Shown piece by piece: positions 1-64,000 of a DNA stretch of 64,000 nucleotides. The position numbers and the translations under genes were made by a program. The notes under the pieces were generated by a model. That model was given only the letters and a program-made list of their open reading frames with translations, made no database searches and was not told where the DNA came from. Position 1 is the stretch's first letter. Every line of letters begins with the position of its first letter. The stretch is from Arthrobacter sp. MYb229. Its GTDB lineage: Bacteria > Actinomycetota > Actinomycetes > Actinomycetales > Micrococcaceae. The stretch is taken from NCBI RefSeq assembly GCF_002975405.1, contig NZ_PCPS01000001.1, positions 1,346,730 through 1,410,729 of the forward strand. The letters are read 5' to 3'.

Positions 1-151
1 GGCAGAATCCGAGCCGGAAGCGAATTTCGTCGGATTTCAGGAGTTTCGTTGCCAGCGCCCGTTCATAGAATATTGCGGCAAGGCGGAATTTGCCGCGATG
101 TTCGATACGTCGTCCAATTCCTAGGATGACGCGGGTACTAAATCTATTCAC
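1..151 (-). CDS. Partial CDS, N-terminus of a TPR-like surface-polymer protein
   Basis: An open frame runs from a GTG at 151 to the window edge, giving about 50 residues without a stop. A good ribosome binding site (AAAGGAAC) lies just upstream. The peptide contains the string AAIFYERALATK followed by IRFRLG, which resembles one tetratricopeptide-like helix pair. It lies just downstream of a CDP-glycerol phosphotransferase gene on the same strand. I infer, without proof, that it is the start of another transferase of the same locus, since such enzymes in actinobacteria can carry an N-terminal TPR-like region. The rest of the gene lies outside the window. Confidence 0.5.
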   Translation of the reverse strand, partial: MNRFSTRVILGIGRRIEHRGKFRLAAIFYERALATKLLKSDEIRFRLGFC

Positions 152-282
152 AATGTTCCTTTAACCATCGGCCCGTGCTGGATCACGCAGGCTGTCCATC
201 GGTGGCTCGCGAGCTACCTGATGATTCTTCCCTATTTACCCGGACAATCAGCTATATTTCAGCCGTGTTGGCTGCCATCCGA

Positions 283-322
283 AGTAAAGCCCGGCATCGA
301 TAGATCGATGCCGGGCTTTACT
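283..322 (-). terminator. Strong hairpin terminator downstream of the tandem TagF-like gene
   Basis: A perfect 18-bp inverted repeat (283-300 and 305-322) with a 4-nt loop starts 9 nt past the stop codon at 332. It is GC-rich in the middle with an AGTAAAGC end and lacks a long T-run. It probably ends the transcript of the 332-3838 gene and separates it from the partial gene at the window edge. Confidence 0.75.
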
Positions 323-331
323 GGCTAGCTG

Positions 332-3300
332 TCAGCTGCGTGGGAAGAAGCGTTCAACGACGCGCCGTGAGGCTGATCCGTCGTCGTGTGGCGCGAAACG
401 GGCAATGAAGCTCTCACGGTCCGCTCCCCCAATGTCCTTGCCATCCAGAGCTCGCTGCACCGTATCCCACAGCTCCGTTTCGGTCTCGACAATCGGACCA
501 GGCATTTCCTTCTGGTAGTCCAGATAGAACCCGCGGAGGTTATCCCGATAATTTTCCAAGTCATAGGCGTAGAAAACGATCGGTCGGCACAGCAGGGAAT
601 AGTCGAAGAACACCGAAGAATAGTCCGTGATCAGAACGTCTGCCGCCAGGTATAGCTCCTGGATGTCCGCGTAGCTCGAGACATCCATGATCCGCGTTTG
701 GAGCTCTTCCGGAATGCTGATCGCGTTGGAGACGAGCACGTGCATGCGCAGCAGCAGCACGGTGTCCGCACCGAAGCGCCGGTCAAATTCCTCCAGGTCC
801 ATGGGAAGTTCGAAGCGGAATCGCCCGCGGCCCGTTCCTGCGTCATCCCGGAAGGTGGGCGCATAGAGGATGGTTTGCACTCCCGGTGCAAGACCGAGCC
901 CTTCACGAATTTTTGCCTCCCTGGCTGGTGCGTCGCTGGACATGAGGATGTCGTTGCGCGGATAGCCAAGTTCGGCGGCAATCCCTGAGAAAGAATACGC
1001 CGATTTCATGATCTCAGTGGTGTACTGCGACGGCGAGATGAGGTGGGACCACTGCTTGGTGGCATTGAGTACACGCTGGACGTAGCCCTCATCACGGCCA
1101 TGGATCTCTTCGATGTCCAGGGCCATATGCTTCAGCGGCGTTCCGTGCCAGGTCTGCAAGAAGATGCCATCCTTGCGACGGCGCAGGTAGTGCGGGAAGC
1201 TCTGGTTGCTCACCCAGTATTTAGCCCTCGCCAAGTACCAGAAGTACTCGGGAGAGAGCCGTTTGATGGTGATCGTGTTGGCGTCTGTGAAGCGATGCGC
1301 ACCCGAATAGATCCAGACCTTTTTACGGGTATCGCCGCTGCGAACCAGTTCCTCATAGATGTACCGCGGAGAGTCGCCGTATTGCTTGCCCAGTCCCGAC
1401 TCGAAAACAATCAGGTTATCGTCGGCCGGTGTGCGCGACACCGCCTTGAACAGGGCGCGCATGACCGAGAAGTAGCGCTTGTCCTTCCGGAATCGGCGCA
1501 TGAGCTTTTCGGGCAGTTCAGCCTTCCATCCGTCCTGTGCACGGCGGCGCAACGCGGCCTGCTCGATCTCAGCGGTAACTCGCTGGCTGTTGTGTTGGTC
1601 CCGGTGGGTCATGAAGGCATCTGCACGCAGGACGTATTCGGCCTCCATGGCCTTGTCACGGTCCATCGTCTGCGCAAGATCCTGCAGGAGGGTCGCGCTG
1701 TCAAACGCGATACGCCCCGGCAGCTCGGCATCCAGGTCAAGATGCGAGCCTTGCTTGCCAAGGAAGCGCGCACGGTCGAATTGGAAGTAGTGCACCGGTT
1801 TGTGCAGGAAGCTGAAGTCGAAAGCCACCGAGGAGTAGTCGGTAACCATCACCGCAGCGGTTTTGATCAGTTCCTGGACATCGACTTCGCCCTGAACGAT
1901 CAGTCGCGCGGGAGTATCCTTGAAATGCTCGCGGAAGTGCTGCATATTCGGGTGCAGGCTGAAGACAACCTCCAGCGAATGCTCGGCAGCCAATGCCGCG
2001 AGTTCCGGAGACGAGAGCAGATCCTTCCACTGCTGCAGGTACTCTGATTCGAGGAATGCTTCCTCGTTCTGCAGCCAGTCCCGCCAGGTGGGAATGATCA
2101 GCAGCATGTTCTGGTTGGTTGGAATATCACCGGCAAGCAGGGAGTCGAACCTCGACAGGCCCGTGACTTTGACATCTTCGGAGGAATACAGGAAGTCCGA
2201 GACGATGTATTGCTTTTCGCGTTCGGAGGACACCATGAACAAGTCCGTGGTGAAGCCCGGGGAGTTCTTTCCGTAGTTGGGCACCATCCATTTGGTGCCC
2301 ATGACACCGTGCTGGAGGAAGACTCGGGTTGCGCGGGTCCGGGAGGAGAAGCTTTGGTGACGGGTGGGGTACAGATAGTCCGCATGATGGGTGCCGACAA
2401 ATCGGGATGCCCTAATGGCCAACTCGAAGTGCTCTTTGCTGCCATGGAAAACAACATGGTCCATCGAGTCGAAATTGCGCAGATCCGGGGCATTCTCGTC
2501 AATGACATAGTAGGCATCGATGTCCTTGCGCTCGGCACGCAAATAGCGGAACAGGTGCAGCCCATTGTCCTGAGCTTTGTAGGACAGTTCTCCGACAATC
2601 CAGATGGGCTTGCGCCCCGCCTCAAGAATCGGGAAATTCCGCGCCTTTGAATCGGTCAGGACCGCGAAGGCCTCCTTGTCGAAGACTTCAAGAGTCAACG
2701 ACGTGGATTTGGCCTTGAAGGTGAAGTACGGCGAGATTGCCAGCGTCTGGTTCCCCACCTGTACCGCACCGGCACGGGTGGTTGAACGGACCACGAATGG
2801 GGTTCTGGTGACACGGATGCGACGTGGTTCATCGCTTCCGTGGGCGGTGACCATCAAGTAGACATCGTAGTTATCGCCCCGGTCGATCGCTGACCAGTCC
2901 TCTTTGGCGAAGTCCAAGGAAGTCTTCCAGGAGTACGTAGCCTTGCCAAACCGGCGGTCCGCAAGAGCATCGTCCAAGGCCAGGTCCACGGGCGACTCGA
3001 AAACCAGTTGGGAACGGCGCCCGACAATGCTCAAGTGCGCCCCGGTCAGCCGATCGGTTTGCGTGTCAAGAATCCCGGCGAGGCTGAAGACTCCCTCTTG
3101 GACTTGCGTCTTGTCGGTTCGAATGCGGTAGGAGTGCGAAACATCGCGGTTCAGCCCAATGGAGACCTCGGCGCGTTTGTTCACGTAGACACCGGCGCTG
3201 CGTTCGCCGGCATGGAAGTGGGCGGCACTGCGCAGTTCGGTCTTTTCGAACCTGCCCATAATGCGGTGAGCGATCACCGGACCTTCGAGGACCAGAGCCT

Positions 3301-3838
3301 CCTCGGCAATGAGAGCGTTGACTTCCTTGCGGCGCATCAGCTCGCCATTGGGTTCTAGCTGTACCCAGGCGATCCCGGTGGGCAAGTCCTCAAAGGGGCA
3401 GTTGAAGCTGAATGCCAAGCGTACGGTGCCGGCGGGAAGTCCCTCGTCCTCCACTGCAGCCTCTTCGGATACCGCAATCTCGTCATCATCCGGGACGGCA
3501 TTCTCCGCATCTGCAGCTTTCTGGGCGCGGTAGTCTTCCCACGCTTCGAGCAGTGCTGCTAGCTCGATCTTTGCTTTGGCAGTGAACCGCCCGGTGTCCG
3601 CCCGCTCCACGTTATCCGTGTCCGCGCTGAACACGAGGGTCCGGCCGTGCAGCACCGAGACGCCGGAGGGAGCGTAATTCAGCTCCGCGTCCACGAGCAG
3701 GGCACCGTCGTGTGACTCCAGGCCTAGCGTGTGATGACCAGCGTAATAGCGGAATGACTTCCTTTTCAGCCGCTGGCCGCGGACATCGCTGACGAGCGAC
3801 TGGACCAGCGATTGTGCGGAAAGCTTCTTAAGAACCAC
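332..3838 (-). CDS. CDP-glycerol glycerophosphotransferase with two catalytic domains (TagF-like)
   Basis: This protein of 1168 residues probably polymerises glycerol-phosphate units from CDP-glycerol at the inner face of the membrane. Residues 1 to about 400 form a beta-rich accessory region with an acidic stretch near 105-135. Two copies of the glyphos_transf (TagF/TagB) fold follow. The first has the catalytic histidine motif QHGVMGTK at about 509 and the nucleotide-binding TDYSSVAFDF at about 666. The second has WHGTPLKH at about 897 and TDYSSVFFDY near 1095. TagF enzymes usually carry one such domain, so two intact ones suggest a bifunctional or two-step polymerase. It follows tagD and another TagF-like gene on the same strand, but a 0.77 kb gap separates it from them. 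No signal peptide is visible, as expected for a peripheral membrane enzyme. Confidence 0.9.
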   Translation of the reverse strand: MVLKKLSAQSLVQSLVSDVRGQRLKRKSFRYYAGHHTLGLESHDGALLVDAELNYAPSGVSVLHGRTLVFSADTDNVERADTGRFTAKAKIELAALLEAWEDYRAQKAADAENAVPDDDEIAVSEEAAVEDEGLPAGTVRLAFSFNCPFEDLPTGIAWVQLEPNGELMRRKEVNALIAEEALVLEGPVIAHRIMGRFEKTELRSAAHFHAGERSAGVYVNKRAEVSIGLNRDVSHSYRIRTDKTQVQEGVFSLAGILDTQTDRLTGAHLSIVGRRSQLVFESPVDLALDDALADRRFGKATYSWKTSLDFAKEDWSAIDRGDNYDVYLMVTAHGSDEPRRIRVTRTPFVVRSTTRAGAVQVGNQTLAISPYFTFKAKSTSLTLEVFDKEAFAVLTDSKARNFPILEAGRKPIWIVGELSYKAQDNGLHLFRYLRAERKDIDAYYVIDENAPDLRNFDSMDHVVFHGSKEHFELAIRASRFVGTHHADYLYPTRHQSFSSRTRATRVFLQHGVMGTKWMVPNYGKNSPGFTTDLFMVSSEREKQYIVSDFLYSSEDVKVTGLSRFDSLLAGDIPTNQNMLLIIPTWRDWLQNEEAFLESEYLQQWKDLLSSPELAALAAEHSLEVVFSLHPNMQHFREHFKDTPARLIVQGEVDVQELIKTAAVMVTDYSSVAFDFSFLHKPVHYFQFDRARFLGKQGSHLDLDAELPGRIAFDSATLLQDLAQTMDRDKAMEAEYVLRADAFMTHRDQHNSQRVTAEIEQAALRRRAQDGWKAELPEKLMRRFRKDKRYFSVMRALFKAVSRTPADDNLIVFESGLGKQYGDSPRYIYEELVRSGDTRKKVWIYSGAHRFTDANTITIKRLSPEYFWYLARAKYWVSNQSFPHYLRRRKDGIFLQTWHGTPLKHMALDIEEIHGRDEGYVQRVLNATKQWSHLISPSQYTTEIMKSAYSFSGIAAELGYPRNDILMSSDAPAREAKIREGLGLAPGVQTILYAPTFRDDAGTGRGRFRFELPMDLEEFDRRFGADTVLLLRMHVLVSNAISIPEELQTRIMDVSSYADIQELYLAADVLITDYSSVFFDYSLLCRPIVFYAYDLENYRDNLRGFYLDYQKEMPGPIVETETELWDTVQRALDGKDIGGADRESFIARFAPHDDGSASRRVVERFFPRS

Positions 3839-4611
3839 TGACGATATTCCTTAAAATTGTGCGTCACTAACTTTCAGATTCTGGCGTTGCAGCCGCAATC
3901 TACTTTTCGAACGAATGACGAGAGCGGAAAACGACTGCGCTTGGCATTTTCACCACGCGCGTTCTTTGGCGAATGTCCGTTGGCTGCCGAATCTCGTTCA
4001 AGCGGAACATTCGCGGCAGGCTACGCCGGGCGAGCTGAAGCGACCGCGCTGAAAGACTTCGACAACCTATATCTGAATGAGCGTAGTCGAGTACCATGGG
4101 ATATCCCTGACCGGTCCGTAAAGCTAATCGGTACGGAAGTGAACACCTAAGCGGAATATCTCCGGAATTGCGAATCCATTTGCGAGAGCCCCCGTCCCCA
4201 GTTGTGCAGGTTGCGTTCGAGCCAGGCTCAGCTGTTGGGAAGGAGGACATCCCTGGTAATTGAAACGCCGTCTCCAACGGGTGCCCTGACTCTTGATTCG
4301 TGGCATAGCGTGCGAAATTCCCATCCCAGAAATAGCCACGTCCATTCCGGTCGCCAACAGCATTTTCGTTTTCCAGGCTTTTTGGAGCTTTGGACGACGC
4401 TCCCGGCAAGGGACCGGCAAGTTCGGACGCAAGAGTCTCTTGGAACAGTGGCGTCGGCAGCATCCCATTTGGTGCGCCACGCCATCGAGCGAGATCCACG
4501 AATTTTCCCATTTCTTAGTCAGCATAGAGGTTCGTAACTAGTCTATGGACTGAGGAAACCAGAGAAGCGCGAATTGACGTGCGTCGATCCCTAGAATTCG
4601 CTGGCAATCTC
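3839..4611. other. 773-bp stretch with no recognisable gene
   Basis: This gap splits the teichoic-acid-like gene run. Overlapping frames of 80 to 200 codons exist on both strands, for example a minus frame 3900-4511, but none gives residues I can place in a family, and none has a clear ribosome binding site with sensible composition. Promoter and leader of the downstream 332-3838 gene must lie at its lower end. It may hold a decayed gene or an untranslated RNA; I cannot decide. Confidence 0.5.
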
Positions 4612-5883
4612 CTAGCGATGCCACTGCCGAATGCCGCTAAGCTTCTGCGCCCGTTCCATAATCAGCTGCTCGATGACCTGCTCAAAGCGTAGCGTTGATT
4701 CACCACGGTCCAGTTCCCCGAAGTAGAAACGACGCATATCCTCTCGTGCTTCTTGAAGCTGGTTGTTGATTAACGCAGTTTCAAGAAGCTCAGCAGCATT
4801 CCCGATCGTGCTCGCGTCTACGACTTGACATGCCTGGGAGACCGGAGCGTCCCGCTGGAGGTTCACCTGGTTGGTCCTCCGATCCGAAAGCACCAACGGT
4901 TTCGCAGGGTGCAGGTACAGGAAATCCAATGCCACGCTAGACACATCGGTAATCAACGCATCCGTGGCACCAAACATTGAAAGGATATTCCCTTCCAAAC
5001 ACACCAAGTGCTTGGCCCCGAGGGCATTCGCCGTTTCCAGTTTGGCCACGATGTTCTCGTGCGCCCTTGCCACGGCCCGATCGATACTTCCTTGTACGCG
5101 CGGATGCGGCTTATAGATGACTCGCAAATTTGGGTTCGCTAAGAGAGCGTCAACAATTTCTTCACCGTAAAGATCTATTGAGGTGTAGTTATTGTCGTCG
5201 TTCTCGCCCTCCCAAGTTGGCGCGTACATTACATCCATCTGCAAACTTGGTTCTAGCTCGGGCTCAAACTCGATGTCCAACTGCGGGCGGCCAGTAATGA
5301 CAAGTTTGTCGAAATCGAAATCAACAAGCATTGATTCATGACGTTTAATCGCGGCGGGGCCAGCCACAAAGACCTTGTCGTAGGCCTTCGCCCGATTGGA
5401 AACCATAGACAGCTTGTCGCTCTCGCCGTGGTTTACGTGCACGTGAACCAAGCGCGGATGTTCGATTGACTGGAAGTTCATGTACGAGTTATTGACGTAA
5501 ATAATGAGCTTTAGATCATTGTCGTCGTAGAAATCCATGAGATCTGAGTATCGCCGGATGTACACCTTCGGCAAAGACGTACGCTTGGACGCTGCCCGAA
5601 ATGCACTTAGCGTACGAAAGACCAGAAGCACTTCTTGCTTCTGGTGGAGTTTCTCTAACACAGGTAGCCATTGAGCCACTTGATAGATCTTGCTCGAGGC
5701 ATCCCCGAAATACATTGCGACTCGACCGGGAACAGGTACATCAGCTATGCCAACGCGGGGACCGCCTTGGGCCACTGGGTTGAGCAGCTTCGTCGCGGTT
5801 CGCACGGCTGGCTGACGCCCGATAGCCCTCAGAGCGTTTTTTACGACGGACTTTGCAATTTCAGGAAAGTGATCTGTAGGCAA
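4612..5883 (-). CDS. CDP-glycerol glycerophosphotransferase family protein (TagF/TagB-like)
   Basis: A 423-residue single-domain member of the CDP-glycerol phosphotransferase family, which transfers glycerol phosphate from CDP-glycerol to a lipid-linked acceptor on the cytoplasmic membrane face. The expected features are present: NHGESDK with the catalytic histidine at about 152, YKPHPR in the nucleotide region, and TDVSSVALDF near 310. It is the size of a priming or short polymerase rather than the tandem enzyme downstream. It starts 45 bp after tagD, which makes CDP-glycerol, so the two are probably cotranscribed. Whether it primes the chain (TagB-like) or extends it (TagF-like) cannot be told from sequence alone. 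Confidence 0.88.
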   Translation of the reverse strand: MPTDHFPEIAKSVVKNALRAIGRQPAVRTATKLLNPVAQGGPRVGIADVPVPGRVAMYFGDASSKIYQVAQWLPVLEKLHQKQEVLLVFRTLSAFRAASKRTSLPKVYIRRYSDLMDFYDDNDLKLIIYVNNSYMNFQSIEHPRLVHVHVNHGESDKLSMVSNRAKAYDKVFVAGPAAIKRHESMLVDFDFDKLVITGRPQLDIEFEPELEPSLQMDVMYAPTWEGENDDNNYTSIDLYGEEIVDALLANPNLRVIYKPHPRVQGSIDRAVARAHENIVAKLETANALGAKHLVCLEGNILSMFGATDALITDVSSVALDFLYLHPAKPLVLSDRRTNQVNLQRDAPVSQACQVVDASTIGNAAELLETALINNQLQEAREDMRRFYFGELDRGESTLRFEQVIEQLIMERAQKLSGIRQWHR

Positions 5884-5928
5884 GGTTAACTTTCTGAGGG
5901 TAGGGAACGAGGCGCGTACTCAAGATTG

Positions 5929-6390
5929 CTAACTAAGCTCTTTGACAATCTGGCTCAAGGAATCAAGCGTATTCTTCAACGACTCGACGTGCCTTTCATC
6001 GAATTCGCTCAATACGCGTTTCATCTCGGTAGTCGAGATGCCGGCGGTGCGCGGCAAGTAGACTACTTCAACTTCGTCGCCCAGGTCATCAAATTTGCCC
6101 TTCCAATCTTCGCCGATGCCAAAGACCTTCGCGTCATATTTTTTGATGTCCAAGCGCTTCTGCTCCCAGTTCTCTTCCGGGATCGCCAAGTCTACATACT
6201 TGATGGCTTGGACGATTTCTAGACGCTGCGCAAACGGAACAACAGGCTTCTTGCCCTTGATCGCATTGAACTCGTCTGTTGATACGCCGACTACGAGCCG
6301 GTCACCCTTTTCCTTCAGGCGCTTGAGAATATTCAGGTGTCCAATATGGAACAAGTCGAAGGTTCCGTAAGTAAGAACTGTTTTAGCCAT
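5929..6390 (-). CDS. tagD: Glycerol-3-phosphate cytidylyltransferase
   Basis: This 153-residue enzyme makes CDP-glycerol from CTP and glycerol 3-phosphate, the donor used by the TagF-like proteins beside it. The nucleotidyltransferase signature YGTFDLFHIGH near the N-terminus contains the HxGH motif, and RTAGISTT near the C-terminus matches the family RTxGISTT motif. I place the start at the ATG at 6390 because a full GGAGGT ribosome binding site lies 4-9 nt upstream; an in-frame upstream start at 6420 would add ten residues but would overlap that site. Length agrees with TagD of other bacteria (about 130-150 residues). Presence of tagD is strong evidence that the locus makes a glycerol-phosphate polymer. 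Confidence 0.95.
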   Translation of the reverse strand: MAKTVLTYGTFDLFHIGHLNILKRLKEKGDRLVVGVSTDEFNAIKGKKPVVPFAQRLEIVQAIKYVDLAIPEENWEQKRLDIKKYDAKVFGIGEDWKGKFDDLGDEVEVVYLPRTAGISTTEMKRVLSEFDERHVESLKNTLDSLSQIVKELS

Positions 6391-6400
6391 GTTTACCTCC
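6391..6400 (-). promoter_or_regulatory. Near-perfect Shine-Dalgarno of tagD
   Basis: The minus strand reads GGAGGTAAAC directly before the ATG at 6390. It decides the tagD start against the longer upstream frame. Confidence 0.8.
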
Positions 6401-6456
6401 GCGCCATTTAGCTGGTGCATAGTTAGAGTGGCGAGCTCTGTCGCTCGCCATAAGTC

Positions 6457-7347
6457 TTAAAGTACTGGTGGTCTTCCTGCCATAGTCATTCTAAGCACGG
6501 TTGACCATCTAAGCTTAGGCCGGGGTTCTCGATGCCATGGGCTTCCACGCCAGCCAGCGCGCCAACCAGCGACATATTGACTGACAGCAGAACGATTTTT
6601 CCGCATCCTGAGGCACTCTACCAAGAGCCATGAAGTTGGATAGATCCAGCACAAGGGAGCCGGCAGATTACGACGTGCCAGCCAAACCCTGTTCCGTGCG
6701 TTTAGCCGGTAGAACTCATCATGGCGACGCGGGTCCACGACCGGATGGCCGATCCTCATGTCTCCGGCATACCAAACATAATGTCCGGTGTCCCAGATAC
6801 GCCAAGCAAGTTCAATTCCCTCATGCGCATACCAAAAACCTGCGGCCCAGCCGCCTGTTTGGTCAAACAAGGCACGTGGGCTGACCAAACAGGTCTCCCC
6901 CACGTGGAAAACCTTGCTCGGTTCTTCTGCCGTGCGCTTATTCAGGCGAGGTATCCAACGGGTGGGATCATTCTCGAAAGATTTCGGATCGGTAATGCGC
7001 GGCTGCAGCAAGCCCATCTTCGGATAGCTCTTGAAACGCTCGACTGAGGTAATCAAGAAATCATCGTCAAGGAACCAAGAGTCATCATCTAGAAAGCAGA
7101 GGAACTCGCCTTCTACTAGACCCACACCAGCATTGCGGCCCGCAGGAATTCCTAGATTCTCCTGAAGGAAATGCGTCTTTATGGAGGCAGGGATATCAAC
7201 AGGATCCCAACCATTGCCAACGACCACGGCATCAATCTGTACAGACTCCTGCGCGAGCAGGGAGTCCAAAGCGCGCCGCAACTCTGCGGGGCGGTTTCCC
7301 ATGGTCAGCACTACGACACCGACGCGAGGCAATTCCTTTTCAGACAT
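6457..7347 (-). CDS. Family 2 glycosyltransferase
   Basis: A 296-residue GT-A fold enzyme. The N-terminus VGVVVLTMGNRP begins the nucleotide-binding half, ENLGIPAGRNAGV is the usual conserved turn, and FLDDDS carries the DxD-type metal ligand. HEGIELAWR in the second half matches the catalytic-base region of rhamnosyl- or galactofuranosyl-transferase-like GT2 proteins. No membrane segment is obvious, so it probably acts at the cytoplasmic face on a lipid-linked intermediate. It lies between tagD and the CDP-alcohol transferase gene, 18 bp from the latter, and is probably in the same operon. Donor and acceptor sugars are unknown. Confidence 0.85.
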   Translation of the reverse strand: MSEKELPRVGVVVLTMGNRPAELRRALDSLLAQESVQIDAVVVGNGWDPVDIPASIKTHFLQENLGIPAGRNAGVGLVEGEFLCFLDDDSWFLDDDFLITSVERFKSYPKMGLLQPRITDPKSFENDPTRWIPRLNKRTAEEPSKVFHVGETCLVSPRALFDQTGGWAAGFWYAHEGIELAWRIWDTGHYVWYAGDMRIGHPVVDPRRHDEFYRLNARNRVWLARRNLPAPLCWIYPTSWLLVECLRMRKNRSAVSQYVAGWRAGWRGSPWHREPRPKLRWSTVLRMTMAGRPPVL

Positions 7348-7365
7348 CTTCCTCCTCCCTTCGAA

Positions 7366-8190
7366 CTAACTGGCTTTAAGCCGTGTCGAAGCCATGTTCG
7401 CAATGAAATGACCAACGTTAACCAGGACGGTTGCAGGCAAGAGAATCCAAATCATCCATTTCTCGGCAACTCCAGGAATACCTACCAGAGCAGAGATGAT
7501 TGAGCAGGCCAAAATTACCAAGCTGAGCTCCACCGCGTGAAGCATCCGGTGGAAGGGCAAGAAGCGGGCCAGCGAACGCAAGCGGCCCACGAGGGATGTC
7601 ACCGGAATTGAACGCGCATCTGCGGTATCTGGAAGTTTAGCCAGTCCAGCCATGCTCCGGGCGGCATGCACCATCAGTGACTGGGACCTGTTCAATACCA
7701 GCAACACAGCCAGGCACCCGGCCATGAACAACGTTGGCCAGGCTTGAGCTGCATTCGCTCCGGCTGCCGAGAGTTCTAGGAAAACGCGATATCCCAGGGC
7801 AATAGGTATCAGGGCTTCGGTCGTATGGTGACCGACCATGTCGATAAAAATGCCACGTGGTGACTGCGTACCACGCCACCGAGCCACTTCTCCGTCCGAG
7901 CAATCAAAGTAGAGCTGGACTTGCGATAGAACCACAGCGAGAATCGGGCCCCAGATCCCCGGGATCAGCAGTGCCAGGGACATGCACCAACCGGCAAGAA
8001 TCATCAACCCGGTAACGCCGTTGGCCGAGATTCGGGTGCGGACCAACACCGCGGTCAGATAGATCGAGATATGGCGCAGGTACAGCTCAGCCGTCCAGTG
8101 CTCCGCGTTCTTGCGCGCGCGGACTTCAGGGGGTTGGCAAACGGCCCGCAGCTCTTCTAGCGTGGGCCGAGCCGGGCGTTCGGCGATCAT
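7366..8190 (-). CDS. CDP-alcohol phosphatidyltransferase family membrane protein, altered motif
   Basis: A 274-residue polytopic membrane protein of the CDP-alcohol phosphotransferase family, which exchanges CMP of a CDP-alcohol for an acceptor alcohol. The family motif DxxDGxxAR is complete at residues 96-104 (DCSDGEVAR), followed by G113 and D117 at the right spacing, but the fourth acidic position is histidine (H121, in DMVGHH) instead of the usual catalytic aspartate. At least four hydrophobic segments follow and precede it. The start is the ATG at 8190, which overlaps the stop of the upstream gene in an ATGA arrangement; a longer frame exists upstream but would run deep into that gene. 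Within a glycerol-phosphate polymer operon it may move a CDP-activated polyol onto a lipid or glycan rather than make a phospholipid. That role is inference. Confidence 0.82.
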   Translation of the reverse strand: MIAERPARPTLEELRAVCQPPEVRARKNAEHWTAELYLRHISIYLTAVLVRTRISANGVTGLMILAGWCMSLALLIPGIWGPILAVVLSQVQLYFDCSDGEVARWRGTQSPRGIFIDMVGHHTTEALIPIALGYRVFLELSAAGANAAQAWPTLFMAGCLAVLLVLNRSQSLMVHAARSMAGLAKLPDTADARSIPVTSLVGRLRSLARFLPFHRMLHAVELSLVILACSIISALVGIPGVAEKWMIWILLPATVLVNVGHFIANMASTRLKAS

Positions 8191-9224
8191 TTGATTCGCC
8201 CTTTGTCGAGAGTGCTTCCTGCTCCCATTGCGCGGCCCTTGATATAGCCGGCGGCCCATGGAAGGTGGATGGCCGGGAAGGTGGCTGCGGTAAGCAGCTT
8301 TTCTTTCAGGCCTTCTCCCTTGGCCCGGAAGCCGGCGAGCAAAGTGCACGCGCCGTAGAGAACCGGAATCGATTTACTGAGCGTCAGCAGGATATTGACT
8401 GACTTCGGAAGTCTTTCACCGGCCAACGGCTGAATTACTGCTGAAGCTATCCCCGCGCTAATCCCGGCAAGGAGCAATGGTGGAAGGTCATGGCGCAACG
8501 ACTTGCCCTCTGGGAAACGACGCGCAATTTCCCCGCGCCAAGTTCCGGAGGCAAATGACTGTTTAATCAGGGACGGGAAGTTGTCTCTCGGGTAATAGCC
8601 AACCTTGAGCTCCGGATCAAACCAGACCTTATGCCCCGCCTGGCGGATCCGGAGGCATAGCTCCCAGTCTTGGGCACGCCACATGTTTTCGTCGAAATAG
8701 CCCACTTCTTCAAAAACTTCGCGACGGAAGATACCTAGGTATGCCGACTCCGCTTCGCCCTCGGGTGCGCCTGAATGATATGCAGGTCCGCCGAAACCGA
8801 ACTTGGAGTGATATGCCGCGGCAATCGCCCTCTGGAGGGCCGTGCGCCCACGGGCGTCCATCAGGCCACCCACGTCGTGTGCGCCAACACGATTCAACGT
8901 TTCAATGCCCTGCTTCGTGTAGGAAGCGGGCAGCTCGCTATGCGCATCGACGCGAATAACAATCGGATTAGTCGAGTTGCGGATGGCGAGATTCAACGCA
9001 ATCGGGGTTCGTCCTTGCGGGTTATCAACCAAAGTGATGCGAGAGTCTTGAGCCGCTAGGCGCTGTGCGACAAGATTCGTTTCGTCCGTGCTTGGACCTA
9101 GTGCAAGAACAAGCTCCTTGTCACCTTCGTAGTCCTGCGCCAAGATAGAAGCGACGGCCTCGTCGAGGTAATCTGCTTCGTTCAGCACAGGCATTACGTA
9201 GGCAACGCCAGGATATTCAGTCAT
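8187..9224 (-). CDS. Family 2 glycosyltransferase with C-terminal membrane segments (ExoA-like)
   Basis: A 345-residue GT2 enzyme. It begins YPGVAYVMPVLNE, the standard start of the GT-A fold, and carries RVDAHSELP with a DxH-type metal site near residue 115 and AQDWELCLR with the likely catalytic base near 205. Two or three hydrophobic segments near the C-terminus (LLLAGISAGIASAVI, VLYGACTLLAGF) suggest membrane attachment, as in ExoA-type succinoglycan transferases. It starts 8 bp after the exporter ATPase gene and its stop overlaps the start of the CDP-alcohol transferase gene, so translation is probably coupled. Substrate unknown. Confidence 0.85.
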   Translation of the reverse strand: MTEYPGVAYVMPVLNEADYLDEAVASILAQDYEGDKELVLALGPSTDETNLVAQRLAAQDSRITLVDNPQGRTPIALNLAIRNSTNPIVIRVDAHSELPASYTKQGIETLNRVGAHDVGGLMDARGRTALQRAIAAAYHSKFGFGGPAYHSGAPEGEAESAYLGIFRREVFEEVGYFDENMWRAQDWELCLRIRQAGHKVWFDPELKVGYYPRDNFPSLIKQSFASGTWRGEIARRFPEGKSLRHDLPPLLLAGISAGIASAVIQPLAGERLPKSVNILLTLSKSIPVLYGACTLLAGFRAKGEGLKEKLLTAATFPAIHLPWAAGYIKGRAMGAGSTLDKGRIK

Positions 9225-9232
9225 CCGTCCCT

Positions 9233-10120
9233 TTATTTCTTCTTCTTCAAGTGTGCTTGGTACGCCTTGATAACGGCATCGGGATCGCCGTCCATTTTCT
9301 GGACGCCCTTTTCAATCCAGATGCAGCGATTGCAGGTTTCCTTGATCGAGTTCATCGAATGCGAAACGTTGAAGATCGTTCCCGCGTTCTCACGAATTTC
9401 GCGGATTTTCGCTTCACTGCGTTTTTTGAACTTCGCGTCACCGACCGCCAAGGCTTCATCAATAATCAAAATGTCGTGCTGCTTCGACGCCGCGATCGCA
9501 AATTTAAGTCGCGCGCTCATGCCGGAAGAGTAGGTGCGCATTGGCAAATCGATAAATTCTTCAAGTTCGGCAAACTTGATGATGTCTTCGCGCATCTTCT
9601 CGACTTCTTGACGGTTGTAGCCAAGGGCGAGTCCACCAAGAGTAATGTTCTTATCTCCCGAGAGTCCGGGGATAAGAGCAGCGCCGACGCCCAAAAGGCT
9701 GGGACGCGATCTTGCAAACACACTTCCGGAAGCAGGAGGAGTCAAGCCCGTAATGGCCTTAAGCAACGTCGACTTACCTGAACCATTTGATCCGATCACG
9801 CCAATTGACTCATTCTCATAAGCCACGAAGGAGATCCCCTTCAATGCATGAACCGTTCTAACGCCTCGCATATTCGACTGGAGCAACCGGCGAGCACCTG
9901 AAGCTCCCACAGCTTTGCCGCTTGAATACACCTGGTACTTGACGTGGAGATTGTCCACCATGACTACCGGTTGGCGGCTCGAATCGATATTTAGGTTCGG
10001 ACTCTTAACGTCATCTGCGGACACCACATCGATAAATGAGGTGTCATCTGAAAAAATCCGTTCTGGTTCATAGTCTGGATGCAATTCAGGATTTATTAGG
10101 TCATCAAAACTAATCCGCAC
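9233..10120 (-). CDS. tagH: ABC transporter ATP-binding protein, polysaccharide/teichoic acid export
   Basis: This 295-residue ATPase powers export of the finished polymer across the membrane together with the TagG-like permease. Walker A is GSNGSGKST, the ABC signature is YSSGMSARLKFA, and Walker B is ILIIDEALAVGD, the form typical of TagH/Wzt exporters rather than importers. An N-terminal extension of about 70 residues precedes the fold. I place the start at the GTG at 10120: a GAGGAG site lies ten bases upstream, inside the end of tagG, and the two genes overlap by 11 bases. A longer frame to 10198 would overlap tagG by 89 bases. It lacks a C-terminal carbohydrate-binding domain. Confidence 0.92.
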   Translation of the reverse strand: MRISFDDLINPELHPDYEPERIFSDDTSFIDVVSADDVKSPNLNIDSSRQPVVMVDNLHVKYQVYSSGKAVGASGARRLLQSNMRGVRTVHALKGISFVAYENESIGVIGSNGSGKSTLLKAITGLTPPASGSVFARSRPSLLGVGAALIPGLSGDKNITLGGLALGYNRQEVEKMREDIIKFAELEEFIDLPMRTYSSGMSARLKFAIAASKQHDILIIDEALAVGDAKFKKRSEAKIREIRENAGTIFNVSHSMNSIKETCNRCIWIEKGVQKMDGDPDAVIKAYQAHLKKKK

Positions 10121-10958
10121 GGCCGTAACGCTCCTCAGCTTTCCAGAAGTAAATAAGCCCGACCACCAGAGTAGCGATGGCCCAGATGCCCACGACAAGC
10201 CACGCGTGTGGATCGTAAGGGCTATTGTCCATAATCATTGCTCTTGCGATCGTCAGAGTTTGGTAAAGCGGGTGATAGTCAAATATGGCAAGCATCCAAG
10301 GCCATTGATTGAGGATACGATCGACGCTGAATAGCACGCCTGAGGTATAGAAGAGAACACGTCCGATCAACGGCAATATGTTCGTAAAATCTCGGATGTG
10401 AACCGTTATTCGTGCACATATTAGCGCAATACCCATATTGAAAACGCTAAATAGGAGCACCAGTGGAATGATCACAAACCACGTCCATTTTGGAGCGGTT
10501 CCTAGGATGAGGGCATAAATGAACATCACACCAAGCATTGGAACAAGAGTCAAGAAATTCTGGGTGACTTGAGCTACAGGAAGTGACAGTCTTGGGAAAG
10601 CCAATGATTGTACAAGCGCGGTATTTCCGGTGATCGATTTTGCCCCGCCATTCATCGACGTAGTGAAGAACTCGAAGAGGAACACTCCGATAACCACGAA
10701 TACAGGGAAATCAGCAGGACGGTTCCCGCCCTGCAAGATGCCAAAGATGAATCCATACATTAGGGCATTGAACGTAGGTTTCAGGACAACCCAAACCATG
10801 CCCAGACGGTTACGTTCGTTCTGAGACTGAAGTCGGGCCTTGGCAAGTTCATAAATGAACTCGCGACGACTCCACGTCTGCTTCAGGTAATCGACCAATG
10901 ACGGTCTTGCCCCTACTCGGTGCAAGCCGTACTTCTCGGCCTCCTCCGCAACTGTCAT
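10110..10958 (-). CDS. tagG: ABC-2 type permease, polysaccharide/teichoic acid export
   Basis: A 282-residue integral membrane protein with six predicted hydrophobic segments, matching the TagG/Wzm/KpsM permease family. The N-terminal region has the family-like string LAKARLQSQNERNRLGMVWVV, which places the first amphipathic helix before the membrane. I choose the ATG at 10958, ten bases after an AGGA site; a TTG at 10964 is also possible. It is the first gene of the export pair, and a roughly 145-bp non-coding stretch upstream may hold its promoter. With TagH it should flip a lipid-linked polymer to the outer face. Confidence 0.92.
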   Translation of the reverse strand: MTVAEEAEKYGLHRVGARPSLVDYLKQTWSRREFIYELAKARLQSQNERNRLGMVWVVLKPTFNALMYGFIFGILQGGNRPADFPVFVVIGVFLFEFFTTSMNGGAKSITGNTALVQSLAFPRLSLPVAQVTQNFLTLVPMLGVMFIYALILGTAPKWTWFVIIPLVLLFSVFNMGIALICARITVHIRDFTNILPLIGRVLFYTSGVLFSVDRILNQWPWMLAIFDYHPLYQTLTIARAMIMDNSPYDPHAWLVVGIWAIATLVVGLIYFWKAEERYGRAD

Positions 10959-11102
10959 GTGCAAAATGTCCTCTTGTCGAATGCTAACTACTACTTGAAT
11001 TCGTAAGCACAGATGATCAAAGTCTAGTTTACGAGTGGTGGTAACACGTGATTTCGCGCTTCGTACGCGAGTGCAATTGCTCCCACTGACGCTTGAGCAC
11101 GT

Positions 11103-12164
11103 CTATTCTGGCGGGTACTCAGCCAAATATTCGGCCATCGTATCGGTTTGCAGCGCCTCTGAAATTTGAGCGACTGCTAGTTCGCTGGCAAGTTCGATTG
11201 ACTGACCATCGGCACTAGTTGAGCTTCCCGCAGTCGGCATCGTGAACATCTCCAGGTTTTCGGTGTCCACATTTTTAAGTTGCATTCCTAAACCAACCAT
11301 GGTCGCAGCGTCGAATTGCGAGTCGAAAGTGAGGTAGGGCGAAACCTTGTCGACAATATCGTAGAGTTTCACCGGATTGGTGAGCGTATCGTTGGACAGC
11401 ATCTGATTCACGGCCGCAACGAGGAATGTCCGTTGGTTCTTGACTCGCTGGTAATCACCGTCGCTGAAAGACTTTCGTTCGCGTACGAAACGCAAGGCGC
11501 GATCCCCTTCAAGAGTGATCTCTCCTGCTGGGTAGAAGTAGTCGGTGTCATTCGCAGTGAAGGGTATCTCATTGGAAACCGTAACGCCGCCCAAGGCCGT
11601 GGAAAGCTCTCGGAAGCCCTCAAAATCAATCATCGCCACGTGATCAACTTTCGTGTCGAATAGACCTTCCACGGTTTGCATCAGCAGCGGTACCCCTCCA
11701 AGCGACACCGCAGCGTTGAGCTTGTTCTGGCCATATCCTGGGATATCTACCCACATATCTCTGACCAAAGACATGATGTAAATTTGCTCTCGGTTTTCTG
11801 GAATATGCACCAGCATCATGGAGTCACTGCGCTGATTCACAGCACCGTCTAGCGCCGCTGCGTCCGATTGCTCATCATCAGCATGATCTACACCTAGCAT
11901 CAAGATATTCATGGAGCCATCGTCTGGATCTTTGACGGGTCGCGAACTCTGCTGCTCATCGGTGTAGTCGATGGACAAGGTATTGGTTTTCGAATTGAAC
12001 TGATGTTGAAGACTAAATAGGTAGAACCCTGCACCCAAGGCTGCAACGACTGCAACCGCAACTACGGATAACAGTACGCCGCGCAGGCGGCGCTTCCGCC
12101 GTCGCTCCACACCGTAGCGAGCGCTACGAGACGTAAAGCTTTCACTTGTGTTTTGGGTATTCAT
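11103..12164 (-). CDS. LytR-CpsA-Psr (LCP) family cell-wall polymer ligase
   Basis: A 353-residue membrane-anchored protein. A short basic cytoplasmic tail (ERRRKRRLRG) is followed by one membrane helix at about residues 28-50, then the extracellular LCP domain. The domain shows LMLGVDHAD, RSDSMMLVHIP, SLVRDMWVDIPGYGQNKLNAA and RFVRERKSFSDGDYQRVKNQ, including the arginines that bind the polyprenyl pyrophosphate. LCP enzymes transfer lipid-linked teichoic acids or polysaccharides to peptidoglycan. It lies directly upstream of the tagGH exporter genes, so it is the likely attachment enzyme for the polymer made here. A second paralogue is at 19600-20646. Confidence 0.93.
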   Translation of the reverse strand: MNTQNTSESFTSRSARYGVERRRKRRLRGVLLSVVAVAVVAALGAGFYLFSLQHQFNSKTNTLSIDYTDEQQSSRPVKDPDDGSMNILMLGVDHADDEQSDAAALDGAVNQRSDSMMLVHIPENREQIYIMSLVRDMWVDIPGYGQNKLNAAVSLGGVPLLMQTVEGLFDTKVDHVAMIDFEGFRELSTALGGVTVSNEIPFTANDTDYFYPAGEITLEGDRALRFVRERKSFSDGDYQRVKNQRTFLVAAVNQMLSNDTLTNPVKLYDIVDKVSPYLTFDSQFDAATMVGLGMQLKNVDTENLEMFTMPTAGSSTSADGQSIELASELAVAQISEALQTDTMAEYLAEYPPE

Positions 12165-12229
12165 TCCTGCAGCTTCTCAAAGAAAATCTAGGGTATGCCC
12201 ATGTGGCAAGTTCTATGCTCGCTACAGGG

Positions 12230-12275
12230 GCAAAGAAAAAGACTACTCAAGATAAATGTGATTATCCTGAGTAGC
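12230..12275 (-). terminator. Rho-independent terminator of galU
   Basis: On the minus strand the stem GCTACTCAGGATAA pairs with TTATCTTGAGTAGT across a short loop with one wobble, and is followed by CTTTTTCTTT. It lies 10 nt past the galU stop and separates galU from the LCP gene. Confidence 0.8.
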
Positions 12276-12284
12276 CCCTTACGA

Positions 12285-13187
12285 TTAGTCTTCGAGGTTC
12301 GCGACGAACGTCCTTAGCCAGGTCTTCATGCCCGCGCCTAGTTCTTCATTTTCAACGGCCAAAGTAACATTTGCCTGGAGATAGCTCAGCTTGTCACCGG
12401 TGTCATAGCGTCGGCCACGGAAGACTACGGCATGCACTCCGGATCCTTCATCGCTGCCCACAGCAAGCTCCTGAAGAGCATCCGTCAGCTGAATTTCACC
12501 GCCGCGTCCCGGAGCGGTGTGCTCAAGCACCTCGAAAACCCTGGGGTGAAGCAGGTAACGGCCGATGATTGCCAGATTGCTTGGGGCTTCCTCCACGCTT
12601 GGCTTCTCAACCAGGGCGTTAACTTTCACATAGTCCTCGCCCTCGACAGTAGAAACGTCCGCACAGCCGTAGGCACTGATCTGTTCAGGTTCGACCTCCA
12701 TGAGCGCGATCACCGACCCACCGGTCTTCTGCTGGGTTTCCACCATGAGCGACAACAGTTCATCGCGTGAATCAATTAAGTCGTCGCCCAGCAAAACCGC
12801 GAATGGTTCCTGCCCTACGTGCTGCTTTGCGCACAGGACCGCATGCCCGAGGCCTCGCGGATCGCGCTGGCGCACGTAGTGAATATCGCCCAGTTCCGTT
12901 GCTTCCTGAACCGAGCGCAATTTCTTCACGTCCCCCTTGGCTTCCAAGGATGCTTCCAAGGAGGGAACCCGATCGAAGTGGTCTTCGAGGGCGCGCTTGC
13001 TGCGCCCAGTAATCATCAGCACGTCGTTCAGCCCAGCGTTCACGGCTTCGGCAACGACATACTGGATCGCAGGCTTATCGACTACGGGAAGCATCTCTTT
13101 TGGCATTGCCTTCGTTGCTGGCAAAAATCGAGTTCCCAGCCCAGCAGCTGGAATGACTGCCTTCGTAATTTTCGGAGTCAACGCCAT
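12285..13187 (-). CDS. galU: UTP-glucose-1-phosphate uridylyltransferase
   Basis: A 300-residue enzyme that makes UDP-glucose from UTP and glucose 1-phosphate in the cytoplasm. The nucleotide-binding motif AAGLGTRFLPATKAMPKEMLP is at the N-terminus, shown here in part as GLGTRFLPATK. EKPSVEEAP and GEIQLTDAL are typical of GalU. The start is the ATG at 13187, eight bases after AGGGA; a longer frame to 13211 lacks a site. UDP-glucose feeds the galE and ugd products encoded later in this window and the glycosyltransferases of both polysaccharide loci. It has its own terminator. Confidence 0.95.
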   Translation of the reverse strand: MALTPKITKAVIPAAGLGTRFLPATKAMPKEMLPVVDKPAIQYVVAEAVNAGLNDVLMITGRSKRALEDHFDRVPSLEASLEAKGDVKKLRSVQEATELGDIHYVRQRDPRGLGHAVLCAKQHVGQEPFAVLLGDDLIDSRDELLSLMVETQQKTGGSVIALMEVEPEQISAYGCADVSTVEGEDYVKVNALVEKPSVEEAPSNLAIIGRYLLHPRVFEVLEHTAPGRGGEIQLTDALQELAVGSDEGSGVHAVVFRGRRYDTGDKLSYLQANVTLAVENEELGAGMKTWLRTFVANLED

Positions 13188-13264
13188 TCTGATAATCCCT
13201 ACTGTTCTCAAAAGGTAATTTAAATCTGATGAAGCAAGCAGTCTTCATCATCCGTGCAAGGTTT

Positions 13265-13738
13265 CTAGCTCTTTTTTGACAATCGCTTGATCACTGCGCG
13301 TGGAAAGTACTCAGCGACATCGCCACCGAGTGCCTGCACTTCTTTGAGCAGTGACGAAGACAAATGAGTAAATCTAGTGTCCGCCTGCAAGAAGACGCTT
13401 TCCACGCCGGTGAGGTGGCGGTTCATGGTGGCCATGGGGATCTCATAGGCATAATCCACGGTGCTGCGCAGTCCCTTGACGATAGCTTCGGCGCCTTGCT
13501 CCTTGCAGAAATCCGCGAGGAGCCCTTGGCCCATGGGCATTGCGGAAACTCCGCGAAGACCTCCTACGGTCTCTTCAACGATGGCGACTCGTTCGTCTTC
13601 GCTAAATCGATACTTCTTGGAGTAGTTCGTCGACACAGCAACGATTACCTCGTCGAAGAGGCTCGCCGCACGGGCAATGATCTCAACATGGCCATTGTGA
13701 ATGGGATCGAAGGATCCTGGGCATACAGCTCTGCGCAT
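13265..13738 (-). CDS. coaD: Phosphopantetheine adenylyltransferase
   Basis: A 157-residue enzyme of coenzyme A synthesis that adenylylates 4'-phosphopantetheine to dephospho-CoA. The start MRRAVCPGSFDPIHNGH contains the T/HxGH nucleotidyltransferase motif, GLRSTVDYAYE is the conserved substrate loop, and THLSSSLLKEV is the ISSS-type C-terminal motif. Length is exactly that of the family. It is in its usual actinobacterial neighbourhood near rsmD and recG, but here two plus-strand genes intervene between it and rsmD. Upstream ribosome binding signal is weak. Confidence 0.96.
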   Translation of the reverse strand: MRRAVCPGSFDPIHNGHVEIIARAASLFDEVIVAVSTNYSKKYRFSEDERVAIVEETVGGLRGVSAMPMGQGLLADFCKEQGAEAIVKGLRSTVDYAYEIPMATMNRHLTGVESVFLQADTRFTHLSSSLLKEVQALGGDVAEYFPRAVIKRLSKKS

Positions 13739-13851
13739 ATATTGAATCTATCAACAAACCGCTAATAGTGCGTGATTTTGAACGGGCTGTCACGTAACGA
13801 TTCATGCGTGTTACCTAACGCCAAATTCCTGAGACGAAGCATAATTGACCT

Positions 13852-15063
13852 ATGACCTATGAATCCAAGCCATGGCGACGTACCGCACGCAGTGCAAACC
13901 TGCTGGGACCAACGGGAGAACCCGGGGTCACAATCTTCGAGGAGATTACCGGTCTGGCAAATAAACACCAAGCAATAAACTTGGGTCAAGGTTTCCCCGA
14001 CACCGAAGGCCCGCTAGGAATTCGCGAATTGGCAGTCAAAGCCATCCATGACGGAGCCAATCAGTACGCTCCAGGCAGCGGCATTCCCGCGTTGCGACAG
14101 GCTATCTCGGAGCACCAGAATCGTTTTTATGATTTGATAATTGATCCGGATACACAGGTGGTCGTCTCCACCGGTGCCACGGAAGCTATCGCAGCGACAA
14201 TTCTGGCATTTGTCGAAGCCGGTGACGAGGTAGTCACTTTTGAGCCTTACTACGACTCCTATGCAGCCATGATTGGGTTAGCAAATGCTACCCACAAGGT
14301 AGTGAAACTGCGAGCACCATCATTCGCGCCAAACCTGGAAGAACTCCGGGCTGCCGTCACCGACAAGACTCGACTGATCATTGTCAATAATCCGCATAAC
14401 CCCACGGGCACGATTTTCGACGAGAGCGTCCTGAACGAAATCATAGCCCTCGCGCATAAGCATGATTGCATCATCATGGCGGATGAAGTCTATGAACATC
14501 TCACCTTCGACTCGCCGCATATCCCCATCGCGACTCTTGCCGGCGGTTTTGAACGCACCGTCACGATTTCCTCTGCCGGCAAATCGTTTTCCTTCACCGG
14601 CTGGAAAGTTGGGTGGGCATCCGGGCCTCGCGAACTCATCACCGCGGTACGAACGGTCAAGCAGTTCCTTTCGTATTCCTCCGGGCCTGCTTTCCAGCCA
14701 GCCGTCGCTGCAGCTCTGGCACTTCCGGATTCATTCTTCAGCAACTTTTCCGCCGATCTCGGTGCGCGAGGTGGACAACTTGCCGACGGCCTGGAAAAAG
14801 CGGGAATCCCGGTGATGCGCCCCAAAGGCACCTATTTCTTGGTCGCCGATCTCAATGGACAAGGGATAGCAAGCGCTGTGGACGTTGCGAAGCTAATGCC
14901 TGCACGAATCGGCGTGGCCGCAATACCGCTATCGGTTTTTGCGCACCAAGAAAATCAGTCGGAATATGCCTCTCTGCTGCGTTTTGCCTTCTGCAAGAAA
15001 CCCGAAGTCATCACGCGCGCCGTAGAGCTGCTGCAAAACCTACCCGGAGAGCTCGCTAAATGA
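13852..15063 (+). CDS. Class I/II PLP-dependent aminotransferase
   Basis: A 403-residue fold-type I aminotransferase. Visible features are GQGFPDTEGP near residue 45, NQYAPGSGIPALR, NNPHNPTG for phosphate and cofactor contact, DEVYEHLTF, and SAGKSFSFTGWKVGW with the PLP lysine. This set matches the kynurenine/glutamine aminotransferase and actinobacterial N-succinyldiaminopimelate aminotransferase (DapC) group; the exact substrate cannot be chosen from sequence. The start is divergent from coaD, with 113 bp between. A CATAAT hexamer lies a few bases before the ATG, so the mRNA may have little or no leader. Its stop overlaps the next start (ATGA), so the two genes are probably coupled. Confidence 0.9.
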   Translation: MTYESKPWRRTARSANLLGPTGEPGVTIFEEITGLANKHQAINLGQGFPDTEGPLGIRELAVKAIHDGANQYAPGSGIPALRQAISEHQNRFYDLIIDPDTQVVVSTGATEAIAATILAFVEAGDEVVTFEPYYDSYAAMIGLANATHKVVKLRAPSFAPNLEELRAAVTDKTRLIIVNNPHNPTGTIFDESVLNEIIALAHKHDCIIMADEVYEHLTFDSPHIPIATLAGGFERTVTISSAGKSFSFTGWKVGWASGPRELITAVRTVKQFLSYSSGPAFQPAVAAALALPDSFFSNFSADLGARGGQLADGLEKAGIPVMRPKGTYFLVADLNGQGIASAVDVAKLMPARIGVAAIPLSVFAHQENQSEYASLLRFAFCKKPEVITRAVELLQNLPGELAK

Positions 15064-15842
15064 GCAATAAACCCGTCAAACGCTGGCTCGGTGGTGTTCA
15101 GGCTCATGCAACCATTTATGATGATGCTCTAGTTCCCGGTGCCAAGATTCTCGCCATTGGTGGCGCCGAACAGTCACATGTAAATCTGGCTGATCCGGAA
15201 CAGATTTTCTATGAATACCTGGCTCGGATTGCCAATCATTTGAGCGTATTGCGCCCCGAGCCAGAACCGTTAAAATTCCTCCATCTGGGTGCCGGAGCAC
15301 TGACCTTAGCCCGTTGGGGTGCTCTGCGCTATCCAAATAGCACGCACGTTGCCGTTGACATCGAACGCGAACTGCTCGACTTCGTTCAGACGCACCTTCC
15401 CTTGCCGAAAGAATGCGATTTGCGGGCGGTTGTGGCCGATGCCCGTGCGGTGCTTTACGAAGAACTGGCAGGTGAGCTCTATGACGTCATTGTCGTCGAC
15501 ATTTTTAGCGGACCGGAGGCTCCGGAGCATCTGACCACCGCAGAGTATTATGCAGAACTTGCAGACTCGCTGGCCGTGGATGGACTGCTCTTCGTGAATA
15601 TCGGAGATGACCCGCCGTTGGCCTTCACCGATCGCCAGGTGGCGGCCGCACAAACTGCCTTCGGCCACGTACTGCTCAGCTCGACTCCAGAGATGTTTAC
15701 CCGGCGATTCCCCGGGAACCTCATTCTTACCGCGTCAAATGCCAGGATCGACGAGCCGGCTATCGAAGCTTGCCAAGCCGCAGGCCCTTATCCGTCGGAG
15801 ATCAAGCATTCTCTAGCCTTGGACCGGTTCGGCAAACCATAG
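15060..15842 (+). CDS. Spermidine synthase-like methyltransferase-fold protein
   Basis: A 260-residue protein with the spermidine-synthase version of the Rossmann fold. LHLGAGALTLARW is the glycine-rich cofactor loop, HVAVDIERELLDF carries the acidic residue after strand 2, and VVDIFSGPEAPEHL follows strand 4 where polyamine synthases have the D-motif. Actinobacterial proteins of this type usually have no proven aminopropyl-transfer role, and no speD is seen in this window, so the substrate is unknown. It overlaps the aminotransferase upstream by four bases and the 3' end of rsmD on the other strand by 30 bases, so the two transcripts converge. Confidence 0.8.
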   Translation: MSNKPVKRWLGGVQAHATIYDDALVPGAKILAIGGAEQSHVNLADPEQIFYEYLARIANHLSVLRPEPEPLKFLHLGAGALTLARWGALRYPNSTHVAVDIERELLDFVQTHLPLPKECDLRAVVADARAVLYEELAGELYDVIVVDIFSGPEAPEHLTTAEYYAELADSLAVDGLLFVNIGDDPPLAFTDRQVAAAQTAFGHVLLSSTPEMFTRRFPGNLILTASNARIDEPAIEACQAAGPYPSEIKHSLALDRFGKP

Positions 15843-16403
15843 GTGCGTCTCTCCGTATTTCTTATCCGCGATCTTCTCTAGACGCGACGGCCATTGTGGT
15901 TCAGGAGAACGGCTGGAACGTTCAACAATAAGGGTCGCGTCCTCGGAAAGAACCTTGGAGACTTTCTCCAAGGTCGCCGAAAGCTCCTGTTCCGTCAACG
16001 GGTATGGCGGATCCATGAAGACCAGGTCAAAGGTCTTTCGGGGCAAGGACGTTTCTTCGTCGAAGAAACCTGCGAGTACAGAATCCACCTTGCCTCGTTG
16101 GACCGAAGCAATCTGTCTCTTCAAGGCCTCGTTGATTTTTGCTGCGTTCTGCTGGCACACGCTTACAGCTTTTGGCGCCAGCTCCACCAGCAGGACCTGA
16201 CGCGCGCCACGGCTAGCGGTTTCCAGACCGAGGGCTCCGGAGCCGGCAAAAAGGTCCAGCACCCGTGCCGAAGAAATGACGTTCCAGCTTTCCAGCCGGG
16301 AGAACAAAGCCTCTTTGACCCTGTCGGTGGTGGGCCTCGTGGCATCTCCAGGAACCGACTTCAAGGTAGTGCCACCGGCTATGCCGGAGATAATACGGCT
16401 CAT
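15813..16403 (-). CDS. rsmD: 16S rRNA (guanine(966)-N2)-methyltransferase
   Basis: A 196-residue methyltransferase that modifies G966 of 16S rRNA during small-subunit assembly. It begins MSRIISGIAGG and carries RPTTDRVKEALF, the SAM loop VLDLFAGSGALGLE, and the catalytic FMDPPYPL (DPPY) motif near residue 130. All are diagnostic of RsmD. It starts 29 bases after recG on the same strand, the usual actinobacterial order recG-rsmD-coaD, but here coaD is displaced by the inserted plus-strand pair 13852-15842. Confidence 0.95.
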   Translation of the reverse strand: MSRIISGIAGGTTLKSVPGDATRPTTDRVKEALFSRLESWNVISSARVLDLFAGSGALGLETASRGARQVLLVELAPKAVSVCQQNAAKINEALKRQIASVQRGKVDSVLAGFFDEETSLPRKTFDLVFMDPPYPLTEQELSATLEKVSKVLSEDATLIVERSSRSPEPQWPSRLEKIADKKYGETHLWFAEPVQG

Positions 16404-16432
16404 GTGATGCTGCCACTTTCGAAAGATAGATA

Positions 16433-18622
16433 TTAGTTTTTATTCAAGAATTCGCTGGTGGACTGATCGATCCACGATCCTACAACCGAGGCGAGCTGTG
16501 AGTGCTCGGTGGCCCAATTCCCGGATCGCATGAGCAGTTGAACGTCGTCACGGGCCGATTCGATCAAGCCACGATCTTTGATGATACTCAATTCACGCAG
16601 TGTTGACCGGCTACCGGACTGTTGAACGCCAAGGATATTCCCTTCCTTGCGTTCGGCAAGGTCCGCTTCGGCTAATTCGAATCCATCCAAAGTCGATTCA
16701 ATGGTGCGCAGCCTATTGACCGACTGGTGATCGGCATCCAACCAGGTAGTCAGCAGGCAGGTGCCCGGCAATCCTCCACGGCCGACACGACCGCGCAGCT
16801 GGTGGAGTTGTGAGATCCCGAATCTTTCGGCGTCCATGATCACCATCAAGGTTGCGTTGTGCACGTCCACACCGACTTCAATCACCGTGGTGGATACCAG
16901 GACATCTATCTGCCCGGCTGCAAATTCATCCATGATCTCTTGCTTGTCATAGGAGTCAAGCTGCGAATGCAAAGCTTCCAGACGAACGTCCGTGAACGAA
17001 GGCATAGAGGATAGAAGCTCAAACATTGCTTCAACGCTCATGGTTTGGTTGGCCCCGTCTTCGGCGGTGGCTACCAAGATTCCTTGCTCCGCTGCCGTTT
17101 CTGAAATTCTCGGACAGACCACATACACCTGATGCCCCTTGGTGACTTCTTCTCGTATCCGTGAGAACAGCCGGTCCCGGTATCCGGTGAGCTGCATGGG
17201 AACGATATGCGTGGAGATGGGGGCGCGACCGGCAGGAAGCTTCCTGATGGTGGAGGTGTCCAAGTCGCCGAAGACAGTCATCGCCACCGTCCGTGGAATG
17301 GGCGTAGCGGTCATGACAAGGGTGTGAGGTACTGCGTCTTCGCCCTTGGCCCGCAACGCATCACGCTGTTCGACACCGAATCGATGCTGTTCATCGATGA
17401 CGACTAGGCCGAGCTCGGCAAATCGTACGTGTTCGCCGAGCAGCGCGTGCGTGCCGATGATCAGTCCGGTCTCGCCGCTGGCAATGCCTAACAAGGCTTC
17501 CCGGCGTTGAGCCGTTTTGGCGGAACCGGTCAGCAGCGCTACCCCAGTTCCCTCGCCTTCACCGAAGAGGCCTGGTTCAGCTAGGTCCCCCAGCATCTTC
17601 TTAATCGAGGAAAAATGCTGCGCGGCGAGGACCTCCGTCGGTGCCAACAGCGCCGCTTGTCCCCCGGCGTCAATGACTTGCAAGATTGCACGGAGGGCAA
17701 CGACGGTTTTACCCGAACCAACTTCGCCTTGCAGCAATCGGTGCATGGGATGCGCTCTAGCTAGGTCGGCGGTGATCGCAGCCCCGACCTCTAGCTGATC
17801 GTCAGTGAGTTCGAAGGGCAATCTTGATTCGAATTTATCGGCGAGCCCGTTTTTGACTTGCGTTCGGGCGATGGCTGGCTGGTTTCCCAGCTTCCGATTT
17901 CGTTCGGCAAGCGAAAGCTGCAGCAGAAAGGCCTCTTCGAAGGCGAAGCGCTGCCGGGCAATATACGCCTGTTTGATTTCCCGCGGGCTGTGCCTATCCA
18001 GGTAGGCCTTCGCCCGACGCGGATAATGATGCTGCTCGAGGATTGTCTCTGGCAGGAACTCCGGAAGCTGCTCTTCAGTGAACAGTTCCGCGAGCAGGGC
18101 CATCAGATCGCGAATTTTCTTATTCGGCATTTTTGCCGAGGCCGGATAGATCGGTATTGGCCGCGGGTCTGCTTGTTCGGCCGTGTCCAGAATTGCGTAA
18201 TCCGGTTGGCTCAGCTGCAAATGGTCTTGGTACCAGCCCACCTTGCCGCTGAACATCGCAATGGTTCCGATTTGCAGATCATTGCGCGCTTGGTAACCGT
18301 TGAAGAAGGTCATCCGCAGTTCTTGCCCATTGCTGGCAAGTTCATCGCTCACCGTCACTTCAAAGATGAAACCACGCCGTGAGTGCATCTGCCGCTGGCT
18401 AACGTTGACCACCTGGGCTACTACGGTGACATGTTCGTCAAAGGGCAGCTCGGCAATGGGGGTCAGCTCCCCTACGTCCACATAGCGGCGGGGAAAATGC
18501 CAGAGAAACTCTCCAACGGTGATGTACCCGAAGGCCTTCTCTAGGGCTCCAGCATTCTTGGCACCCAGAACCTCGGAGAGCTCGGCAAGCTCAAAAGTCT
18601 TCAAACGGACTTCATCCATCAT
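16433..18622 (-). CDS. recG: ATP-dependent DNA helicase RecG
   Basis: A 729-residue superfamily 2 helicase that rewinds and remodels stalled replication forks and branched DNA. The N-terminal wedge/OB region covers about residues 1-240. Helicase motifs follow: GEVGSGKTVVA (Walker A), DEQHRFGV (motif II), TATPIPRT (motif III), and QLRGRVGRG (motif VI). The start ATG at 18622 overlaps the end of the DAK2-domain gene by 11 bases, so translation is probably coupled. Length agrees with family members of 690-740 residues. Confidence 0.97.
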   Translation of the reverse strand: MMDEVRLKTFELAELSEVLGAKNAGALEKAFGYITVGEFLWHFPRRYVDVGELTPIAELPFDEHVTVVAQVVNVSQRQMHSRRGFIFEVTVSDELASNGQELRMTFFNGYQARNDLQIGTIAMFSGKVGWYQDHLQLSQPDYAILDTAEQADPRPIPIYPASAKMPNKKIRDLMALLAELFTEEQLPEFLPETILEQHHYPRRAKAYLDRHSPREIKQAYIARQRFAFEEAFLLQLSLAERNRKLGNQPAIARTQVKNGLADKFESRLPFELTDDQLEVGAAITADLARAHPMHRLLQGEVGSGKTVVALRAILQVIDAGGQAALLAPTEVLAAQHFSSIKKMLGDLAEPGLFGEGEGTGVALLTGSAKTAQRREALLGIASGETGLIIGTHALLGEHVRFAELGLVVIDEQHRFGVEQRDALRAKGEDAVPHTLVMTATPIPRTVAMTVFGDLDTSTIRKLPAGRAPISTHIVPMQLTGYRDRLFSRIREEVTKGHQVYVVCPRISETAAEQGILVATAEDGANQTMSVEAMFELLSSMPSFTDVRLEALHSQLDSYDKQEIMDEFAAGQIDVLVSTTVIEVGVDVHNATLMVIMDAERFGISQLHQLRGRVGRGGLPGTCLLTTWLDADHQSVNRLRTIESTLDGFELAEADLAERKEGNILGVQQSGSRSTLRELSIIKDRGLIESARDDVQLLMRSGNWATEHSQLASVVGSWIDQSTSEFLNKN

Positions 18623-19577
18623 GGGTACACAGATCTGTGACGCTGACGTTCACCGGCTCGCCCTGTTGACGGATGAGGTCTAGCGCAGCCTCTGCTTGGG
18701 CAACATGAACGTGGACTCGCCAACGGTAGAATTCTTCGCTGGTCGAATTGACCGGCGACATGATGACCGAATCTCCGACTCGATCCAGTTGGCCACGCAA
18801 GGTCGCAGCTCCCAAAGCGTCCAAGGTGATGGTGCACATGACCTCAACACCCTGGGCGTCGTTTTGGATCAGATGCACATGTGGGTCTTGGATATGGTAC
18901 CCATGGAATCCTTCATAATATTCGAAATCCGTCTCGGTGCCGCGGACGGCAGCGCAAAGCTCATCAAGAATAACCAGCATCCCAACCGCCCCGGCATCGA
19001 CTACGCCGGCACTTTCAAGGCTGGGCAACTCATTTTCGGTGCCGTGCACGGCCATACGTGCGGCTTGGGATACCTGGCTTAGCACCGAATCCAGCGCTGC
19101 ACGGCTTTCGGCATCGGTTTTCAGGTGGGCTAGCGTGGATCCGGCTGCCAGCGCGGCGGCACTGATCACCGAGAGCATGGTGCCCTCGACTGGCTCGCTT
19201 AGCGCAGACCATGAGCGGACCTTGGCGCGTTCCAGCCCCTTGGCCAGAATGCTGGCATTCAGCCGGTCATGACCCAGCCAAGGTTCGGCTAGGCCGCTGA
19301 GGAAGACCGCAAGCAGCGTCCCCGAATTGCCACGCGCCGACTCCATGGCGGCGCGGGCGGCAACTTCCAAAAAGGCGCCGATATCATCGCTTTCCAACTT
19401 GCTGACCGCGTCTTGCCCCGCCCGGGCGGTGAGGTACAGGTTGCTACCTGTATCTCCATCCGCCACGGGGAAAACATTGATGGCATTCAGCCGATCGGAA
19501 TGATTCCCGAGACTCTTCACGCTCCGCTGCAACCATTCACCGATGGCGCGCACGGAGGTATCGAGTTTTTGTGTCAT
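18612..19577 (-). CDS. DAK2 (DhaL-like) domain protein
   Basis: A 321-residue protein with a DhaL-type nucleotide-binding domain. NVFPVADGDTGSNLYLT holds the Mg-ADP-binding aspartates (DGDTG), and SARGNSGTLLAVFLSG matches the second conserved loop. In fatty-acid kinase FakA the same domain is followed by a long C-terminal half and the protein is about 550 residues; here only about 110 residues follow, so the phosphatase-like end is missing or reduced. Its position before recG is conserved in actinobacteria. Whether it has kinase activity is unknown. It starts 22 bases after the LCP gene 19600-20646, suggesting an LCP-DAK2-recG-rsmD operon. Confidence 0.85.
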   Translation of the reverse strand: MTQKLDTSVRAIGEWLQRSVKSLGNHSDRLNAINVFPVADGDTGSNLYLTARAGQDAVSKLESDDIGAFLEVAARAAMESARGNSGTLLAVFLSGLAEPWLGHDRLNASILAKGLERAKVRSWSALSEPVEGTMLSVISAAALAAGSTLAHLKTDAESRAALDSVLSQVSQAARMAVHGTENELPSLESAGVVDAGAVGMLVILDELCAAVRGTETDFEYYEGFHGYHIQDPHVHLIQNDAQGVEVMCTITLDALGAATLRGQLDRVGDSVIMSPVNSTSEEFYRWRVHVHVAQAEAALDLIRQQGEPVNVSVTDLCTHDG

Positions 19578-19599
19578 GGGAAATCGGGTCTTTCAGTTC

Positions 19600-20646
19600 T
19601 TAGCGGGAAAGGTCCGTGGTATTCACGAATTCTTCCATCTTGTCTTCCTGCAACGCGGTGCCAAACTTGTCTATGGTTGCCATATCCGGAATGACAATCG
19701 ACTGACCGTCCGCCGAACGGCCAGGGCCATTGTTCGGGAGCGTAAAGAATGTCATGTCGTTTGGACGCACATTCATCATCGAGGTGGCATAACCGGCCAC
19801 GGTAGATGCATCCAACGATTCATCAACCGCGATAAATGGTGCCATCTCGCTGACCACGCTGTTAAGCTTAGCCGGATTGGTCAGGGTTTCCTTAGACATA
19901 ATCTGCCCAAGCATTGCTTTGACAAACAGCTGCTGGTTCTTGACTCGTCCATAGTCGCTGCCCGGGAACGATTTGCGTTCACGAACAAAGGCCAAGGCCT
20001 GTTCTCCATCAAGGGTCTGGACACCAGCCGGGAAATACATGCCATTGGTAATTGACTGGCGGAAAGCCTGAGGATTGTTAACGGTCACGCCGCCAAGCGC
20101 GTCCGTCAATCCCTTGAATCCCTCAAAGTCAATTGATGCTACGTGGTTGATGCGCACCCCGAAGAGGCCCTCTAAGGTCTCAACTGCTTTTGGAACACCT
20201 CCGCTGGCAAAAGCACGGTTGATCTTCGCAGTACCGACGCCCGGAATATCCAGCCAGGTATCGCGCATGACCGACGTGACATAAACGCCGTCGCGGTCAG
20301 CCGGAATATGCACCAGCATCATCGTGTCCGAACGACCACCATTGGGCAGTGTGCCAAAGTCATCTTCCGCATCATCAACATCACGAGTGGCTCGTGTATC
20401 GCTGCCAAGGAGCAGAATGTTTACGGCGTCCTTTGACTCTTCCTTAACTTCTGGACGAGTCTCCTCGGCCGGGAAAGCCTCGGCGATCTTGTCGCTCTTC
20501 TCATCGAAGGTGCGACCAAGATTCCATACGTACCCGCCGGCTACCAATCCGGCAATAACGACCAGTGCCAGAATACCGATAAGGATCCCACGCCCCGTAC
20601 GTTTCTTCTTCGCACGCGGGCGTACAGGCTGTTCTTCAAAGGACAT
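19600..20646 (-). CDS. LytR-CpsA-Psr (LCP) family cell-wall polymer ligase
   Basis: A 348-residue paralogue of the protein at 11103-12164. A basic N-terminus (RPRAKKKRTGRG) leads into a single membrane helix at about residues 20-45, then an extracellular LCP domain with LLLGSDTRA, RSDTMMLVHIP, SVMRDTWLDIPG and AFVRERKSFPGSDYGRVKNQ. The start ATG at 20646 has an AAAGGT site seven bases upstream. Unlike its paralogue it is not in a polysaccharide locus but heads the DAK2-recG-rsmD run. It probably attaches teichoic acid or another polymer to peptidoglycan; the two LCP copies may differ in polymer or be redundant. Confidence 0.92.
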   Translation of the reverse strand: MSFEEQPVRPRAKKKRTGRGILIGILALVVIAGLVAGGYVWNLGRTFDEKSDKIAEAFPAEETRPEVKEESKDAVNILLLGSDTRATRDVDDAEDDFGTLPNGGRSDTMMLVHIPADRDGVYVTSVMRDTWLDIPGVGTAKINRAFASGGVPKAVETLEGLFGVRINHVASIDFEGFKGLTDALGGVTVNNPQAFRQSITNGMYFPAGVQTLDGEQALAFVRERKSFPGSDYGRVKNQQLFVKAMLGQIMSKETLTNPAKLNSVVSEMAPFIAVDESLDASTVAGYATSMMNVRPNDMTFFTLPNNGPGRSADGQSIVIPDMATIDKFGTALQEDKMEEFVNTTDLSR

Positions 20647-20712
20647 ATGCTACCTTTCACAGTTTCAACTCTTTACATCCTATCTTTCAGAAACGAACGG
20701 TAGGCTGATAAA

Positions 20713-21234
20713 GTGCCAGTTTTCAGTAATAAGAGTCAAGAGTCATCAAAACTTAATCTAAGGATTAGGCGTACAGGAGCGCTATTCGTTGGAGTAGCAG
20801 TACTTGCACCGACGCTCTCCGCGTGCGCCTCCATTGCCGCCGTTGAGCCTGCCGCAGATGCAGGAAATCCATTGTGCGCCGAGATGATGGTCATCCTCCC
20901 TGAATTCGTCGGCGATGCTGAGCGTCGCGGCACGAATTCACAGGCAACGTCCGTGTGGGGCGACCCCTCAAAGGTAGTCTTGCGATGCGGTGTCGAGGTG
21001 CCGGGACCAACTACGGATCCGTGCGTATCAGTCAATGATGTTGACTGGATTGCCCGCGAAGGTGACGACGGGGTATGGACGCTGACCACCTACGGCCGCA
21101 CGCCAGCTACCGAAGTTGTGTTGGATCCGCAAGTCATTCCATCCAGTACGGTCCTGGCTTCGCTTTCCCAAGCAGCCTCGCGCATTCCGGCAGAGGGTGC
21201 TTGCCTGAGCGTCGATAAGAATGTGAATCTCTGA
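20713..21234 (+). CDS. DUF3515 family lipoprotein
   Basis: A 173-residue exported lipoprotein. The N-terminus has positive residues, a hydrophobic segment (ALFVGVAVLAP) and a lipobox LSAC with the lipidation cysteine near residue 36. The mature part has four cysteines (in NPLCAEM, LRCGV, DPCVS, GACLS) that could form two disulfides, and a DWI string typical of DUF3515. Its function is unknown. It is divergent from the LCP gene with 66 bp between them and converges with ddl. In actinobacteria DUF3515 genes commonly sit next to ddl, gpsA and thiL. The GTG start at 20713 has only a weak binding site. Confidence 0.82.
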   Translation: MPVFSNKSQESSKLNLRIRRTGALFVGVAVLAPTLSACASIAAVEPAADAGNPLCAEMMVILPEFVGDAERRGTNSQATSVWGDPSKVVLRCGVEVPGPTTDPCVSVNDVDWIAREGDDGVWTLTTYGRTPATEVVLDPQVIPSSTVLASLSQAASRIPAEGACLSVDKNVNL

Positions 21235-21243
21235 TTAATGCAA

Positions 21244-21292
21244 AAGAAGTGTTTGACCTCGATCCTAGATCATGCGCGGTCAAACACTTCTT
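21244..21292. terminator. Bidirectional terminator between the DUF3515 gene and ddl
   Basis: A perfect 15-bp inverted repeat (AAGAAGTGTTTGACC at 21244-21258 and its complement at 21278-21292) lies between the two convergent stops, 9 nt from one and 7 nt from the other. The ends are A/T-rich on both sides, so it can serve both strands. Confidence 0.85.
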
Positions 21293-21299
21293 GAGCGGT

Positions 21300-22412
21300 T
21301 TAGCGTAAACCGATCTTCCGCTCGCAGGCCAACGCAATCAACTCGTCAATCAAAGCGCTGTAGCCAATCCCGGTTTTGTCCCACATCTGCGGGTACATGC
21401 TTGAAGGCGTGAAGCCAGGCATGGTATTGATCTCGTTGATGATCCACTGGCCATCTGGCGTGTAGAAAAAGTCCACCCGGGACAATCCCTCGGCATCGAT
21501 GGCTTCGAATGCTTTGACCGCCAGCTCACGAATGCTCGCCGTAGCCTCATCGCTGAGTACCGCCGGGCAGCTAAGTTTCGCGGCAGTGCCATCAACGTAT
21601 TTAGCTTCGAAGTCATAAAAGGTATGACCATTATCAGCAACGGCGATTTCGCCGGGCATTGATGCACGGGCAGGCGCTGAGCGACGGCCTTCAAGTACCC
21701 CGCACTCAATTTCACGGCCACTGATTCCTTGCTCAACAATGACCTTTGGATCTTCAAGACGTGCCGCTTCAATGGCCGCTCGGAGATCTGAGAATTCATC
21801 AACTTTGGTGATGCCCACCGAAGACCCGGCCCGTGCAGGCTTGACGAACAAGGGGTACTGCAAGTTTTCGCAACGAGCCAGTGCCGTTGCGCTGTCGCGC
21901 AGCCATTGCTTGCTGGTTATCACTTCGTAGGGACCTACATTGAACCCCGCGTTTTCGAACACGACTTTCATAAAATGCTTGTCCATGCCCATGGCGCTGG
22001 CAGCAATGCCTGAACCTACGTAGGCGACGCCAGACATCTCAAGCATTCCTTGGATGGAGCCGTCCTCGCCGAAGGGCCCGTGGAGCAGAGGGAACACAAC
22101 GTCGATCTGTCCCAAATCCGTGATTTGAGAGTCCGAGTAATGCAGCAGGGATGTACGTTCAGAATCATTTGAGAGGTGGACCGGCCTGTCAGCCACGGCG
22201 ATTTCGGGAAGTTTCCCGGAACTCAACGTCCACCCCGATGAATCTTCATCGACCAAGGTCCAAGCACCATCACGAGTAATCCCGACAGGGATCACATCAA
22301 ATCGATCCTTGTCGATTTCCTGCATCACGCCGGCTGCGGTTACGCAGGAGACCGAATGCTCAGAGGAACGGCCGCCGAAGAGTAATAGCACCCGTGGTTT
22401 ACGCTGACTCAT
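21300..22412 (-). CDS. ddl: D-alanine--D-alanine ligase
   Basis: A 370-residue ATP-grasp enzyme that joins two D-alanines for the peptidoglycan stem peptide. Visible features: LLFGGRSSEHSVSC at the N-terminus, HGPFGEDGSIQG, FVKPARAGSSVGITKV for the ATP loop, EQGISGREIECGVL, and INEINTMPGFTP with the Mg ligands. All catalytic regions are intact and length is standard. Its start codon overlaps the gpsA stop by one base (TAATG), so it is translationally coupled at the end of a murA-plsC-gpsA-ddl run. Confidence 0.96.
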   Translation of the reverse strand: MSQRKPRVLLLFGGRSSEHSVSCVTAAGVMQEIDKDRFDVIPVGITRDGAWTLVDEDSSGWTLSSGKLPEIAVADRPVHLSNDSERTSLLHYSDSQITDLGQIDVVFPLLHGPFGEDGSIQGMLEMSGVAYVGSGIAASAMGMDKHFMKVVFENAGFNVGPYEVITSKQWLRDSATALARCENLQYPLFVKPARAGSSVGITKVDEFSDLRAAIEAARLEDPKVIVEQGISGREIECGVLEGRRSAPARASMPGEIAVADNGHTFYDFEAKYVDGTAAKLSCPAVLSDEATASIRELAVKAFEAIDAEGLSRVDFFYTPDGQWIINEINTMPGFTPSSMYPQMWDKTGIGYSALIDELIALACERKIGLR

Positions 22413-23446
22413 TAATGCTGTTCCCCTTCAGATTTCAATTCTCGTGCCAGAAGTCGCTCAGCCATGTTCTCCACGCTTAAGTTTCCTTCCAAGACCATCA
22501 CCACTGCTTCGGTGATAGGCATTTCTACCCCATGGCTGCGTGAGAGATCAAAGACCGCACGGGCGGATTTGATCCCCTCGGCCGTCTGCGACATCCGGTC
22601 ATTGACTTCTTCGATGAAAAGCCCCTGACCGAGCAGACGTCCGGCGGTGTTGTTTCGCGAAAGCGAGGATGAGCAGGTTGCGACTAAGTCGCCCAGACCA
22701 GACAGGCCAGCCAAGGTGTCCAACCGTCCGCCTAAGGAAATAACCAGGCGAGTGGTCTCCGCCAGTCCACGCGTAATGACCGTGGACTTGGTGTTGTCCC
22801 CCATCCCCATGCCGTCGCACATTCCAACTGCCAGGGCAATGATGTTTTTTACAATGCCCCCAAGCTCTACGCCGAGCACGTCATCATTTGTATATGGACG
22901 GAAATAAGGCGCGGAGCATAACTGTGCGATCCAATGGGCAGTTTCATTGCTGGTGCAGGCAACCACCGAAGCGGTTGGTTGCTCGCGGGCAATTTCCATG
23001 GCCAAATTCGGACCGGAAAGCACTGCAATGCGATCTGCAGGAATTCCAGTGACCTCTGCCATGACTTCGCTCATGCGCAAATCCGTCCCGCGCTCCAGGC
23101 CCTTCATCAGGGAAAGCAAAACCACGTCTTGCTCAAAGTGCGCGGCGAACTTCGCTAATTCCTCACGGAGCGACTGCGCCGGAATTGCCAAGACCACCAG
23201 GTCTGCATTGGCCAGCACTTCTTCAACATTGGAGGAAGCAGTCACATTTGAGGGAAGCTTCGTGTCACGCAAATAGCGCGAGTTCGTGTGCCGTTCATTG
23301 ATTTCCTGTGCGGCTTCATCGCGACGAGCCCAAATTTGCACCGGAATGCCTTGTTCAGGCACCGCGTCCGCAAGCACCTTCGCAAAGGTTGTTCCCCAGC
23401 TTCCGGCACCCATGACGGCGATCTTACGTGGTAGCGGCTTACTCAA
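22412..23446 (-). CDS. gpsA: NAD(P)+-dependent glycerol-3-phosphate dehydrogenase
   Basis: A 344-residue enzyme reducing dihydroxyacetone phosphate to glycerol 3-phosphate, precursor of phospholipids and, here, of CDP-glycerol made by TagD. The dinucleotide-binding motif VMGAGSWGTTFAK is at the N-terminus, LSGPNLAMEIA and the GGIVKNIIALAVGMCDG segment with the catalytic lysine follow, and TFAGLSGLGDLVATC is nearly intact as LAGLSGLGDLVATC. The start is a TTG at 23446 preceded by AAGGA at the right distance; an earlier ATG hits a stop at once. Confidence 0.96.
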   Translation of the reverse strand: MSKPLPRKIAVMGAGSWGTTFAKVLADAVPEQGIPVQIWARRDEAAQEINERHTNSRYLRDTKLPSNVTASSNVEEVLANADLVVLAIPAQSLREELAKFAAHFEQDVVLLSLMKGLERGTDLRMSEVMAEVTGIPADRIAVLSGPNLAMEIAREQPTASVVACTSNETAHWIAQLCSAPYFRPYTNDDVLGVELGGIVKNIIALAVGMCDGMGMGDNTKSTVITRGLAETTRLVISLGGRLDTLAGLSGLGDLVATCSSSLSRNNTAGRLLGQGLFIEEVNDRMSQTAEGIKSARAVFDLSRSHGVEMPITEAVVMVLEGNLSVENMAERLLARELKSEGEQH

Positions 23447-23473
23447 GGCATTTCCTTCGCTAGGTATTGAGAC

Positions 23474-24247
23474 TTAGTCGTTCGGAGGTTTTGGGGCATC
23501 AAATTCCCGACCCGTAACTGCTTGTCCATGTTCGGTCGGATTCCAGAGCTTCTCGGGCGGAGTCTGCTGTCGCAGTTCGGCCTGCAACTCGGTAATCGAA
23601 GCCATGATTCGCTCGGTTGCTGCTTGCAGGACCGAACGCGTTCGCGGACCACTACGCAGATCGTCAAGTTGCACCTGATCCCCCACGCTCAAGGTGACGT
23701 GTTTTCTCGGGAATGGGTACATCTTCTTGGCATAGCGAGGGAACAGCTCTTGGTCACCCCAATGCGCCATGGGAACTACTGGGGCACCAGTTTGCAACGC
23801 GAGTCGCGCGGCCCCGGTGCGGCCGACCATTGGCCACAAGTCAGGATCACGGGTCAAGGTACCCTCGGGGTAGATGACTATGACACCGCCTGCTTCAAGA
23901 ACCCGTTTCGCCGCACTTAACGAATCTGCCGCGTTGGATCCACTACGTGAGACAGGGATCTGACCGGTGGCACGCAAAGCCGCGCCGAAGACCGGAATCT
24001 TGAACAAGGATTCCTTGGCTAACCAGCGAGGCAGACGACCACTGCTATAGATCGCGTGACCGACAACGAGCGGGTCAATTTCGGTGAGGTGATTGGGGCA
24101 AAGAATAAATCCTCCGGAGGGAAGCTTGTCAAAGTCCTTCCAGGTCTTGCCGATCAACACGTTCATTGCCGGTCGGACAACCCCGGCCAAGATGGCAAAG
24201 ACAGTCTTGGTTTTAACTGTTTCCCGGTGCACTAGATTATCTGTCAC
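23474..24247 (-). CDS. plsC: 1-acyl-sn-glycerol-3-phosphate acyltransferase
   Basis: A 257-residue PlsC/LPLAT-family enzyme that acylates lysophosphatidic acid at the membrane. The HX4D catalytic box is NHLTEIDP at about residue 52, the glycerol-phosphate binding motif is YPEGTLTRD near 127, and a hydrophobic stretch near the N-terminus may anchor it. The last 40 residues are polar and not conserved. The start is a GTG at 24247, 14 bases after murA. Together with gpsA it makes early phospholipid intermediates next to cell-wall genes. Confidence 0.92.
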   Translation of the reverse strand: MTDNLVHRETVKTKTVFAILAGVVRPAMNVLIGKTWKDFDKLPSGGFILCPNHLTEIDPLVVGHAIYSSGRLPRWLAKESLFKIPVFGAALRATGQIPVSRSGSNAADSLSAAKRVLEAGGVIVIYPEGTLTRDPDLWPMVGRTGAARLALQTGAPVVPMAHWGDQELFPRYAKKMYPFPRKHVTLSVGDQVQLDDLRSGPRTRSVLQAATERIMASITELQAELRQQTPPEKLWNPTEHGQAVTGREFDAPKPPND

Positions 24248-24261
24248 GATCCAGTGTTCCC

Positions 24262-25581
24262 CTAGTTGCTCAGTTCAACATTTGCGCCCAGGGCAGTGAG
24301 CTTCTCCATGAAGTGCTCGTAGCCACGGTTGATGATTTCAATTCCGGTAACTTTGCTGGTGCCTTCGGATGCAAGCGCGGCAATCATATGGGAGAACCCG
24401 CCACGGAGGTCCGGGACATCAATGTTTGCACCTTTGAGCTGCGCTGGGCCCAGCACCACTGCAGAGTGCTTGAAGTTCCGCTGCCCAAAGCGGCATGGGG
24501 TGGATCCCAAGCAATCCGTATGCACCTGAACCGTAGCGCCCATGCGCACCAAGGCGTCAGTGAAGCCGAAGCGGTTTTCGTAAACGGTTTCGTGGATCAC
24601 CGAAACGCCATTGGCCTGCGTCAACGCGACAACCAACGGCTGCTGCCAGTCCGTCATGAAGCCTGGATGCACGTCGGTCTCCAAGATCAACGGATTTAGC
24701 TCGCCGCCTGGGTGGAAGAAACGTATACCGTTGTGGGCGACCTCGAACTCGCCACCGATCTGGCGGTAGACATGAAGGAATGCGGTCAGATCCCGCTGCT
24801 GAGCATCTTCTACGAAAATGTCACCCTTGGTGACCAGCGCTGCCGAAGCCCATGAGGCTGCCTCATTGCGGTCGGGCAACGCGTAGTGGTCATAGCCGCG
24901 CAGTTCATCAACGCCCTGGATACGGATGACACGGTCACGGTGAACCGAAATGATGGCACCCATTTTTTGCAGCAAAGAAATGAGATCCAAGATCTCAGGC
25001 TCGATAGCAGCGTTGCTGACTTCGGTCACGCCCTTGGCGCGTACCGCAGAGAGCAGGACTTGCTCAGTGGTTCCAACACTTGGGTATTGAAGTTCAAGCT
25101 TGGCGCCGGTCAGCCCCATGGGTGCAGAAATGCGGATACCTGCCGCTTCCTTGTCCACGACCGCGCCGAATTCGCGCAGCACCTCTAAGTGGAAGTCGAT
25201 TGGCCGGTCACCAATACGGCAGCCACCCAGATCAGGAATGAAGGCTTCACCTAGGGAATGGATGAGCGGGCCGCAGAAAAGAATTGGAATACGCGAGTCG
25301 CCTGCGTGGGCGTCAATCGCCTGATTCGAGGCACTCTTCGCCGCGACCGGATCCATGGTCAGGTCGCCTGTTTCAGGATCCTGGGAAACCTTGACACCAT
25401 GGATCTCCAAAAGGCTACGCACTACCGCGACGTCTTTGATTTCCGGTACGTTGCGTAGTACCGAGGGAGAGCTTCCGAGCAGGGCTGCAACCATTGCCTT
25501 AGGGACCAGGTTCTTAGCGCCGCCTACTCGAACGGTACCCTTCAAGGGGACACCGCCATGGACCGTTAGAATCTTACCCAT
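24262..25581 (-). CDS. murA: UDP-N-acetylglucosamine 1-carboxyvinyltransferase
   Basis: A 439-residue enzyme of the first committed peptidoglycan step, transferring enolpyruvate from PEP to UDP-GlcNAc. GGAKNLVPKAM near the N-terminus holds the substrate lysine, and DLGGCRIGDRP contains the catalytic cysteine in the fosfomycin-target loop. The usual inverted alpha/beta repeats are visible throughout. The start is the ATG at 25581 (MGKILTVHGG); a longer frame to 25638 has no binding site and no family match. It heads the murA-plsC-gpsA-ddl operon. Presence of the cysteine predicts fosfomycin sensitivity at the target. Confidence 0.95.
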   Translation of the reverse strand: MGKILTVHGGVPLKGTVRVGGAKNLVPKAMVAALLGSSPSVLRNVPEIKDVAVVRSLLEIHGVKVSQDPETGDLTMDPVAAKSASNQAIDAHAGDSRIPILFCGPLIHSLGEAFIPDLGGCRIGDRPIDFHLEVLREFGAVVDKEAAGIRISAPMGLTGAKLELQYPSVGTTEQVLLSAVRAKGVTEVSNAAIEPEILDLISLLQKMGAIISVHRDRVIRIQGVDELRGYDHYALPDRNEAASWASAALVTKGDIFVEDAQQRDLTAFLHVYRQIGGEFEVAHNGIRFFHPGGELNPLILETDVHPGFMTDWQQPLVVALTQANGVSVIHETVYENRFGFTDALVRMGATVQVHTDCLGSTPCRFGQRNFKHSAVVLGPAQLKGANIDVPDLRGGFSHMIAALASEGTSKVTGIEIINRGYEHFMEKLTALGANVELSN

Positions 25582-25774
25582 GTATGAATAAACCTCATCG
25601 CGTAGTCGTTTTTCCTGCCCGGACCGGTGGGCCAACAAAACAGGCAGGACTTAGCAAGCATACCGCCATCGTGGGAGCAGTTCTGGGCAGTTTAGCCCGT
25701 GGCGCACACATTGTGAGCATGCTTTCAGGGTTGGACCATCGATGGACCCGCTCGCAATTGCGGCAAAACGAGAA

Positions 25775-25818
25775 AAGCCTCGCCCGCAGACACTTACTAG
25801 TGGGTACGGACGAGGCTT
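25775..25818 (-). terminator. Rho-independent terminator of leuCD
   Basis: On the minus strand AAGCCTCG at 25818-25811 pairs with CGAGGCTT at 25782-25775, with further pairing inside, and is followed by TTTTC. It starts 11 nt past the leuD stop. Confidence 0.8.
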
Positions 25819-25828
25819 AAATTCGTTG

Positions 25829-26434
25829 TTAGCCGGCAGTTCTTGCAGGTAAGGTCTGCGGCTTGAACGCTGGACGAGTAGCTTCGAAGGATGTGATGTC
25901 TTCCTCATGCTGCAGGGTCAGGCCAATATCATCAAGGCCCTCCATCAGACGCCAACGCGTGTAGTCATCGATCTGGAATGGTGCCAGGATCGAACCGCAC
26001 TGCACGGTGCGTGCTTCCAAATTTACGGTGACCTCGGTACCGGGATTGTTCTCCAGTTCCTTCCAGATCAGTTCGATATCGCTCTGCGCGACCTCGGCAG
26101 CAACTAGGCCCTGCTTACCCGAGTTGCCGCGAAAGATATCGGCAAAACGTGAGGAGATCACCGCTTTGAAGCCATAGTCCTTCAAGGCCCAGACCGCGTG
26201 TTCACGGGATGAACCGGTGCCGAAGTCCGGACCGGCAACCAGCACCGAACCATTGGTGTACGGCTCGGTATTCAGGATGAAATTTTCATCCCGGCGCCAG
26301 CCGGCAAACAACGCATCTTCAAAGCCCGTGCGAGTGATTCGCTTGAGGTAGACGGCCGGGATGATCTGGTCGGTGTCGATGTTGCTCTGACGCAGTGGGA
26401 CACCAATCCCGGTGTGGGTAATAACTTTTTCCAT
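25829..26434 (-). CDS. leuD: 3-isopropylmalate dehydratase small subunit
   Basis: A 201-residue swivel subunit that works with LeuC to isomerise 2-isopropylmalate to 3-isopropylmalate in leucine synthesis. [19 protein letters not shown] and [15 protein letters not shown] are the substrate-binding signatures of LeuD. It starts 14 bases after leuC on the same strand and ends at a good terminator. Confidence 0.97.
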
Positions 26435-26448
26435 GATGGTGTTCCTTC

Positions 26449-27897
26449 CTAGACCGATACCGGAGCGTTAATGAGATCCGCGGGCGAAGCCAGCGTGCCA
26501 CGGACGGCGGTGGCCGCGGCGACCAGCGGGGATACCAGGTGGGTGCGTCCGCCCTTGCCTTGACGTCCTTCAAAGTTTCGGTTTGAAGTGGACGCGCAGC
26601 GCTCCTGCTCGGCCAACTGATCCGGGTTCATCCCCAAGCACATGGAGCAGCCAGCAAAACGCCATTCGGCACCGAAGTCCTTGAAGACCTGGTCGAGGCC
26701 TTCGGCTTCGGCTTCGAGTCGAACTCGTGCCGAACCGGGAACCACGATCATGCGGATCTGCGGGTCCTTTTCACGGCCCTTGATGATCTCGGCCGCGGCT
26801 CGCAGGTCTTCCATCCGCGAATTGGTGCAGGAACCCAGGAATACGGTGTCGACACGGATTTCCTTCATCGGTGTTCCACCGATGAGTCCCATGTATTCGA
26901 GTGCGCGTTCGCAGGCCTTGCGATCGTTTTCGTCTTCAAAATCTTCAGGTACCGGAACCCTGGAGGAAAGTGAAACGCCTTGACCCGGGTTGGTGCCCCA
27001 GGTGACGAATGGTTCCAGTTCATCCGCGTTCAGGAACACTTCATTGTCGAAGCGTGCGCCTTCATCGCTTTGCAGGGTCTGCCAGTATTCAACGGCAGCA
27101 TCCCAGTCGGCACCTTGCGGCGCATGCGGGCGTCCCTTGACATATTCGAAGGTTGTTTCGTCCGGCGCAATCATTCCTGCGCGCGCACCGGCCTCAATGG
27201 ACATGTTGCAGATGGTCATGCGTGCGTCCATGGACAATGCACGGATCGCGGAGCCGCGGTATTCCAACACGTAGCCCTGCCCGCCGCCGGTGCCGATCTT
27301 GGCGATGACAGCCAAGATAATGTCCTTTGCGGTCACTCCGGGCTTGAGCGTGCCTTCAACATTGATGGACATGGTCTTGAATGGCTTCAGGCTCAACGAC
27401 TGGGTTGCCATCACGTGCTCAACCTCGGATGTGCCGATGCCGAAGGCCAATGCGCCGAAGGCGCCGTGCGTTGAGGTGTGGGAGTCACCGCACACCACGG
27501 TCATGCCCGGCTGCGTCAGACCCAGCTGCGGGCCAACCACGTGCACGATCCCCTGTTCCTTGTCACCCAAGGAGTGCAGGCGAACACCGAATTCCTTGCA
27601 GTTATCGCGCAAGGTGAAAATCTGTGTCCGGCTGGTCAAATCCGCAATGGGCTTGTCGATGTCGAGGGTCGGGGTGTTGTGATCCTCGGTGGCGATAGTG
27701 AGATCTGGGCGGCGCAGCTTGCGCCCGGCCAACCGCAGGCCTTCGAAGGCTTGCGGCGAGGTGACCTCGTGTAGCAGGTGAAGGTCAATGTAGATCAAAT
27801 CGGGCTGACGGGCTTCGCCCTGCCCTTCTCCCTGGCGCACTACGTGCGCGTTCCAGACCTTTTCTGCCAAGGTCTGGGGCGACTGCATGGTGGACAT
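26449..27897 (-). CDS. leuC: 3-isopropylmalate dehydratase large subunit
   Basis: A 482-residue aconitase-family enzyme carrying the [4Fe-4S] cluster. Cluster cysteines are visible in [12 protein letters not shown] and in [27 protein letters not shown] and [13 protein letters not shown] are further family signatures. The start is the ATG at 27897, eight bases after GAGGAG; a GTG nine bases earlier overlaps that site. Upstream is a 113-bp region shared with the divergent ndgR gene containing the TCTCA-N5-TGAGA operator. Confidence 0.97.
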
Positions 27898-27960
27898 GCG
27901 ACACACTCCTCAAGCTACGAACTATCAATACCTTTACTTTGACACTTCACAGAACCCCAT

Positions 27961-27995
27961 TTCCAGTATCTGGACTTGAATCTCAAATACTGAGA
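27961..27995. promoter_or_regulatory. Probable NdgR/LtbR operator: palindrome plus a degenerate second copy
   Basis: TCTCA-AATAC-TGAGA at 27981-27995 is a perfect inverted repeat, and exactly the same 15 bases occur upstream of leuB at 42764-42778. A degenerate palindrome (TTCCAGTATCTGGAC, 27961-27975) is centred 20 bp away and matches 9 of 15 positions of the reverse complement of the main site. Position between leuC and the IclR-type regulator gene and the repeat at leuB make this the likely site of that regulator. Binding itself is inferred. Confidence 0.75.
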
Positions 27996-28004
27996 CATGA
28001 TAAT
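27976..28004 (+). promoter_or_regulatory. Promoter of ndgR, likely leaderless
   Basis: TTGAAT at 27976-27981 and GATAAT at 27999-28004 are separated by exactly 17 bp, a strong housekeeping-sigma match. The ATG of ndgR begins seven bases after the -10 element, where transcription should start, so the mRNA is probably leaderless. The operator palindrome fills almost the whole spacer, which suggests autorepression. Confidence 0.7.
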
Positions 28005-28010
28005 GGTTTC

Positions 28011-28733
28011 ATGACTACAGGTAGCGGTGTTGGTGTTCTGGATAAGGCAGCAGCCATTCTCAATGCATTGGAAAATGGGCCAACGTCCCTCTCGCAGCTG
28101 GTCGAAATCACTAGAATTTCCCGGCCAACGGTGCACCGCATCGCCCAATCATTGGTTCACCATGGCCTGGTGGGCCGCGACTTGCACGGCCGATTTGAGC
28201 TCGGTGGGCGACTTGTCGAGCTCGCCAGCGCGGCCGGTGAAGACAGATTGGTCAGCACTGCGGGGCCGGTATTGACCAAGTTGCGCGACCTGACCGGTGA
28301 GAGCACACAGGTATTCCGCAAGCAGGGTGAATTCCGTGTGTGTATTGCCAGCGCAGAACGTCCTGTGGGATTACGCGACACCATTCCGGTGGGTACGCAG
28401 TTGTCCATGAAGGCAGGTTCCGCCGCGCAGGTTCTCTTAGCCTGGGAAGACAACGAACGCATGATCGGCGGCTTGCAACATGCTCGCTTCACCCCGACCA
28501 TCTTGGCCGGGGTACGTCGCCGCGGGTGGGCCCAATCGCTAGGCGAACGCGAACCAGGCGTCGCCTCGGTGTCGGCTCCCGTGCGCGGCCAATCGGGTCG
28601 GGTCATTGCGGCATTATCGATGTCTGGCCCGATTGAACGACTGACCCGCCAGCCGGGAAAGATCCACCACGATTCCATAGTCAATGCCGCGCGCGAGCTT
28701 TCGGACTTGCTGCGGATCCAATCAGAAGGATAA
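28011..28733 (+). CDS. ndgR: IclR-family regulator of leucine genes (NdgR/LtbR type)
   Basis: A 240-residue transcription factor. The N-terminal winged helix (residues about 5-65) includes SLSQLVEITRISRPTVHRIAQSL as the helix-turn-helix, and the C-terminal IclR effector domain follows. Divergent placement beside leuC is the hallmark of NdgR in Streptomyces and LtbR in Corynebacterium, which control leuCD, leuB and related genes. I start at the ATG at 28011 because the peptide before it is not conserved-looking and the promoter lies there; a frame beginning at 27939 also exists. Only 12 bases separate its stop from that of thiL on the other strand. Confidence 0.88.
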   Translation: MTTGSGVGVLDKAAAILNALENGPTSLSQLVEITRISRPTVHRIAQSLVHHGLVGRDLHGRFELGGRLVELASAAGEDRLVSTAGPVLTKLRDLTGESTQVFRKQGEFRVCIASAERPVGLRDTIPVGTQLSMKAGSAAQVLLAWEDNERMIGGLQHARFTPTILAGVRRRGWAQSLGEREPGVASVSAPVRGQSGRVIAALSMSGPIERLTRQPGKIHHDSIVNAARELSDLLRIQSEG

Positions 28734-28745
28734 ATCGGCGGGCGC

Positions 28746-29762
28746 TTAGCCGAAGTGGTCGAAGCCGCTTCGGTAGTCCAGTTGCTTTCCATCGAGGACA
28801 ACATTTGAACGCCGGCCGGTCAGAGGCACCACTTCGCCCACCACCGAGAATTCCTCTGGAATCTCAACGCCTGCCGGGAAGCAAGCGAGCAGCCCGAAGT
28901 CCTCACCGCCGTGCAGTACCCAATGCATAGGATCAAAGTCCAAGAGCTTTGCCGCTGGTTCCAGCCGATGTGCAAAGACTCCAAGAGCGGAACTATCCAA
29001 CTCGATGCTGACATGGCTCGCCTTGGCCAGTCGTCCAGCATCTCGGACGAGCCCGTCGGAAATATCCATCATGGCATGAGCGCCGGCTTGGGCAGCCCGC
29101 GGGCCAGATTCCAAGGGCGGGGTTGGCTTGCACTGGGCATCGGCAAGACGAAGCACCGCGCGGCTCCAGGTCGTTGCTTCATGCTTTCCCTCTAGCAAGG
29201 CTAGCCCTGCCCCAGCTGCGCCAAGCCGGCCAGCTACGGCGAGCCGATCTCCTGGCTTAGCCCCCGTGCGAAGGACTTTTCCATATTCGCACTCGCCCAA
29301 CACGGTGGTAGTCACCGAAATCTCAGATGAACGGCTGAGGTCACCGCCTAAAACGGCCAAGCGCTCGGCCCCGAGCGAAGAAATCGCGGCAGCAATTCCA
29401 CGAGCGAATTCCTTGGCCCAAAACAGCGAAACCTCCGCTGGCATCGAAAGTGAAATGACGGCACCTGTAGGGACGCCGCCCATGGCGTTGATGTCAGAAA
29501 CATTTTGAGCGATCGACTTCCAGCCGATGTCATACGCCGCATGTTCGTGTCCGCTGGGCCAAACCAAACGAAAATCTTGGTCTTGGACAATGGTATCCAC
29601 GGAGACGACCACTTCTCCCCCGGCAACGCGGAGCGCTCCGGCATCATCTCCAGGCCCGAGTCCCGCATCCTTGGCGTCCAAGAGCGGCAGGATCTCGTTC
29701 AAGATTCCTTGTTCACCAATGTCGCCCACGGTCGGGCTATTGTCAGTCTGTTGATTAGTCAC
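28746..29762 (-). CDS. thiL: Thiamine-monophosphate kinase
   Basis: A 338-residue AIRS-fold kinase making thiamine diphosphate from thiamine monophosphate. GPGDDAGAL carries the phosphate/Mg aspartates, VSVDTIVQDQDF and MGGVPTGAVISLSMP are family signatures, VLGGDLSRS and MMDISDGLVRDAGRLA follow in order. The start is a GTG at 29762, six bases after the stop of the GTPase gene, with no separate ribosome binding site, so it depends on coupling with that gene. It is the last gene of a three-gene run with the two GTPases. Confidence 0.93.
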   Translation of the reverse strand: MTNQQTDNSPTVGDIGEQGILNEILPLLDAKDAGLGPGDDAGALRVAGGEVVVSVDTIVQDQDFRLVWPSGHEHAAYDIGWKSIAQNVSDINAMGGVPTGAVISLSMPAEVSLFWAKEFARGIAAAISSLGAERLAVLGGDLSRSSEISVTTTVLGECEYGKVLRTGAKPGDRLAVAGRLGAAGAGLALLEGKHEATTWSRAVLRLADAQCKPTPPLESGPRAAQAGAHAMMDISDGLVRDAGRLAKASHVSIELDSSALGVFAHRLEPAAKLLDFDPMHWVLHGGEDFGLLACFPAGVEIPEEFSVVGEVVPLTGRRSNVVLDGKQLDYRSGFDHFG

Positions 29763-29768
29763 AGGTTG

Positions 29769-31412
29769 CTATTCGGCTTTCTTCGCCGCGTTGGAAATCA
29801 ACGCTGCATAACTGTTGTATTGCTCTAAGTGGTGTGCAGTGGGATCCACGATATATCGACGGACGACCCCCGACACTGAATTTTGGAGGTTTTTAAGCGC
29901 TTTCCTACGCTTCAGTCTAGCGACCATTCGATTGACGAATGATCCAAGAATTCCGAGGACTATGCCCAGAAGTATCCCGGTGAAAACCATCAGCGTGGGA
30001 ATCGCGATCCCTTCGACTCGTGGCGTCTGCGGCAGGTCGAATTGGAAGTACGCGGCCAACGCTATTCCGCCCAGCCATAACGCGCCGGCCAGGGCCACGA
30101 TGATGCCAAGCCATTGGACAAACTTGGTGACCGGCCACCACCAGGACTTCTTTTCAACGCCCAAGGTGCTGCTGGCAATGGCTATATCAATATCGTTGGC
30201 TAGTTCTTCCTTCTGCTCATGCACGCCGTCCTTCAATGATTGGGACCAGCGTGGCGACAGATCTTCGGTGGCTTCGCCAAGATAGCGCCCTACCGATTGG
30301 TCAACCGCCGCATTTTCGGCCACAGAAAGATCCGGGCGAGACGTCAACGTGATTTCTGGCTTTTCGATTCCACGCCCAAGGTTCATGCGCTTGAGCGGAT
30401 CGTTGCGCAGTCGAGTGAGCCAGCTGGTGATTGGCCAGCCCGTATTGGTTGAGGCGCGTAACTTATATGACGTCTGCACGGCATCGGCAATGCGGTGCGT
30501 TCCATGAGCTTTGGCGATATTGCGTTCTAGTTCGGATTGCTCCATCACTCCTGGCATTCTGACCTTGGGCACGGCGAGTTCACCTTCAAGCGTGCGCAGC
30601 AGTTCGTCAACATCGGCGCGTAAGCGCCGGGTGGCCTGCACCTTGGTTTTCAGTGCAGAAGCAAACTTTCCACGAATGCCCTCTAGTCCTTCGCCGGTAC
30701 GCGCTGAGGCCAGAATAACGGGAACCTGTCCAACCCCTTCGCTTTCAAGCAACGCGGCCAAGGAACCGCTCACAGGTGCCCGGTCGTTAGGCGCAATGGT
30801 GTCTATCTGGTTGAGCACCACTAAGAGGTTTCCGCGCTGTCCTGAAAGTTCGCTGAGGTATCCATGATGGATCGAGGCGTCGGCATATTTCTGGGGATCT
30901 AATACCCATACCAGGTAATCAACTTGCCCCGCTAGACGCGACGCGATCTGATGGTGCTCGGTGGAGGTTGAATCCATATCCGGCAGGTCAAGCAGGATCA
31001 GTCCTCCGGCTTGGTCCTGTGATTTTTTCGCTTCCGCACCGAGCACCTGGGAATCAAGGACATGACGCTCGCTTACTTCGAGCCAATCGAGCAGCTCACC
31101 GGCGCCTTCCGGCTGCCAGATGGCGGCCACCGTCTTGGTAGTGGTGGGCCGAATGACGCCAGTTTGCGCAATATCGGAACCGACAAGGGCGTTGAAAAGC
31201 GATGATTTGCCGCTGCCTGTCGCACCGAACAGCCCGAAGACCACGTGGTCTGCCGACAGCTGGCGGCGGGCTTCCGCTCGTTCGATGACCACCGCAGCGT
31301 GATCAACTACTTCAGGTTCAAGATAGGGCTCGGCAATTTGCATTGCCGAAACCACCGCGTCAATTTGCTCGCTAAGTCCCGAATGAGCACGATTCACCTT
31401 GCGCTCGCTCAT
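29769..31412 (-). CDS. Membrane GTPase, dynamin-like (second of a pair)
   Basis: A 547-residue GTPase with G1 GATGSGKSSLFNALVG at about residue 64, a threonine-rich switch region (RPTTTKTVAA), G3 LLDLPDMDS and G4 LNQID. About 230 residues of mostly helical sequence separate the G domain from two close hydrophobic segments near residues 430-490 (IIVALAGALWLGGIALAAY and a second VFTGILLGIVLGILGSF). This layout, G domain then helices then membrane hairpin, matches bacterial dynamin-like pairs such as Streptomyces DynA/DynB, which act in membrane remodelling at septa. It overlaps its partner gene by four bases (ATGA). Exact role here is inference. Confidence 0.85.
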   Translation of the reverse strand: MSERKVNRAHSGLSEQIDAVVSAMQIAEPYLEPEVVDHAAVVIERAEARRQLSADHVVFGLFGATGSGKSSLFNALVGSDIAQTGVIRPTTTKTVAAIWQPEGAGELLDWLEVSERHVLDSQVLGAEAKKSQDQAGGLILLDLPDMDSTSTEHHQIASRLAGQVDYLVWVLDPQKYADASIHHGYLSELSGQRGNLLVVLNQIDTIAPNDRAPVSGSLAALLESEGVGQVPVILASARTGEGLEGIRGKFASALKTKVQATRRLRADVDELLRTLEGELAVPKVRMPGVMEQSELERNIAKAHGTHRIADAVQTSYKLRASTNTGWPITSWLTRLRNDPLKRMNLGRGIEKPEITLTSRPDLSVAENAAVDQSVGRYLGEATEDLSPRWSQSLKDGVHEQKEELANDIDIAIASSTLGVEKKSWWWPVTKFVQWLGIIVALAGALWLGGIALAAYFQFDLPQTPRVEGIAIPTLMVFTGILLGIVLGILGSFVNRMVARLKRRKALKNLQNSVSGVVRRYIVDPTAHHLEQYNSYAALISNAAKKAE

Positions 31413-33190
31413 GCCTTGAATCCTCCCCTGCGCAGTCCGTTGACTTGTTCGCGTAGTTCTTGCACGATTACCGGCTGAAGATTAGCTTCAATCTCTCCCT
31501 GATAGACAGCCAGATTCTCGTCCATGAGTTCGCGTGTTCTGGCTTCCAACATGGTACGTGCGCGCGTGGCCATACGCCGAACTGCTTCTTCACCGAATAT
31601 AGCTTCCAATAATTTCTGCCCGACAACGGCAGAGCCACCGGCGATGCCTAGTTCCAGCCCGGTCATGCCGGCGGTAGAAGCGAAGACGACAACCATGAGC
31701 GCTACCGCCACCCCATTGACGCCGAAGGCGGCAATCCTCGCGGTTTTTCGTTTGCCAGCCCCCTCGCTCCGGATCATTTCCAAGACATCTTTCTGCCACG
31801 CGCGGATGCTATCCGCGGCCCGGACCTCAAGGTCTTTGCCGGGGCGTTCCGCCGGGAGCGATGCTAAAAGGTGTGTCCCGATGGGTGTATTGCGCCAGTT
31901 CCGATCAATGTCTTGGAAGGCATTGGTGATTTCGCTGACCAATACGGTGTGAAGCCCAGATTCTATTGCTTCTTCCACTCGATGGGTCGCCACCGGTTTC
32001 CCGCTGAAAAAGGAACCGACTCGATCTCGAATTCTGCCTATGACGCCTTCAATGCCGCGCAGCAGTTCGCCGGCTCCCACAAAATCTTGCCATCTGGCGA
32101 GGATCTCGCCGCGAAGGAGCGAACCGTCGTTCAACGCCTCTGTAGTTTTGCCCACGGCGAAAGCGAACCGTTCGGTGGCGACCTTCCCCAGGGCGTTGAG
32201 CTGCGAGTCCTGGTCTTCGGCTTCTTCGCTGAGCGCGTGGAGGTCTTCGTGCAATCTCCTGATAGCGCCTTCGAGCGTTTGCTCAGCGATGCGTTGGCGT
32301 TCGGTGGCGTCAGCAGCCAGGGAATTCAGCCAAGCCGAAAAAGGTTCGATTCGTTCCCCAGGAATCATTGCTCGTTCATCCAGCTGAACTTCATTGATTA
32401 CATGGAGTAGTTTGGGGTCCAGGTTTTTTGCGGCAAGCAACCGTTCGAGATCTGGAACGATATCCGTTTCGGCGCCGGCCGGGACACGGTTGAGAATCAC
32501 GCATACGGTGATTTCGCGGATACCTGCTTCGCTTAGTACTTCCCACGGAATAGCGTCGGCATAACGGTTCGCCGTGGTGACGAAGATCCAGAGGTCTGCG
32601 GCATTCAAGAGTTGTCCGGCTAGGGCGCGATTGTCGTCGGAAACCGAATCGATGTCTGGTGCATCGAGGATTGCCAGCCCGCGTGGAACGTTCGGATGCG
32701 GCACGACAAGCAGCGCGTCGTGGCGATCCATCCCATGCCCTGCGCTGAAGCCTGCCCCACTCAGCCGGGTCAGTTCAGGAAGTACCCGCTCGTTTCCGAA
32801 CCAAGGTTCATCTGCGGGGTTCACCGCAAGTACTGGAGTTCGCGTGGTGGGCCGCACGGCGCCGGAGCGGCTAATCTGGTCGCCGAGCAGGGAGTTCACC
32901 AACGTAGATTTTCCGGCACCGGTTGATCCGCCAACCACAGCCAGCAGCGGGGCGTTCAAGTTCTTGAGACGAGGCTCCAGATAATCATTGATCTGGTGCA
33001 AAGCCTTCACTCTCAGCTGTTCGCCGCCGGGAGCCGAATGCGAGGTGGAGAGGATAAAGTTCAGATCATTTAATGACGATTCGAGCTTGGCAAAGCGATC
33101 CAGTAGCTGAACGGCACCGGCGTCAGGTAGCTGGTTCGCCGGTTCGGTCGGCTCCTGCGGCAATGATGTGGACTCCATAAGCTCCATCAT
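31409..33190 (-). CDS. Membrane GTPase, dynamin-like (first of a pair)
   Basis: A 593-residue GTPase with G1 GGSTGAGKSTLVNSLLG near residue 88, RPTTRTPVLAV in the switch region, G3 ILDAPDIDS and G4 VILNRVP. A long helical part precedes hydrophobic segments around residues 480-530 (VNGVAVALMVVVFAST and GLELGIAGGSAVVG). It resembles its neighbour in layout but not closely in sequence. Genes of this sort come in adjacent pairs in many actinobacteria and their proteins act together. The start is placed at 33190, though ATGs at 33187 and 33178 are also possible. tRNA-Glu lies just upstream with its own terminator. Confidence 0.85.
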   Translation of the reverse strand: MMELMESTSLPQEPTEPANQLPDAGAVQLLDRFAKLESSLNDLNFILSTSHSAPGGEQLRVKALHQINDYLEPRLKNLNAPLLAVVGGSTGAGKSTLVNSLLGDQISRSGAVRPTTRTPVLAVNPADEPWFGNERVLPELTRLSGAGFSAGHGMDRHDALLVVPHPNVPRGLAILDAPDIDSVSDDNRALAGQLLNAADLWIFVTTANRYADAIPWEVLSEAGIREITVCVILNRVPAGAETDIVPDLERLLAAKNLDPKLLHVINEVQLDERAMIPGERIEPFSAWLNSLAADATERQRIAEQTLEGAIRRLHEDLHALSEEAEDQDSQLNALGKVATERFAFAVGKTTEALNDGSLLRGEILARWQDFVGAGELLRGIEGVIGRIRDRVGSFFSGKPVATHRVEEAIESGLHTVLVSEITNAFQDIDRNWRNTPIGTHLLASLPAERPGKDLEVRAADSIRAWQKDVLEMIRSEGAGKRKTARIAAFGVNGVAVALMVVVFASTAGMTGLELGIAGGSAVVGQKLLEAIFGEEAVRRMATRARTMLEARTRELMDENLAVYQGEIEANLQPVIVQELREQVNGLRRGGFKA

Positions 33191-33242
33191 GCCTTATGGA
33201 GAGCACTCTGCCATCAGCACACGAATGCATTGGCCGGTTAAA

Positions 33243-33270
33243 GGAAAAAACCACGACTGTGTCGTGGTTT
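33243..33270 (-). terminator. Rho-independent terminator of the tRNA transcript
   Basis: On the minus strand AAACCACGAC pairs with GTCGTGGTTT across a 3-nt loop and is followed by a T-run. It begins 3 nt beyond the 3' end of tRNA-Glu. Confidence 0.9.
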
Positions 33271-33272
33271 TG

Positions 33273-33345
33273 TGACCCCAACGGGATTCGAACCCGTGTT
33301 GCCGCCGTGAGAGGGCGGAGTACTAGGCCGCTATACGATGGGGCC
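33273..33345 (-). tRNA. tRNA-Glu (CTC)
   Basis: The minus strand folds into a full cloverleaf of 73 nt: acceptor GGCCCCA with TGGGGTC, D-arm TATAGCGGCCTAGTA, anticodon loop CTCTCAC within a CCGCC/GGCGG stem, and T-arm ACGGGTTCGAATCCCGT. The anticodon CTC reads GAG codons. CCA is not encoded. It lies 48 bp after tRNA-Gln and ends before a strong terminator. Confidence 0.97.
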
Positions 33346-33393
33346 GTACGCTGAAGATTTCTCTTCAACTCACCAAATTACTCTGGTGAAGCG

Positions 33394-33465
33394 CTGGGAT
33401 ACCAGGACTCGAACCTAGAATGACGGAACCAGAAACCGTTGTGTTGCCAATTACACCATATCCCA
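33394..33465 (-). tRNA. tRNA-Gln (CTG)
   Basis: The minus strand folds as a 72-nt cloverleaf: acceptor TGGGATA with TATCCCA, anticodon loop TTCTGGT with anticodon CTG, and T-arm CTAGGTTCGAGTCCTGG. The discriminator is G. CCA is not encoded. It is cotranscribed with tRNA-Glu from the promoter at 33534-33562. In actinobacteria glutaminyl-tRNA is often made through Glu-tRNA-Gln by GltX, whose gene is nearby. Confidence 0.97.
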
Positions 33466-33533
33466 ATGTGACTTGGGCCTTTGATCAAAAAACCTCCAGG
33501 GGATTCGGATCGCACGCCGCAGCACGAGAATTA

Positions 33534-33562
33534 ACTATACCCACGTAGCCGAGCCATGACAA
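33534..33562 (-). promoter_or_regulatory. Promoter of the tRNA-Gln/tRNA-Glu operon
   Basis: On the minus strand TTGTCA (33562-33557) and TATAGT (33539-33534) are separated by exactly 17 bp. Transcription would start near 33527, about 60 nt before tRNA-Gln, leaving a 5' leader for processing. Confidence 0.75.
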
Positions 33563-33569
33563 ATTGATC

Positions 33570-34215
33570 ATGCGCGCTCAGGGCCCTTCGTGAGTCACGG
33601 GGATTCTTCGCAGCAGAGAGGTGGGCTCTGCTAAGTCCGGCCACCGCGCCTCCGGAGTGGGGCTCACGCTCCAATGCACGGTCGGCCAAAACCGCGGCGA
33701 GTCCAGCGTTCTTCGCGCCGAGCGCATCATTAACGCGATTATCTCCGGTGTACAGCGTCCAAGCGGGCTAGGTTGCCGATGCAGAGCAACCTGCCATATA
33801 TGCTGCCAGGTCTGGTTTCGGAGCTCCCGCGGTATCCGAACCAATCACCACCGATAATCCTGAAAGACACGCCACTTCCAACTTCAATCGTTGCTACGGC
33901 TCGTACCCCTCGGCCCAGAAGCGAAACTCGTCATCGCGGGGTATCATTCCCCGGCGAGTTCCAAGGATCAAGTCAAGCACTGTTGGCGCTGTCCCAAAAA
34001 TGTGTGTTTTCCGGACATGTGTCTCTCTTATGCTCCAGCATTGTCATCGACAAAAGTCCTCGGACATACCCCGGAGCAGGGTGGACGAGACGTCTTGAAG
34101 CTTGTCGGCGACCATCGCGAGGAATGCCTCGATGGAAGCCGTGTGCAAATACTCCAAGGTATCGTCAATATCAAAGAGAACGCCTTCGATACGTCCACCC
34201 GTCAGGACAGGGACA
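33570..34215 (-). pseudogene. Broken HAD-family hydrolase gene
   Basis: Pieces of a haloacid-dehalogenase-like phosphatase can be read in order on the minus strand, but no single frame is intact. First comes GVLFDIDDTLEYL with the catalytic DxDxT box near 34180, then DDEFRFWAEGY, then QRLKLEVACLSGL, then GSDTAGAPKPDLAAY (the conserved lysine region), then TGDNRVNDALGAKNAG (the final acidic motif) near 33690. In-frame stops interrupt it before QRLK and before PAWTLYTGDN, and the reading frame changes after the first block. All HAD motifs survive, so decay is recent. It lies between gltX and the tRNA promoter, all on one strand. Confidence 0.8.
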
Positions 34216-34227
34216 TCGAAGGCGTTC
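34178..34227 (-). terminator. Long hairpin downstream of gltX
   Basis: GAACGCCTTCGAT (34178-34190) and its exact complement (34215-34227) flank a 24-nt loop that itself can pair (GTCC with GGAC). It starts 31 nt past the gltX stop and overlaps the beginning of the broken HAD gene. A short T-rich tract follows on the minus strand, so it may act as the gltX terminator, though the T-run is weak. Confidence 0.45.
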
Positions 34228-34257
34228 TTCAGTTAACTCTTTTCAGATTATGCCCTG

Positions 34258-35763
34258 CTAGCGGGACTCCCCGAACATGCGAAGACGGTTCAGGCTGGAT
34301 TCCCGGCCCAGAATTTCCATTGACTCGAACAGCGGTGGCGAAACGCGCTTTCCTGAGACAGCCACACGTGCCGGACCGAAAGCCTGACGCGGCTTCAATT
34401 CGAGCTCGTCAATCAGCTTCGCACGCAACGCTTCCTGAATTGCTTCGGCGTTCCAGGTCTGGACACCCTCCAATGCCTGAATGCTCGCTTCCACGACCTC
34501 CACGAGGTTCGTTGGCATTCCTTTGAGAGCCTTGTCGTCAATCACGATCTGGTCATCAGTCTTGAAGAGGAATTCCATCATCTCTGCGGCTTCACCCAAT
34601 AGCCCAATGCGTTCCTGGACCAAGGGTGCGGCAGCATCAAGGACTTCGTTCTCACGGGCGGTCAGTTCGGATCCAACTAGCTCGGCAGCCTGCAGGTACG
34701 GAACTAGCCGGTCGCGGAAGTCCTGTGGTGCCAGCAGGCGGACGTGGGTGCCGTTGATGGCTTCGGCCTTTTTCAGGTCGAAACGTGCGGGATTGGACAG
34801 CACGTCCTTGACATCAAAGGCTTCGATTAGCTGTTCACGATTGAAGATGTCTTCATCTGCGCTCAGCGACCAGCCCAAGAGTGAGAGGTAGTTCAGCAAT
34901 CCTTCGGGAATGAAGCCGCGGTCGCGGTGCAGGAACAGGCTCGACTCTGGGTCTCGCTTGGAGAGCTTCTTATTGCCCTGGCCCATCACGTAGGGCAGGT
35001 GGCCGAACAACGGCATGTACTGAGCCACCTTGATGTCGATCAAGGCGCGGTAGAGCACGATCTGGCGCGGGGTGGACGAGAGCAGGTCTTCGCCACGCAG
35101 CACGTGAGTAATGCCCATCAAGGCGTCGTCCACGGGATTCACCAGGGTGTACAGCGGCTGGCCGTTTGCCCGAACCACCACGAAGTCTGGAATGGTGCCC
35201 GGCTTGAACGTGATTTCCCCACGGACCAAGTCGGTGAAGGTGAGGTCTTCTTCTGGCATGCGAATACGCAGCACCGGTTCGCGCCCCTCGGCCTTGAACG
35301 CGGCAATTTGCTCGTCACTCAGGTCGCGGTCAAAGTTGTCATAACCCAGCTTTGGGTCGCGGCCTGCCGCCTTGTGGCGTGCCTCGACTTCTTCCGGGGT
35401 GGAGTAGGACTCGTAGACGTGCCCAGCAGCGCGAAGCTTCGCAATGACGTCCTGGTAGATGTCGCCGCGCTGGGACTGGCGGTAAGGCTCATGCGGGCCA
35501 CCGACATTGACGCCTTCATCCCAGTCGATGCCCAGCCACGCCAAGGCGTCCAGCAGCTGGTTGTAGCTTTCTTCGGAGTCGCGCTTCGCATCCGTATCTT
35601 CGATACGGAAAATCATCTTGCCCCCGGTGTGGCGTGCGTAAGCCCAGTTGAACAAGGCAGTACGGATCAGGCCAACATGTGGGGTGCCCGTAGGCGATGG
35701 GCAGAAACGAACGCGAACCGGGGTTTCGTCGGTCACGGTAGGAGTCAGCGATAGATCAGTCAT
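34258..35763 (-). CDS. gltX: Glutamyl-tRNA synthetase
   Basis: A 501-residue class I aminoacyl-tRNA synthetase charging tRNA-Glu and probably also tRNA-Gln for later amidation. The ATP-binding HIGH-type motif is [14 protein letters not shown] near the N-terminus and the KMSKS-type motif is KLSKRDPE near residue 260. [20 protein letters not shown] is the family signature, visible here as [11 protein letters not shown]. Length is typical. It follows the FAH-family gene and a strong terminator, and tRNA-Glu and tRNA-Gln genes lie 0.8 kb downstream. Confidence 0.97.
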
Positions 35764-35805
35764 GGTGTTTTCATTCTAGTCTCGTTGCAAGGCAAGAAGC
35801 ACAAT

Positions 35806-35852
35806 AGCGTGTTGGTCTTCGCATCACATAAGGATGCGAAGACCAACACGCT
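35806..35852 (-). terminator. Perfect 20-bp hairpin between the FAH-family gene and gltX
   Basis: AGCGTGTTGGTCTTCGCATC (35806-35825) and its exact complement (35833-35852) enclose a 7-nt loop. It starts 34 nt after the stop at 35886. No long T-run follows, but the stem is very strong. Confidence 0.75.
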
Positions 35853-35885
35853 GTGATTGACCCAGCCTTGGCCGGTCCCTTTGGC

Positions 35886-36650
35886 CTAGCGGCGGAAAAC
35901 GCTACGCAGCGTTCCGATACCTTCAATTTCAATCTCGACGCTGTCGCCTTCATTGACCAGTCCAACACCTGCTGGTGTGCCGGTGAGGATCACGTCTCCG
36001 GGTAGCAAGGTGAAGGCTTCGGATGCCCGAGCCACCAGATCATTCACCGACCAGATCATCTCGCTGGTCGATCCATCTTGGCGGACTTCGCCATTTACGC
36101 GGCTGACGATTCCCACGTCATCCGGGTTCTCCAGCTGCGTTTCAATCCAGGGTCCCAGCGGGCAAGCGCCATCAAAGCCCTTGGCGCGCGCCCATTGCGG
36201 GTCGGTGCGCTGGGCATCGCGAGCGGTGAGGTCATTGGCCACGGTATATCCGAAGATCACGTCCGCTGCCTTTTCGGCGGGGACATCCTTGCAGATACGA
36301 CCAATGACCACGGCCAGCTCGCCTTCGAAGGAAACTTCCTCGGAGAACGAAGGAAGCGTCACCGGGTCGCCGTGCCCAACCACCGAGGTGTTTGGCTTCA
36401 AGAACATCAGCGGTTCGCTAGGAACCTCATTGCCGAGCTCTTTGGCATGCTCGCCGTAGGTCCGGCCAAATCCAATGACTTTTGACCGTGGAATGATCGG
36501 TGCAACAAGTCGTACATCGTCTAATTGGTGCGTGGCACCCGTGGTCTTGATGCCCTGGAAGAAAGGGTCACCAGCCAAAACATGGACATCGTTTCCGTCA
36601 ACGACTCCGTACATTGGGTCGCTATCAACTACAAATCTGGCAATGCGCAT
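35886..36650 (-). CDS. Fumarylacetoacetate hydrolase family protein
   Basis: A 254-residue FAH-domain protein. KVIGFGRTYGEHAKE, LMFLKPNTSVVG, SFEGELAVVIG with the metal-binding glutamates, and YTVANDLTARDAQ with the aspartate ligand are the standard FAH elements, and ILTGTPAGVG closes the site. Proteins of this length act as acylpyruvate hydrolases, 2-hydroxyhepta-diene-dioate isomerases or oxaloacetate decarboxylases; substrate cannot be told. Its place directly upstream of gltX is common in actinobacteria and may reflect shared regulation rather than shared function. Confidence 0.9.
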   Translation of the reverse strand: MRIARFVVDSDPMYGVVDGNDVHVLAGDPFFQGIKTTGATHQLDDVRLVAPIIPRSKVIGFGRTYGEHAKELGNEVPSEPLMFLKPNTSVVGHGDPVTLPSFSEEVSFEGELAVVIGRICKDVPAEKAADVIFGYTVANDLTARDAQRTDPQWARAKGFDGACPLGPWIETQLENPDDVGIVSRVNGEVRQDGSTSEMIWSVNDLVARASEAFTLLPGDVILTGTPAGVGLVNEGDSVEIEIEGIGTLRSVFRR

Positions 36651-36796
36651 AGTAATAAGCCTAGGGCATGTTCTGGCCTAAATCGCATGCTGCCGAAAAG
36701 CCAATCCGCAGGCTGGCGTGCGATTCACTACAACTGGCAAAAGCCATACACAAAGCTCAAAGCGTTCCAGTTTATGAGAGGGCCGGTTGTTGCCTA

Positions 36797-39049
36797 CTAA
36801 GAAGCCTTGGAATTGGTGGCCGCTGGCGGCTTTGTTGATGGTGTACTTTTTGATTTCGCCTTCGCAGCAATTGGTTGCAAGTCCAACTCGGCAATTGAAG
36901 TCTTCTCAGCGTTCGCGAAGACCCGGCCATCATTTGATGCGGTAAGCCGACTCCCAAACTGACGGGTGAGCTGCGGGCTGCCAATGGTTGCACGAGTCCC
37001 GGCCGGGAAGTTTATGACGGTTGTTGTCCCCGCTGCGCTGTGAACCGCTTTGCCTTGCTGCTCTAGGACAACCAAGTCCGCGTTTTTCCATCCAGGCCGG
37101 TAGCTCGTGTTCTTTGCATTGGTCAAACGATGCTTCCTGAGCAATCTTCCGCTCTCCGGATCCAAAACGTTCACGCCTTCAAGATCGGCCACGAGCAGCC
37201 ATCCGGCCATGAGCTTTGGCGCGTACAGTGCTCCGCAGTTCGCCCTTGGCCCGACGTCCCACGAGATTTCCTTTGTGGCAATGTGGAGTTTAAACACCCG
37301 CGCGATCCCCTCTGTGTCTGGGAGGCCGTATCCGTTTCGTACCGAGGTGGTGCCATAAACATGTTCTTCGTCAGCAACTAGGCCGGTGATCGAATGCTCG
37401 GTAATAAATCCTCGCCCCTTGCCGTCCAGTACCCAGATGATCTCATCGGTATGAGGATCAATCATTCCAAGGGCACCACCTGAACGGCCGTACTCTGGAA
37501 CTGTTCCGAAGAAGACGTTTTTTGAGTTCTTTGCCCAGGCGAAAATTCTGGATTGCTCGTAATTCGTTGCGAGCCGTTCGATTCTCAGGTATCCCTCGGC
37601 CTTATTTTTGGCTGCGCTGTTGATGCGCACGACGTCTGCCGATCCATACGATCCAATGAGAGTTTTACCGGCATTGAATTCGATCATGCCTTCGATCTGG
37701 TTAATCACATTTTGGTCCGCTGGTGATGTCCATCGTTGTCCCGTATCAGGGTTGATCGAGGTTATACCGGCGCCCATGTAGCCTCCGACATACACGTTGC
37801 CGTCCGAATGGGCCATCAGGGATTGCACCACGAACTCTCCTTTTGCCAGGGCCACGGTATTCACCAATTGCACCGATTGGCTCGAAAGTCTTACCACTTC
37901 AATCTGCAGGCCCGTTGCATTCGATGAGACGACTACGACCTGGCTTTCGGTGGCGTAGAGACTGAGTGCGGCGCTGGCAGAAATGTTGCCGACCAGTTGG
38001 TCTTCCCAAGAGGAAACATTCGTGGCAAAGAGCTGACCATTGCTCACGTTGTAGAAATTCTTTGCCTTAGGAGTCACCGCCGAAGCTTTTCGACCAGACC
38101 AAACCCGTTCGACCGTTCCAACCCAAGAATTTGCTTGCGGGTTGAACAACAATTGTCCCGATGTGCTATCAACCGAAACGACAATTCTATTTCCAATCGC
38201 TTTCAACGATGAGATAAAGCCAGTTGCCTTTGGCTCTGGCAGAGCAACCTCGGCGGTCTTATTGGGAGTACTCGTTGAGAATCGAAATAATCTTGGATTA
38301 CGCGACCCTGTGCCTAGCCACACGACGTCGTTCTCGCCAATAGCCACACGGCGGACATAATCAGTATCGGTCGCAACGCGCGCAAATACTTGGACCTTGC
38401 GCGTCTTAGGAGTGTAGTTAAAGGCAGCGCCTAGCGGATAAGTTCCGCCCCAAACAGTACCTTTGGAATCGATTTGCAGATCATAGATCGTGGAGGCACC
38501 GGGAACCTCTCCAACCACGGTCGTCGTCGAAGGGCTTGATGGCTTCCAAACCAATAGCGAATTACGAGTTGCTAGATAAAGGGTCTTGCTCGCTTTGTGC
38601 CATTTCATGGATTGGATTCCACCGCTATGGCTGTTGGGAACGTCCACAACGTGCACGGGGGAAGTTCGCCGCGGATCCACTATTTGAAGTTGGTGGGCAG
38701 GTCCGACAATCGACACTGCCAACCAGGGAAGCCCGGACTTCTCAATACCGGGCAGCGGTTCCACTCGCCTAATTTTCGTGGCCGGGAAGGCTCCTTCATG
38801 ATTTTGAAGTGCGCCGGTGGTGTTGCGAGTTCGTTTGAGTAGTGCGATAACTGATGGATCACGATTGCTGAGAACTGATTCAGGCTGTGGAGTTTTCGTC
38901 GGAACGATCGGTTTGGAAGATGCCGACGATTCGCGAGGTCCAGAGTCCGGAAGTTGCTTGTAGACAATTGCCCCTGCGGTTACCGCTCCGAGAGTCAAAA
39001 CTACTCGTCGGCTGATTCGTTTCGCCGAACGCCCCTCGTCTTCTGCCAC
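36797..39049 (-). CDS. Tat-exported beta-propeller protein
   Basis: A 750-residue protein with a twin-arginine signal: RISRRVVLTLG is followed by a hydrophobic stretch to about residue 36, with SRRVVL matching the SRRxFLK consensus. A Ser/Pro-rich linker leads to a long series of beta-strand repeats (for example IYDLQIDSKGTVWGGTYPLGAAF, VYVGGYMGAG, VFFGTVPEYG, VYGTTSVRNG), resembling PQQ- or Kelch-like propellers. Two propellers would fit the length. The last 25 residues are Lys/Ala/Ser/Pro-rich. It may bind surface glycan or a cofactor outside the cell, but I know no named family. It is isolated: about 145 bp separates it from the FAH gene and about 230 bp from galE. Confidence 0.75.
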   Translation of the reverse strand: MAEDEGRSAKRISRRVVLTLGAVTAGAIVYKQLPDSGPRESSASSKPIVPTKTPQPESVLSNRDPSVIALLKRTRNTTGALQNHEGAFPATKIRRVEPLPGIEKSGLPWLAVSIVGPAHQLQIVDPRRTSPVHVVDVPNSHSGGIQSMKWHKASKTLYLATRNSLLVWKPSSPSTTTVVGEVPGASTIYDLQIDSKGTVWGGTYPLGAAFNYTPKTRKVQVFARVATDTDYVRRVAIGENDVVWLGTGSRNPRLFRFSTSTPNKTAEVALPEPKATGFISSLKAIGNRIVVSVDSTSGQLLFNPQANSWVGTVERVWSGRKASAVTPKAKNFYNVSNGQLFATNVSSWEDQLVGNISASAALSLYATESQVVVVSSNATGLQIEVVRLSSQSVQLVNTVALAKGEFVVQSLMAHSDGNVYVGGYMGAGITSINPDTGQRWTSPADQNVINQIEGMIEFNAGKTLIGSYGSADVVRINSAAKNKAEGYLRIERLATNYEQSRIFAWAKNSKNVFFGTVPEYGRSGGALGMIDPHTDEIIWVLDGKGRGFITEHSITGLVADEEHVYGTTSVRNGYGLPDTEGIARVFKLHIATKEISWDVGPRANCGALYAPKLMAGWLLVADLEGVNVLDPESGRLLRKHRLTNAKNTSYRPGWKNADLVVLEQQGKAVHSAAGTTTVINFPAGTRATIGSPQLTRQFGSRLTASNDGRVFANAEKTSIAELDLQPIAAKAKSKSTPSTKPPAATNSKAS

Positions 39050-39279
39050 TAACTACCTCCTTGCGCTCATGATATACGCTGACCTAGCGGATAAATGACG
39101 GGATCAATCGAAGCCGGAGATTTCAGCAAAACCATCACGCTGCAAAATGAAAGTTGAAATGTTCGAATTTCTCATTCACAGCGTCCGGTCTGACGCATGA
39201 TAGGCCAAGGCATTGACCGAAGCGGGAAGTAAATGACCGGATCCGCCCCATTGGTCGATGGCACAAGTCCAGCTGCCTA

Positions 39280-40365
39280 CTACTCAATGACTGTGCGACT
39301 AGATCCACAGATAAAATCTTGCAAAGATTCAGCTTTGATAAGTTGATGGTCAGCTTCCGGAAATCCGTCGGGATTATTGGACTGCCAATTCCACATATCT
39401 GCGACCATTTGTTCCAAACCACGTTCGGCTTTCCAACCTAGATCTAGGCGAGCCTTTTCGGGATGTGCATAACTTTCTGCAACGTCGCCTGGACGACGAC
39501 CCGTGATTCGATAGGGAACCGGCCGTCCGGAGATTCGAGCGAACGCGTCAATTACCTCCAACACGCTGGAACCAGCACCAGTTCCTAGATTCCAAACATG
39601 CACGCCTTGAGAATTAGACAAATAGTCGAGTGCAGCCAGATGCCCACTTGCGAGATCCAAGACATGGATGTAGTCCCGCACGCCCGTACCATCAGCTGTT
39701 GAATAGTCGCCACCAAAGACTTGCACTTCGACGCGTTTTCCAATGGCTACCTGAGCCACAAAAGGCATCAAGTTGTTTGGAATCCCTTGCGGGTCTTCCC
39801 CAATCAGACCTGATTCGTGTGCACCAACCGGATTAAAGTAACGAAGATTCGCGATACGCCAGCGCGAGTCCGACACTGCCAGCTCTTCAAGCATTTCTTC
39901 GATATGTAGCTTGGTGCGACCATATGGATTTGTAGCGCTTCGTCGAGTATCTTCACGTAGCGGTAAATCGGTCGAATCACCATAGACGGTGGCCGAAGAG
40001 CTAAAAACTATGGTCCGGCATTCAGCAGCATTCATAGCTTCAAGCAAGTTCAGAGTACCAACGACGTTGTTCTCGTAGTACTTAAGTGGTTGAGCTACCG
40101 ACTCTCCGACAGCTTTGAGGCCGGCAAAATGTATGACTGCCTCTGGCTTGATCTCGCCGATGGCTTGAGTTAATCTTTCTGCGTCTAAGAGATCGATTTG
40201 GTACGCATCCAGGGTCCGTCCAGCCAGACCAACCACTCTGCGAAGAGACTCTGGAGACGAATTACTAAAGTTATCAATGACTGATACCTGGTGTCCTTCC
40301 TGCAAAAGCAGGAGTACCGTGTGGGAGCCTATATATCCAGCACCGCCGGTGACAAGTATGCGCAT
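39280..40365 (-). CDS. galE: UDP-glucose 4-epimerase
   Basis: A 361-residue short-chain dehydrogenase-type epimerase interconverting UDP-glucose and UDP-galactose. TGGAGYIGSHTV is the NAD loop, FSSSATVYGD and NPYGRTKLHIEEM hold the catalytic serine and the YxxxK pair, and LRYFNPVGAHESGLIGEDPQG is diagnostic of GalE (here NLRYFNPVGAHESG). The start has GGGGA eight bases upstream. It supplies UDP-galactose to the glycosyltransferases. It stands alone between ilvE and the propeller gene, about 85 bp after the ilvE stop. Confidence 0.95.
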   Translation of the reverse strand: MRILVTGGAGYIGSHTVLLLLQEGHQVSVIDNFSNSSPESLRRVVGLAGRTLDAYQIDLLDAERLTQAIGEIKPEAVIHFAGLKAVGESVAQPLKYYENNVVGTLNLLEAMNAAECRTIVFSSSATVYGDSTDLPLREDTRRSATNPYGRTKLHIEEMLEELAVSDSRWRIANLRYFNPVGAHESGLIGEDPQGIPNNLMPFVAQVAIGKRVEVQVFGGDYSTADGTGVRDYIHVLDLASGHLAALDYLSNSQGVHVWNLGTGAGSSVLEVIDAFARISGRPVPYRITGRRPGDVAESYAHPEKARLDLGWKAERGLEQMVADMWNWQSNNPDGFPEADHQLIKAESLQDFICGSSRTVIE

Positions 40366-40384
40366 CTATAATTTCCCCAACGTC

Positions 40385-40430
40385 AAAAATTAGAATAACC
40401 CATGTAAAAGGTACTTACATGGGCTATTCT
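40385..40430 (-). terminator. Rho-independent terminator of ilvE
   Basis: On the minus strand AGAATAGCCCATGTAA (40430-40415) pairs with TTACATGGGTTATTCT (40407-40392) with one wobble, and a run AATTTTTG follows. It begins 20 nt past the ilvE stop. Confidence 0.85.
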
Positions 40431-40450
40431 AGCGAATTTTTACTGCACTT

Positions 40451-41545
40451 TTAGGCCAAGCGCTCCAGCCAACCGTGACGGTCCTCTACGGTTCCACGCT
40501 GGATGCCGAGCAGCTCTTCACGGATCGACATAGTGATTTCACCTGCCGGCGCATTTTCATCACCGATTAATTCGTCACCATTCTTCAGCACGCCAATTGG
40601 AGTGATGACTGCAGCGGTGCCGCAGGCAAAGACCTCAGTGATATCTCCATTAGCGATGCCGTCCCGCCACTCGTCCAAAGTGATCTTTCGTTCTTCAACT
40701 TCCATGCCGCGATCCTTGGCAAGCTGGATGACCGAGGATCGAGTGACCCCTTCGAGGATGGTGCCGGTCAACGCTGGAGTGACCAGCTTTTTGTCCTTGG
40801 TCACGAAGAACACGTTCATTCCGCCGAGCTCTTCCACTGCATTATCATTGAAAGAGTCAAGGAAGAGTACTTGCTTACAGCCGTTTTCTTCTGCTTCGAG
40901 CTGGGCCACCAATGACGCTGCATAGTTGCCACCGCATTTGGCCGATCCGGTGCCACCGCGGCCTGCGCGTGCGTAGTTTTTCGATACCCATATGCCCACC
41001 GGCTTGAGCTCTCCGCCAAAGTAGTTTCCGGCCGGTGAAGCAATCACACGGTAGGAGACTTCGCGTGCCGCACGGACGCCCAGAAACGCCTCCGTAGCGA
41101 TCATGAATGGACGCAGGTACAGAGCTTCCCCGTCACCGGTTGGAACCCACTCAATGTCGGTAGCAACGATTTTGCGCAGGGACTCAACGAAGACTTCATC
41201 ATCAAGCTGCGGCAGGGCGAGCCGAGCTGCCGACTTATTCAGGCGTGCAGCGTTTGCGTGGGGGCGGAAGGTCCACACCGAACCGTCTTCGTGGCGGTAG
41301 GCTTTCAGTCCCTCAAAGATCTCCTGGCCATAGTGCAATACCGAAGCGGCAGGATCCATGGCGATGGGCCCGTACGGCTCAACCCGCGCGTCGTGCCACT
41401 GGCCCGAGCCAGGCTCGGAGCTTGCGGTCCAGTCAATGACCACGGTGTGGTCGGTGAAGAAGTCTCCGAACCCCGGGTTGGCCAGAACGGCGGCGCGCTC
41501 TTCTGCGCTCTTGCGATTCGATGAAAGATTTTCGTTGAATTCCAT
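40451..41545 (-). CDS. ilvE: Branched-chain amino acid aminotransferase
   Basis: A 364-residue fold-type IV PLP enzyme doing the last step of leucine, isoleucine and valine synthesis. QEIFEGLKAYRHEDGS, LYLRPFMIATE, the GSAKCGGNYAAS segment with the probable PLP lysine, LFLDS and ILEGVTRSSVI are typical of BCAT. I choose the ATG at 41545, close behind AAGGAAG and GAGG; a TTG at 41569 is also in frame but has no site. leuB lies upstream on the same strand, so ilvE may be read through from it. No TCTCA-N5-TGAGA operator lies immediately upstream. Confidence 0.95.
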   Translation of the reverse strand: MEFNENLSSNRKSAEERAAVLANPGFGDFFTDHTVVIDWTASSEPGSGQWHDARVEPYGPIAMDPAASVLHYGQEIFEGLKAYRHEDGSVWTFRPHANAARLNKSAARLALPQLDDEVFVESLRKIVATDIEWVPTGDGEALYLRPFMIATEAFLGVRAAREVSYRVIASPAGNYFGGELKPVGIWVSKNYARAGRGGTGSAKCGGNYAASLVAQLEAEENGCKQVLFLDSFNDNAVEELGGMNVFFVTKDKKLVTPALTGTILEGVTRSSVIQLAKDRGMEVEERKITLDEWRDGIANGDITEVFACGTAAVITPIGVLKNGDELIGDENAPAGEITMSIREELLGIQRGTVEDRHGWLERLA

Positions 41546-41579
41546 CTGCCTCAGGACTTCCTTGCTCAATTAACGAATA

Positions 41580-41647
41580 ACGGGTGCCCCACGCCATTGG
41601 CGGAACACCCGTCCGTGGATTTGTTCCTCGATTAGCGGCTAATCGAG
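41580..41647 (-). terminator. Two hairpins between leuB and ilvE
   Basis: ACGGGTG (41580-41586) pairs with CACCCGT (41606-41612), with a smaller CGCC/GGCG pairing inside; CTCGATTA (41627-41634) pairs with TAATCGAG (41640-41647). They fill the gap after the leuB stop. They may partly stop leuB transcription or act in the ilvE leader. No clear T-run follows either one. Confidence 0.5.
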
Positions 41648-41663
41648 TTACATCGCTTTTAGC

Positions 41664-42722
41664 TTATGCCAGTAGCGAGACGATTGCATCGCCAATTTCA
41701 CTTGTAGTGCGGTGATCGGTCAATTCTTGGCGTGAAGTGATCTCTTTTTCGACAGCCTGTTCAACGGTAGCCGCTTCCGCAGACATTCCGAGGTGATCCA
41801 GCATCAGTGCCACCGACAGGATTGCGGCAGTCGGATCAGCCTTCTGCTGGCCGGCAATGTCGGGAGCAGAGCCGTGGACCGGTTCGAACATGGACGGGTA
41901 GGTGCGGTCCATGTTGATGTTGCCGCTGGCCGCCAGTCCAATGCCACCGGTGATGGCGCCGGCCTGGTCGGTGAGGATGTCACCAAATAGGTTATCGGTC
42001 ACAATGACGTCGAATCGGGATGGATCGGTAGTCAAGAAGATGGTCGCAGCATCAACGTGCAGGTAGTCGTGGGTCACCTCGGGGAATTCCGCTGCCACCA
42101 TCTCTACCGTGCGCCGCCACAAATGTCCGGCATAAACCAACACGTTGTGCTTGTGGACCAAGGTCACATGCTTGCGCTCCCGGGCGGCTGCACGGGTAAA
42201 GGCATCACGAACTACACGCTCAACACCGTAGGCGGTATTCACCGAAACTTCGGTCGCGATTTCATGCGGGGTGCCGGTGCGCACCGAGCCGCCATTTCCG
42301 ACATACGGGCCTTCCGTACCTTCGCGGACGACCACGAAATCAATCTCGCCCGGGTTAGCCAGCGGGCTTTCGATTCCAGCGTAGAGCTTGGCAGGGCGCA
42401 GGTTCACGAAATGATCCAACGAGAAGCGCAGCTTCAGCAGGAGTTCACGCTCAATGATTCCCGAGGGGATTCTTGTGTCGCCAGGAGCAGCGCCGACCGC
42501 GCCAAACAGGATGGCATCATGCTGTTTGATAGCTTCAAGCGTTTCATCCGTCAGAGTCTCCCCCGTCTTGAGCCAGTGTTCCGCACCCAACGTGTATTCG
42601 GTGAGATCAACTTGTTGGCCTCCACCGTTGGTCACGAACTTCAGGACCTTCACGGCTTCGGCAACCACTTCTGGGCCGATACCGTCGCCTGGAATGACAG
42701 CAATATTAATGACGTTTCCCAT
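41664..42722 (-). CDS. leuB: 3-isopropylmalate dehydrogenase
   Basis: A 352-residue enzyme oxidising 3-isopropylmalate for leucine. [14 protein letters not shown] opens the fold, [15 protein letters not shown] is the substrate loop, VHKHNVL carries the catalytic lysine, and [18 protein letters not shown] holds the metal aspartates. The start is the ATG at 42722 ([12 protein letters not shown]); a longer frame to 42788 would run through the promoter and operator. A TATGAT -10 ends six bases before this ATG, so leuB is probably leaderless. The operator TCTCA-N5-TGAGA is 42 bases upstream. Confidence 0.95.
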
Positions 42723-42728
42723 GTTTTC

Positions 42729-42734
42729 ATCATA
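42729..42734 (-). promoter_or_regulatory. -10 element of leuB, placed for a leaderless mRNA
   Basis: The minus strand reads TATGAT six bases before the leuB ATG, so initiation should fall at or next to the A of ATG. No good -35 is present 16 to 19 bases upstream; that place is taken by one of the operator palindromes, consistent with dependence on a regulator. Confidence 0.6.
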
Positions 42735-42751
42735 ACGAAGCAAATCCACCA

Positions 42752-42778
42752 TTTGAGAACTCATCTCAAATACTGAGA
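42752..42778. promoter_or_regulatory. Double operator upstream of leuB
   Basis: Two overlapping inverted repeats share the TCTCAAA block: TTTGAGA-N5-TCTCAAA (42752-42770) and TCTCA-AATAC-TGAGA (42764-42778). The second is identical over 15 bases to the site between leuC and ndgR at 27981-27995. The first covers the expected -35 position of leuB. This fits control by the NdgR-type protein; binding is inferred from the repeat. Confidence 0.75.
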
Positions 42779-42883
42779 ATCTTTTCAATGTAAGTCATGA
42801 GAACATCAAACCGTGGCATGAGGACTCAGCCCTGAACCCTGACTAGACTCGAGACATAGCAGTCTTTAGGCACGAGGGAACAG

Positions 42884-44095
42884 TTGATCTTTAATAACCC
42901 ACACCGGCGCATCGACCGGTGGATTCGTTCGAACCCTGGCCGAATCGATTTGTTCACCGGCGCACTCTACACATTGATGTGCACAGGATTCGCGCTTGCC
43001 ATGGGTGCCGGGGGCGGCATGGGATTCGCTCTTAGTTTATTGGCCATCACCATTTTGCAGTCGGCCCCCTTGATGGCTCGCCGCCGCTATCCATGGGCCG
43101 TCACGATTGTCGTAGCCTTCGCTCACCTCATGCAGTTGTTCTTCCAGGGAATCTTCCTTCCCTCGCAGCTATCGGTTCCCTTGCTGATTTACACCATGGC
43201 TGTCTATGGAAAACGCTGGCAATCTTTCGCTACCCTAGGCGTGGGGTTGCTGGGTGCGATTCTTGCAACCTCTAATATCTTTGGTCCGGGCGCCTACGGT
43301 CAGGCCAACATATCCTTTGACATGATCATCTCCTTTGTGGGCTTATCGCTGGTGGTAATGCTGGCCTGGACCTTTGGTGATCTCGCGCGAAGCCGGCGGC
43401 AAACCCTCAATGCCTTGCGAGCCCATGCACAACGCCTGGAAAACGAACGGCTGATTGAACGTGAGCTGGCTGCCTCGGATGAACGCAACCATATCGCCAG
43501 AGAAATGCATGACATCGTGGCCCACTCGCTCTCAGTGATTATCACCCAGGCAGATGGTGCACGATACGCGGCAGTCAAGGACCCAAACATCGCGGTTGAA
43601 ACCTTGAAGACGGTCTCTGACGCGGGGCGTTCTTCACTACGTGAAATGCGACGCCTTTTGGGCGTACTGCGCACAGATGAAGAGGTTGATCACCGCCCGT
43701 TGCCGACACTGGAAAACATTCCAGAGTTGGTTGAAACTGCTATGAAGTCCGGCGTAGAAGTTTATTTTCAGGTCAAAGGGTCGCCGCGTCGCCAGCTGCC
43801 AACCGGAGCGGAGCTGACCGCGTACCGCTGCGTGCAGGAAGCACTGACTAATGTCATGAAGCACGCAGGCCCAAGATCAACCACGCATGTGACTCTGAGC
43901 TGGACCAATCGAGGCGTCGAAATGAGCGTCATCGATGACGGCCGGGGTGCAGGAAGCCTGGGCGTCGCAGGCACCGGCCAAGGTCTGCGCGGATTACACG
44001 AACGAGTCTCCCTATACGATGGAACCAGTACCGCTGCCCCGCATCCAGGCGGAGGATTTGCCGTCTCTGTGTTCATCCCCTACTCCGAGGACTAA
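42884..44095 (+). CDS. Sensor histidine kinase, NarL/DesK type
   Basis: A 403-residue membrane kinase. Five or so hydrophobic segments fill residues 20-165 with little extracellular sequence, so it may sense the membrane itself. The HisKA_3 dimerisation region contains REMHDIVAHSLSV with the phosphorylated histidine near residue 208, and the ATPase domain has QEALTNVMKHAG, DDGRGAG and GTGQGLRGL. The start is a TTG at 42884 behind GAGGGA. Its stop is six bases before the response regulator gene, so they form one operon. The signal is unknown. Confidence 0.92.
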   Translation: MIFNNPHRRIDRWIRSNPGRIDLFTGALYTLMCTGFALAMGAGGGMGFALSLLAITILQSAPLMARRRYPWAVTIVVAFAHLMQLFFQGIFLPSQLSVPLLIYTMAVYGKRWQSFATLGVGLLGAILATSNIFGPGAYGQANISFDMIISFVGLSLVVMLAWTFGDLARSRRQTLNALRAHAQRLENERLIERELAASDERNHIAREMHDIVAHSLSVIITQADGARYAAVKDPNIAVETLKTVSDAGRSSLREMRRLLGVLRTDEEVDHRPLPTLENIPELVETAMKSGVEVYFQVKGSPRRQLPTGAELTAYRCVQEALTNVMKHAGPRSTTHVTLSWTNRGVEMSVIDDGRGAGSLGVAGTGQGLRGLHERVSLYDGTSTAAPHPGGGFAVSVFIPYSED

Positions 44096-44100
44096 AAAGA

Positions 44101-44790
44101 ATGACCCCCAGTGAGCCAATTACAGTCGCCTTGGTCGATGACCAGCTTCTGGTTCGTAGCGGTTTCCGAATGCTCATCAATTCCCAGCCGGACATGAATG
44201 TAGTCGCCGAAGCTTCCAACGGACGCGAGGCGTTGGCTTCTCCCTCATTGGCCACGGCAGATGTCATATTGATGGACGTCCGCATGCCGGAACTGGATGG
44301 AATCGAAACGACTGAACGGCTACTGACTTCTAAGAATCAATCAAGGCAGGCGCCTCGCATCATAGTGCTGACCACGTTTGATATGGACGAGTATGCCTTC
44401 AGCGCCATTCAGGCTGGAGCGAGCGGTTTCCTGCTCAAGGATGCCCCGCCCGAAGAGCTACTGGAATCCGTTCGTACGGTAAACCGCGGGGATGCCGTGA
44501 TCGCACCTTCGACGACAAGAAGGCTTCTGGACCATATGGCCCCGCTGCTAAAACGCTCATCGCAAACCGACGATACGTTGATGTCCGCCGTAGGTTCCTT
44601 GACACCTCGTGAACGTGAAGTCTTTGGACACATCGCCTTGGGGCGTTCGAATCCAGAAATAGCGAGAGATCTGTTTCTATCCGAAGCCACGGTAAAAACT
44701 CATGTCGGTCACATTCTTGCCAAGCTCGGTGCCCGTGACCGGGTCCAAGCCGTGGTGATCGCCTACCAAACCGGTGTGGTCAGCGCCTAG
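44101..44790 (+). CDS. NarL/LuxR-family response regulator
   Basis: A 229-residue partner of the kinase just upstream. The receiver domain has DDQLLVRSGFR with the acidic pocket, LMDVRMPELDG with the phosphorylated aspartate, and a conserved lysine in FLLKDAPPEE. The C-terminal LuxR-type helix-turn-helix is LTPREREVFGHIALGRSNPEIARDLFLSEATVKTHV, shown here in part as SNPEIARDLFLSEATVKTHV. A strong bidirectional terminator ends the operon. Target genes cannot be told. Confidence 0.94.
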   Translation: MTPSEPITVALVDDQLLVRSGFRMLINSQPDMNVVAEASNGREALASPSLATADVILMDVRMPELDGIETTERLLTSKNQSRQAPRIIVLTTFDMDEYAFSAIQAGASGFLLKDAPPEELLESVRTVNRGDAVIAPSTTRRLLDHMAPLLKRSSQTDDTLMSAVGSLTPREREVFGHIALGRSNPEIARDLFLSEATVKTHVGHILAKLGARDRVQAVVIAYQTGVVSA

Positions 44791-44808
44791 TACTTACCGA
44801 TTAAACAT

Positions 44809-44855
44809 AGAGCTCCAAGCATGGTTTTATAACCATGCTTGGAGCTCTAATTTTT
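44809..44855. terminator. Bidirectional terminator between the response regulator gene and metG
   Basis: An 18-bp perfect stem (AGAGCTCCAAGCATGGTT at 44809 and its complement at 44831-44848) with a short loop is followed by AATTTTTC on the plus strand. It lies between the two convergent stops. Confidence 0.9.
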
Positions 44856-44860
44856 CAGGC

Positions 44861-46411
44861 TTATTTTTCTTCTTCGTAGCGCGGGAAAACCGGAGCCGGC
44901 GCCGGCAATTCGGTTCCCGGCACCAGGACGGTGTCAAAGTTCTCGAAGTTGCGTGCAGTCCCCTGGCCAACAGCCAGCAGGTCAAGCATTCCGGTCATAG
45001 TCTGCGGCAGGACCGGCTGCAGGAGCATTGCGACCTTGCGAACAATTTCGATAGTCACGTAGAGAACCGTTTCCATGCGTGCTGGATCGGTTTTCTTCAG
45101 CTTCCATGGCTCCTGCTCGGCAAAGTACGCATTGGTGTCGCCCAAGACATGCCAGACGGCTTCCAAAGCACGACTGAAGTCTTGGCGGTCATATGCTTCT
45201 TGATTGATTTCCAAAAGCTTTGAGGCGGCAGCCAGAATCTGCTCATCGGCGTCCAGCAGCTGCCCGGGTGCCGGCACAACTCCCCCGCAGTTCTTGGCCA
45301 CCATGGAAAGCGATCGCTGCGCGAGGTTTCCAAAATTATTTGCGAGATCGCCATTAATGCGCGCAACGATGGTGTCATGGTTGTAGCTGCCATCGGCGCC
45401 AAAGGTCACCTCACGCAGGAAGAAATAGCGCACCTGGTCGAGTCCATACCGCGCCACAAAATCATCTGGTGACACGGTATTGCCCAAGGACTTGGACATC
45501 TTCACACCGTTGTTGTGCAAGAAGCCATGGATCATCACACGCTTGGGAACCGGCAGTTTTGCCGACATGAGGAAGGCCGGCCAGTAAATGGCGTGGAACC
45601 GGGAAATGTCCTTGCCGATAACGTGCACATCTGCGGGCCAGTACTTCTGGAAAGATGCCGATTCCACGTCCGGGAAGCCGGCACCGGTCAGGTAGTTCGT
45701 CAGGGCATCGACCCAAACGTACATGACGTGCTTCTCGTTGCCGGGAACCGGGATTCCCCAGTCGAAGGTTGTGCGCGAAATCGAAAGATCAGTCAGCCCG
45801 CCTTCAACAAAACGAACAACTTCGTTGAACCGTGATCGCGGGGCACCGAAATCAGCGTTCTCTTCGTAGTGAGCCAGCAGCTTGTCCTGGTACTTGGACA
45901 GCCGGAAGAAATAAGATTCTTCTTCGGTCCAAGTTACCTCGGTGTCGGTTTCGGTCGTGTACCGGATACCGTCTTCGCGAACCTCGGTCTGTTCTTCGGT
46001 GTAGAAGGCTTCGTCACGGACCGAGTACCAGCCGGCGTACTTATCCAGGTAAATATCGTCGTTGGCTTCCATCCGGCGCCACAGCTCCTGCGCCGCGGCA
46101 TGGTGGTCCGCGTCTGTGGTCCGGATGAAACGGTCGTAGCTCGTGCCCAATTCATCATTCATCGACTGGAACGCATCGGAGTTGCGCTGCGCGAGCTGCG
46201 CTGGAGTGATGCCCTCTTTCTCCGCAGTCTGCATCATCTTCTGCCCATGCTCGTCCGTACCGGTCAGGAAGAAGACGTCATACCCATCAAGTCGCTTGAA
46301 ACGCGCCATGGCGTCCGTTGCGACGACCTCGTAGGCATGCCCAATATGAGGGGTGCCATTCGGGTATGAGATTGCTGTGGTGATGTAAAAGGGTTTCTGC
46401 TGAGAAGTCAC
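44861..46411 (-). CDS. metG: Methionyl-tRNA synthetase
   Basis: A 516-residue class I synthetase. The HIGH motif is in [12 protein letters not shown] and the KMSKS motif is in [13 protein letters not shown] near residue 300. GTDEHGQKM, with the editing/methionine pocket, and [12 protein letters not shown] are typical. No four-cysteine zinc knuckle is seen between them and no C-terminal tRNA-binding domain, so it is the short actinobacterial form. The start is a GTG at 46411 behind AAGGT. Confidence 0.96.
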
Positions 46412-46468
46412 GATACAAATTTACCTTAGTCAGTGCTGGAAGCTGGATTCTTCGAAGCGATCATCGCG

Positions 46469-47473
46469 TCACATGATCTGATCCAGATAGTCCCAAAAGG
46501 CACCGCGAAGGGTACGGCGGATTGTTTGTTGATCCGTTTTCCACTCTCCGAGCACCTGGGCACAGTCCTTAAGCAAGGTCCGGTCGATTTCTGGCGGCAG
46601 TTGAGGTTTGTCTGCCACCAGTTCAACAACCTCTGATTGGGTAGTGCTGGCAAGCCAGGACTGAGCTACCTTGGCACCAATTTCTTCAGCCGCCGTCAGT
46701 TCCTTCTGCTCGTAGGCAGCTTGGCCATGGAACCCAGAACGTTCGCTATCTGAGGAGTAGACGACTTCTGCTTGAGTCGTTGGCTCAGCACTGCGTAGAA
46801 CTTGTGCCTTTTGCGCCAGCAAGGCTGGTGTAGGGATTCCAGGTTTTGCTATTGCCGAGGGCTTCGCGATTGGCGCACCGGCCACCAATGCGGTTTTATC
46901 ACAATGATCTTTATCCCAGTCAATGATTCGGGTGAATGAACTATCAATAATGGAATCGGGCATCACTTCAATAGCATCAGCTGTCAGAGCTAAGTGTTCG
47001 GCAACCGAGGCTACTCCCAACCGGCTCTGGTCCTTTTGCAAACCAAGCAATACGACCTTCATGCCCAAGTCTTGGGCTTCTTCTACCGCTTCGGCCAGAT
47101 CGTCGTCTCCGGAAACAAGATAGGCAACGGATGCAGACCCATGTCGCGCTACGCCAACCAAATCCAAGGCCAACCGGAGATCGACGCCCTTTTGCTCGCC
47201 ATTATAGGAAATTCGACCCAGTCGAACTTTTACACCTGGAATCAAGCCAATACGCTTATGCTGCTCGGTAAATAGACCGTCCTTGGAAGCGTCATACCAG
47301 TAGACCCGAAGGTTATTCAGGCCCGTGTTCTTCTTGACAGTCTGGACTATTCCACGAACTAAAGACTCATAATGCGTGGTAAAGGCCGAACGGAGAGTGG
47401 TTCCGGCCACTCTATGCCCGCCTAAAGACAATAAAAACCCGGCATCAACAAATATTGCAGTTTGATTCATCAT
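46469..47473 (-). CDS. NYN/PIN-domain protein (LabA-like)
   Basis: A 334-residue protein. The N-terminal NYN domain, residues about 1-165, has IFVDAGFLL with the first acidic residue, RVYWYDA, KGVDLRLALDLVG and VSGDDDLAEAVEEA, i.e. the aspartates expected in a PIN-like ribonuclease site. The middle is low in conservation and the last 60 residues are helical. Such proteins are RNases or degradation-linked regulators; the target is unknown. The ATG at 47473 is used; a frame beginning at 47590 is open but runs through the wecB terminator hairpin and has no family match. Confidence 0.88.
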   Translation of the reverse strand: MMNQTAIFVDAGFLLSLGGHRVAGTTLRSAFTTHYESLVRGIVQTVKKNTGLNNLRVYWYDASKDGLFTEQHKRIGLIPGVKVRLGRISYNGEQKGVDLRLALDLVGVARHGSASVAYLVSGDDDLAEAVEEAQDLGMKVVLLGLQKDQSRLGVASVAEHLALTADAIEVMPDSIIDSSFTRIIDWDKDHCDKTALVAGAPIAKPSAIAKPGIPTPALLAQKAQVLRSAEPTTQAEVVYSSDSERSGFHGQAAYEQKELTAAEEIGAKVAQSWLASTTQSEVVELVADKPQLPPEIDRTLLKDCAQVLGEWKTDQQTIRRTLRGAFWDYLDQIM

Positions 47474-47553
47474 ACTTTTGATACTAGTCAGTACGGGGCA
47501 AAGAATCCTGCACCAAAAGAGGAACGCCAGGCATTCGTTCATTTTAAAAGCAA

Positions 47554-47584
47554 GAGGGACCAGAACAAATTGTTCTAGTCCCTC
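47554..47584 (-). terminator. Rho-independent terminator of wecB
   Basis: On the minus strand GAGGGACTAGAAC pairs with GTTCTGGTCCCTC, one wobble, and is followed by TTGCTTTT. It starts 13 nt past the wecB stop. Confidence 0.8.
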
Positions 47585-47596
47585 CTGCATGACATG

Positions 47597-48781
47597 CTAG
47601 ATGCTTGTTGCTCGCATCATGTCATCCGCATCGGATAGACGGGAATCAAATTCTTCAATTCGCTCCCCCACGCCAAGCAGCTCCGCAATGGCAGCTACAG
47701 TGCGTTCAGAAGCTTTCCCGTCGCCGTAAGGATTAACCGCATTGGCCATTTCCTCATAAGCGGCAGAATCATTCAACAACTCCGAAACCGAATCGAAGAT
47801 CCGCTGTTCGTCGGTTCCGATGAGTCGAACGGTACCAGCCGTCACGGCTTCCGGACGCTCGGTATTCAAGCGCATTACCAACACTGGCTTACCGAGGCTT
47901 GGCGCTTCTTCCTGCACTCCACCGGAGTCGGTCAGGACCACGGTTGAGGCATCGATGATTCGAGTGAATTCACCATAAGCCAGCGGCTCCGTCAAAGTAA
48001 CGTTTGGAATACCATCGATTTCCGGAAGCAAAGCCTCACGTACCGCAGGATTGCGATGCAAGGGAAGGATAAACTGAATATCGGGCTCTGCTACGGACAG
48101 GCGCGCAATCGCTCGGCCAATCCCGCGCATCGGCTCGCCTTGGTTCTCGCGACGATGAGTCGTCACCAAAACAATTCGCTTGCCGGAGTTCACGATTTCT
48201 TCAAGTTGTGGATCCGTGAAGGGGATCTTCTTTTCAACCACGGTCAGCAGTGCATCGATAACACTGTTGCCAGTGATAACGATGTCCTTGCTGTTGAAGG
48301 TCTCGCGCTCGAGGTTACGCTTGCTCAGCGAAGTTGGCGCCAAGTGAAGGCTGGCAATCTGGCTGGTGAGCTTGCGATTGGCTTCCTCTGGGAATGGCGA
48401 GAAAAGGTCGTAACTACGCAGACCAGCCTCGGCGTGTACCACTGGAATTCCTCTGTAGAAAGCTGCGATAGCTCCTGCGGTAGAGGTGGTGGTGTCTCCC
48501 TGGACGACTACGGCATCCGGCTTTTCTTTTTCAAAGATTTCATCCAGACCTGCAATGGTCTTAGTCAGCAAACCGTTGAGGGTCTGTCGCGGCTGAATCA
48601 CGTCAAGGTCATAGTCTGGCTTGATGCCAAACAGCTCGTTGACCTGATCCAGCATCTCGCGATGCTGCCCGGTAACAACAACTATACAGTCGAAATCTTT
48701 AGCCTCTTTCAAGGCCTTGACGATCGGTGCAACCTTGATGGCCTCGGGACGAGTGCCATAGATCGGCATGATCTTTTTCAT
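47597..48781 (-). CDS. wecB: UDP-N-acetylglucosamine 2-epimerase (non-hydrolysing)
   Basis: A 394-residue enzyme converting UDP-GlcNAc to UDP-ManNAc. IYGTRPEAIKVAPIV, VVTGQHREMLDQV, VVQGDTTTS, HVEAGLRS (here VHAEAGLRS), TTHRRENQG and DSGGVQEEAPSLGKPVLVMR follow in family order. The start is the ATG at 48781 (MKKIMPIYG), ten bases after AAGGT; a longer frame to 48856 overlaps wecC. wecC is 31 bases upstream, so the pair makes UDP-ManNAcA from UDP-GlcNAc. ManNAcA is found in teichuronic acids and capsules. Confidence 0.95.
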   Translation of the reverse strand: MKKIMPIYGTRPEAIKVAPIVKALKEAKDFDCIVVVTGQHREMLDQVNELFGIKPDYDLDVIQPRQTLNGLLTKTIAGLDEIFEKEKPDAVVVQGDTTTSTAGAIAAFYRGIPVVHAEAGLRSYDLFSPFPEEANRKLTSQIASLHLAPTSLSKRNLERETFNSKDIVITGNSVIDALLTVVEKKIPFTDPQLEEIVNSGKRIVLVTTHRRENQGEPMRGIGRAIARLSVAEPDIQFILPLHRNPAVREALLPEIDGIPNVTLTEPLAYGEFTRIIDASTVVLTDSGGVQEEAPSLGKPVLVMRLNTERPEAVTAGTVRLIGTDEQRIFDSVSELLNDSAAYEEMANAVNPYGDGKASERTVAAIAELLGVGERIEEFDSRLSDADDMMRATSI

Positions 48782-48812
48782 TAGGACATCTACCTTGTCA
48801 GAAGAGGGGAAT

Positions 48813-50045
48813 CTAGCGCCAGAGACCGCGGGTGTCAATGACATCCTTGCCTGCAAGCGCAGTGGCGGGAACCGATTTGAACTGATCGTGATCCACCAAC
48901 AAGGTCACAACTTCTGCGGCTTCCAGCGCCTCATCCAACGGAGTCAGGGTGAGGTTCGCAATGCCGTCAAGTTTCTTGGGCAGTGCATCAACGTGTGGTT
49001 CGACAGCCAAGAACTCGATGGTTGGATTCTCTACAGCCAGCTTGCGAGCGATCTCAATGGACGGCGATTCACGCATGTCATCAATGTTCGCCTTGAAGGC
49101 AAGCCCCAATACAGCAACCTTGCCATTAAACGCTGGCGACTTGGTGGCCTGAACTACCTTGTCGATGACCCAGCTTGGCTTGGAGTCGTTGGTTTCACGA
49201 GCCATCCGGATGAGCTTGGACTCCTCCGGAGCAGCGGAAACGATGAACCATGGATCAACCGCGATGCAGTGTCCGCCTACGCCTGGACCAGGCTGAAGGA
49301 TGTTTACACGTGGGTGACGGTTCGCCAAGGAAATGAGTTCCCAGACATCGATCCCGATTTTGTCAGAGATCACCGAAAGCTCGTTGGCGAAGGCAATATT
49401 CACGTCGCGGAACGAGTTCTCAACCAGCTTCGCCATCTCGGCGGTTTTGGCATCGGTAGTCAAAATCGCAGCCTGGCAGAAAACCTCGTAGAGCGCCTTC
49501 GCCTTATCGGCAGCTTCCGGGGTTATGCCGCCAACAATACGGTCGTTGGTCACAAGCTCTTCCATGACGTAGCCTGGCAAAACCCGCTCCGGGCAGTGTG
49601 CCACGAGCAGACTGTCCGTGTTCAGGTCTGGGCGCTTGGCCAAGAGGTAGTCAGCCAGGTGCTGAGTTGCCCCTGGAGGCGAGGTGGATTCGAGGATGAC
49701 CAATTCGCCACCTTTAAGGTTCGGTGCGATACCTTCTGCTGCAGACTCGATGTACGAGAGATCTGCGGTGTAATCATCGTTGAACGGAGTTGGCACGGCA
49801 ACGATGTAGGCTTCGGCTGCAGGAGTCTCGAAGCTGGCGCTGAGGGTTCCTGCGGCAACTGCGGCTGAAACGAATTCACCCAGCGCTGGTTCAACAAATG
49901 GAACTTCGCCCTTGTTGACTGCCTCAACGGTCCGAGGAGTAACATCCACACCCTTGACGATGATTCCCTTAGATGCAAGGATCGCGGCGGTTGGCAGGCC
50001 GATATATCCCAAACCGATGACGGCGACTTCTTTAATGCTGTTCAC
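48813..50045 (-). CDS. wecC: UDP-N-acetyl-D-mannosamine dehydrogenase
   Basis: A 410-residue member of the UDP-glucose/GDP-mannose dehydrogenase family oxidising UDP-ManNAc to UDP-ManNAcA. VIGLGYIGLPTA is the NAD loop, VPTPFNDDY and ESTSPPGATQ are the WecC-type segments, and GPGVGGHCIAVDPWF carries the catalytic cysteine; that WecC pattern (HCIAVDPWF) separates it from Ugd. DDMRESPS closes the C-terminal domain. It is the first gene of the wecC-wecB pair and has a separate upstream region of about 130 bp next to the glycosyltransferase run. Confidence 0.95.
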   Translation of the reverse strand: MNSIKEVAVIGLGYIGLPTAAILASKGIIVKGVDVTPRTVEAVNKGEVPFVEPALGEFVSAAVAAGTLSASFETPAAEAYIVAVPTPFNDDYTADLSYIESAAEGIAPNLKGGELVILESTSPPGATQHLADYLLAKRPDLNTDSLLVAHCPERVLPGYVMEELVTNDRIVGGITPEAADKAKALYEVFCQAAILTTDAKTAEMAKLVENSFRDVNIAFANELSVISDKIGIDVWELISLANRHPRVNILQPGPGVGGHCIAVDPWFIVSAAPEESKLIRMARETNDSKPSWVIDKVVQATKSPAFNGKVAVLGLAFKANIDDMRESPSIEIARKLAVENPTIEFLAVEPHVDALPKKLDGIANLTLTPLDEALEAAEVVTLLVDHDQFKSVPATALAGKDVIDTRGLWR

Positions 50046-50176
50046 TAAAGTGACTTTCCTTCTGGTGCGAGTGTCATTCCCAAAGCTGGGCGTTCAGGCT
50101 GATCTTATAACGCTTTGATTACAAGCCGAGCCCTGTAAACCATATCGCAAGAGTGCAACTGCCGTCAGGTTTCATG

Positions 50177-51922
50177 TCAGTCTGCTTTACTTATTACTTG
50201 CTGGTAAATTTCGGCCAGCCTCTTGGCATTTTTATTCCAAGTTCTGGTTTCGAGGACGAAATCCCGACCTGACCTGCCCATGAGCTCAGCCTTCGACGGT
50301 TCATAAATCAAGGATTCGATGGAATTCGCCCAAGCTTCTACGTCGCCAGAAGGTACAAGGTGACCGGTTTCACCGTCGCTTATAAGCTCGCGCAATGCGG
50401 GCAAATCAGAGGCAATAACCGGAACACGAGATGCTAGTGCTTCAACTGGTTTGAGCGGAGTCACCGCACGAGTAACCGACGAGTCGACGCGAGGGACTAC
50501 AAATACATTCAGGGACGCGTGGTAGAGATGCGCTTTTTCACGTGGAACTCGCCCCGGAAATTCACAATATTCGGAGATTCCGAGCTCGACCGCAAGTCGA
50601 ATGAGATTTTCTCTCTCAGTGCCATCTCCAACTATGAGGACTCTAAGTTTCTCTGTAGCGGGCATAATTTTCGCGACGGCGCGAAGTACCGTGTCTAGTC
50701 CTTCATAGGGCACCAAGCTGCTCACGGTACCGACATAAAATGCCTGAACATCCAATCCAAGCTCTTCTCGAGCAACAGACCGCGACACAGGTTCGTTGAG
50801 GAACTCTTCACCAATGCCGTTGGGAAGAATCTCGATACTGTCTGGTTTAACACCGGTCACTGTGAGATTTTCCCTCATTTCTGCACCGAGTGTGATCACA
50901 TAGTCAGCGTTCCTAGCGACAAATGCTTCGCGTTCTCTGAAGAGCTTGTAGCGCTCAGAATTTACGGCAGAGGCTGGACGGGTCGATAGCCAAGTGTCAG
51001 CCAGCTGCCCGCGGACTTCATATACCCACGGAATGCCAGTCGCTTCGGAGACCGCCTTAACCGCGAGAGCATTTGAAAAGTCGGTGGTAGTGTGGAGGAT
51101 TTGGGGGCCATCATGGAGTACTTTTGCCAGGAGCGCCTCTGATTGTTGTTGAATTCGCCCCGACAAGTCGTATTTTGCTCGTACTGGAATCAACCGCTCA
51201 TATTCGACGGCTCCGACCCGATCCGATTTTTGAGCATTGAATATGCCAATGCTTAACGGATAATTCACTCGAGTGCAGGCTCTCACGCTCCAGCCTTCAG
51301 CGGACAGAGCCGACAATGTGGACTGAGTACGTTGCGCATAACCGCTGCCAGTGTGAGGCAACGAATTAGTCGCTAAGCAGACTACGGTTTTTAATGTTCG
51401 ATTCTTGGAACCGGCATATTGAGTTGCCGGAAGCTTCGGCACCGTCCCAAGGTAGACCTGATATTCAGATACGTAATGTCGCTTTTGGCGGTTCGGCCTA
51501 ATTTGTTCCAGCAAGGCAATAGCTTCGCTCATGTTGCCTAAGCCCCATTGCAACCGTGCTCTTGCTCTAATCGCATTTGGGGATGTGCTCGGTACTTGCA
51601 GCAAGCTAGCTGCCGTTTCCCATTCCCCGCTGGCGATGCAAAGATTCGCCAGAAAAATTCCACCGCGCTTTGCGTTGGATTTCTCAATCCAGAGACGGCA
51701 GGTTGTGTTTAGTTGAACCCTATCGTCGCGAATCATCGCCGAGATGGCATTAGCTAAAGTTCCGTTGTTCCCAAGCGAAAGCACTTTGTCCAGAACCTTA
51801 ACCGGAGCTTGACTCTTAAACTTTCTTGCTACTTGAAGCGCAAAGTAGCTCGGGTCGTCAGCTACATTTGAGAGGATCAACCGAGCAGTATTCGTAAGAT
51901 TTGCTATCAACTGAGAATTCAA
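50177..51922 (-). CDS. Family 4 glycosyltransferase with helical N-terminal extension
   Basis: A 581-residue protein. Residues 1 to about 170 are helical and TPR-like (for example LCIASGEWETAASLLQVP and LQWGLGNMSEAIALLEQI); the GT-B fold of family 4 follows with SLPHTGSGYAQRTQSTLSAL near 195, YEVRGQLADTWLS near 315, LPNGIGEEF, VGDGTERENLI and SLNVFVVPRVDSSVTRAVTPLKPVEALA. It resembles the first GT module of the 1475-residue protein at 55188-59615, with the same YEVRG, SPLKPxEAxA-like strings. The start is TTG at 51922 behind AGGACA. The activated sugar is unknown. It ends the four-gene glycosyltransferase run. Confidence 0.88.
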   Translation of the reverse strand: MNSQLIANLTNTARLILSNVADDPSYFALQVARKFKSQAPVKVLDKVLSLGNNGTLANAISAMIRDDRVQLNTTCRLWIEKSNAKRGGIFLANLCIASGEWETAASLLQVPSTSPNAIRARARLQWGLGNMSEAIALLEQIRPNRQKRHYVSEYQVYLGTVPKLPATQYAGSKNRTLKTVVCLATNSLPHTGSGYAQRTQSTLSALSAEGWSVRACTRVNYPLSIGIFNAQKSDRVGAVEYERLIPVRAKYDLSGRIQQQSEALLAKVLHDGPQILHTTTDFSNALAVKAVSEATGIPWVYEVRGQLADTWLSTRPASAVNSERYKLFREREAFVARNADYVITLGAEMRENLTVTGVKPDSIEILPNGIGEEFLNEPVSRSVAREELGLDVQAFYVGTVSSLVPYEGLDTVLRAVAKIMPATEKLRVLIVGDGTERENLIRLAVELGISEYCEFPGRVPREKAHLYHASLNVFVVPRVDSSVTRAVTPLKPVEALASRVPVIASDLPALRELISDGETGHLVPSGDVEAWANSIESLIYEPSKAELMGRSGRDFVLETRTWNKNAKRLAEIYQQVISKAD

Positions 51923-51931
51923 AATACTGTC

Positions 51932-53107
51932 CTAGTTCTTGCCTTCGCTCGTGACAACTTCGCTGAGCAACTTGGCATAGACTTTGGCTGCTTCGCGCAA
52001 TGACGCGTTTTTCCGCACCCAATGTGAACCATGATTGTAGGTTTTCAGCATGTCCGGATTTTCTGCCAAGTGCTTCAGATGTTGCGTTAGTTCACCAAGG
52101 CTCTGACCGACAACTTGTCCGGACTCGGCAGCGGTGATGATCCCAGCGGCTTCTCCGCGCACTAGGCCTGTAATATGGCGGTCGAGATACAGTAATTCGT
52201 AGAGCTTCGAAGGTACGGTGTGATCGAAGCTTGGCCAGTCGGGTCGTAGTGATACGACGCATGTATCCGCCCAGGCGTAATTTTCCAGAACAAGATCTCC
52301 ATAAACGGACTCACGAAAATCAACGTCTGCATCAAGCTCAGCGGCCAGTTCAATCAAGCGTCGTTTCTCGGTTCCATTGCCTACTATCCTCAGAGAAATC
52401 TTATTGTCGAGAATTTTGGCCGCGTGAATAAGTGTGTCTAAACCTTGGCTCCGACCAATATTTCCGAGATAAAGAACGCGCAACGCTCCATTTCGAGGCT
52501 CGTTGCTTATGTCGGCTTCAGGGCGTTCAATTTCAACTCCGTTGGAAATCGTAGCTACGTTGCTCACCCCGTTCAATCGCATCTTTACTGCGAGGCCACG
52601 CGTCACGGTCACTAGGAGGTCGCTTCGTTTCACCAGATACGACAGCGCATGAGAAACAACCGGCTCCAACCAACGCCATTTCAAGACTTGGGATTCTCGT
52701 AAAAGGTCTGGCCACGCGTCGCGTAGGTCGACAACGAACGGTACACCGCGGATTTTACTGACTACATACCCAACAATCAGCGTCGGTAACGCCGGCACAG
52801 TCGCAACAACAACATCCGGACGGCTTTCATTCAAGGCTGCGGGCACGCTTAATACCGCGTCCGCACCATGCTTGAGGACTTTTCCAACCATGGATTTGGA
52901 TTTACGCAATGAACGATAACGTTTGATGTGGATGCGTTCATTGTCGTTGCGCGACTCGGAAGTTTGAGCTGTGATGCCCCATGGCTGGGGAGCAACCACA
53001 GTTAGTTCATGTCCTAATTTGGTCAATTCATCGGCAATGACGGACCAACGGCGTTGCGGCGGTGAGATTTCAGGAGAAAACGAATGAGTCAGCAACATGA
53101 TTTTCAT
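51932..53107 (-). CDS. Family 4 glycosyltransferase (WbuB-like)
   Basis: A 391-residue GT-B enzyme. It begins KIMLLTHSFSPEISPPQRRW and has VVATVPALPTLIVGY, VVDLRDAWPDLLRES, ISNGVEIERPE, LYLGNIGRSQGLDTLIHAA, RIVGNGTEKRRLIELA and PSKLYELLYLDR, the order seen in WbuB and CapM-type transferases using UDP-linked N-acetyl or amino sugars. It follows the CgeB-type gene with about 50 bases and precedes the next transferase with nine bases. The wecBC pair nearby makes UDP-ManNAcA, a possible donor for one of these enzymes. Confidence 0.9.
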   Translation of the reverse strand: MKIMLLTHSFSPEISPPQRRWSVIADELTKLGHELTVVAPQPWGITAQTSESRNDNERIHIKRYRSLRKSKSMVGKVLKHGADAVLSVPAALNESRPDVVVATVPALPTLIVGYVVSKIRGVPFVVDLRDAWPDLLRESQVLKWRWLEPVVSHALSYLVKRSDLLVTVTRGLAVKMRLNGVSNVATISNGVEIERPEADISNEPRNGALRVLYLGNIGRSQGLDTLIHAAKILDNKISLRIVGNGTEKRRLIELAAELDADVDFRESVYGDLVLENYAWADTCVVSLRPDWPSFDHTVPSKLYELLYLDRHITGLVRGEAAGIITAAESGQVVGQSLGELTQHLKHLAENPDMLKTYNHGSHWVRKNASLREAAKVYAKLLSEVVTSEGKN

Positions 53108-53156
53108 CTACTACTCACTCCTTAGCCTTCGTATACGAACTCGCACCCAGCCAACC

Positions 53157-55070
53157 TTAGAAGAAGAGATGCTTGTCATTACGTCCAAACCATTGAATAC
53201 TACCAGTAGCAGTTAGTTCAGCGTCGCTTAGTCCCCAGGTGTGAGCTTTTCCATCGCCGCTACGCATCTGCATGAAGTTAAAACGATCACTTGAATAGAC
53301 GGTTCCGCCACCATCTATGACATCACGCAGGAATTGGGTATCTTCTCCCCTGCTACGTGACGCAAAGGGCGTGTTCTTGAATACCGAAGCATGCCCGAGC
53401 ATCGTCGGTCCCATCACCAAATTCGTAAACCGGTGCTCCCGATGAGCGAATCGCAATAGGGTCGCGTCTGAATCTGCAAGGTACATGAAATGGGCTTGCT
53501 TCCCAACGATCGAGGCACCGCTATATCGCAGGGCTGCGACTTGATCGAAGAGGTAGTTTGCCCCGTAAAGATCGTCGTCGTCCATTTTAGTGATGAAACC
53601 CCCGGTCGCCTCAGCAACTGCTGCGTTAAGGCAATCGCCAAGGGACAACTCCGATGACAACTCTAGAATCTTATAGTCGGAGAGGTTCGCCTCGACGGCT
53701 TTGGCTTCAAAATCTTCACGATCAACGGCAAACCCGTGTGTGACAAGAACAAGCTCGGTATCGACATTGAGCTGTGTTCCGACGGTAGAAATGATGTGGT
53801 CAATCTGGTGCGGGCGGATCGTCGAAACCACGGCACTCACCTTGGGTCGTGTCGCCATGGATCGGACCGAAGGCCGAACCTGCGATAGTCCGACTAGCGA
53901 CTCTACTCGACGCGCGCGGTGGGCATAGGTGTGCTCGCTCCAGATACGCCGTTGCCCCAAATGCACCATTCGATCGCGGAGTTCTGGGCTCTGCACGATG
54001 CTGCGGATCGCGTTTGCTGCTTCTTCACGCGTCGAGACTTCTAATACCTCGGATGGGGCAAAGAAATTGCCTATAGCAGCACTTGGTGCTGATACTACGG
54101 CGCTACCGGCCGCCGTTATCTCAAAAATGCGGCGTGCGCACATACTCGGCGAGTCTACGACTGAATTTACGTTGAGAAAAACGTTGTAGAACTTATTGGC
54201 AGCTAGCATCCGGTCATAGTCCAAGGACCCAACTACATGTTCGGCGTAAGGAGCCGGGAATTGGTAATTTTCGTCTCCCCCATGTTGGCGAGAGAAGATA
54301 TCGAGTCCGTTCGGTAGCTTATCAGCTACGTCAGTTGCTCCCCCCAGTACGATTTCCATCTGCTCGCGGCGTTCTGGGAACTTATGGGCGAAATACATTC
54401 CGGCAAAAGCGACATCGCGACGTTCTTGGCTTAGCGGACGCACCGGGTTGTGAAATACCGGTTGCGCAGCGAAACTCAGCGATGCAATTCGTTCATGGCC
54501 TAATTCACGCTGGTAGTCCGCGATTTTACGTTCATCCGAGGTGAATACAAAATCAAAAAGCCGTGCACAGTCTAGGAAGTCTTCGAAATGAGGAGGGTCT
54601 TCTTTGTTCCAGAAGACTGCAGGAATGGCTTTCTCTTTGAATGCATTGACCATATCGACCAAGGCAGGTCTTGGTGCACTCGTACCTGTCAGGTGGTATT
54701 GCCATGCTTTGCCGTTTCCTGCCCACGCGGACTCGACGAAGAGCAAATCAAAATCTATTGATTCAAGATGCTCGTTCCAGTCATCCGGGGTGACAAAAGT
54801 GCAGTCCCACTCTGGGCTCCAAGCCCTTGCGCTAAAGTCATCCAGGATGACTGCAACTTTTAGTGCGGTTTCGGAGCGCTGAGCAGGTTCGAAGGCTACC
54901 GTTGGCAGCTGAAGCCCGAGTACCTTTTCGATGTCAGTTTGGAACCTGCGGTTAAAACCGCCGGCGCGAGATTCGTAGTTGCTGCGACGGTACCATTCTT
55001 GGACTTGTCGCGGGCCACCTTGTCGAAGGTGCCACAGCGCTTTTCGAAACTCGCCTAGTGCAATTTTCAC
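53157..55070 (-). CDS. Two-module glycosyltransferase (CgeB-like plus GT2)
   Basis: A 637-residue protein with two modules. Residues about 70-400 match the CgeB/DUF3880-Glyco_trans_1_2 type: LFVESAWAGNGKAW near 110, VFWNKEDPPHFEDF near 152, VFLNVNSVVDSPSMCARRIFEITAAG. Residues about 410-637 form a GT2 fold with VSAVVSTIRP, CLNAAVAEATGGFITKMDDDDLYG holding the DxD ligand, and RGEDTQFL. The first module shares LFVESAWAGN and FWNKEDP with the middle of the 1475-residue neighbour. The start is GTG at 55070. It may add two sugars in turn; that is inference. Confidence 0.87.
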   Translation of the reverse strand: MKIALGEFRKALWHLRQGGPRQVQEWYRRSNYESRAGGFNRRFQTDIEKVLGLQLPTVAFEPAQRSETALKVAVILDDFSARAWSPEWDCTFVTPDDWNEHLESIDFDLLFVESAWAGNGKAWQYHLTGTSAPRPALVDMVNAFKEKAIPAVFWNKEDPPHFEDFLDCARLFDFVFTSDERKIADYQRELGHERIASLSFAAQPVFHNPVRPLSQERRDVAFAGMYFAHKFPERREQMEIVLGGATDVADKLPNGLDIFSRQHGGDENYQFPAPYAEHVVGSLDYDRMLAANKFYNVFLNVNSVVDSPSMCARRIFEITAAGSAVVSAPSAAIGNFFAPSEVLEVSTREEAANAIRSIVQSPELRDRMVHLGQRRIWSEHTYAHRARRVESLVGLSQVRPSVRSMATRPKVSAVVSTIRPHQIDHIISTVGTQLNVDTELVLVTHGFAVDREDFEAKAVEANLSDYKILELSSELSLGDCLNAAVAEATGGFITKMDDDDLYGANYLFDQVAALRYSGASIVGKQAHFMYLADSDATLLRFAHREHRFTNLVMGPTMLGHASVFKNTPFASRSRGEDTQFLRDVIDGGGTVYSSDRFNFMQMRSGDGKAHTWGLSDAELTATGSIQWFGRNDKHLFF

Positions 55071-55187
55071 TTCTCAACTCACTCTAAAATATTCGCAGGC
55101 AGGAATTACCAATATTACAGCGAGGCGCGCCCCAGACTCTATTCGGGACTATGACGCGCCTCGTTACCTTGAACATAGTTCCAAAAA

Positions 55188-58100
55188 CTAGTCAGCTTCG
55201 ATGGCTTTAACCAGTTGAGTCATGATCTTCTTGGAATCGTAGTTTTCCACCGTGAAAGCTCTCGCTTCTTCTACCGATTTGTCGAAGCGCTCTTGGCTTG
55301 AAACGATTCCGGCAATGTGCTTAGCAGCAAGTTGCGTATCGGTAAACAGCCATTCTTCGGGGTAGAGCCACTCAGAACCTGGCCATGCCAATCCAACAGG
55401 AAGTGCGCGGGAAGCAGCACCATCAGCCAAAGTGAAGTGGAAGGACTCAAAATCGCTGGTGGATACCGCAACACCAACCCGCTGATACCACTGGTCCATG
55501 TCGTCGCCCTGCGGGTCGAAGGCTACTGCACCCTTCAGGAGCGGCGACTCGTCGATCCGGGCATACTGAGCCTCATAGAACGCCATCTCTTCGACCCTTG
55601 CGGCCATCCAAGGATAGTCTTCGGGACGTTTCCCCTTCACCCGTAAGGTGAATCGTTCATCGGTAGCACGGAGCTCTTCCAATAGATCTAGGACTAGGTC
55701 AAAACGCTTCATTTGTGGAACCATTCCGACAAATCCCAAGACAAACTTGGAATCAGCGTCCTTTGGAAGATCAAGCTTGCCTGTATCTACCGAGTTCGGA
55801 ATGACATAAGTTTTTTCTTCAGGAATTCCGAATTTTTGGATTGCCATCCCACGAATAAGCTCGCTGACGAAGATCACTCGATCAACTTTCTTGAACTTCA
55901 CCTTGTTAGGGTAGTCGGTGAACAGCTCCTGAGAATGGAAGCGAGTGATCAGCCGCTGGTTTGGTTTGACATGCTTCGAGTACCATGCAAGATTCCCTAG
56001 GGACCATTCGCAAAATATGGTGTCGGCATCTTTAAGTAGTTGCGCACTCAGCTCACTATCATGCTGAGCGTGCCCCGCCCACTGATCTACGCTTAATTGG
56101 TGACCCTGTTCTTCCACGGCCTTCATGATCTGGCCGGCAAATTTCAGGTCGTGACCGGCAACTAAAACGGTTCGATCATTTGGAGCGGTATTCACCGCTG
56201 CGTGTGCTACTCCGCTATCTTGCTGTTCGACGACGCCAAAAGGTCGGCGCAGTCTCAGATGGACTCTGCGTTGTGGGTCATTTGCTTGTTCCATTTTAAG
56301 CCGTGGCGAGGCCGCCGTCGGCTCATCCTTGAGCCACAATGGAAGCCCACGTACGTTTAGATCTCGTTCAGACGCTTCAACGCTAGAGGCTCCACCATAC
56401 TGGTATGCGATCACTAGGTCTTCCAGCAAATGAGGGTCCCCGAGCACTTGCTGTGCTCGTGAAACAGAGACCTGAGACTGGCGCAGGCCATCCGGTCCCA
56501 CAGCATGAATTCCGTGGGCTTTCAAGATATCGATGGCAGACGAATTTTCTTCGGTCTGTGCAGTATAGATCTCGCCGGGGCGAATCGATGAAGCCAAGAT
56601 CTGCTCTGCAACTTCACCATCGACAGTTTCAAGCTCGAGTCCAATCGTTGGCAGCGTTGGGATTTCAACGGCGATCCCGGCCATACGAAGTGCAAGTGCC
56701 AGACGGTGGTGCGCCAAGTGCTTCTGGAAAGTGACGCGCATCGGCGCCCACGCGTCCAAAACGCGGTCGGCTTCACTTTGCATCCAAAGTGAGATGATTA
56801 ATTCAGATTCTTCGCTGCTACGGACTACGGGGACGGTGTCGTCAAACATCCAAGTGACGCCGAAGCTCTTACCGCTGATCTGTGGGGTTCCACAAGCTGC
56901 AATTTCAAAGACGCGTCGGGAGAACATGGTCGGTGATCCATTGACCGAGTTGACGTTTACATGGACTGGATGAGATTTGTAAGCATCAACCATCTCGTCA
57001 TAGGTCAGTCCCCCTTGTACAAATGGCTGTAGCGCAGCAGGGAATTTATATGGGGATTCCGGGTTATCGGCCTGGCGATCATAGATCGTCAACCCCTGCT
57101 TGCGAGCACCTTCAAGGATGGTCCGCAATTCTTGAGAGCGTTCCGCGTAACGGTCGCCGTAGTACGATCCGCCATATGCTACGGAATGGGAATACGGACG
57201 GTTTGTCCCCAACGGGTTGTGAATTTCAGCTTGAGCCCAGAATGGAAGGCTTCCCAAGGCGCGCATGTACCCGCCGCGGTTCTCCCAATAGTCTTCAAGA
57301 CAATTGGCATCCGTGGTCAAAACCACGTCGAAGAGTTTTGCTGTCCTGCGGAAGCGATTGAAGTGAACGGGATCTTCCTTGTTCCAGAAAATCGTAGGAA
57401 TACCGTTCTTACGGCAATATTTTGTGAGCGCGTCAAGGTCGGAACATTGGTCATCGTCGTAGTAACCGACCTTACGCGTCCAAGTTTCGGAATTACCGGC
57501 CCAAGCGGACTCCACGAAGAGCACGTCTACAGGCTGTGCAGAAAGGACTTGCCGCCAGTTCTCCGGTGTTGGAGCCACTAGACTCACTTCACGTTTGAGC
57601 GTCGAAGTCGTAAACTCGTCGGCAATAATTGCCATACGAAGGTCCTTGAGATTCTTACCCGCCACCGGACGCTTTTGGACGCTGCGCATTTTCTCCGTAA
57701 AGGTCTGCGCAACGATAGGCCACGTCCGGGTTTCTACCGTCCACTGACGCGCTCTACGGCCGATGTTCTGAGCTAGCTTGGGATCGCTTGCCAGCTTCGT
57801 GATCTGTTCACTGAGGGAATCTACGTTGTCGGCCGCAAATAGCAAACCGCGTTCGGAATCCGTCCCAAGCAAAGTCGCAATAGGCGAGACATCTGAACCA
57901 ATAACGGGACGTCCGGCAGCCATGGCTTCGATTGGTTTCAATGGTGAGACGAGCTCGGTGACTATATTCGATTTACGCGGGCAAACCACTGCATCGAAGA
58001 TCGCCAGGTAGTCGTTGATATCCTCGTTTGGTACTCGTCCGGTAAATCGGATGCGTTCCCCAAGACCCAGCTCCGCGACTTGCTGTTCTAAGGCCGGCAG

Positions 58101-59615
58101 CGCATTACCGTCGCCAACGATCAGCGCGCCAACGTGGTCAAATTCTTCCGGCAGGCCAGCTACCGCCTCAATAAGAAGGTCCAGACCTTCATAGTTAACC
58201 AAACTTCCAGCATATCCAAGCAGGAATTCTCCAGCAAACTTCTTATTAGCCGCAGTGGAGCGCTCCACTGGCAATGGAACATATTGGAAAATATTCGCTG
58301 CATTAGGCAGAATCGAAATATTCGACTTCGTCGCGCCGCGTGAAACTAGCTCATCACGAACCTCTTCGGTGATTGCGAACACCTGGTCAGCTTCATTTGC
58401 TACGAGCGTTTCAAGCTTGCGGGTAAGGTCAAAGCGTTCGGAGGTAAGCCAAGTTTCATTGTTCGCGGCGGCTGTGATTTCCCAAAGTCCACGCACCTCG
58501 TAAATGAATGGAATACCGAGCCGACGGGCAGCGATGAGAGCCGGAAGAGCCGTGATGTGATTTGACGCCGAGACAATTACAGCCGGACGGTTCATCATTG
58601 CTTCGCGTACGTAGATATCGGCAGCTAGCTGGATGAACTTATCCAACGGATCATTTCGAAGCGATACACCTGGGTTAAAATGAGTCTTGACGCCCTGGAA
58701 GTCGCGGATCATACGCTTCTGAGATGGTGCCTTCTTAGTGACTTTCGAGTCCCACGGGTAGCCGGGACGCGCAGCAATAAATAGATCAATGCCTGCATCC
58801 GCTACTGCCTTGGTCAGCCCAGTAGTACGTGTCGAATATCCGTTACTGTTGAACTCCCCTGTGCTGTGTGCGCAATACATCACCTTGTCTGCTTGCGGGA
58901 CATAAGCAGGAGAAGAAGTTCTTGGGGGAATTGCTGGGAGCGCCGTTTGCAACCGCGCTTGGCCCATGACTTGCAGGTGCAGTGGCCCAAAATTCTTCGG
59001 TGAATCTGAGCCCGCCATCAACTCAGTTAATGCTTTCGCTGGCTCAGTAATTTGTCCTAAGTCACGGTACTTTTCGACTTCTAATTTCGCCAATGTCCGA
59101 AGATTAGTTACGAGATCATCGTTAGCATTTGAAAAAGTATTTTCAGGAGAGCGCTCAGTAACGGCCAATGCCAACTGCTTGGAAGCATTCTGCGAGGTAT
59201 CTGGTAACGAAGAAACAGGTTTCTTGCTGAAAGGGCTCTTCAACCCACGCGCTGCTTTAACCACCGGATGTGATTTCAGATTCTCGTATGCAGTCTTGAA
59301 TTTTTCCGCGCGTGCGTGTTCCTTATTTAGTTGTTTTTTTAGGATCGACGCTTCTTGGCTGACCTTTCTGCGATCTACTTCTGACTGGTTTACGGAACGT
59401 TCAAGCCGAACTACTAGGCCTTCGAGTTTTACACTCCGACTGCGCAGATCACTGTTCTCCGCTTTGAGCTTCATGCTAAGAGAACGGTATTCAAGAATGT
59501 CTTCAAGCATAGTGAGTTCGACATCTTTATCGAGGTTCGCATACTCCTGCTGCATGCTATGTAGCTGTGCTCGTGTAGCTATCGGCTGCGCTGCCTTCCG
59601 ATTTGACCGTTTCAA
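55188..59615 (-). CDS. Giant three-module glycosyltransferase with N-terminal coiled coil
   Basis: A 1475-residue protein. Residues about 20-115 form a coiled coil rich in Leu, Glu and Lys. A family 4 GT-B module runs about 245-640 (SNGYSTRTTGLTKAV, YEVRGLWEITAAAN, LPNAANIF, SPLKPIEAMAAGRP). A CgeB-like module spans about 655-970 (LFVESAWAGNSETW near 699, FWNKEDPVHFNRF near 743, VNVNSVNGSPTMFSRRVFEIAACG). A third GT-B module lies at about 1170-1475 (IPNSVDTGKLD, LGFVGMVPQMKRFDLVLDLL, STSDFESFHFTLADGAASRALPVGLAW, the last shown in part as STSDFESFHFTLADG). The first two modules look like those in the two neighbouring proteins. The start is TTG at 59615 behind GGGAGC. The coiled coil may serve assembly or chain-length control; function is inferred only. 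Confidence 0.88.
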   Translation of the reverse strand: MKRSNRKAAQPIATRAQLHSMQQEYANLDKDVELTMLEDILEYRSLSMKLKAENSDLRSRSVKLEGLVVRLERSVNQSEVDRRKVSQEASILKKQLNKEHARAEKFKTAYENLKSHPVVKAARGLKSPFSKKPVSSLPDTSQNASKQLALAVTERSPENTFSNANDDLVTNLRTLAKLEVEKYRDLGQITEPAKALTELMAGSDSPKNFGPLHLQVMGQARLQTALPAIPPRTSSPAYVPQADKVMYCAHSTGEFNSNGYSTRTTGLTKAVADAGIDLFIAARPGYPWDSKVTKKAPSQKRMIRDFQGVKTHFNPGVSLRNDPLDKFIQLAADIYVREAMMNRPAVIVSASNHITALPALIAARRLGIPFIYEVRGLWEITAAANNETWLTSERFDLTRKLETLVANEADQVFAITEEVRDELVSRGATKSNISILPNAANIFQYVPLPVERSTAANKKFAGEFLLGYAGSLVNYEGLDLLIEAVAGLPEEFDHVGALIVGDGNALPALEQQVAELGLGERIRFTGRVPNEDINDYLAIFDAVVCPRKSNIVTELVSPLKPIEAMAAGRPVIGSDVSPIATLLGTDSERGLLFAADNVDSLSEQITKLASDPKLAQNIGRRARQWTVETRTWPIVAQTFTEKMRSVQKRPVAGKNLKDLRMAIIADEFTTSTLKREVSLVAPTPENWRQVLSAQPVDVLFVESAWAGNSETWTRKVGYYDDDQCSDLDALTKYCRKNGIPTIFWNKEDPVHFNRFRRTAKLFDVVLTTDANCLEDYWENRGGYMRALGSLPFWAQAEIHNPLGTNRPYSHSVAYGGSYYGDRYAERSQELRTILEGARKQGLTIYDRQADNPESPYKFPAALQPFVQGGLTYDEMVDAYKSHPVHVNVNSVNGSPTMFSRRVFEIAACGTPQISGKSFGVTWMFDDTVPVVRSSEESELIISLWMQSEADRVLDAWAPMRVTFQKHLAHHRLALALRMAGIAVEIPTLPTIGLELETVDGEVAEQILASSIRPGEIYTAQTEENSSAIDILKAHGIHAVGPDGLRQSQVSVSRAQQVLGDPHLLEDLVIAYQYGGASSVEASERDLNVRGLPLWLKDEPTAASPRLKMEQANDPQRRVHLRLRRPFGVVEQQDSGVAHAAVNTAPNDRTVLVAGHDLKFAGQIMKAVEEQGHQLSVDQWAGHAQHDSELSAQLLKDADTIFCEWSLGNLAWYSKHVKPNQRLITRFHSQELFTDYPNKVKFKKVDRVIFVSELIRGMAIQKFGIPEEKTYVIPNSVDTGKLDLPKDADSKFVLGFVGMVPQMKRFDLVLDLLEELRATDERFTLRVKGKRPEDYPWMAARVEEMAFYEAQYARIDESPLLKGAVAFDPQGDDMDQWYQRVGVAVSTSDFESFHFTLADGAASRALPVGLAWPGSEWLYPEEWLFTDTQLAAKHIAGIVSSQERFDKSVEEARAFTVENYDSKKIMTQLVKAIEAD

Positions 59616-59747
59616 CGAAGAAGCTCCCTATAAATAGTTATCTGATCCAGCTATTAGTCTAGCGGTTCGACAGTAAAACAAGGACTTTGACAATTCCCTG
59701 AAACAGACCCCAGTAAACTATACGGAACTAATAGATTTACCCTAGGA

Positions 59748-61479
59748 CCTGTTTCGTACCCTGGTTTGTGATTGAGAAACTCAACAGGATCATGACCTGA
59801 TGGTTTGTTTCCTCATCGTGCCCGAAATACGCACTAATAAATAGGACCTCGGTACCCTGTAGCGATGGGTTCCCGATTTATCGGCAAGCTCAGCTCAGGT
59901 TCTGGAGCTGTCGCCGTGCAAATCGTGGACCAAGCTGGACGCACCGCCATCTCCGTGGTGCGCCTCGGCTCAGCGAGTGCCGACGCCGAACTAGCACTGT
60001 TGCTGCGCACCGCCCCGCAACGCTTGCATCCAGGCAACAAGCCTTCGACTTCGGCGATTTGGAACAAGAACCCGCATTCCTAGTCGAGGTTGCTGACTGC
60101 ACAAAGTACGCCGAACTGCCTGATTTTAATCTTGACCGCAGAAGACCCCGAGTCGGTTGCACAGGCACCGCGAAAGTCGTTGTGCCCCCTAAGGCGGAAC
60201 TGTGGGAAATCTTCACCTCAGCCTATGCACGTCTTTGGTTCGAAATCCTTGACGACGAAGGATTTCGTGCCATGGTGCAAGCTAGACTCCTCGAGCCGAC
60301 GTCCAAATCAGACACAATCAGAGTGCACCGCGACATCGCCGTACCGCACCCGTCCCTGCGGAACCTTTCTTCGTAGCTGGCATCGCTGCCACGACAAAGA
60401 CTACAAAGGCACCCTGGCCACAGCCATGTTCGCCCTCCACACGCAAGCCGTGGAACTCGAAGCAATGATCATGTACGAAGTCACCACCCTTCACTTCGAA
60501 TCGAAAAAGAAGATGACCTCCGCAAAATCCGCATGAGCAAAAGATTATCGGGTAGACCCCCAAATCCAAGTAGGGATTCTGGTGGATCCGGTAGGCTTCC
60601 AGCTGGAATTGCATATTTTTGCCGGGAACACAGCCGAGACCACCACGATCGTTCCGGTAGTCCAAGCGTCTCAGGAACGGCACGATATTGCCAACATGAT
60701 GGTCGTCGCTGATGCTGGCATGCCCTCCGACGTGAACCTGATCGCGTTGAAAGACGCCGGATTCAAATTCATTATCGGTTCGCGTATAGCCAATGGGCCT
60801 TATGCAGGAACATTTGGATACGAAGCGCACCCGGTTCGCCAACGGGCATATCCTGGAATCCATACGACCGATGGGACAACGTTCTAGTGCTCGCGAGGGG
60901 CGAAAGATTTATCAGTGGTCCGCGAAACGTTTCGTCACTGACAATCGGAACATAAATCTGAAGGAACGCCGAGCCATGGGTATTGCCGAAGACACCAGCC
61001 AAATGTGTAAAGCAAGATTCGTGCAAACGACTAGGGCGAGGCCTGTAGTGGATGAAGCCAGGATCGAGCGAGCCCGAATGCTGGCCGGACTCTATGGCTA
61101 GTTGACGAATACCGATCAGTCAGTGATAAATGGCCAGACGGTCCTCGGCTCATACCATGAACTCTGGCAGGTTGAAGCGTCCTTCCGCATGACCAAGACT
61201 GACTCTTCCGATCGGTCAGAGTTCCATCGAGACGAGGACGCCAACGATGCTCATTGACCGTGGTGTTCGCCGCGTTGGCGATGGGCAGGCATGTGCAGGA
61301 GCTATCTGGGATGAGTTTGAAACGGATTATCACTGATTTGCAGGTCGTTCGTTCGGCGAAAGTCAAGGTCAATGGTGATTATGTGGTGATTCCTGCTGAC
61401 GTTTCTGTGGAGCTCCGACGACTATTTGCGAAGCTCAAGCGTGGATAAAGTACTTACTAGGACTTTGGCACGGAACAGG
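59748..61479 (+). mobile_element. Decayed IS1634-type insertion sequence
   Basis: A 1732-bp element bounded by imperfect inverted repeats: CCTGTTTCGTACC at 59748-59760 and GGCACGGAACAGG at 61467-61479 (the complement CCTGTTCCGTGCC agrees at 11 of 13 bases). It holds a broken transposase gene. No clear target duplication is seen. It begins about 130 bp before the 1475-residue glycosyltransferase gene and ends about 155 bp before ugd. Confidence 0.8.
59865..61448 (+). pseudogene. Broken IS1634-family transposase
   Basis: The protein can be followed in order through changing frames: GSRFIGKLSSGSGAVAVQIV from 59865, QEPAFLVEVAD near 60065, ARLLEPTSKSDTIRVH near 60280, HRCHDKDYKGTLA near 60380, VTTLHFESKK near 60480, DPVGFQLELHIFAGNTAETTTIVP from 60582 (shown in part as NTAETTTIVPVV), VADAGM, then RTRFANGHILESI from about 60830 and VVFAALAMGRHVQELSGMS from 61260. 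At least five frameshifts or stops break it (near 60030, 60350, 60510-60545, 60795 and 61110-61250). It cannot make an active enzyme. Family assignment is from remembered IS1634-type sequences. Confidence 0.85.
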
Positions 61480-61573
61480 CAAGACGTTCAATGCAGATTC
61501 GCGTGCTTAGACTGCGTTATTCACATGAATGACAACGAGCGCAAAATCAGTGAGTACGCACCGTTCGTAGATT

Positions 61574-61602
61574 TTGATTGAAACGGTTTAACGAGAGACA
61601 AT
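61574..61602 (+). promoter_or_regulatory. Promoter of ugd
   Basis: TTGATT at 61574-61579 and GACAAT at 61597-61602 are separated by exactly 17 bp. Transcription would start near 61609, about 25 nt before the ugd ATG. It lies just outside the right end of the IS1634-type element. Confidence 0.6.
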
Positions 61603-61633
61603 AAACGAGTTCGAATAAAAGAGAGTTGGATTC

Positions 61634-62800
61634 ATGAAGATAGCAGTTGTTGGAACTGGTTATGTTGGCATGTCAATCGCTGCCTTGCTGGCACGCCATC
61701 ACCATGTCATTGCATTAGATATCAACGAGCAACGCGTTGGGCTCGTCAATCAGAAGCTCTCGCCAATCGCTGACGAAGAGTTGACCCGGTACCTAAACCA
61801 CGAAGAACTCAAGCTATCGGCGACTACTGTTTCCGCCGAAGCCTACGATGAAGCAGACTTTGTCATCGTCGCGACACCAACAAATTATGACCCCGAAACC
61901 AATCATTTTGACACTTCCTCGGTCGAGTCGGTCATCTCAGACGCTGTTACCCTAAATCCAAAAGTAAACATCGTCATCAAATCAACTGTCCCAGTAGGCT
62001 TTACCAGCGACCTCCAGAAGCATCACCCTGGAACGAAAATAATATTTTCCCCAGAGTTCTTGCGTGAAGGACGTGCCCTATACGACAATCTCCATCCTTC
62101 TCGAATCGTTGTCGGAGACCAAAGTGAGCACGGAGAGAAATTTGCACAACTTCTCCTAGAAGGCAGCCTGGAGAAGCACGTCCCAATACTTCTGACCGAC
62201 CCGACAGAAGCAGAAGCAATCAAGTTATTCTCCAACACATATCTAGCTCTGAGAGTTGCGTACTTCAATGAGTTGGATACATATGCAACATCGCGTGGCC
62301 TAAATTCCGCTCAGATCATCAATGGTGTTGGACTGGATCCACGCATTGGAAGCCACTACAACAATCCGTCTTTTGGCTATGGCGGCTATTGCCTTCCGAA
62401 GGATACGAAACAGCTTCTGGCTAACTACGACGAAGTCCCTCAGAACTTAATTTCGGCGATTGTTGATGCGAATAGAACCCGTAAGGACTTCATTGCGGAC
62501 GATATCCTGGCTCGCAAACCGGAAACAGTTGGTATCTATCGTCTAGTTATGAAGGAAGGTTCGGACAACTTCCGACAATCCGCGATTCAAGGCGTAATGA
62601 AGCGAATCAAGGCCAAAGGCGTAGAAGTTATAGTTTACGAACCGACCTTGGACGCTGACGAATTCTTCCACTCCAAAGTAACGAAAGATTTTGATTCTTT
62701 TGTACGCGAATCGGATGTCATCATCGCTAACCGTCAATCAAAAGACCTAGAATTAGTTTCCGATAAAGTGTACACGCGTGATATCTACGGACGTGATTAG
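61634..62800 (+). CDS. ugd: UDP-glucose 6-dehydrogenase
   Basis: A 388-residue enzyme oxidising UDP-glucose (made by GalU) to UDP-glucuronate. [18 protein letters not shown] is the NAD loop, [15 protein letters not shown] the second signature, [11 protein letters not shown] the substrate loop, and [15 protein letters not shown] carries the catalytic cysteine. Size and motifs match the short enterobacterial-type Ugd. It looks A/T-richer than its neighbours and sits alone on the plus strand between insertion-sequence remains, which suggests acquisition by transfer. UDP-glucuronate could feed the adjacent glycosyltransferases. The ATG at 61634 has only a modest AGAG site. Confidence 0.95.
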
Positions 62801-63058
62801 TAGATCATTCCAAAGGAAACCGGTCAATCATTCCTTAACTCACATTTTGAAACAGCAACTTGCCTCAATCACAAGAATTGGATACGGGTTTCCCTCATTA
62901 AACAGGACCCATAGTATGCGATTCTCAGCAAAAACCTAACGATTGCGAAGCCGGTTTATAATAGAAGCTTTTGGTAGTAGGTGTGTGCCGAAAGGATGTG
63001 AAATTTCGGCACATCGTGGACACCGGATGTCACGATTTCATAGAATCTTCTATATTTG
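62801..63058. other. Non-coding stretch after ugd with one hairpin
   Basis: No reading frame or recognisable element is seen except an inverted repeat TGTGCCGAAA at 62984-62993 with its complement at 63004-63013. It may be the end of the IS110-type remnant that follows or a terminator. Confidence 0.4.
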
Positions 63059-63282
63059 TCAAGCCATGCTCGGTTGCATTTCCGCGGACTCGAGGAATTG
63101 GTAGACACGGCGTGCTAAGAACCGTTTGATGCACCTGCGGATTTCCTTTGTCGTTTTGCCTCCCGCAGTGCGTTTCTCGACATAATCTTTGGTCGCTTCA
63201 TCATGGGTCATCCGTGCCAGCGCAGCGGTATGTAGGGCCATGTTCAGTTTCCGGCCACCACGGCGATTCAGTCGATGACGTA
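63059..63282 (-). pseudogene. C-terminal fragment of an IS110-type transposase
   Basis: The minus strand reads RHRLNRRGGRKLNMALHTAALARM and then YVEKRTAGGKTTKEIRRCIKRFLARRVYQF, seen in pieces, up to a stop at 63059. This is the typical end of IS110-family transposases (RHRLNRGGDRxLNxALHT and KREIxRCLKRY-like strings). A TAG stop lies directly before RHRLN and the catalytic N-terminal part is missing. Only about 75 residues remain. Confidence 0.75.
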
Positions 63283-63409
63283 CCTAGCCCGGGTATTTCA
63301 TGAAGGCCGGTAGTCATTAACTGACTTAAAAGATGAAAAGGTGACCTGAACAGGGAAAATAGGAGTTGTTGAAGCTTCCAAAATACCCGTACAAAGGATC
63401 ACCTTTTCT

Positions 63410-63676
63410 GTGAACCATTCTACCCACGTTTTCCCTGCCATCCCGACCCAACTCACCAGTCAATCTCTGGTCTCCCATGCAGGGTTGTCGGTGCTGACCA
63501 GCTTCCTGAACGCGGTGGACTTCCGCAGGCTCTGCGAGGACCGGTTCAGCCAGTTCGTGCCCGCTACCGCAACGCACCGTCCGGGTAAGATCCTCGGCGC
63601 ACTGGCCCTGTCCTTGGCGGCCGGCGGTGAACAAGCCACAGATATTGACCAGCTACGAGCCGCACCAGAACTCTTT
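63410..63676 (+). pseudogene. IS1380-type transposase cut by another insertion
   Basis: From a GTG at 63410 the frame gives SQSLVSHAGLSVLTSFLNAV, CEDRFSQFVPATATHRPGK and GALALSLAAGGEQATDIDQL, typical of the N-terminus of IS1380-family transposases. After about 88 residues, at 63676, the sequence changes abruptly into the inverted repeat CCTGTTTCGTGCC of an IS1634-type element. An inverted repeat GAAAAGGTGA/TCACCTTTTC (about 63337-63407) precedes the gene and may belong to the element end. Confidence 0.75.
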
Positions 63677-63924
63677 CCTGTTTCGTGCCACGGTTTGTGA
63701 TTGAAAACCTCAATAGGTTCATGACCTGATGGTTTGTTTTCACCTCGTGACCGAAATACTTACTAATAAATAGGTTCCCGGTACCCTGAACCCATGGGTT
63801 CCCGATTCATCCGCAAGGTCCGCACCGCATCCGGCGCTGTCGCCGTGCAAATCGTGGACCAAACCGGACGCACCACCACCTCCGTGGAACACATCGGCTC
63901 AGCGAACACCGACGCCGAACTAGC
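63677..63924 (+). mobile_element. Left end of a second IS1634-type element, truncated
   Basis: This stretch matches the left end of the element at 59748 (same inverted repeat, same spacing to the transposase start). The transposase begins with the ATG at 63794: GSRFIRKVRTASGAVAVQIV, then TGRTTTSVEHIGSANTDAELA. Similarity to the first copy stops at about 63924; the frame continues to the window edge with sequence I do not recognise. So either the element is broken at that point or another insertion starts there. Confidence 0.75.
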
Positions 63925-64000
63925 CCAGATCTTTCATCAGTTATCCAACGGCTGCCGAAATCCTCTACCAATGGATTCCCGGTGGCCGTTCCTGATTCAG

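Follow-up and report, generated by a model that had tools for sequence, protein, structure and literature searches.

A three-module glycosyltransferase gene clustered with predicted N-acetylmannosaminuronic acid (ManNAcA) genes

The window analysed here, a stretch of 64,000 nucleotides from Arthrobacter sp. MYb229, carries a Glutamicibacter gene, P1, that encodes a single chain of ~160 kDa (Table 1). The P1 gene is real, its orthologue in G. arilaitensis encodes 1477 aa, and its glycosyltransferase (GT) modules are 74–95% identical to those of three congeners. In five of nine module comparisons, those with computable dS, dN/dS was 0.017–0.059, and the GT modules of P1 are thus under strong constraint. 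A strong P1 match was found in 35 of the 196 genomes of the host family and a near-full-length match in one of eight genomes in the genus of M. terreus. Promoter and terminator scans gave no clear excess over shuffles, and within the CC-licensed PMC literature no paper was recognised, from listing or abstract, as being about P1. An anti-phage role was rejected because PADLOC returned no match for P1, P2 or P3.

Genes for a uronic-acid nucleotide sugar are present, as WecB and WecC both score over their NCBIfam cut-offs, and they share cluster and strand with P1. WecB relatives are 394 aa long, and the true start of WecB probably lies ~26 codons further in. The Wzm/Wzt pair nearest to P1 found in this genome, a candidate exporter, is 44 kb away, the contig stopping at the right end of the window, and in the three congeners the 40 kb surrounding P1 yielded no such pair; several P1 relatives have Wzm/Wzt beside the gene.

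Table 1. Features of P1 and of the surrounding locus (residue numbers refer to P1)
Feature	Position	Strand	Basis
P1, three-module glycosyltransferase gene, 1475 aa, TTG start	55188..59615	-	full-length relatives found
AGGGAG, ribosome-binding-site-like, 8 bases 5' of the P1 TTG	59624..59629	-	read from sequence
Residues 32-114, 83-residue long helix, predicted coiled coil	59274..59522	-	AlphaFold2
Residues 115-163, short basic helix (117-125) and disordered linker	59127..59273	-	AlphaFold2
Residues 164-240, helical region preceding module 1	58896..59126	-	AlphaFold2
Module 1, residues about 241-650, GT4-like GT-B; E554 and E563 kept	57666..58895	-	domain search, alignments, AlphaFold2
Module 2, residues about 655-980, CgeB/PF13524 GT-B; R900, R901, E904 invariant	56676..57653	-	profile and alignments
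Residues 985-1125, extra alpha/beta domain	56241..56663	-	predicted structure
Module 3, residues 1147-1475, GT4-type GT-B; K1303, E1390, D1398	55191..56177	-	alignments and predicted structure
P2, CgeB module and GT2 domain with DDDD motif, 637 aa	53157..55070	-	domain search
WcaI-like GT4, 391 aa	51932..53107	-	domain search
P3, GT4 (TIGR04063-like), 581 aa	50177..51922	-	domain search
WecC, UDP-N-acetyl-D-mannosamine dehydrogenase	48813..50045	-	NF008286, 560 bits (cut-off 459)
WecB, UDP-GlcNAc 2-epimerase	47597..48856	-	TIGR00236, 464 bits (cut-off 210)
Wzt/Wzm-like ABC-2 exporter pair, in a wall-teichoic-acid-like locus	9233..10964	-	no second pair of this kind found in the window
LytR-CpsA-Psr (LCP), candidate wall ligase	11103..12164	-	inferred

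The original prediction had read P1 as a coiled coil joined to a family 4 module, a CgeB-like module and a third GT-B module. This arrangement stands, with the coil remaining a prediction, although the extra domain at residues 985–1125 had been missed. Module 2 scored 83.8 bits against PF13524 (CgeB; curated cut-off 25), and modules 1 and 3 have the GT-B fold of the GT4 type. The score against TIGR04063 (PEP-CTERM/XrtA glycosyltransferase) was 268 bits, below the curated cut-off of 442. The rows of the VIA-align alignment span almost only module 3, and module 2 and residues 985–1125 are barely covered there.

P1-type proteins and their gene neighbourhoods

Among 18 Glutamicibacter genomes, P2 was found in nine and P1 in four, always together with P2. 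In three P2 genomes without P1, a GT protein of 1663–1672 aa directly adjoins P2, and two others have a CgeB plus GT2-GT3 pair at distances of roughly 4 and 15 kb from P2. Within the genus, P2, P3, the WcaI-like GT4, WecC and WecB are kept together and the accompanying multi-GT proteins vary.

When loci were picked by module 3 alone, a WecB- or WecC-like gene lay within ~10 kb in 37/40, many of these 37 holding only distant WecB/WecC relatives, and both lay there in 29/40; with the three fused loci removed, the counts were 35/37 and 28/37. In control PF02397 exopolysaccharide loci, either gene was found in 1/20 and both in 0/20, and shifted regions gave 0/20. This association is one of the module-3 family with its genes, not of chemistry. 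CgeB at >100 bits was detected in four of the 40 module-3 loci, three of them fused, indicating that modules 2 and 3 need not occur together; an obligate pairing of CgeB with the third GT, which a second set of loci (described next) had suggested, was therefore rejected. In a further set of 76 cross-phylum loci, picked with patterns from modules 2 and 3 and so favouring loci that hold both, WecB or WecC was present in 48 and Wzt in 42; for the 48 fused loci in this set the counts were 34 and 27.

A putative polymerase of a teichuronic-acid-like wall polysaccharide

Because a protein with a predicted coil and three GT modules is encoded next to genes predicted to make ManNAcA, P1 is likely to be a swappable wall-polymer polymerase. 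We propose, with a probability of roughly 0.55, that P1 is a cytoplasmic polymerase, building the repeat unit of a teichuronic-acid-like polymer of the wall in which ManNAcA is a predicted component. WecB and WecC, judged by family, would supply UDP-ManNAcA, and the WcaI-like GT4, P3 and P2 would assemble the constant inner segment, bound to a lipid carrier. The modules of P1 would then each form one repeat linkage, in turn, on one chain, following the WbdA-type module-per-linkage rule. Through the N-terminal rod and short basic helix, the enzyme may oligomerise and stay anchored to the membrane or to its partners, the helix and linker being putative membrane- or protein-docking elements. The finished chain would probably be exported by a Wzm/Wzt ABC exporter and attached to the wall by an LCP protein. 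The place of P1 in the locus is exchangeable in the pattern seen, so that swapping P1 would be expected to yield a different polymer, much as in serotype loci. That P1 builds a repeat unit had been suggested originally, and this part of the suggestion is plausible from sequence, since P1 has three GT modules with kept motif residues (see below) in a polysaccharide locus. Several points speak against our reading: no Wzm/Wzt pair lies beside P1 in Glutamicibacter, the module-3 association reaches genes but not chemistry, few module-3 loci hold a clear CgeB module, and the subunits of the M. luteus teichuronic acid enzyme are reported in the passages of PMC3005890 as 54 and 52.5 kDa, whereas P1 is far larger.

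More tentatively, P1 could be one of several exchangeable mega-polymerase cassettes, with module 3 marking a cross-phylum family of HexNAc-uronate polymerases. In Actinomycetota and Halomonadaceae it would be found fused to GT4 and CgeB, whereas Bacillota would have the parts as separate genes side by side, and further Arthrobacter and Kocuria proteins would show them in permuted order.

Alternatively, the fixed core (P2, P3, the WcaI-like GT4 and WecBC) might itself make the ManNAcA chain, with P1 adding a side chain or an outer block that differs among strains, as would suit core genes that stay together while multi-GT proteins vary within the genus. However, 12 of the 13 fused relatives in Pseudomonadota have WecC or WecB nearby, and in these loci P2 had no match and P3 one weak hit (39 bits). 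These loci indicate that proteins of the P1 type accompany ManNAcA genes even where the core is missing, and we regard the side-chain role as rather unlikely, though it is the rival that fares best.

Conserved motif residues in the three GT modules

The GT4 motif is E-x7-E, and a R/K pair is usual in GT4 donor sites. In P1, the motif is E554-x8-E563 in module 1 and E1390-x7-D1398 in module 3. These residues are invariant in 18 aligned rows, E554 and D1398 being only nearly invariant across 44 aligned rows; each of the three GT modules retains its motif residues in the 18- and 44-row alignments. Module 1 reads GSLVNYEG where the R/K pair would stand, which counts against the polymerase reading as well as in favour of the possibility that some modules, for example module 1 or the 985–1125 domain, are non-catalytic binding or scaffold domains. 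The latter possibility also draws on the E-x7-D of module 3 and on the DDDD of the P2 GT2 domain, which is missing from the corresponding region in 51/51 fused rows (a DxD pattern occurs somewhere within that region in 20/51). Yet the invariance or near-invariance of the motif residues and the strong conservation of all three GT modules argue against this, and we consider non-catalytic modules unlikely.

The domain at 985–1125 might conceivably be a decayed GT2 domain that has lost the DDDD motif of P2. A first hhalign comparison with GT2 gave 86%, but included CgeB tails; after trimming, the value dropped to 9.6% with a score of 24.6 (best of 40 column shuffles, 14.0), and therefore we keep the idea as a suggestion only. 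BLASTP of the region against the P2 GT2 domain found nothing.

A WbdD-like ruler role of the N-terminal rod is not supported

It had been proposed, by analogy with WbdD, that the rod could measure chain length; WbbB offers a second model for such a ruler. Consistent with a ruler, the coil is gap-free against three congeners over 83 columns, with the sequence 47–54% identical and drifting as in a spacer, and some proteins of ABC-dependent O-antigen loci combine a coil with GT modules, as described in the PMC11231755 passages. WbdD, as presented in the passages of PMC3482155 and PMC11231755, resembles P1 in being a polysaccharide enzyme with a long helical rod, but in rulers of the WbdD type the distal end of the coil bears an enzyme that terminates the chain. 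In contrast, P1 has just 31 residues before helix 32–114, with no Pfam domain and no methyltransferase, kinase or other terminator there, and its rod, which many relatives lack, precedes the GT modules. By a composition test, a coil-like stretch was present in 28/35 fused relatives in Actinomycetota but in 0/13 in Pseudomonadota, and among the Actinomycetota rows examined the coil ends anywhere from residue 68 to 130, partly through start-codon choice. With nothing catalytic ahead of the coil, a WbdD-like ruler is improbable, and this part of the original proposal is not supported.

The modules of P1 are not recent copies of neighbouring genes

The motifs common to P1 and the neighbours P2 and P3 are real but old. 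They had suggested that the locus grew by duplication and fusion of modules, and the shared modules are 32–34% identical. However, the neighbours scored 256–257 bits against the fused-family profiles, whereas distant copies reached 348–366 bits (eight Bacillota CgeB rows) and 405–419 bits (four GT4 rows outside fused proteins), so that distant Bacillota copies outscore the neighbours. In quick module trees, thinned to 82/127, 53/118 and 56/87 rows, the neighbour family has its CgeB modules grouped in a single clade (99) that is distinct from the fused clade, the neighbour's GT4 modules form a separate clade (100), and these clades span several genera. Before thinning, we excluded rows from duplicate loci, eight of them in the case of modules 1 and 2 and seven in that of module 3, together with the overlap of the window itself and any hit that scored below 100 bits or was no longer than 230 residues. 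Taken together, the profile scores and module trees make it highly improbable that P1 arose recently from its neighbours by duplication and fusion. By sequence comparison, the modules of P1 are old parts common to several phyla.

Relation to known polymer systems

As described in the passages of PMC11231755, ABC-dependent O-antigen polymerases of the WbdA/WbbM type resemble P1 in carrying several GT modules per chain and in distributing modules differently among proteins, and resemble P1 relatives in having genes near Wzm/Wzt. P1 differs in its setting, an actinobacterial wall-polymer locus with ManNAcA genes and, in Glutamicibacter, no Wzm/Wzt beside the gene, in its GT4-CgeB-GT4-like module set and in having only a putative product. 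If our reading is true, multi-GT polymerases, best known from Gram-negative O-antigens, would be swappable cassettes in Gram-positive walls too.

The teichuronic acid synthetase of Micrococcus luteus, like the P1 host from Micrococcaceae, makes a polymer of ManNAcA and Glc at the membrane with two kinds of transferase (passages of PMC3005890). Its small subunits form a 440 kDa complex, unlike the one long chain of P1, and those passages give no gene names. Should P1 be the polymerase, a concrete, testable gene set would be tied to a teichuronic-acid-like polymer in Micrococcaceae; should the cassette reading also be true, it would provide genes for teichuronic acid polymerisation in this family and point to serotype-like switching in Gram-positive walls.

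The Streptomyces utr locus, as described in PMC13274773, is likewise an actinobacterial uronate polymer locus with variable gene sets and TarS- and TarM-like transferases, but its polymer is ManNAc3NAcA/GalNAc and is joined to teichoic acid. Teichuronic acids have been known for decades. The same 2025 paper nevertheless regards them as poorly characterised, and reports that the teichuronic-acid-like polymer of Streptomyces is a receptor for an antibacterial toxin; polymer switching could therefore matter for attack by other bacteria.

Gene structure and predicted fold of P1

The 1475-residue glycosyltransferase P1, which carries a GT4-like module, a CgeB (PF13524) module, and a second GT4-like module, is most likely an exchangeable polymerase with multiple active sites that makes a teichuronic-acid-like wall polymer. 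An AGGGAG motif lies 8 bases upstream of the start codon of its gene. The structure was predicted by AlphaFold2 as two models covering residues 1–660 and 645–1475, each from 44 aligned rows, with mean pLDDT values of 86.9 and 90.0, respectively. Upstream of P1, the Ugd gene (61634–62800) is separated from it by an IS transposase remnant (59991–61445), which is spread over three plus-strand frames and whose pieces are 46–76% identical to a DDE_Tnp_1 protein of C5, another contig of the same genome (L055 48–1541).

Features of the P1 gene (window coordinates) and of the P1 protein (residues)
Feature	Position	Strand	Basis or remark
P1 gene	55188–59615	minus	1475 codons, stop-free, TTG start
Helix	32–114		AlphaFold2
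Short helix	117–125		AlphaFold2
Disordered stretch	126–163		AlphaFold2
Helices	164–224		AlphaFold2
GT-B module 1	241–650		AlphaFold2
GT-B module 2	~660–980		AlphaFold2
Alpha/beta domain	~985–1125		AlphaFold2
GT-B module 3	1147–1475		AlphaFold2

Age of the modules

The motifs that, according to the original prediction, P1 has in common with its neighbors P2 (a CgeB module with a GT2 domain) and P3 (a GT4 protein) do exist. Scored against module profiles built from 18 fused proteins (three modules on one chain), P2 and P3 reached 257 and 256 bits, respectively. Eight Bacillota CgeB rows scored above P2 (348–366 bits), and four GT4 rows outside fused proteins scored above P3 (405–419 bits); similarly, the sole module-3 paralogue found in the genome, on another contig, reached 244 bits, and eight Bacillota rows were higher (315–384 bits). 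All 17 P2 rows formed one clade in the CgeB tree (99*), where the window module fell within a starred set of 28 rows made up of fused, cut, and permuted proteins of Actinomycetota and Pseudomonadota, and all 15 P3 rows formed one clade in the GT4 tree (100*). The splits of P2 and P3 from P1 are therefore older than the genus. The architecture of P1 is old as well, judged from the 471 proteins that match it (see below).

Two further rearrangements were observed. The WcaI-like GT4 and P3 form a single protein of 992–1067 residues in three relatives (L045 7087–10290, L052 234–3212, and L053 15175–18174), which makes two gene fusions known from this locus. Proteins of 1223–1501 residues in L097, L122, L129, and L048 have the P1-type modules in permuted order: module 3 stands ahead of CgeB, and in all but one of these four proteins a GT4 fragment separates the two.

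Distribution and exchange

Among 7990 candidates scored, 471 matched P1 at E ≤ 0.001 (120 of the 471 are listed). At E ≤ 1e-100, a match was found in 35 of 196 family genomes and 15 of 31 genera; for five of these genomes, the best segment spans P1 only in part. Of the 18 genomes of the genus, nine had P2 and four had P1, the latter always together with P2. In three of the five genomes with P2 but no P1, a module-3 protein of 1663–1672 residues immediately adjoins P2 (Pfam shows a GT2 domain in the one examined); the remaining two have a CgeB protein and a module-3 protein, ~4 and 15 kb from P2, with a GT2 domain in the one such module-3 protein examined. Genes for the WcaI-like protein, P3, WecC, and WecB adjoin P2 in the fetched genomes (the G004 stretch stops at P3). 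This variation in the genes that accompany P2 resembles serotype-type exchange, and such exchange would alter the polymer.

In G015, a same-genus genome, WecC and P2 are each broken into two overlapping ORFs (L041 6366–7599 and 10713–12625), which may reflect a decaying copy of the locus or sequence errors. Contig C5 encodes a 587-residue module-3 protein (L055 5739–7502) adjoining a GT2 protein and a hexapeptide acyltransferase, and its first 81 bases match 63284–63364 of the window in reverse (97.5%). Because congener G001 has a module-3 protein ~2 kb from P1, this region possibly continues the P1 locus across an assembly gap, a putative adjacency.

Association with uronate genes

WecC and WecB of the P1 cluster score above NCBIfam cut-offs; therefore, UDP-N-acetylmannosaminuronic acid (UDP-ManNAcA) is the predicted precursor. 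The gene, its predicted fold and conservation, the pattern of exchange, and the association with uronate genes are results of the analysis; we infer the substrates of P1 and polymerization by it. With module 3 alone as the query, 62 of 394 class genomes gave a match, and 40 of the 61 other genomes were sampled (the top 20 rows and 20 hand-picked from the rest), taking ~20 kb around each match, three loci being shortened by contig ends to 5.5, 11.0, and 17.1 kb. A WecB- or WecC-like gene was present in 37 of the 40 loci and both in 29; with three fused loci removed, the figures were 35 and 28 of 37. The 40 loci also held Wzt (12), a module-1- or P3-like GT4 (30), LCP (15), and CgeB (4). As controls, a WecB- or WecC-like gene occurred in 0 of 20 shifted regions from 20 of the same genomes and in one of 20 loci surrounding the PF02397 initiating transferase. 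The latter loci were hand-picked among the highest-ranked hits and come from 20 genomes only partly shared with the test set. In many of the 37 positive loci, the WecB/WecC relatives are more distant (in the one tested, the dehydrogenase scored 250 of 459 bits, missing the ManNAc cut-off, and the epimerase 283, over 210), so that the link is to HexNAc-uronate sugars generally and to ManNAcA for the nearer relatives only.

A two-motif search yielded 76 named loci across phyla; the search favors loci with both modules, and the counts are therefore descriptive, not a test. The three modules were fused in 48 (35 Actinomycetota and 13 Pseudomonadota), CgeB and module 3 lay in separate adjacent genes in 13 (7 Bacillota, 4 Pseudomonadota, 1 Acidobacteriota, and 1 Hydrogenedentota), and 15 had other arrangements. 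WecC exceeded 350 bits in 44 of the 76, WecB 400 bits in 30, and Wzt 100 bits in 42, and LCP was present in 13. The module set in Bacillota was accompanied by a WecC-like gene and Wzm/Wzt in seven of eight loci; two of these WecC-like proteins were tested and reached 431 and 403 of 459 bits, under the ManNAc cut-off, and GalU was confirmed in the single locus tested. The types of part are already known; what appears to be new is their combination in a Gram-positive exchange system linked to uronate genes, and our literature search recognized no paper treating this combination.

Coil and export

By a composition test, a coil-like stretch was present in 28 of 35 Actinomycetota fused proteins compared with 0 of 13 from Pseudomonadota, in which another GT4 module takes the place of the coil or the coil is missing. 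In WbdD-type rulers, as outlined in PMC11231755, the terminator sits at the distal coil end, whereas P1 has no terminator there. The 83-residue helix of P1 aligns without gaps to those of three congeners while its sequence drifts, which fits a spacer or scaffold as its role. Heptad periodicity was not significant over an 84-residue stretch of the P1 coil; of 17 rows, only 3 showed it clearly.

Wzm/Wzt genes adjoin the P1-type gene in several relatives. In this genus, none lies beside P1: the sole pair found in the window is 44 kb off, next to teichoic-acid-like genes, and 40-kb stretches surrounding P1 in three congeners each yielded none. The polymer may be exported by the pair near the teichoic-acid-like genes and would presumably be attached to the wall. 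The wall-teichoic-acid-like locus itself (332–12164, 43–44 kb from P1) comprises a TarS/glycerophosphotransferase protein, a second glycerophosphotransferase, Wzm/Wzt, and LCP.
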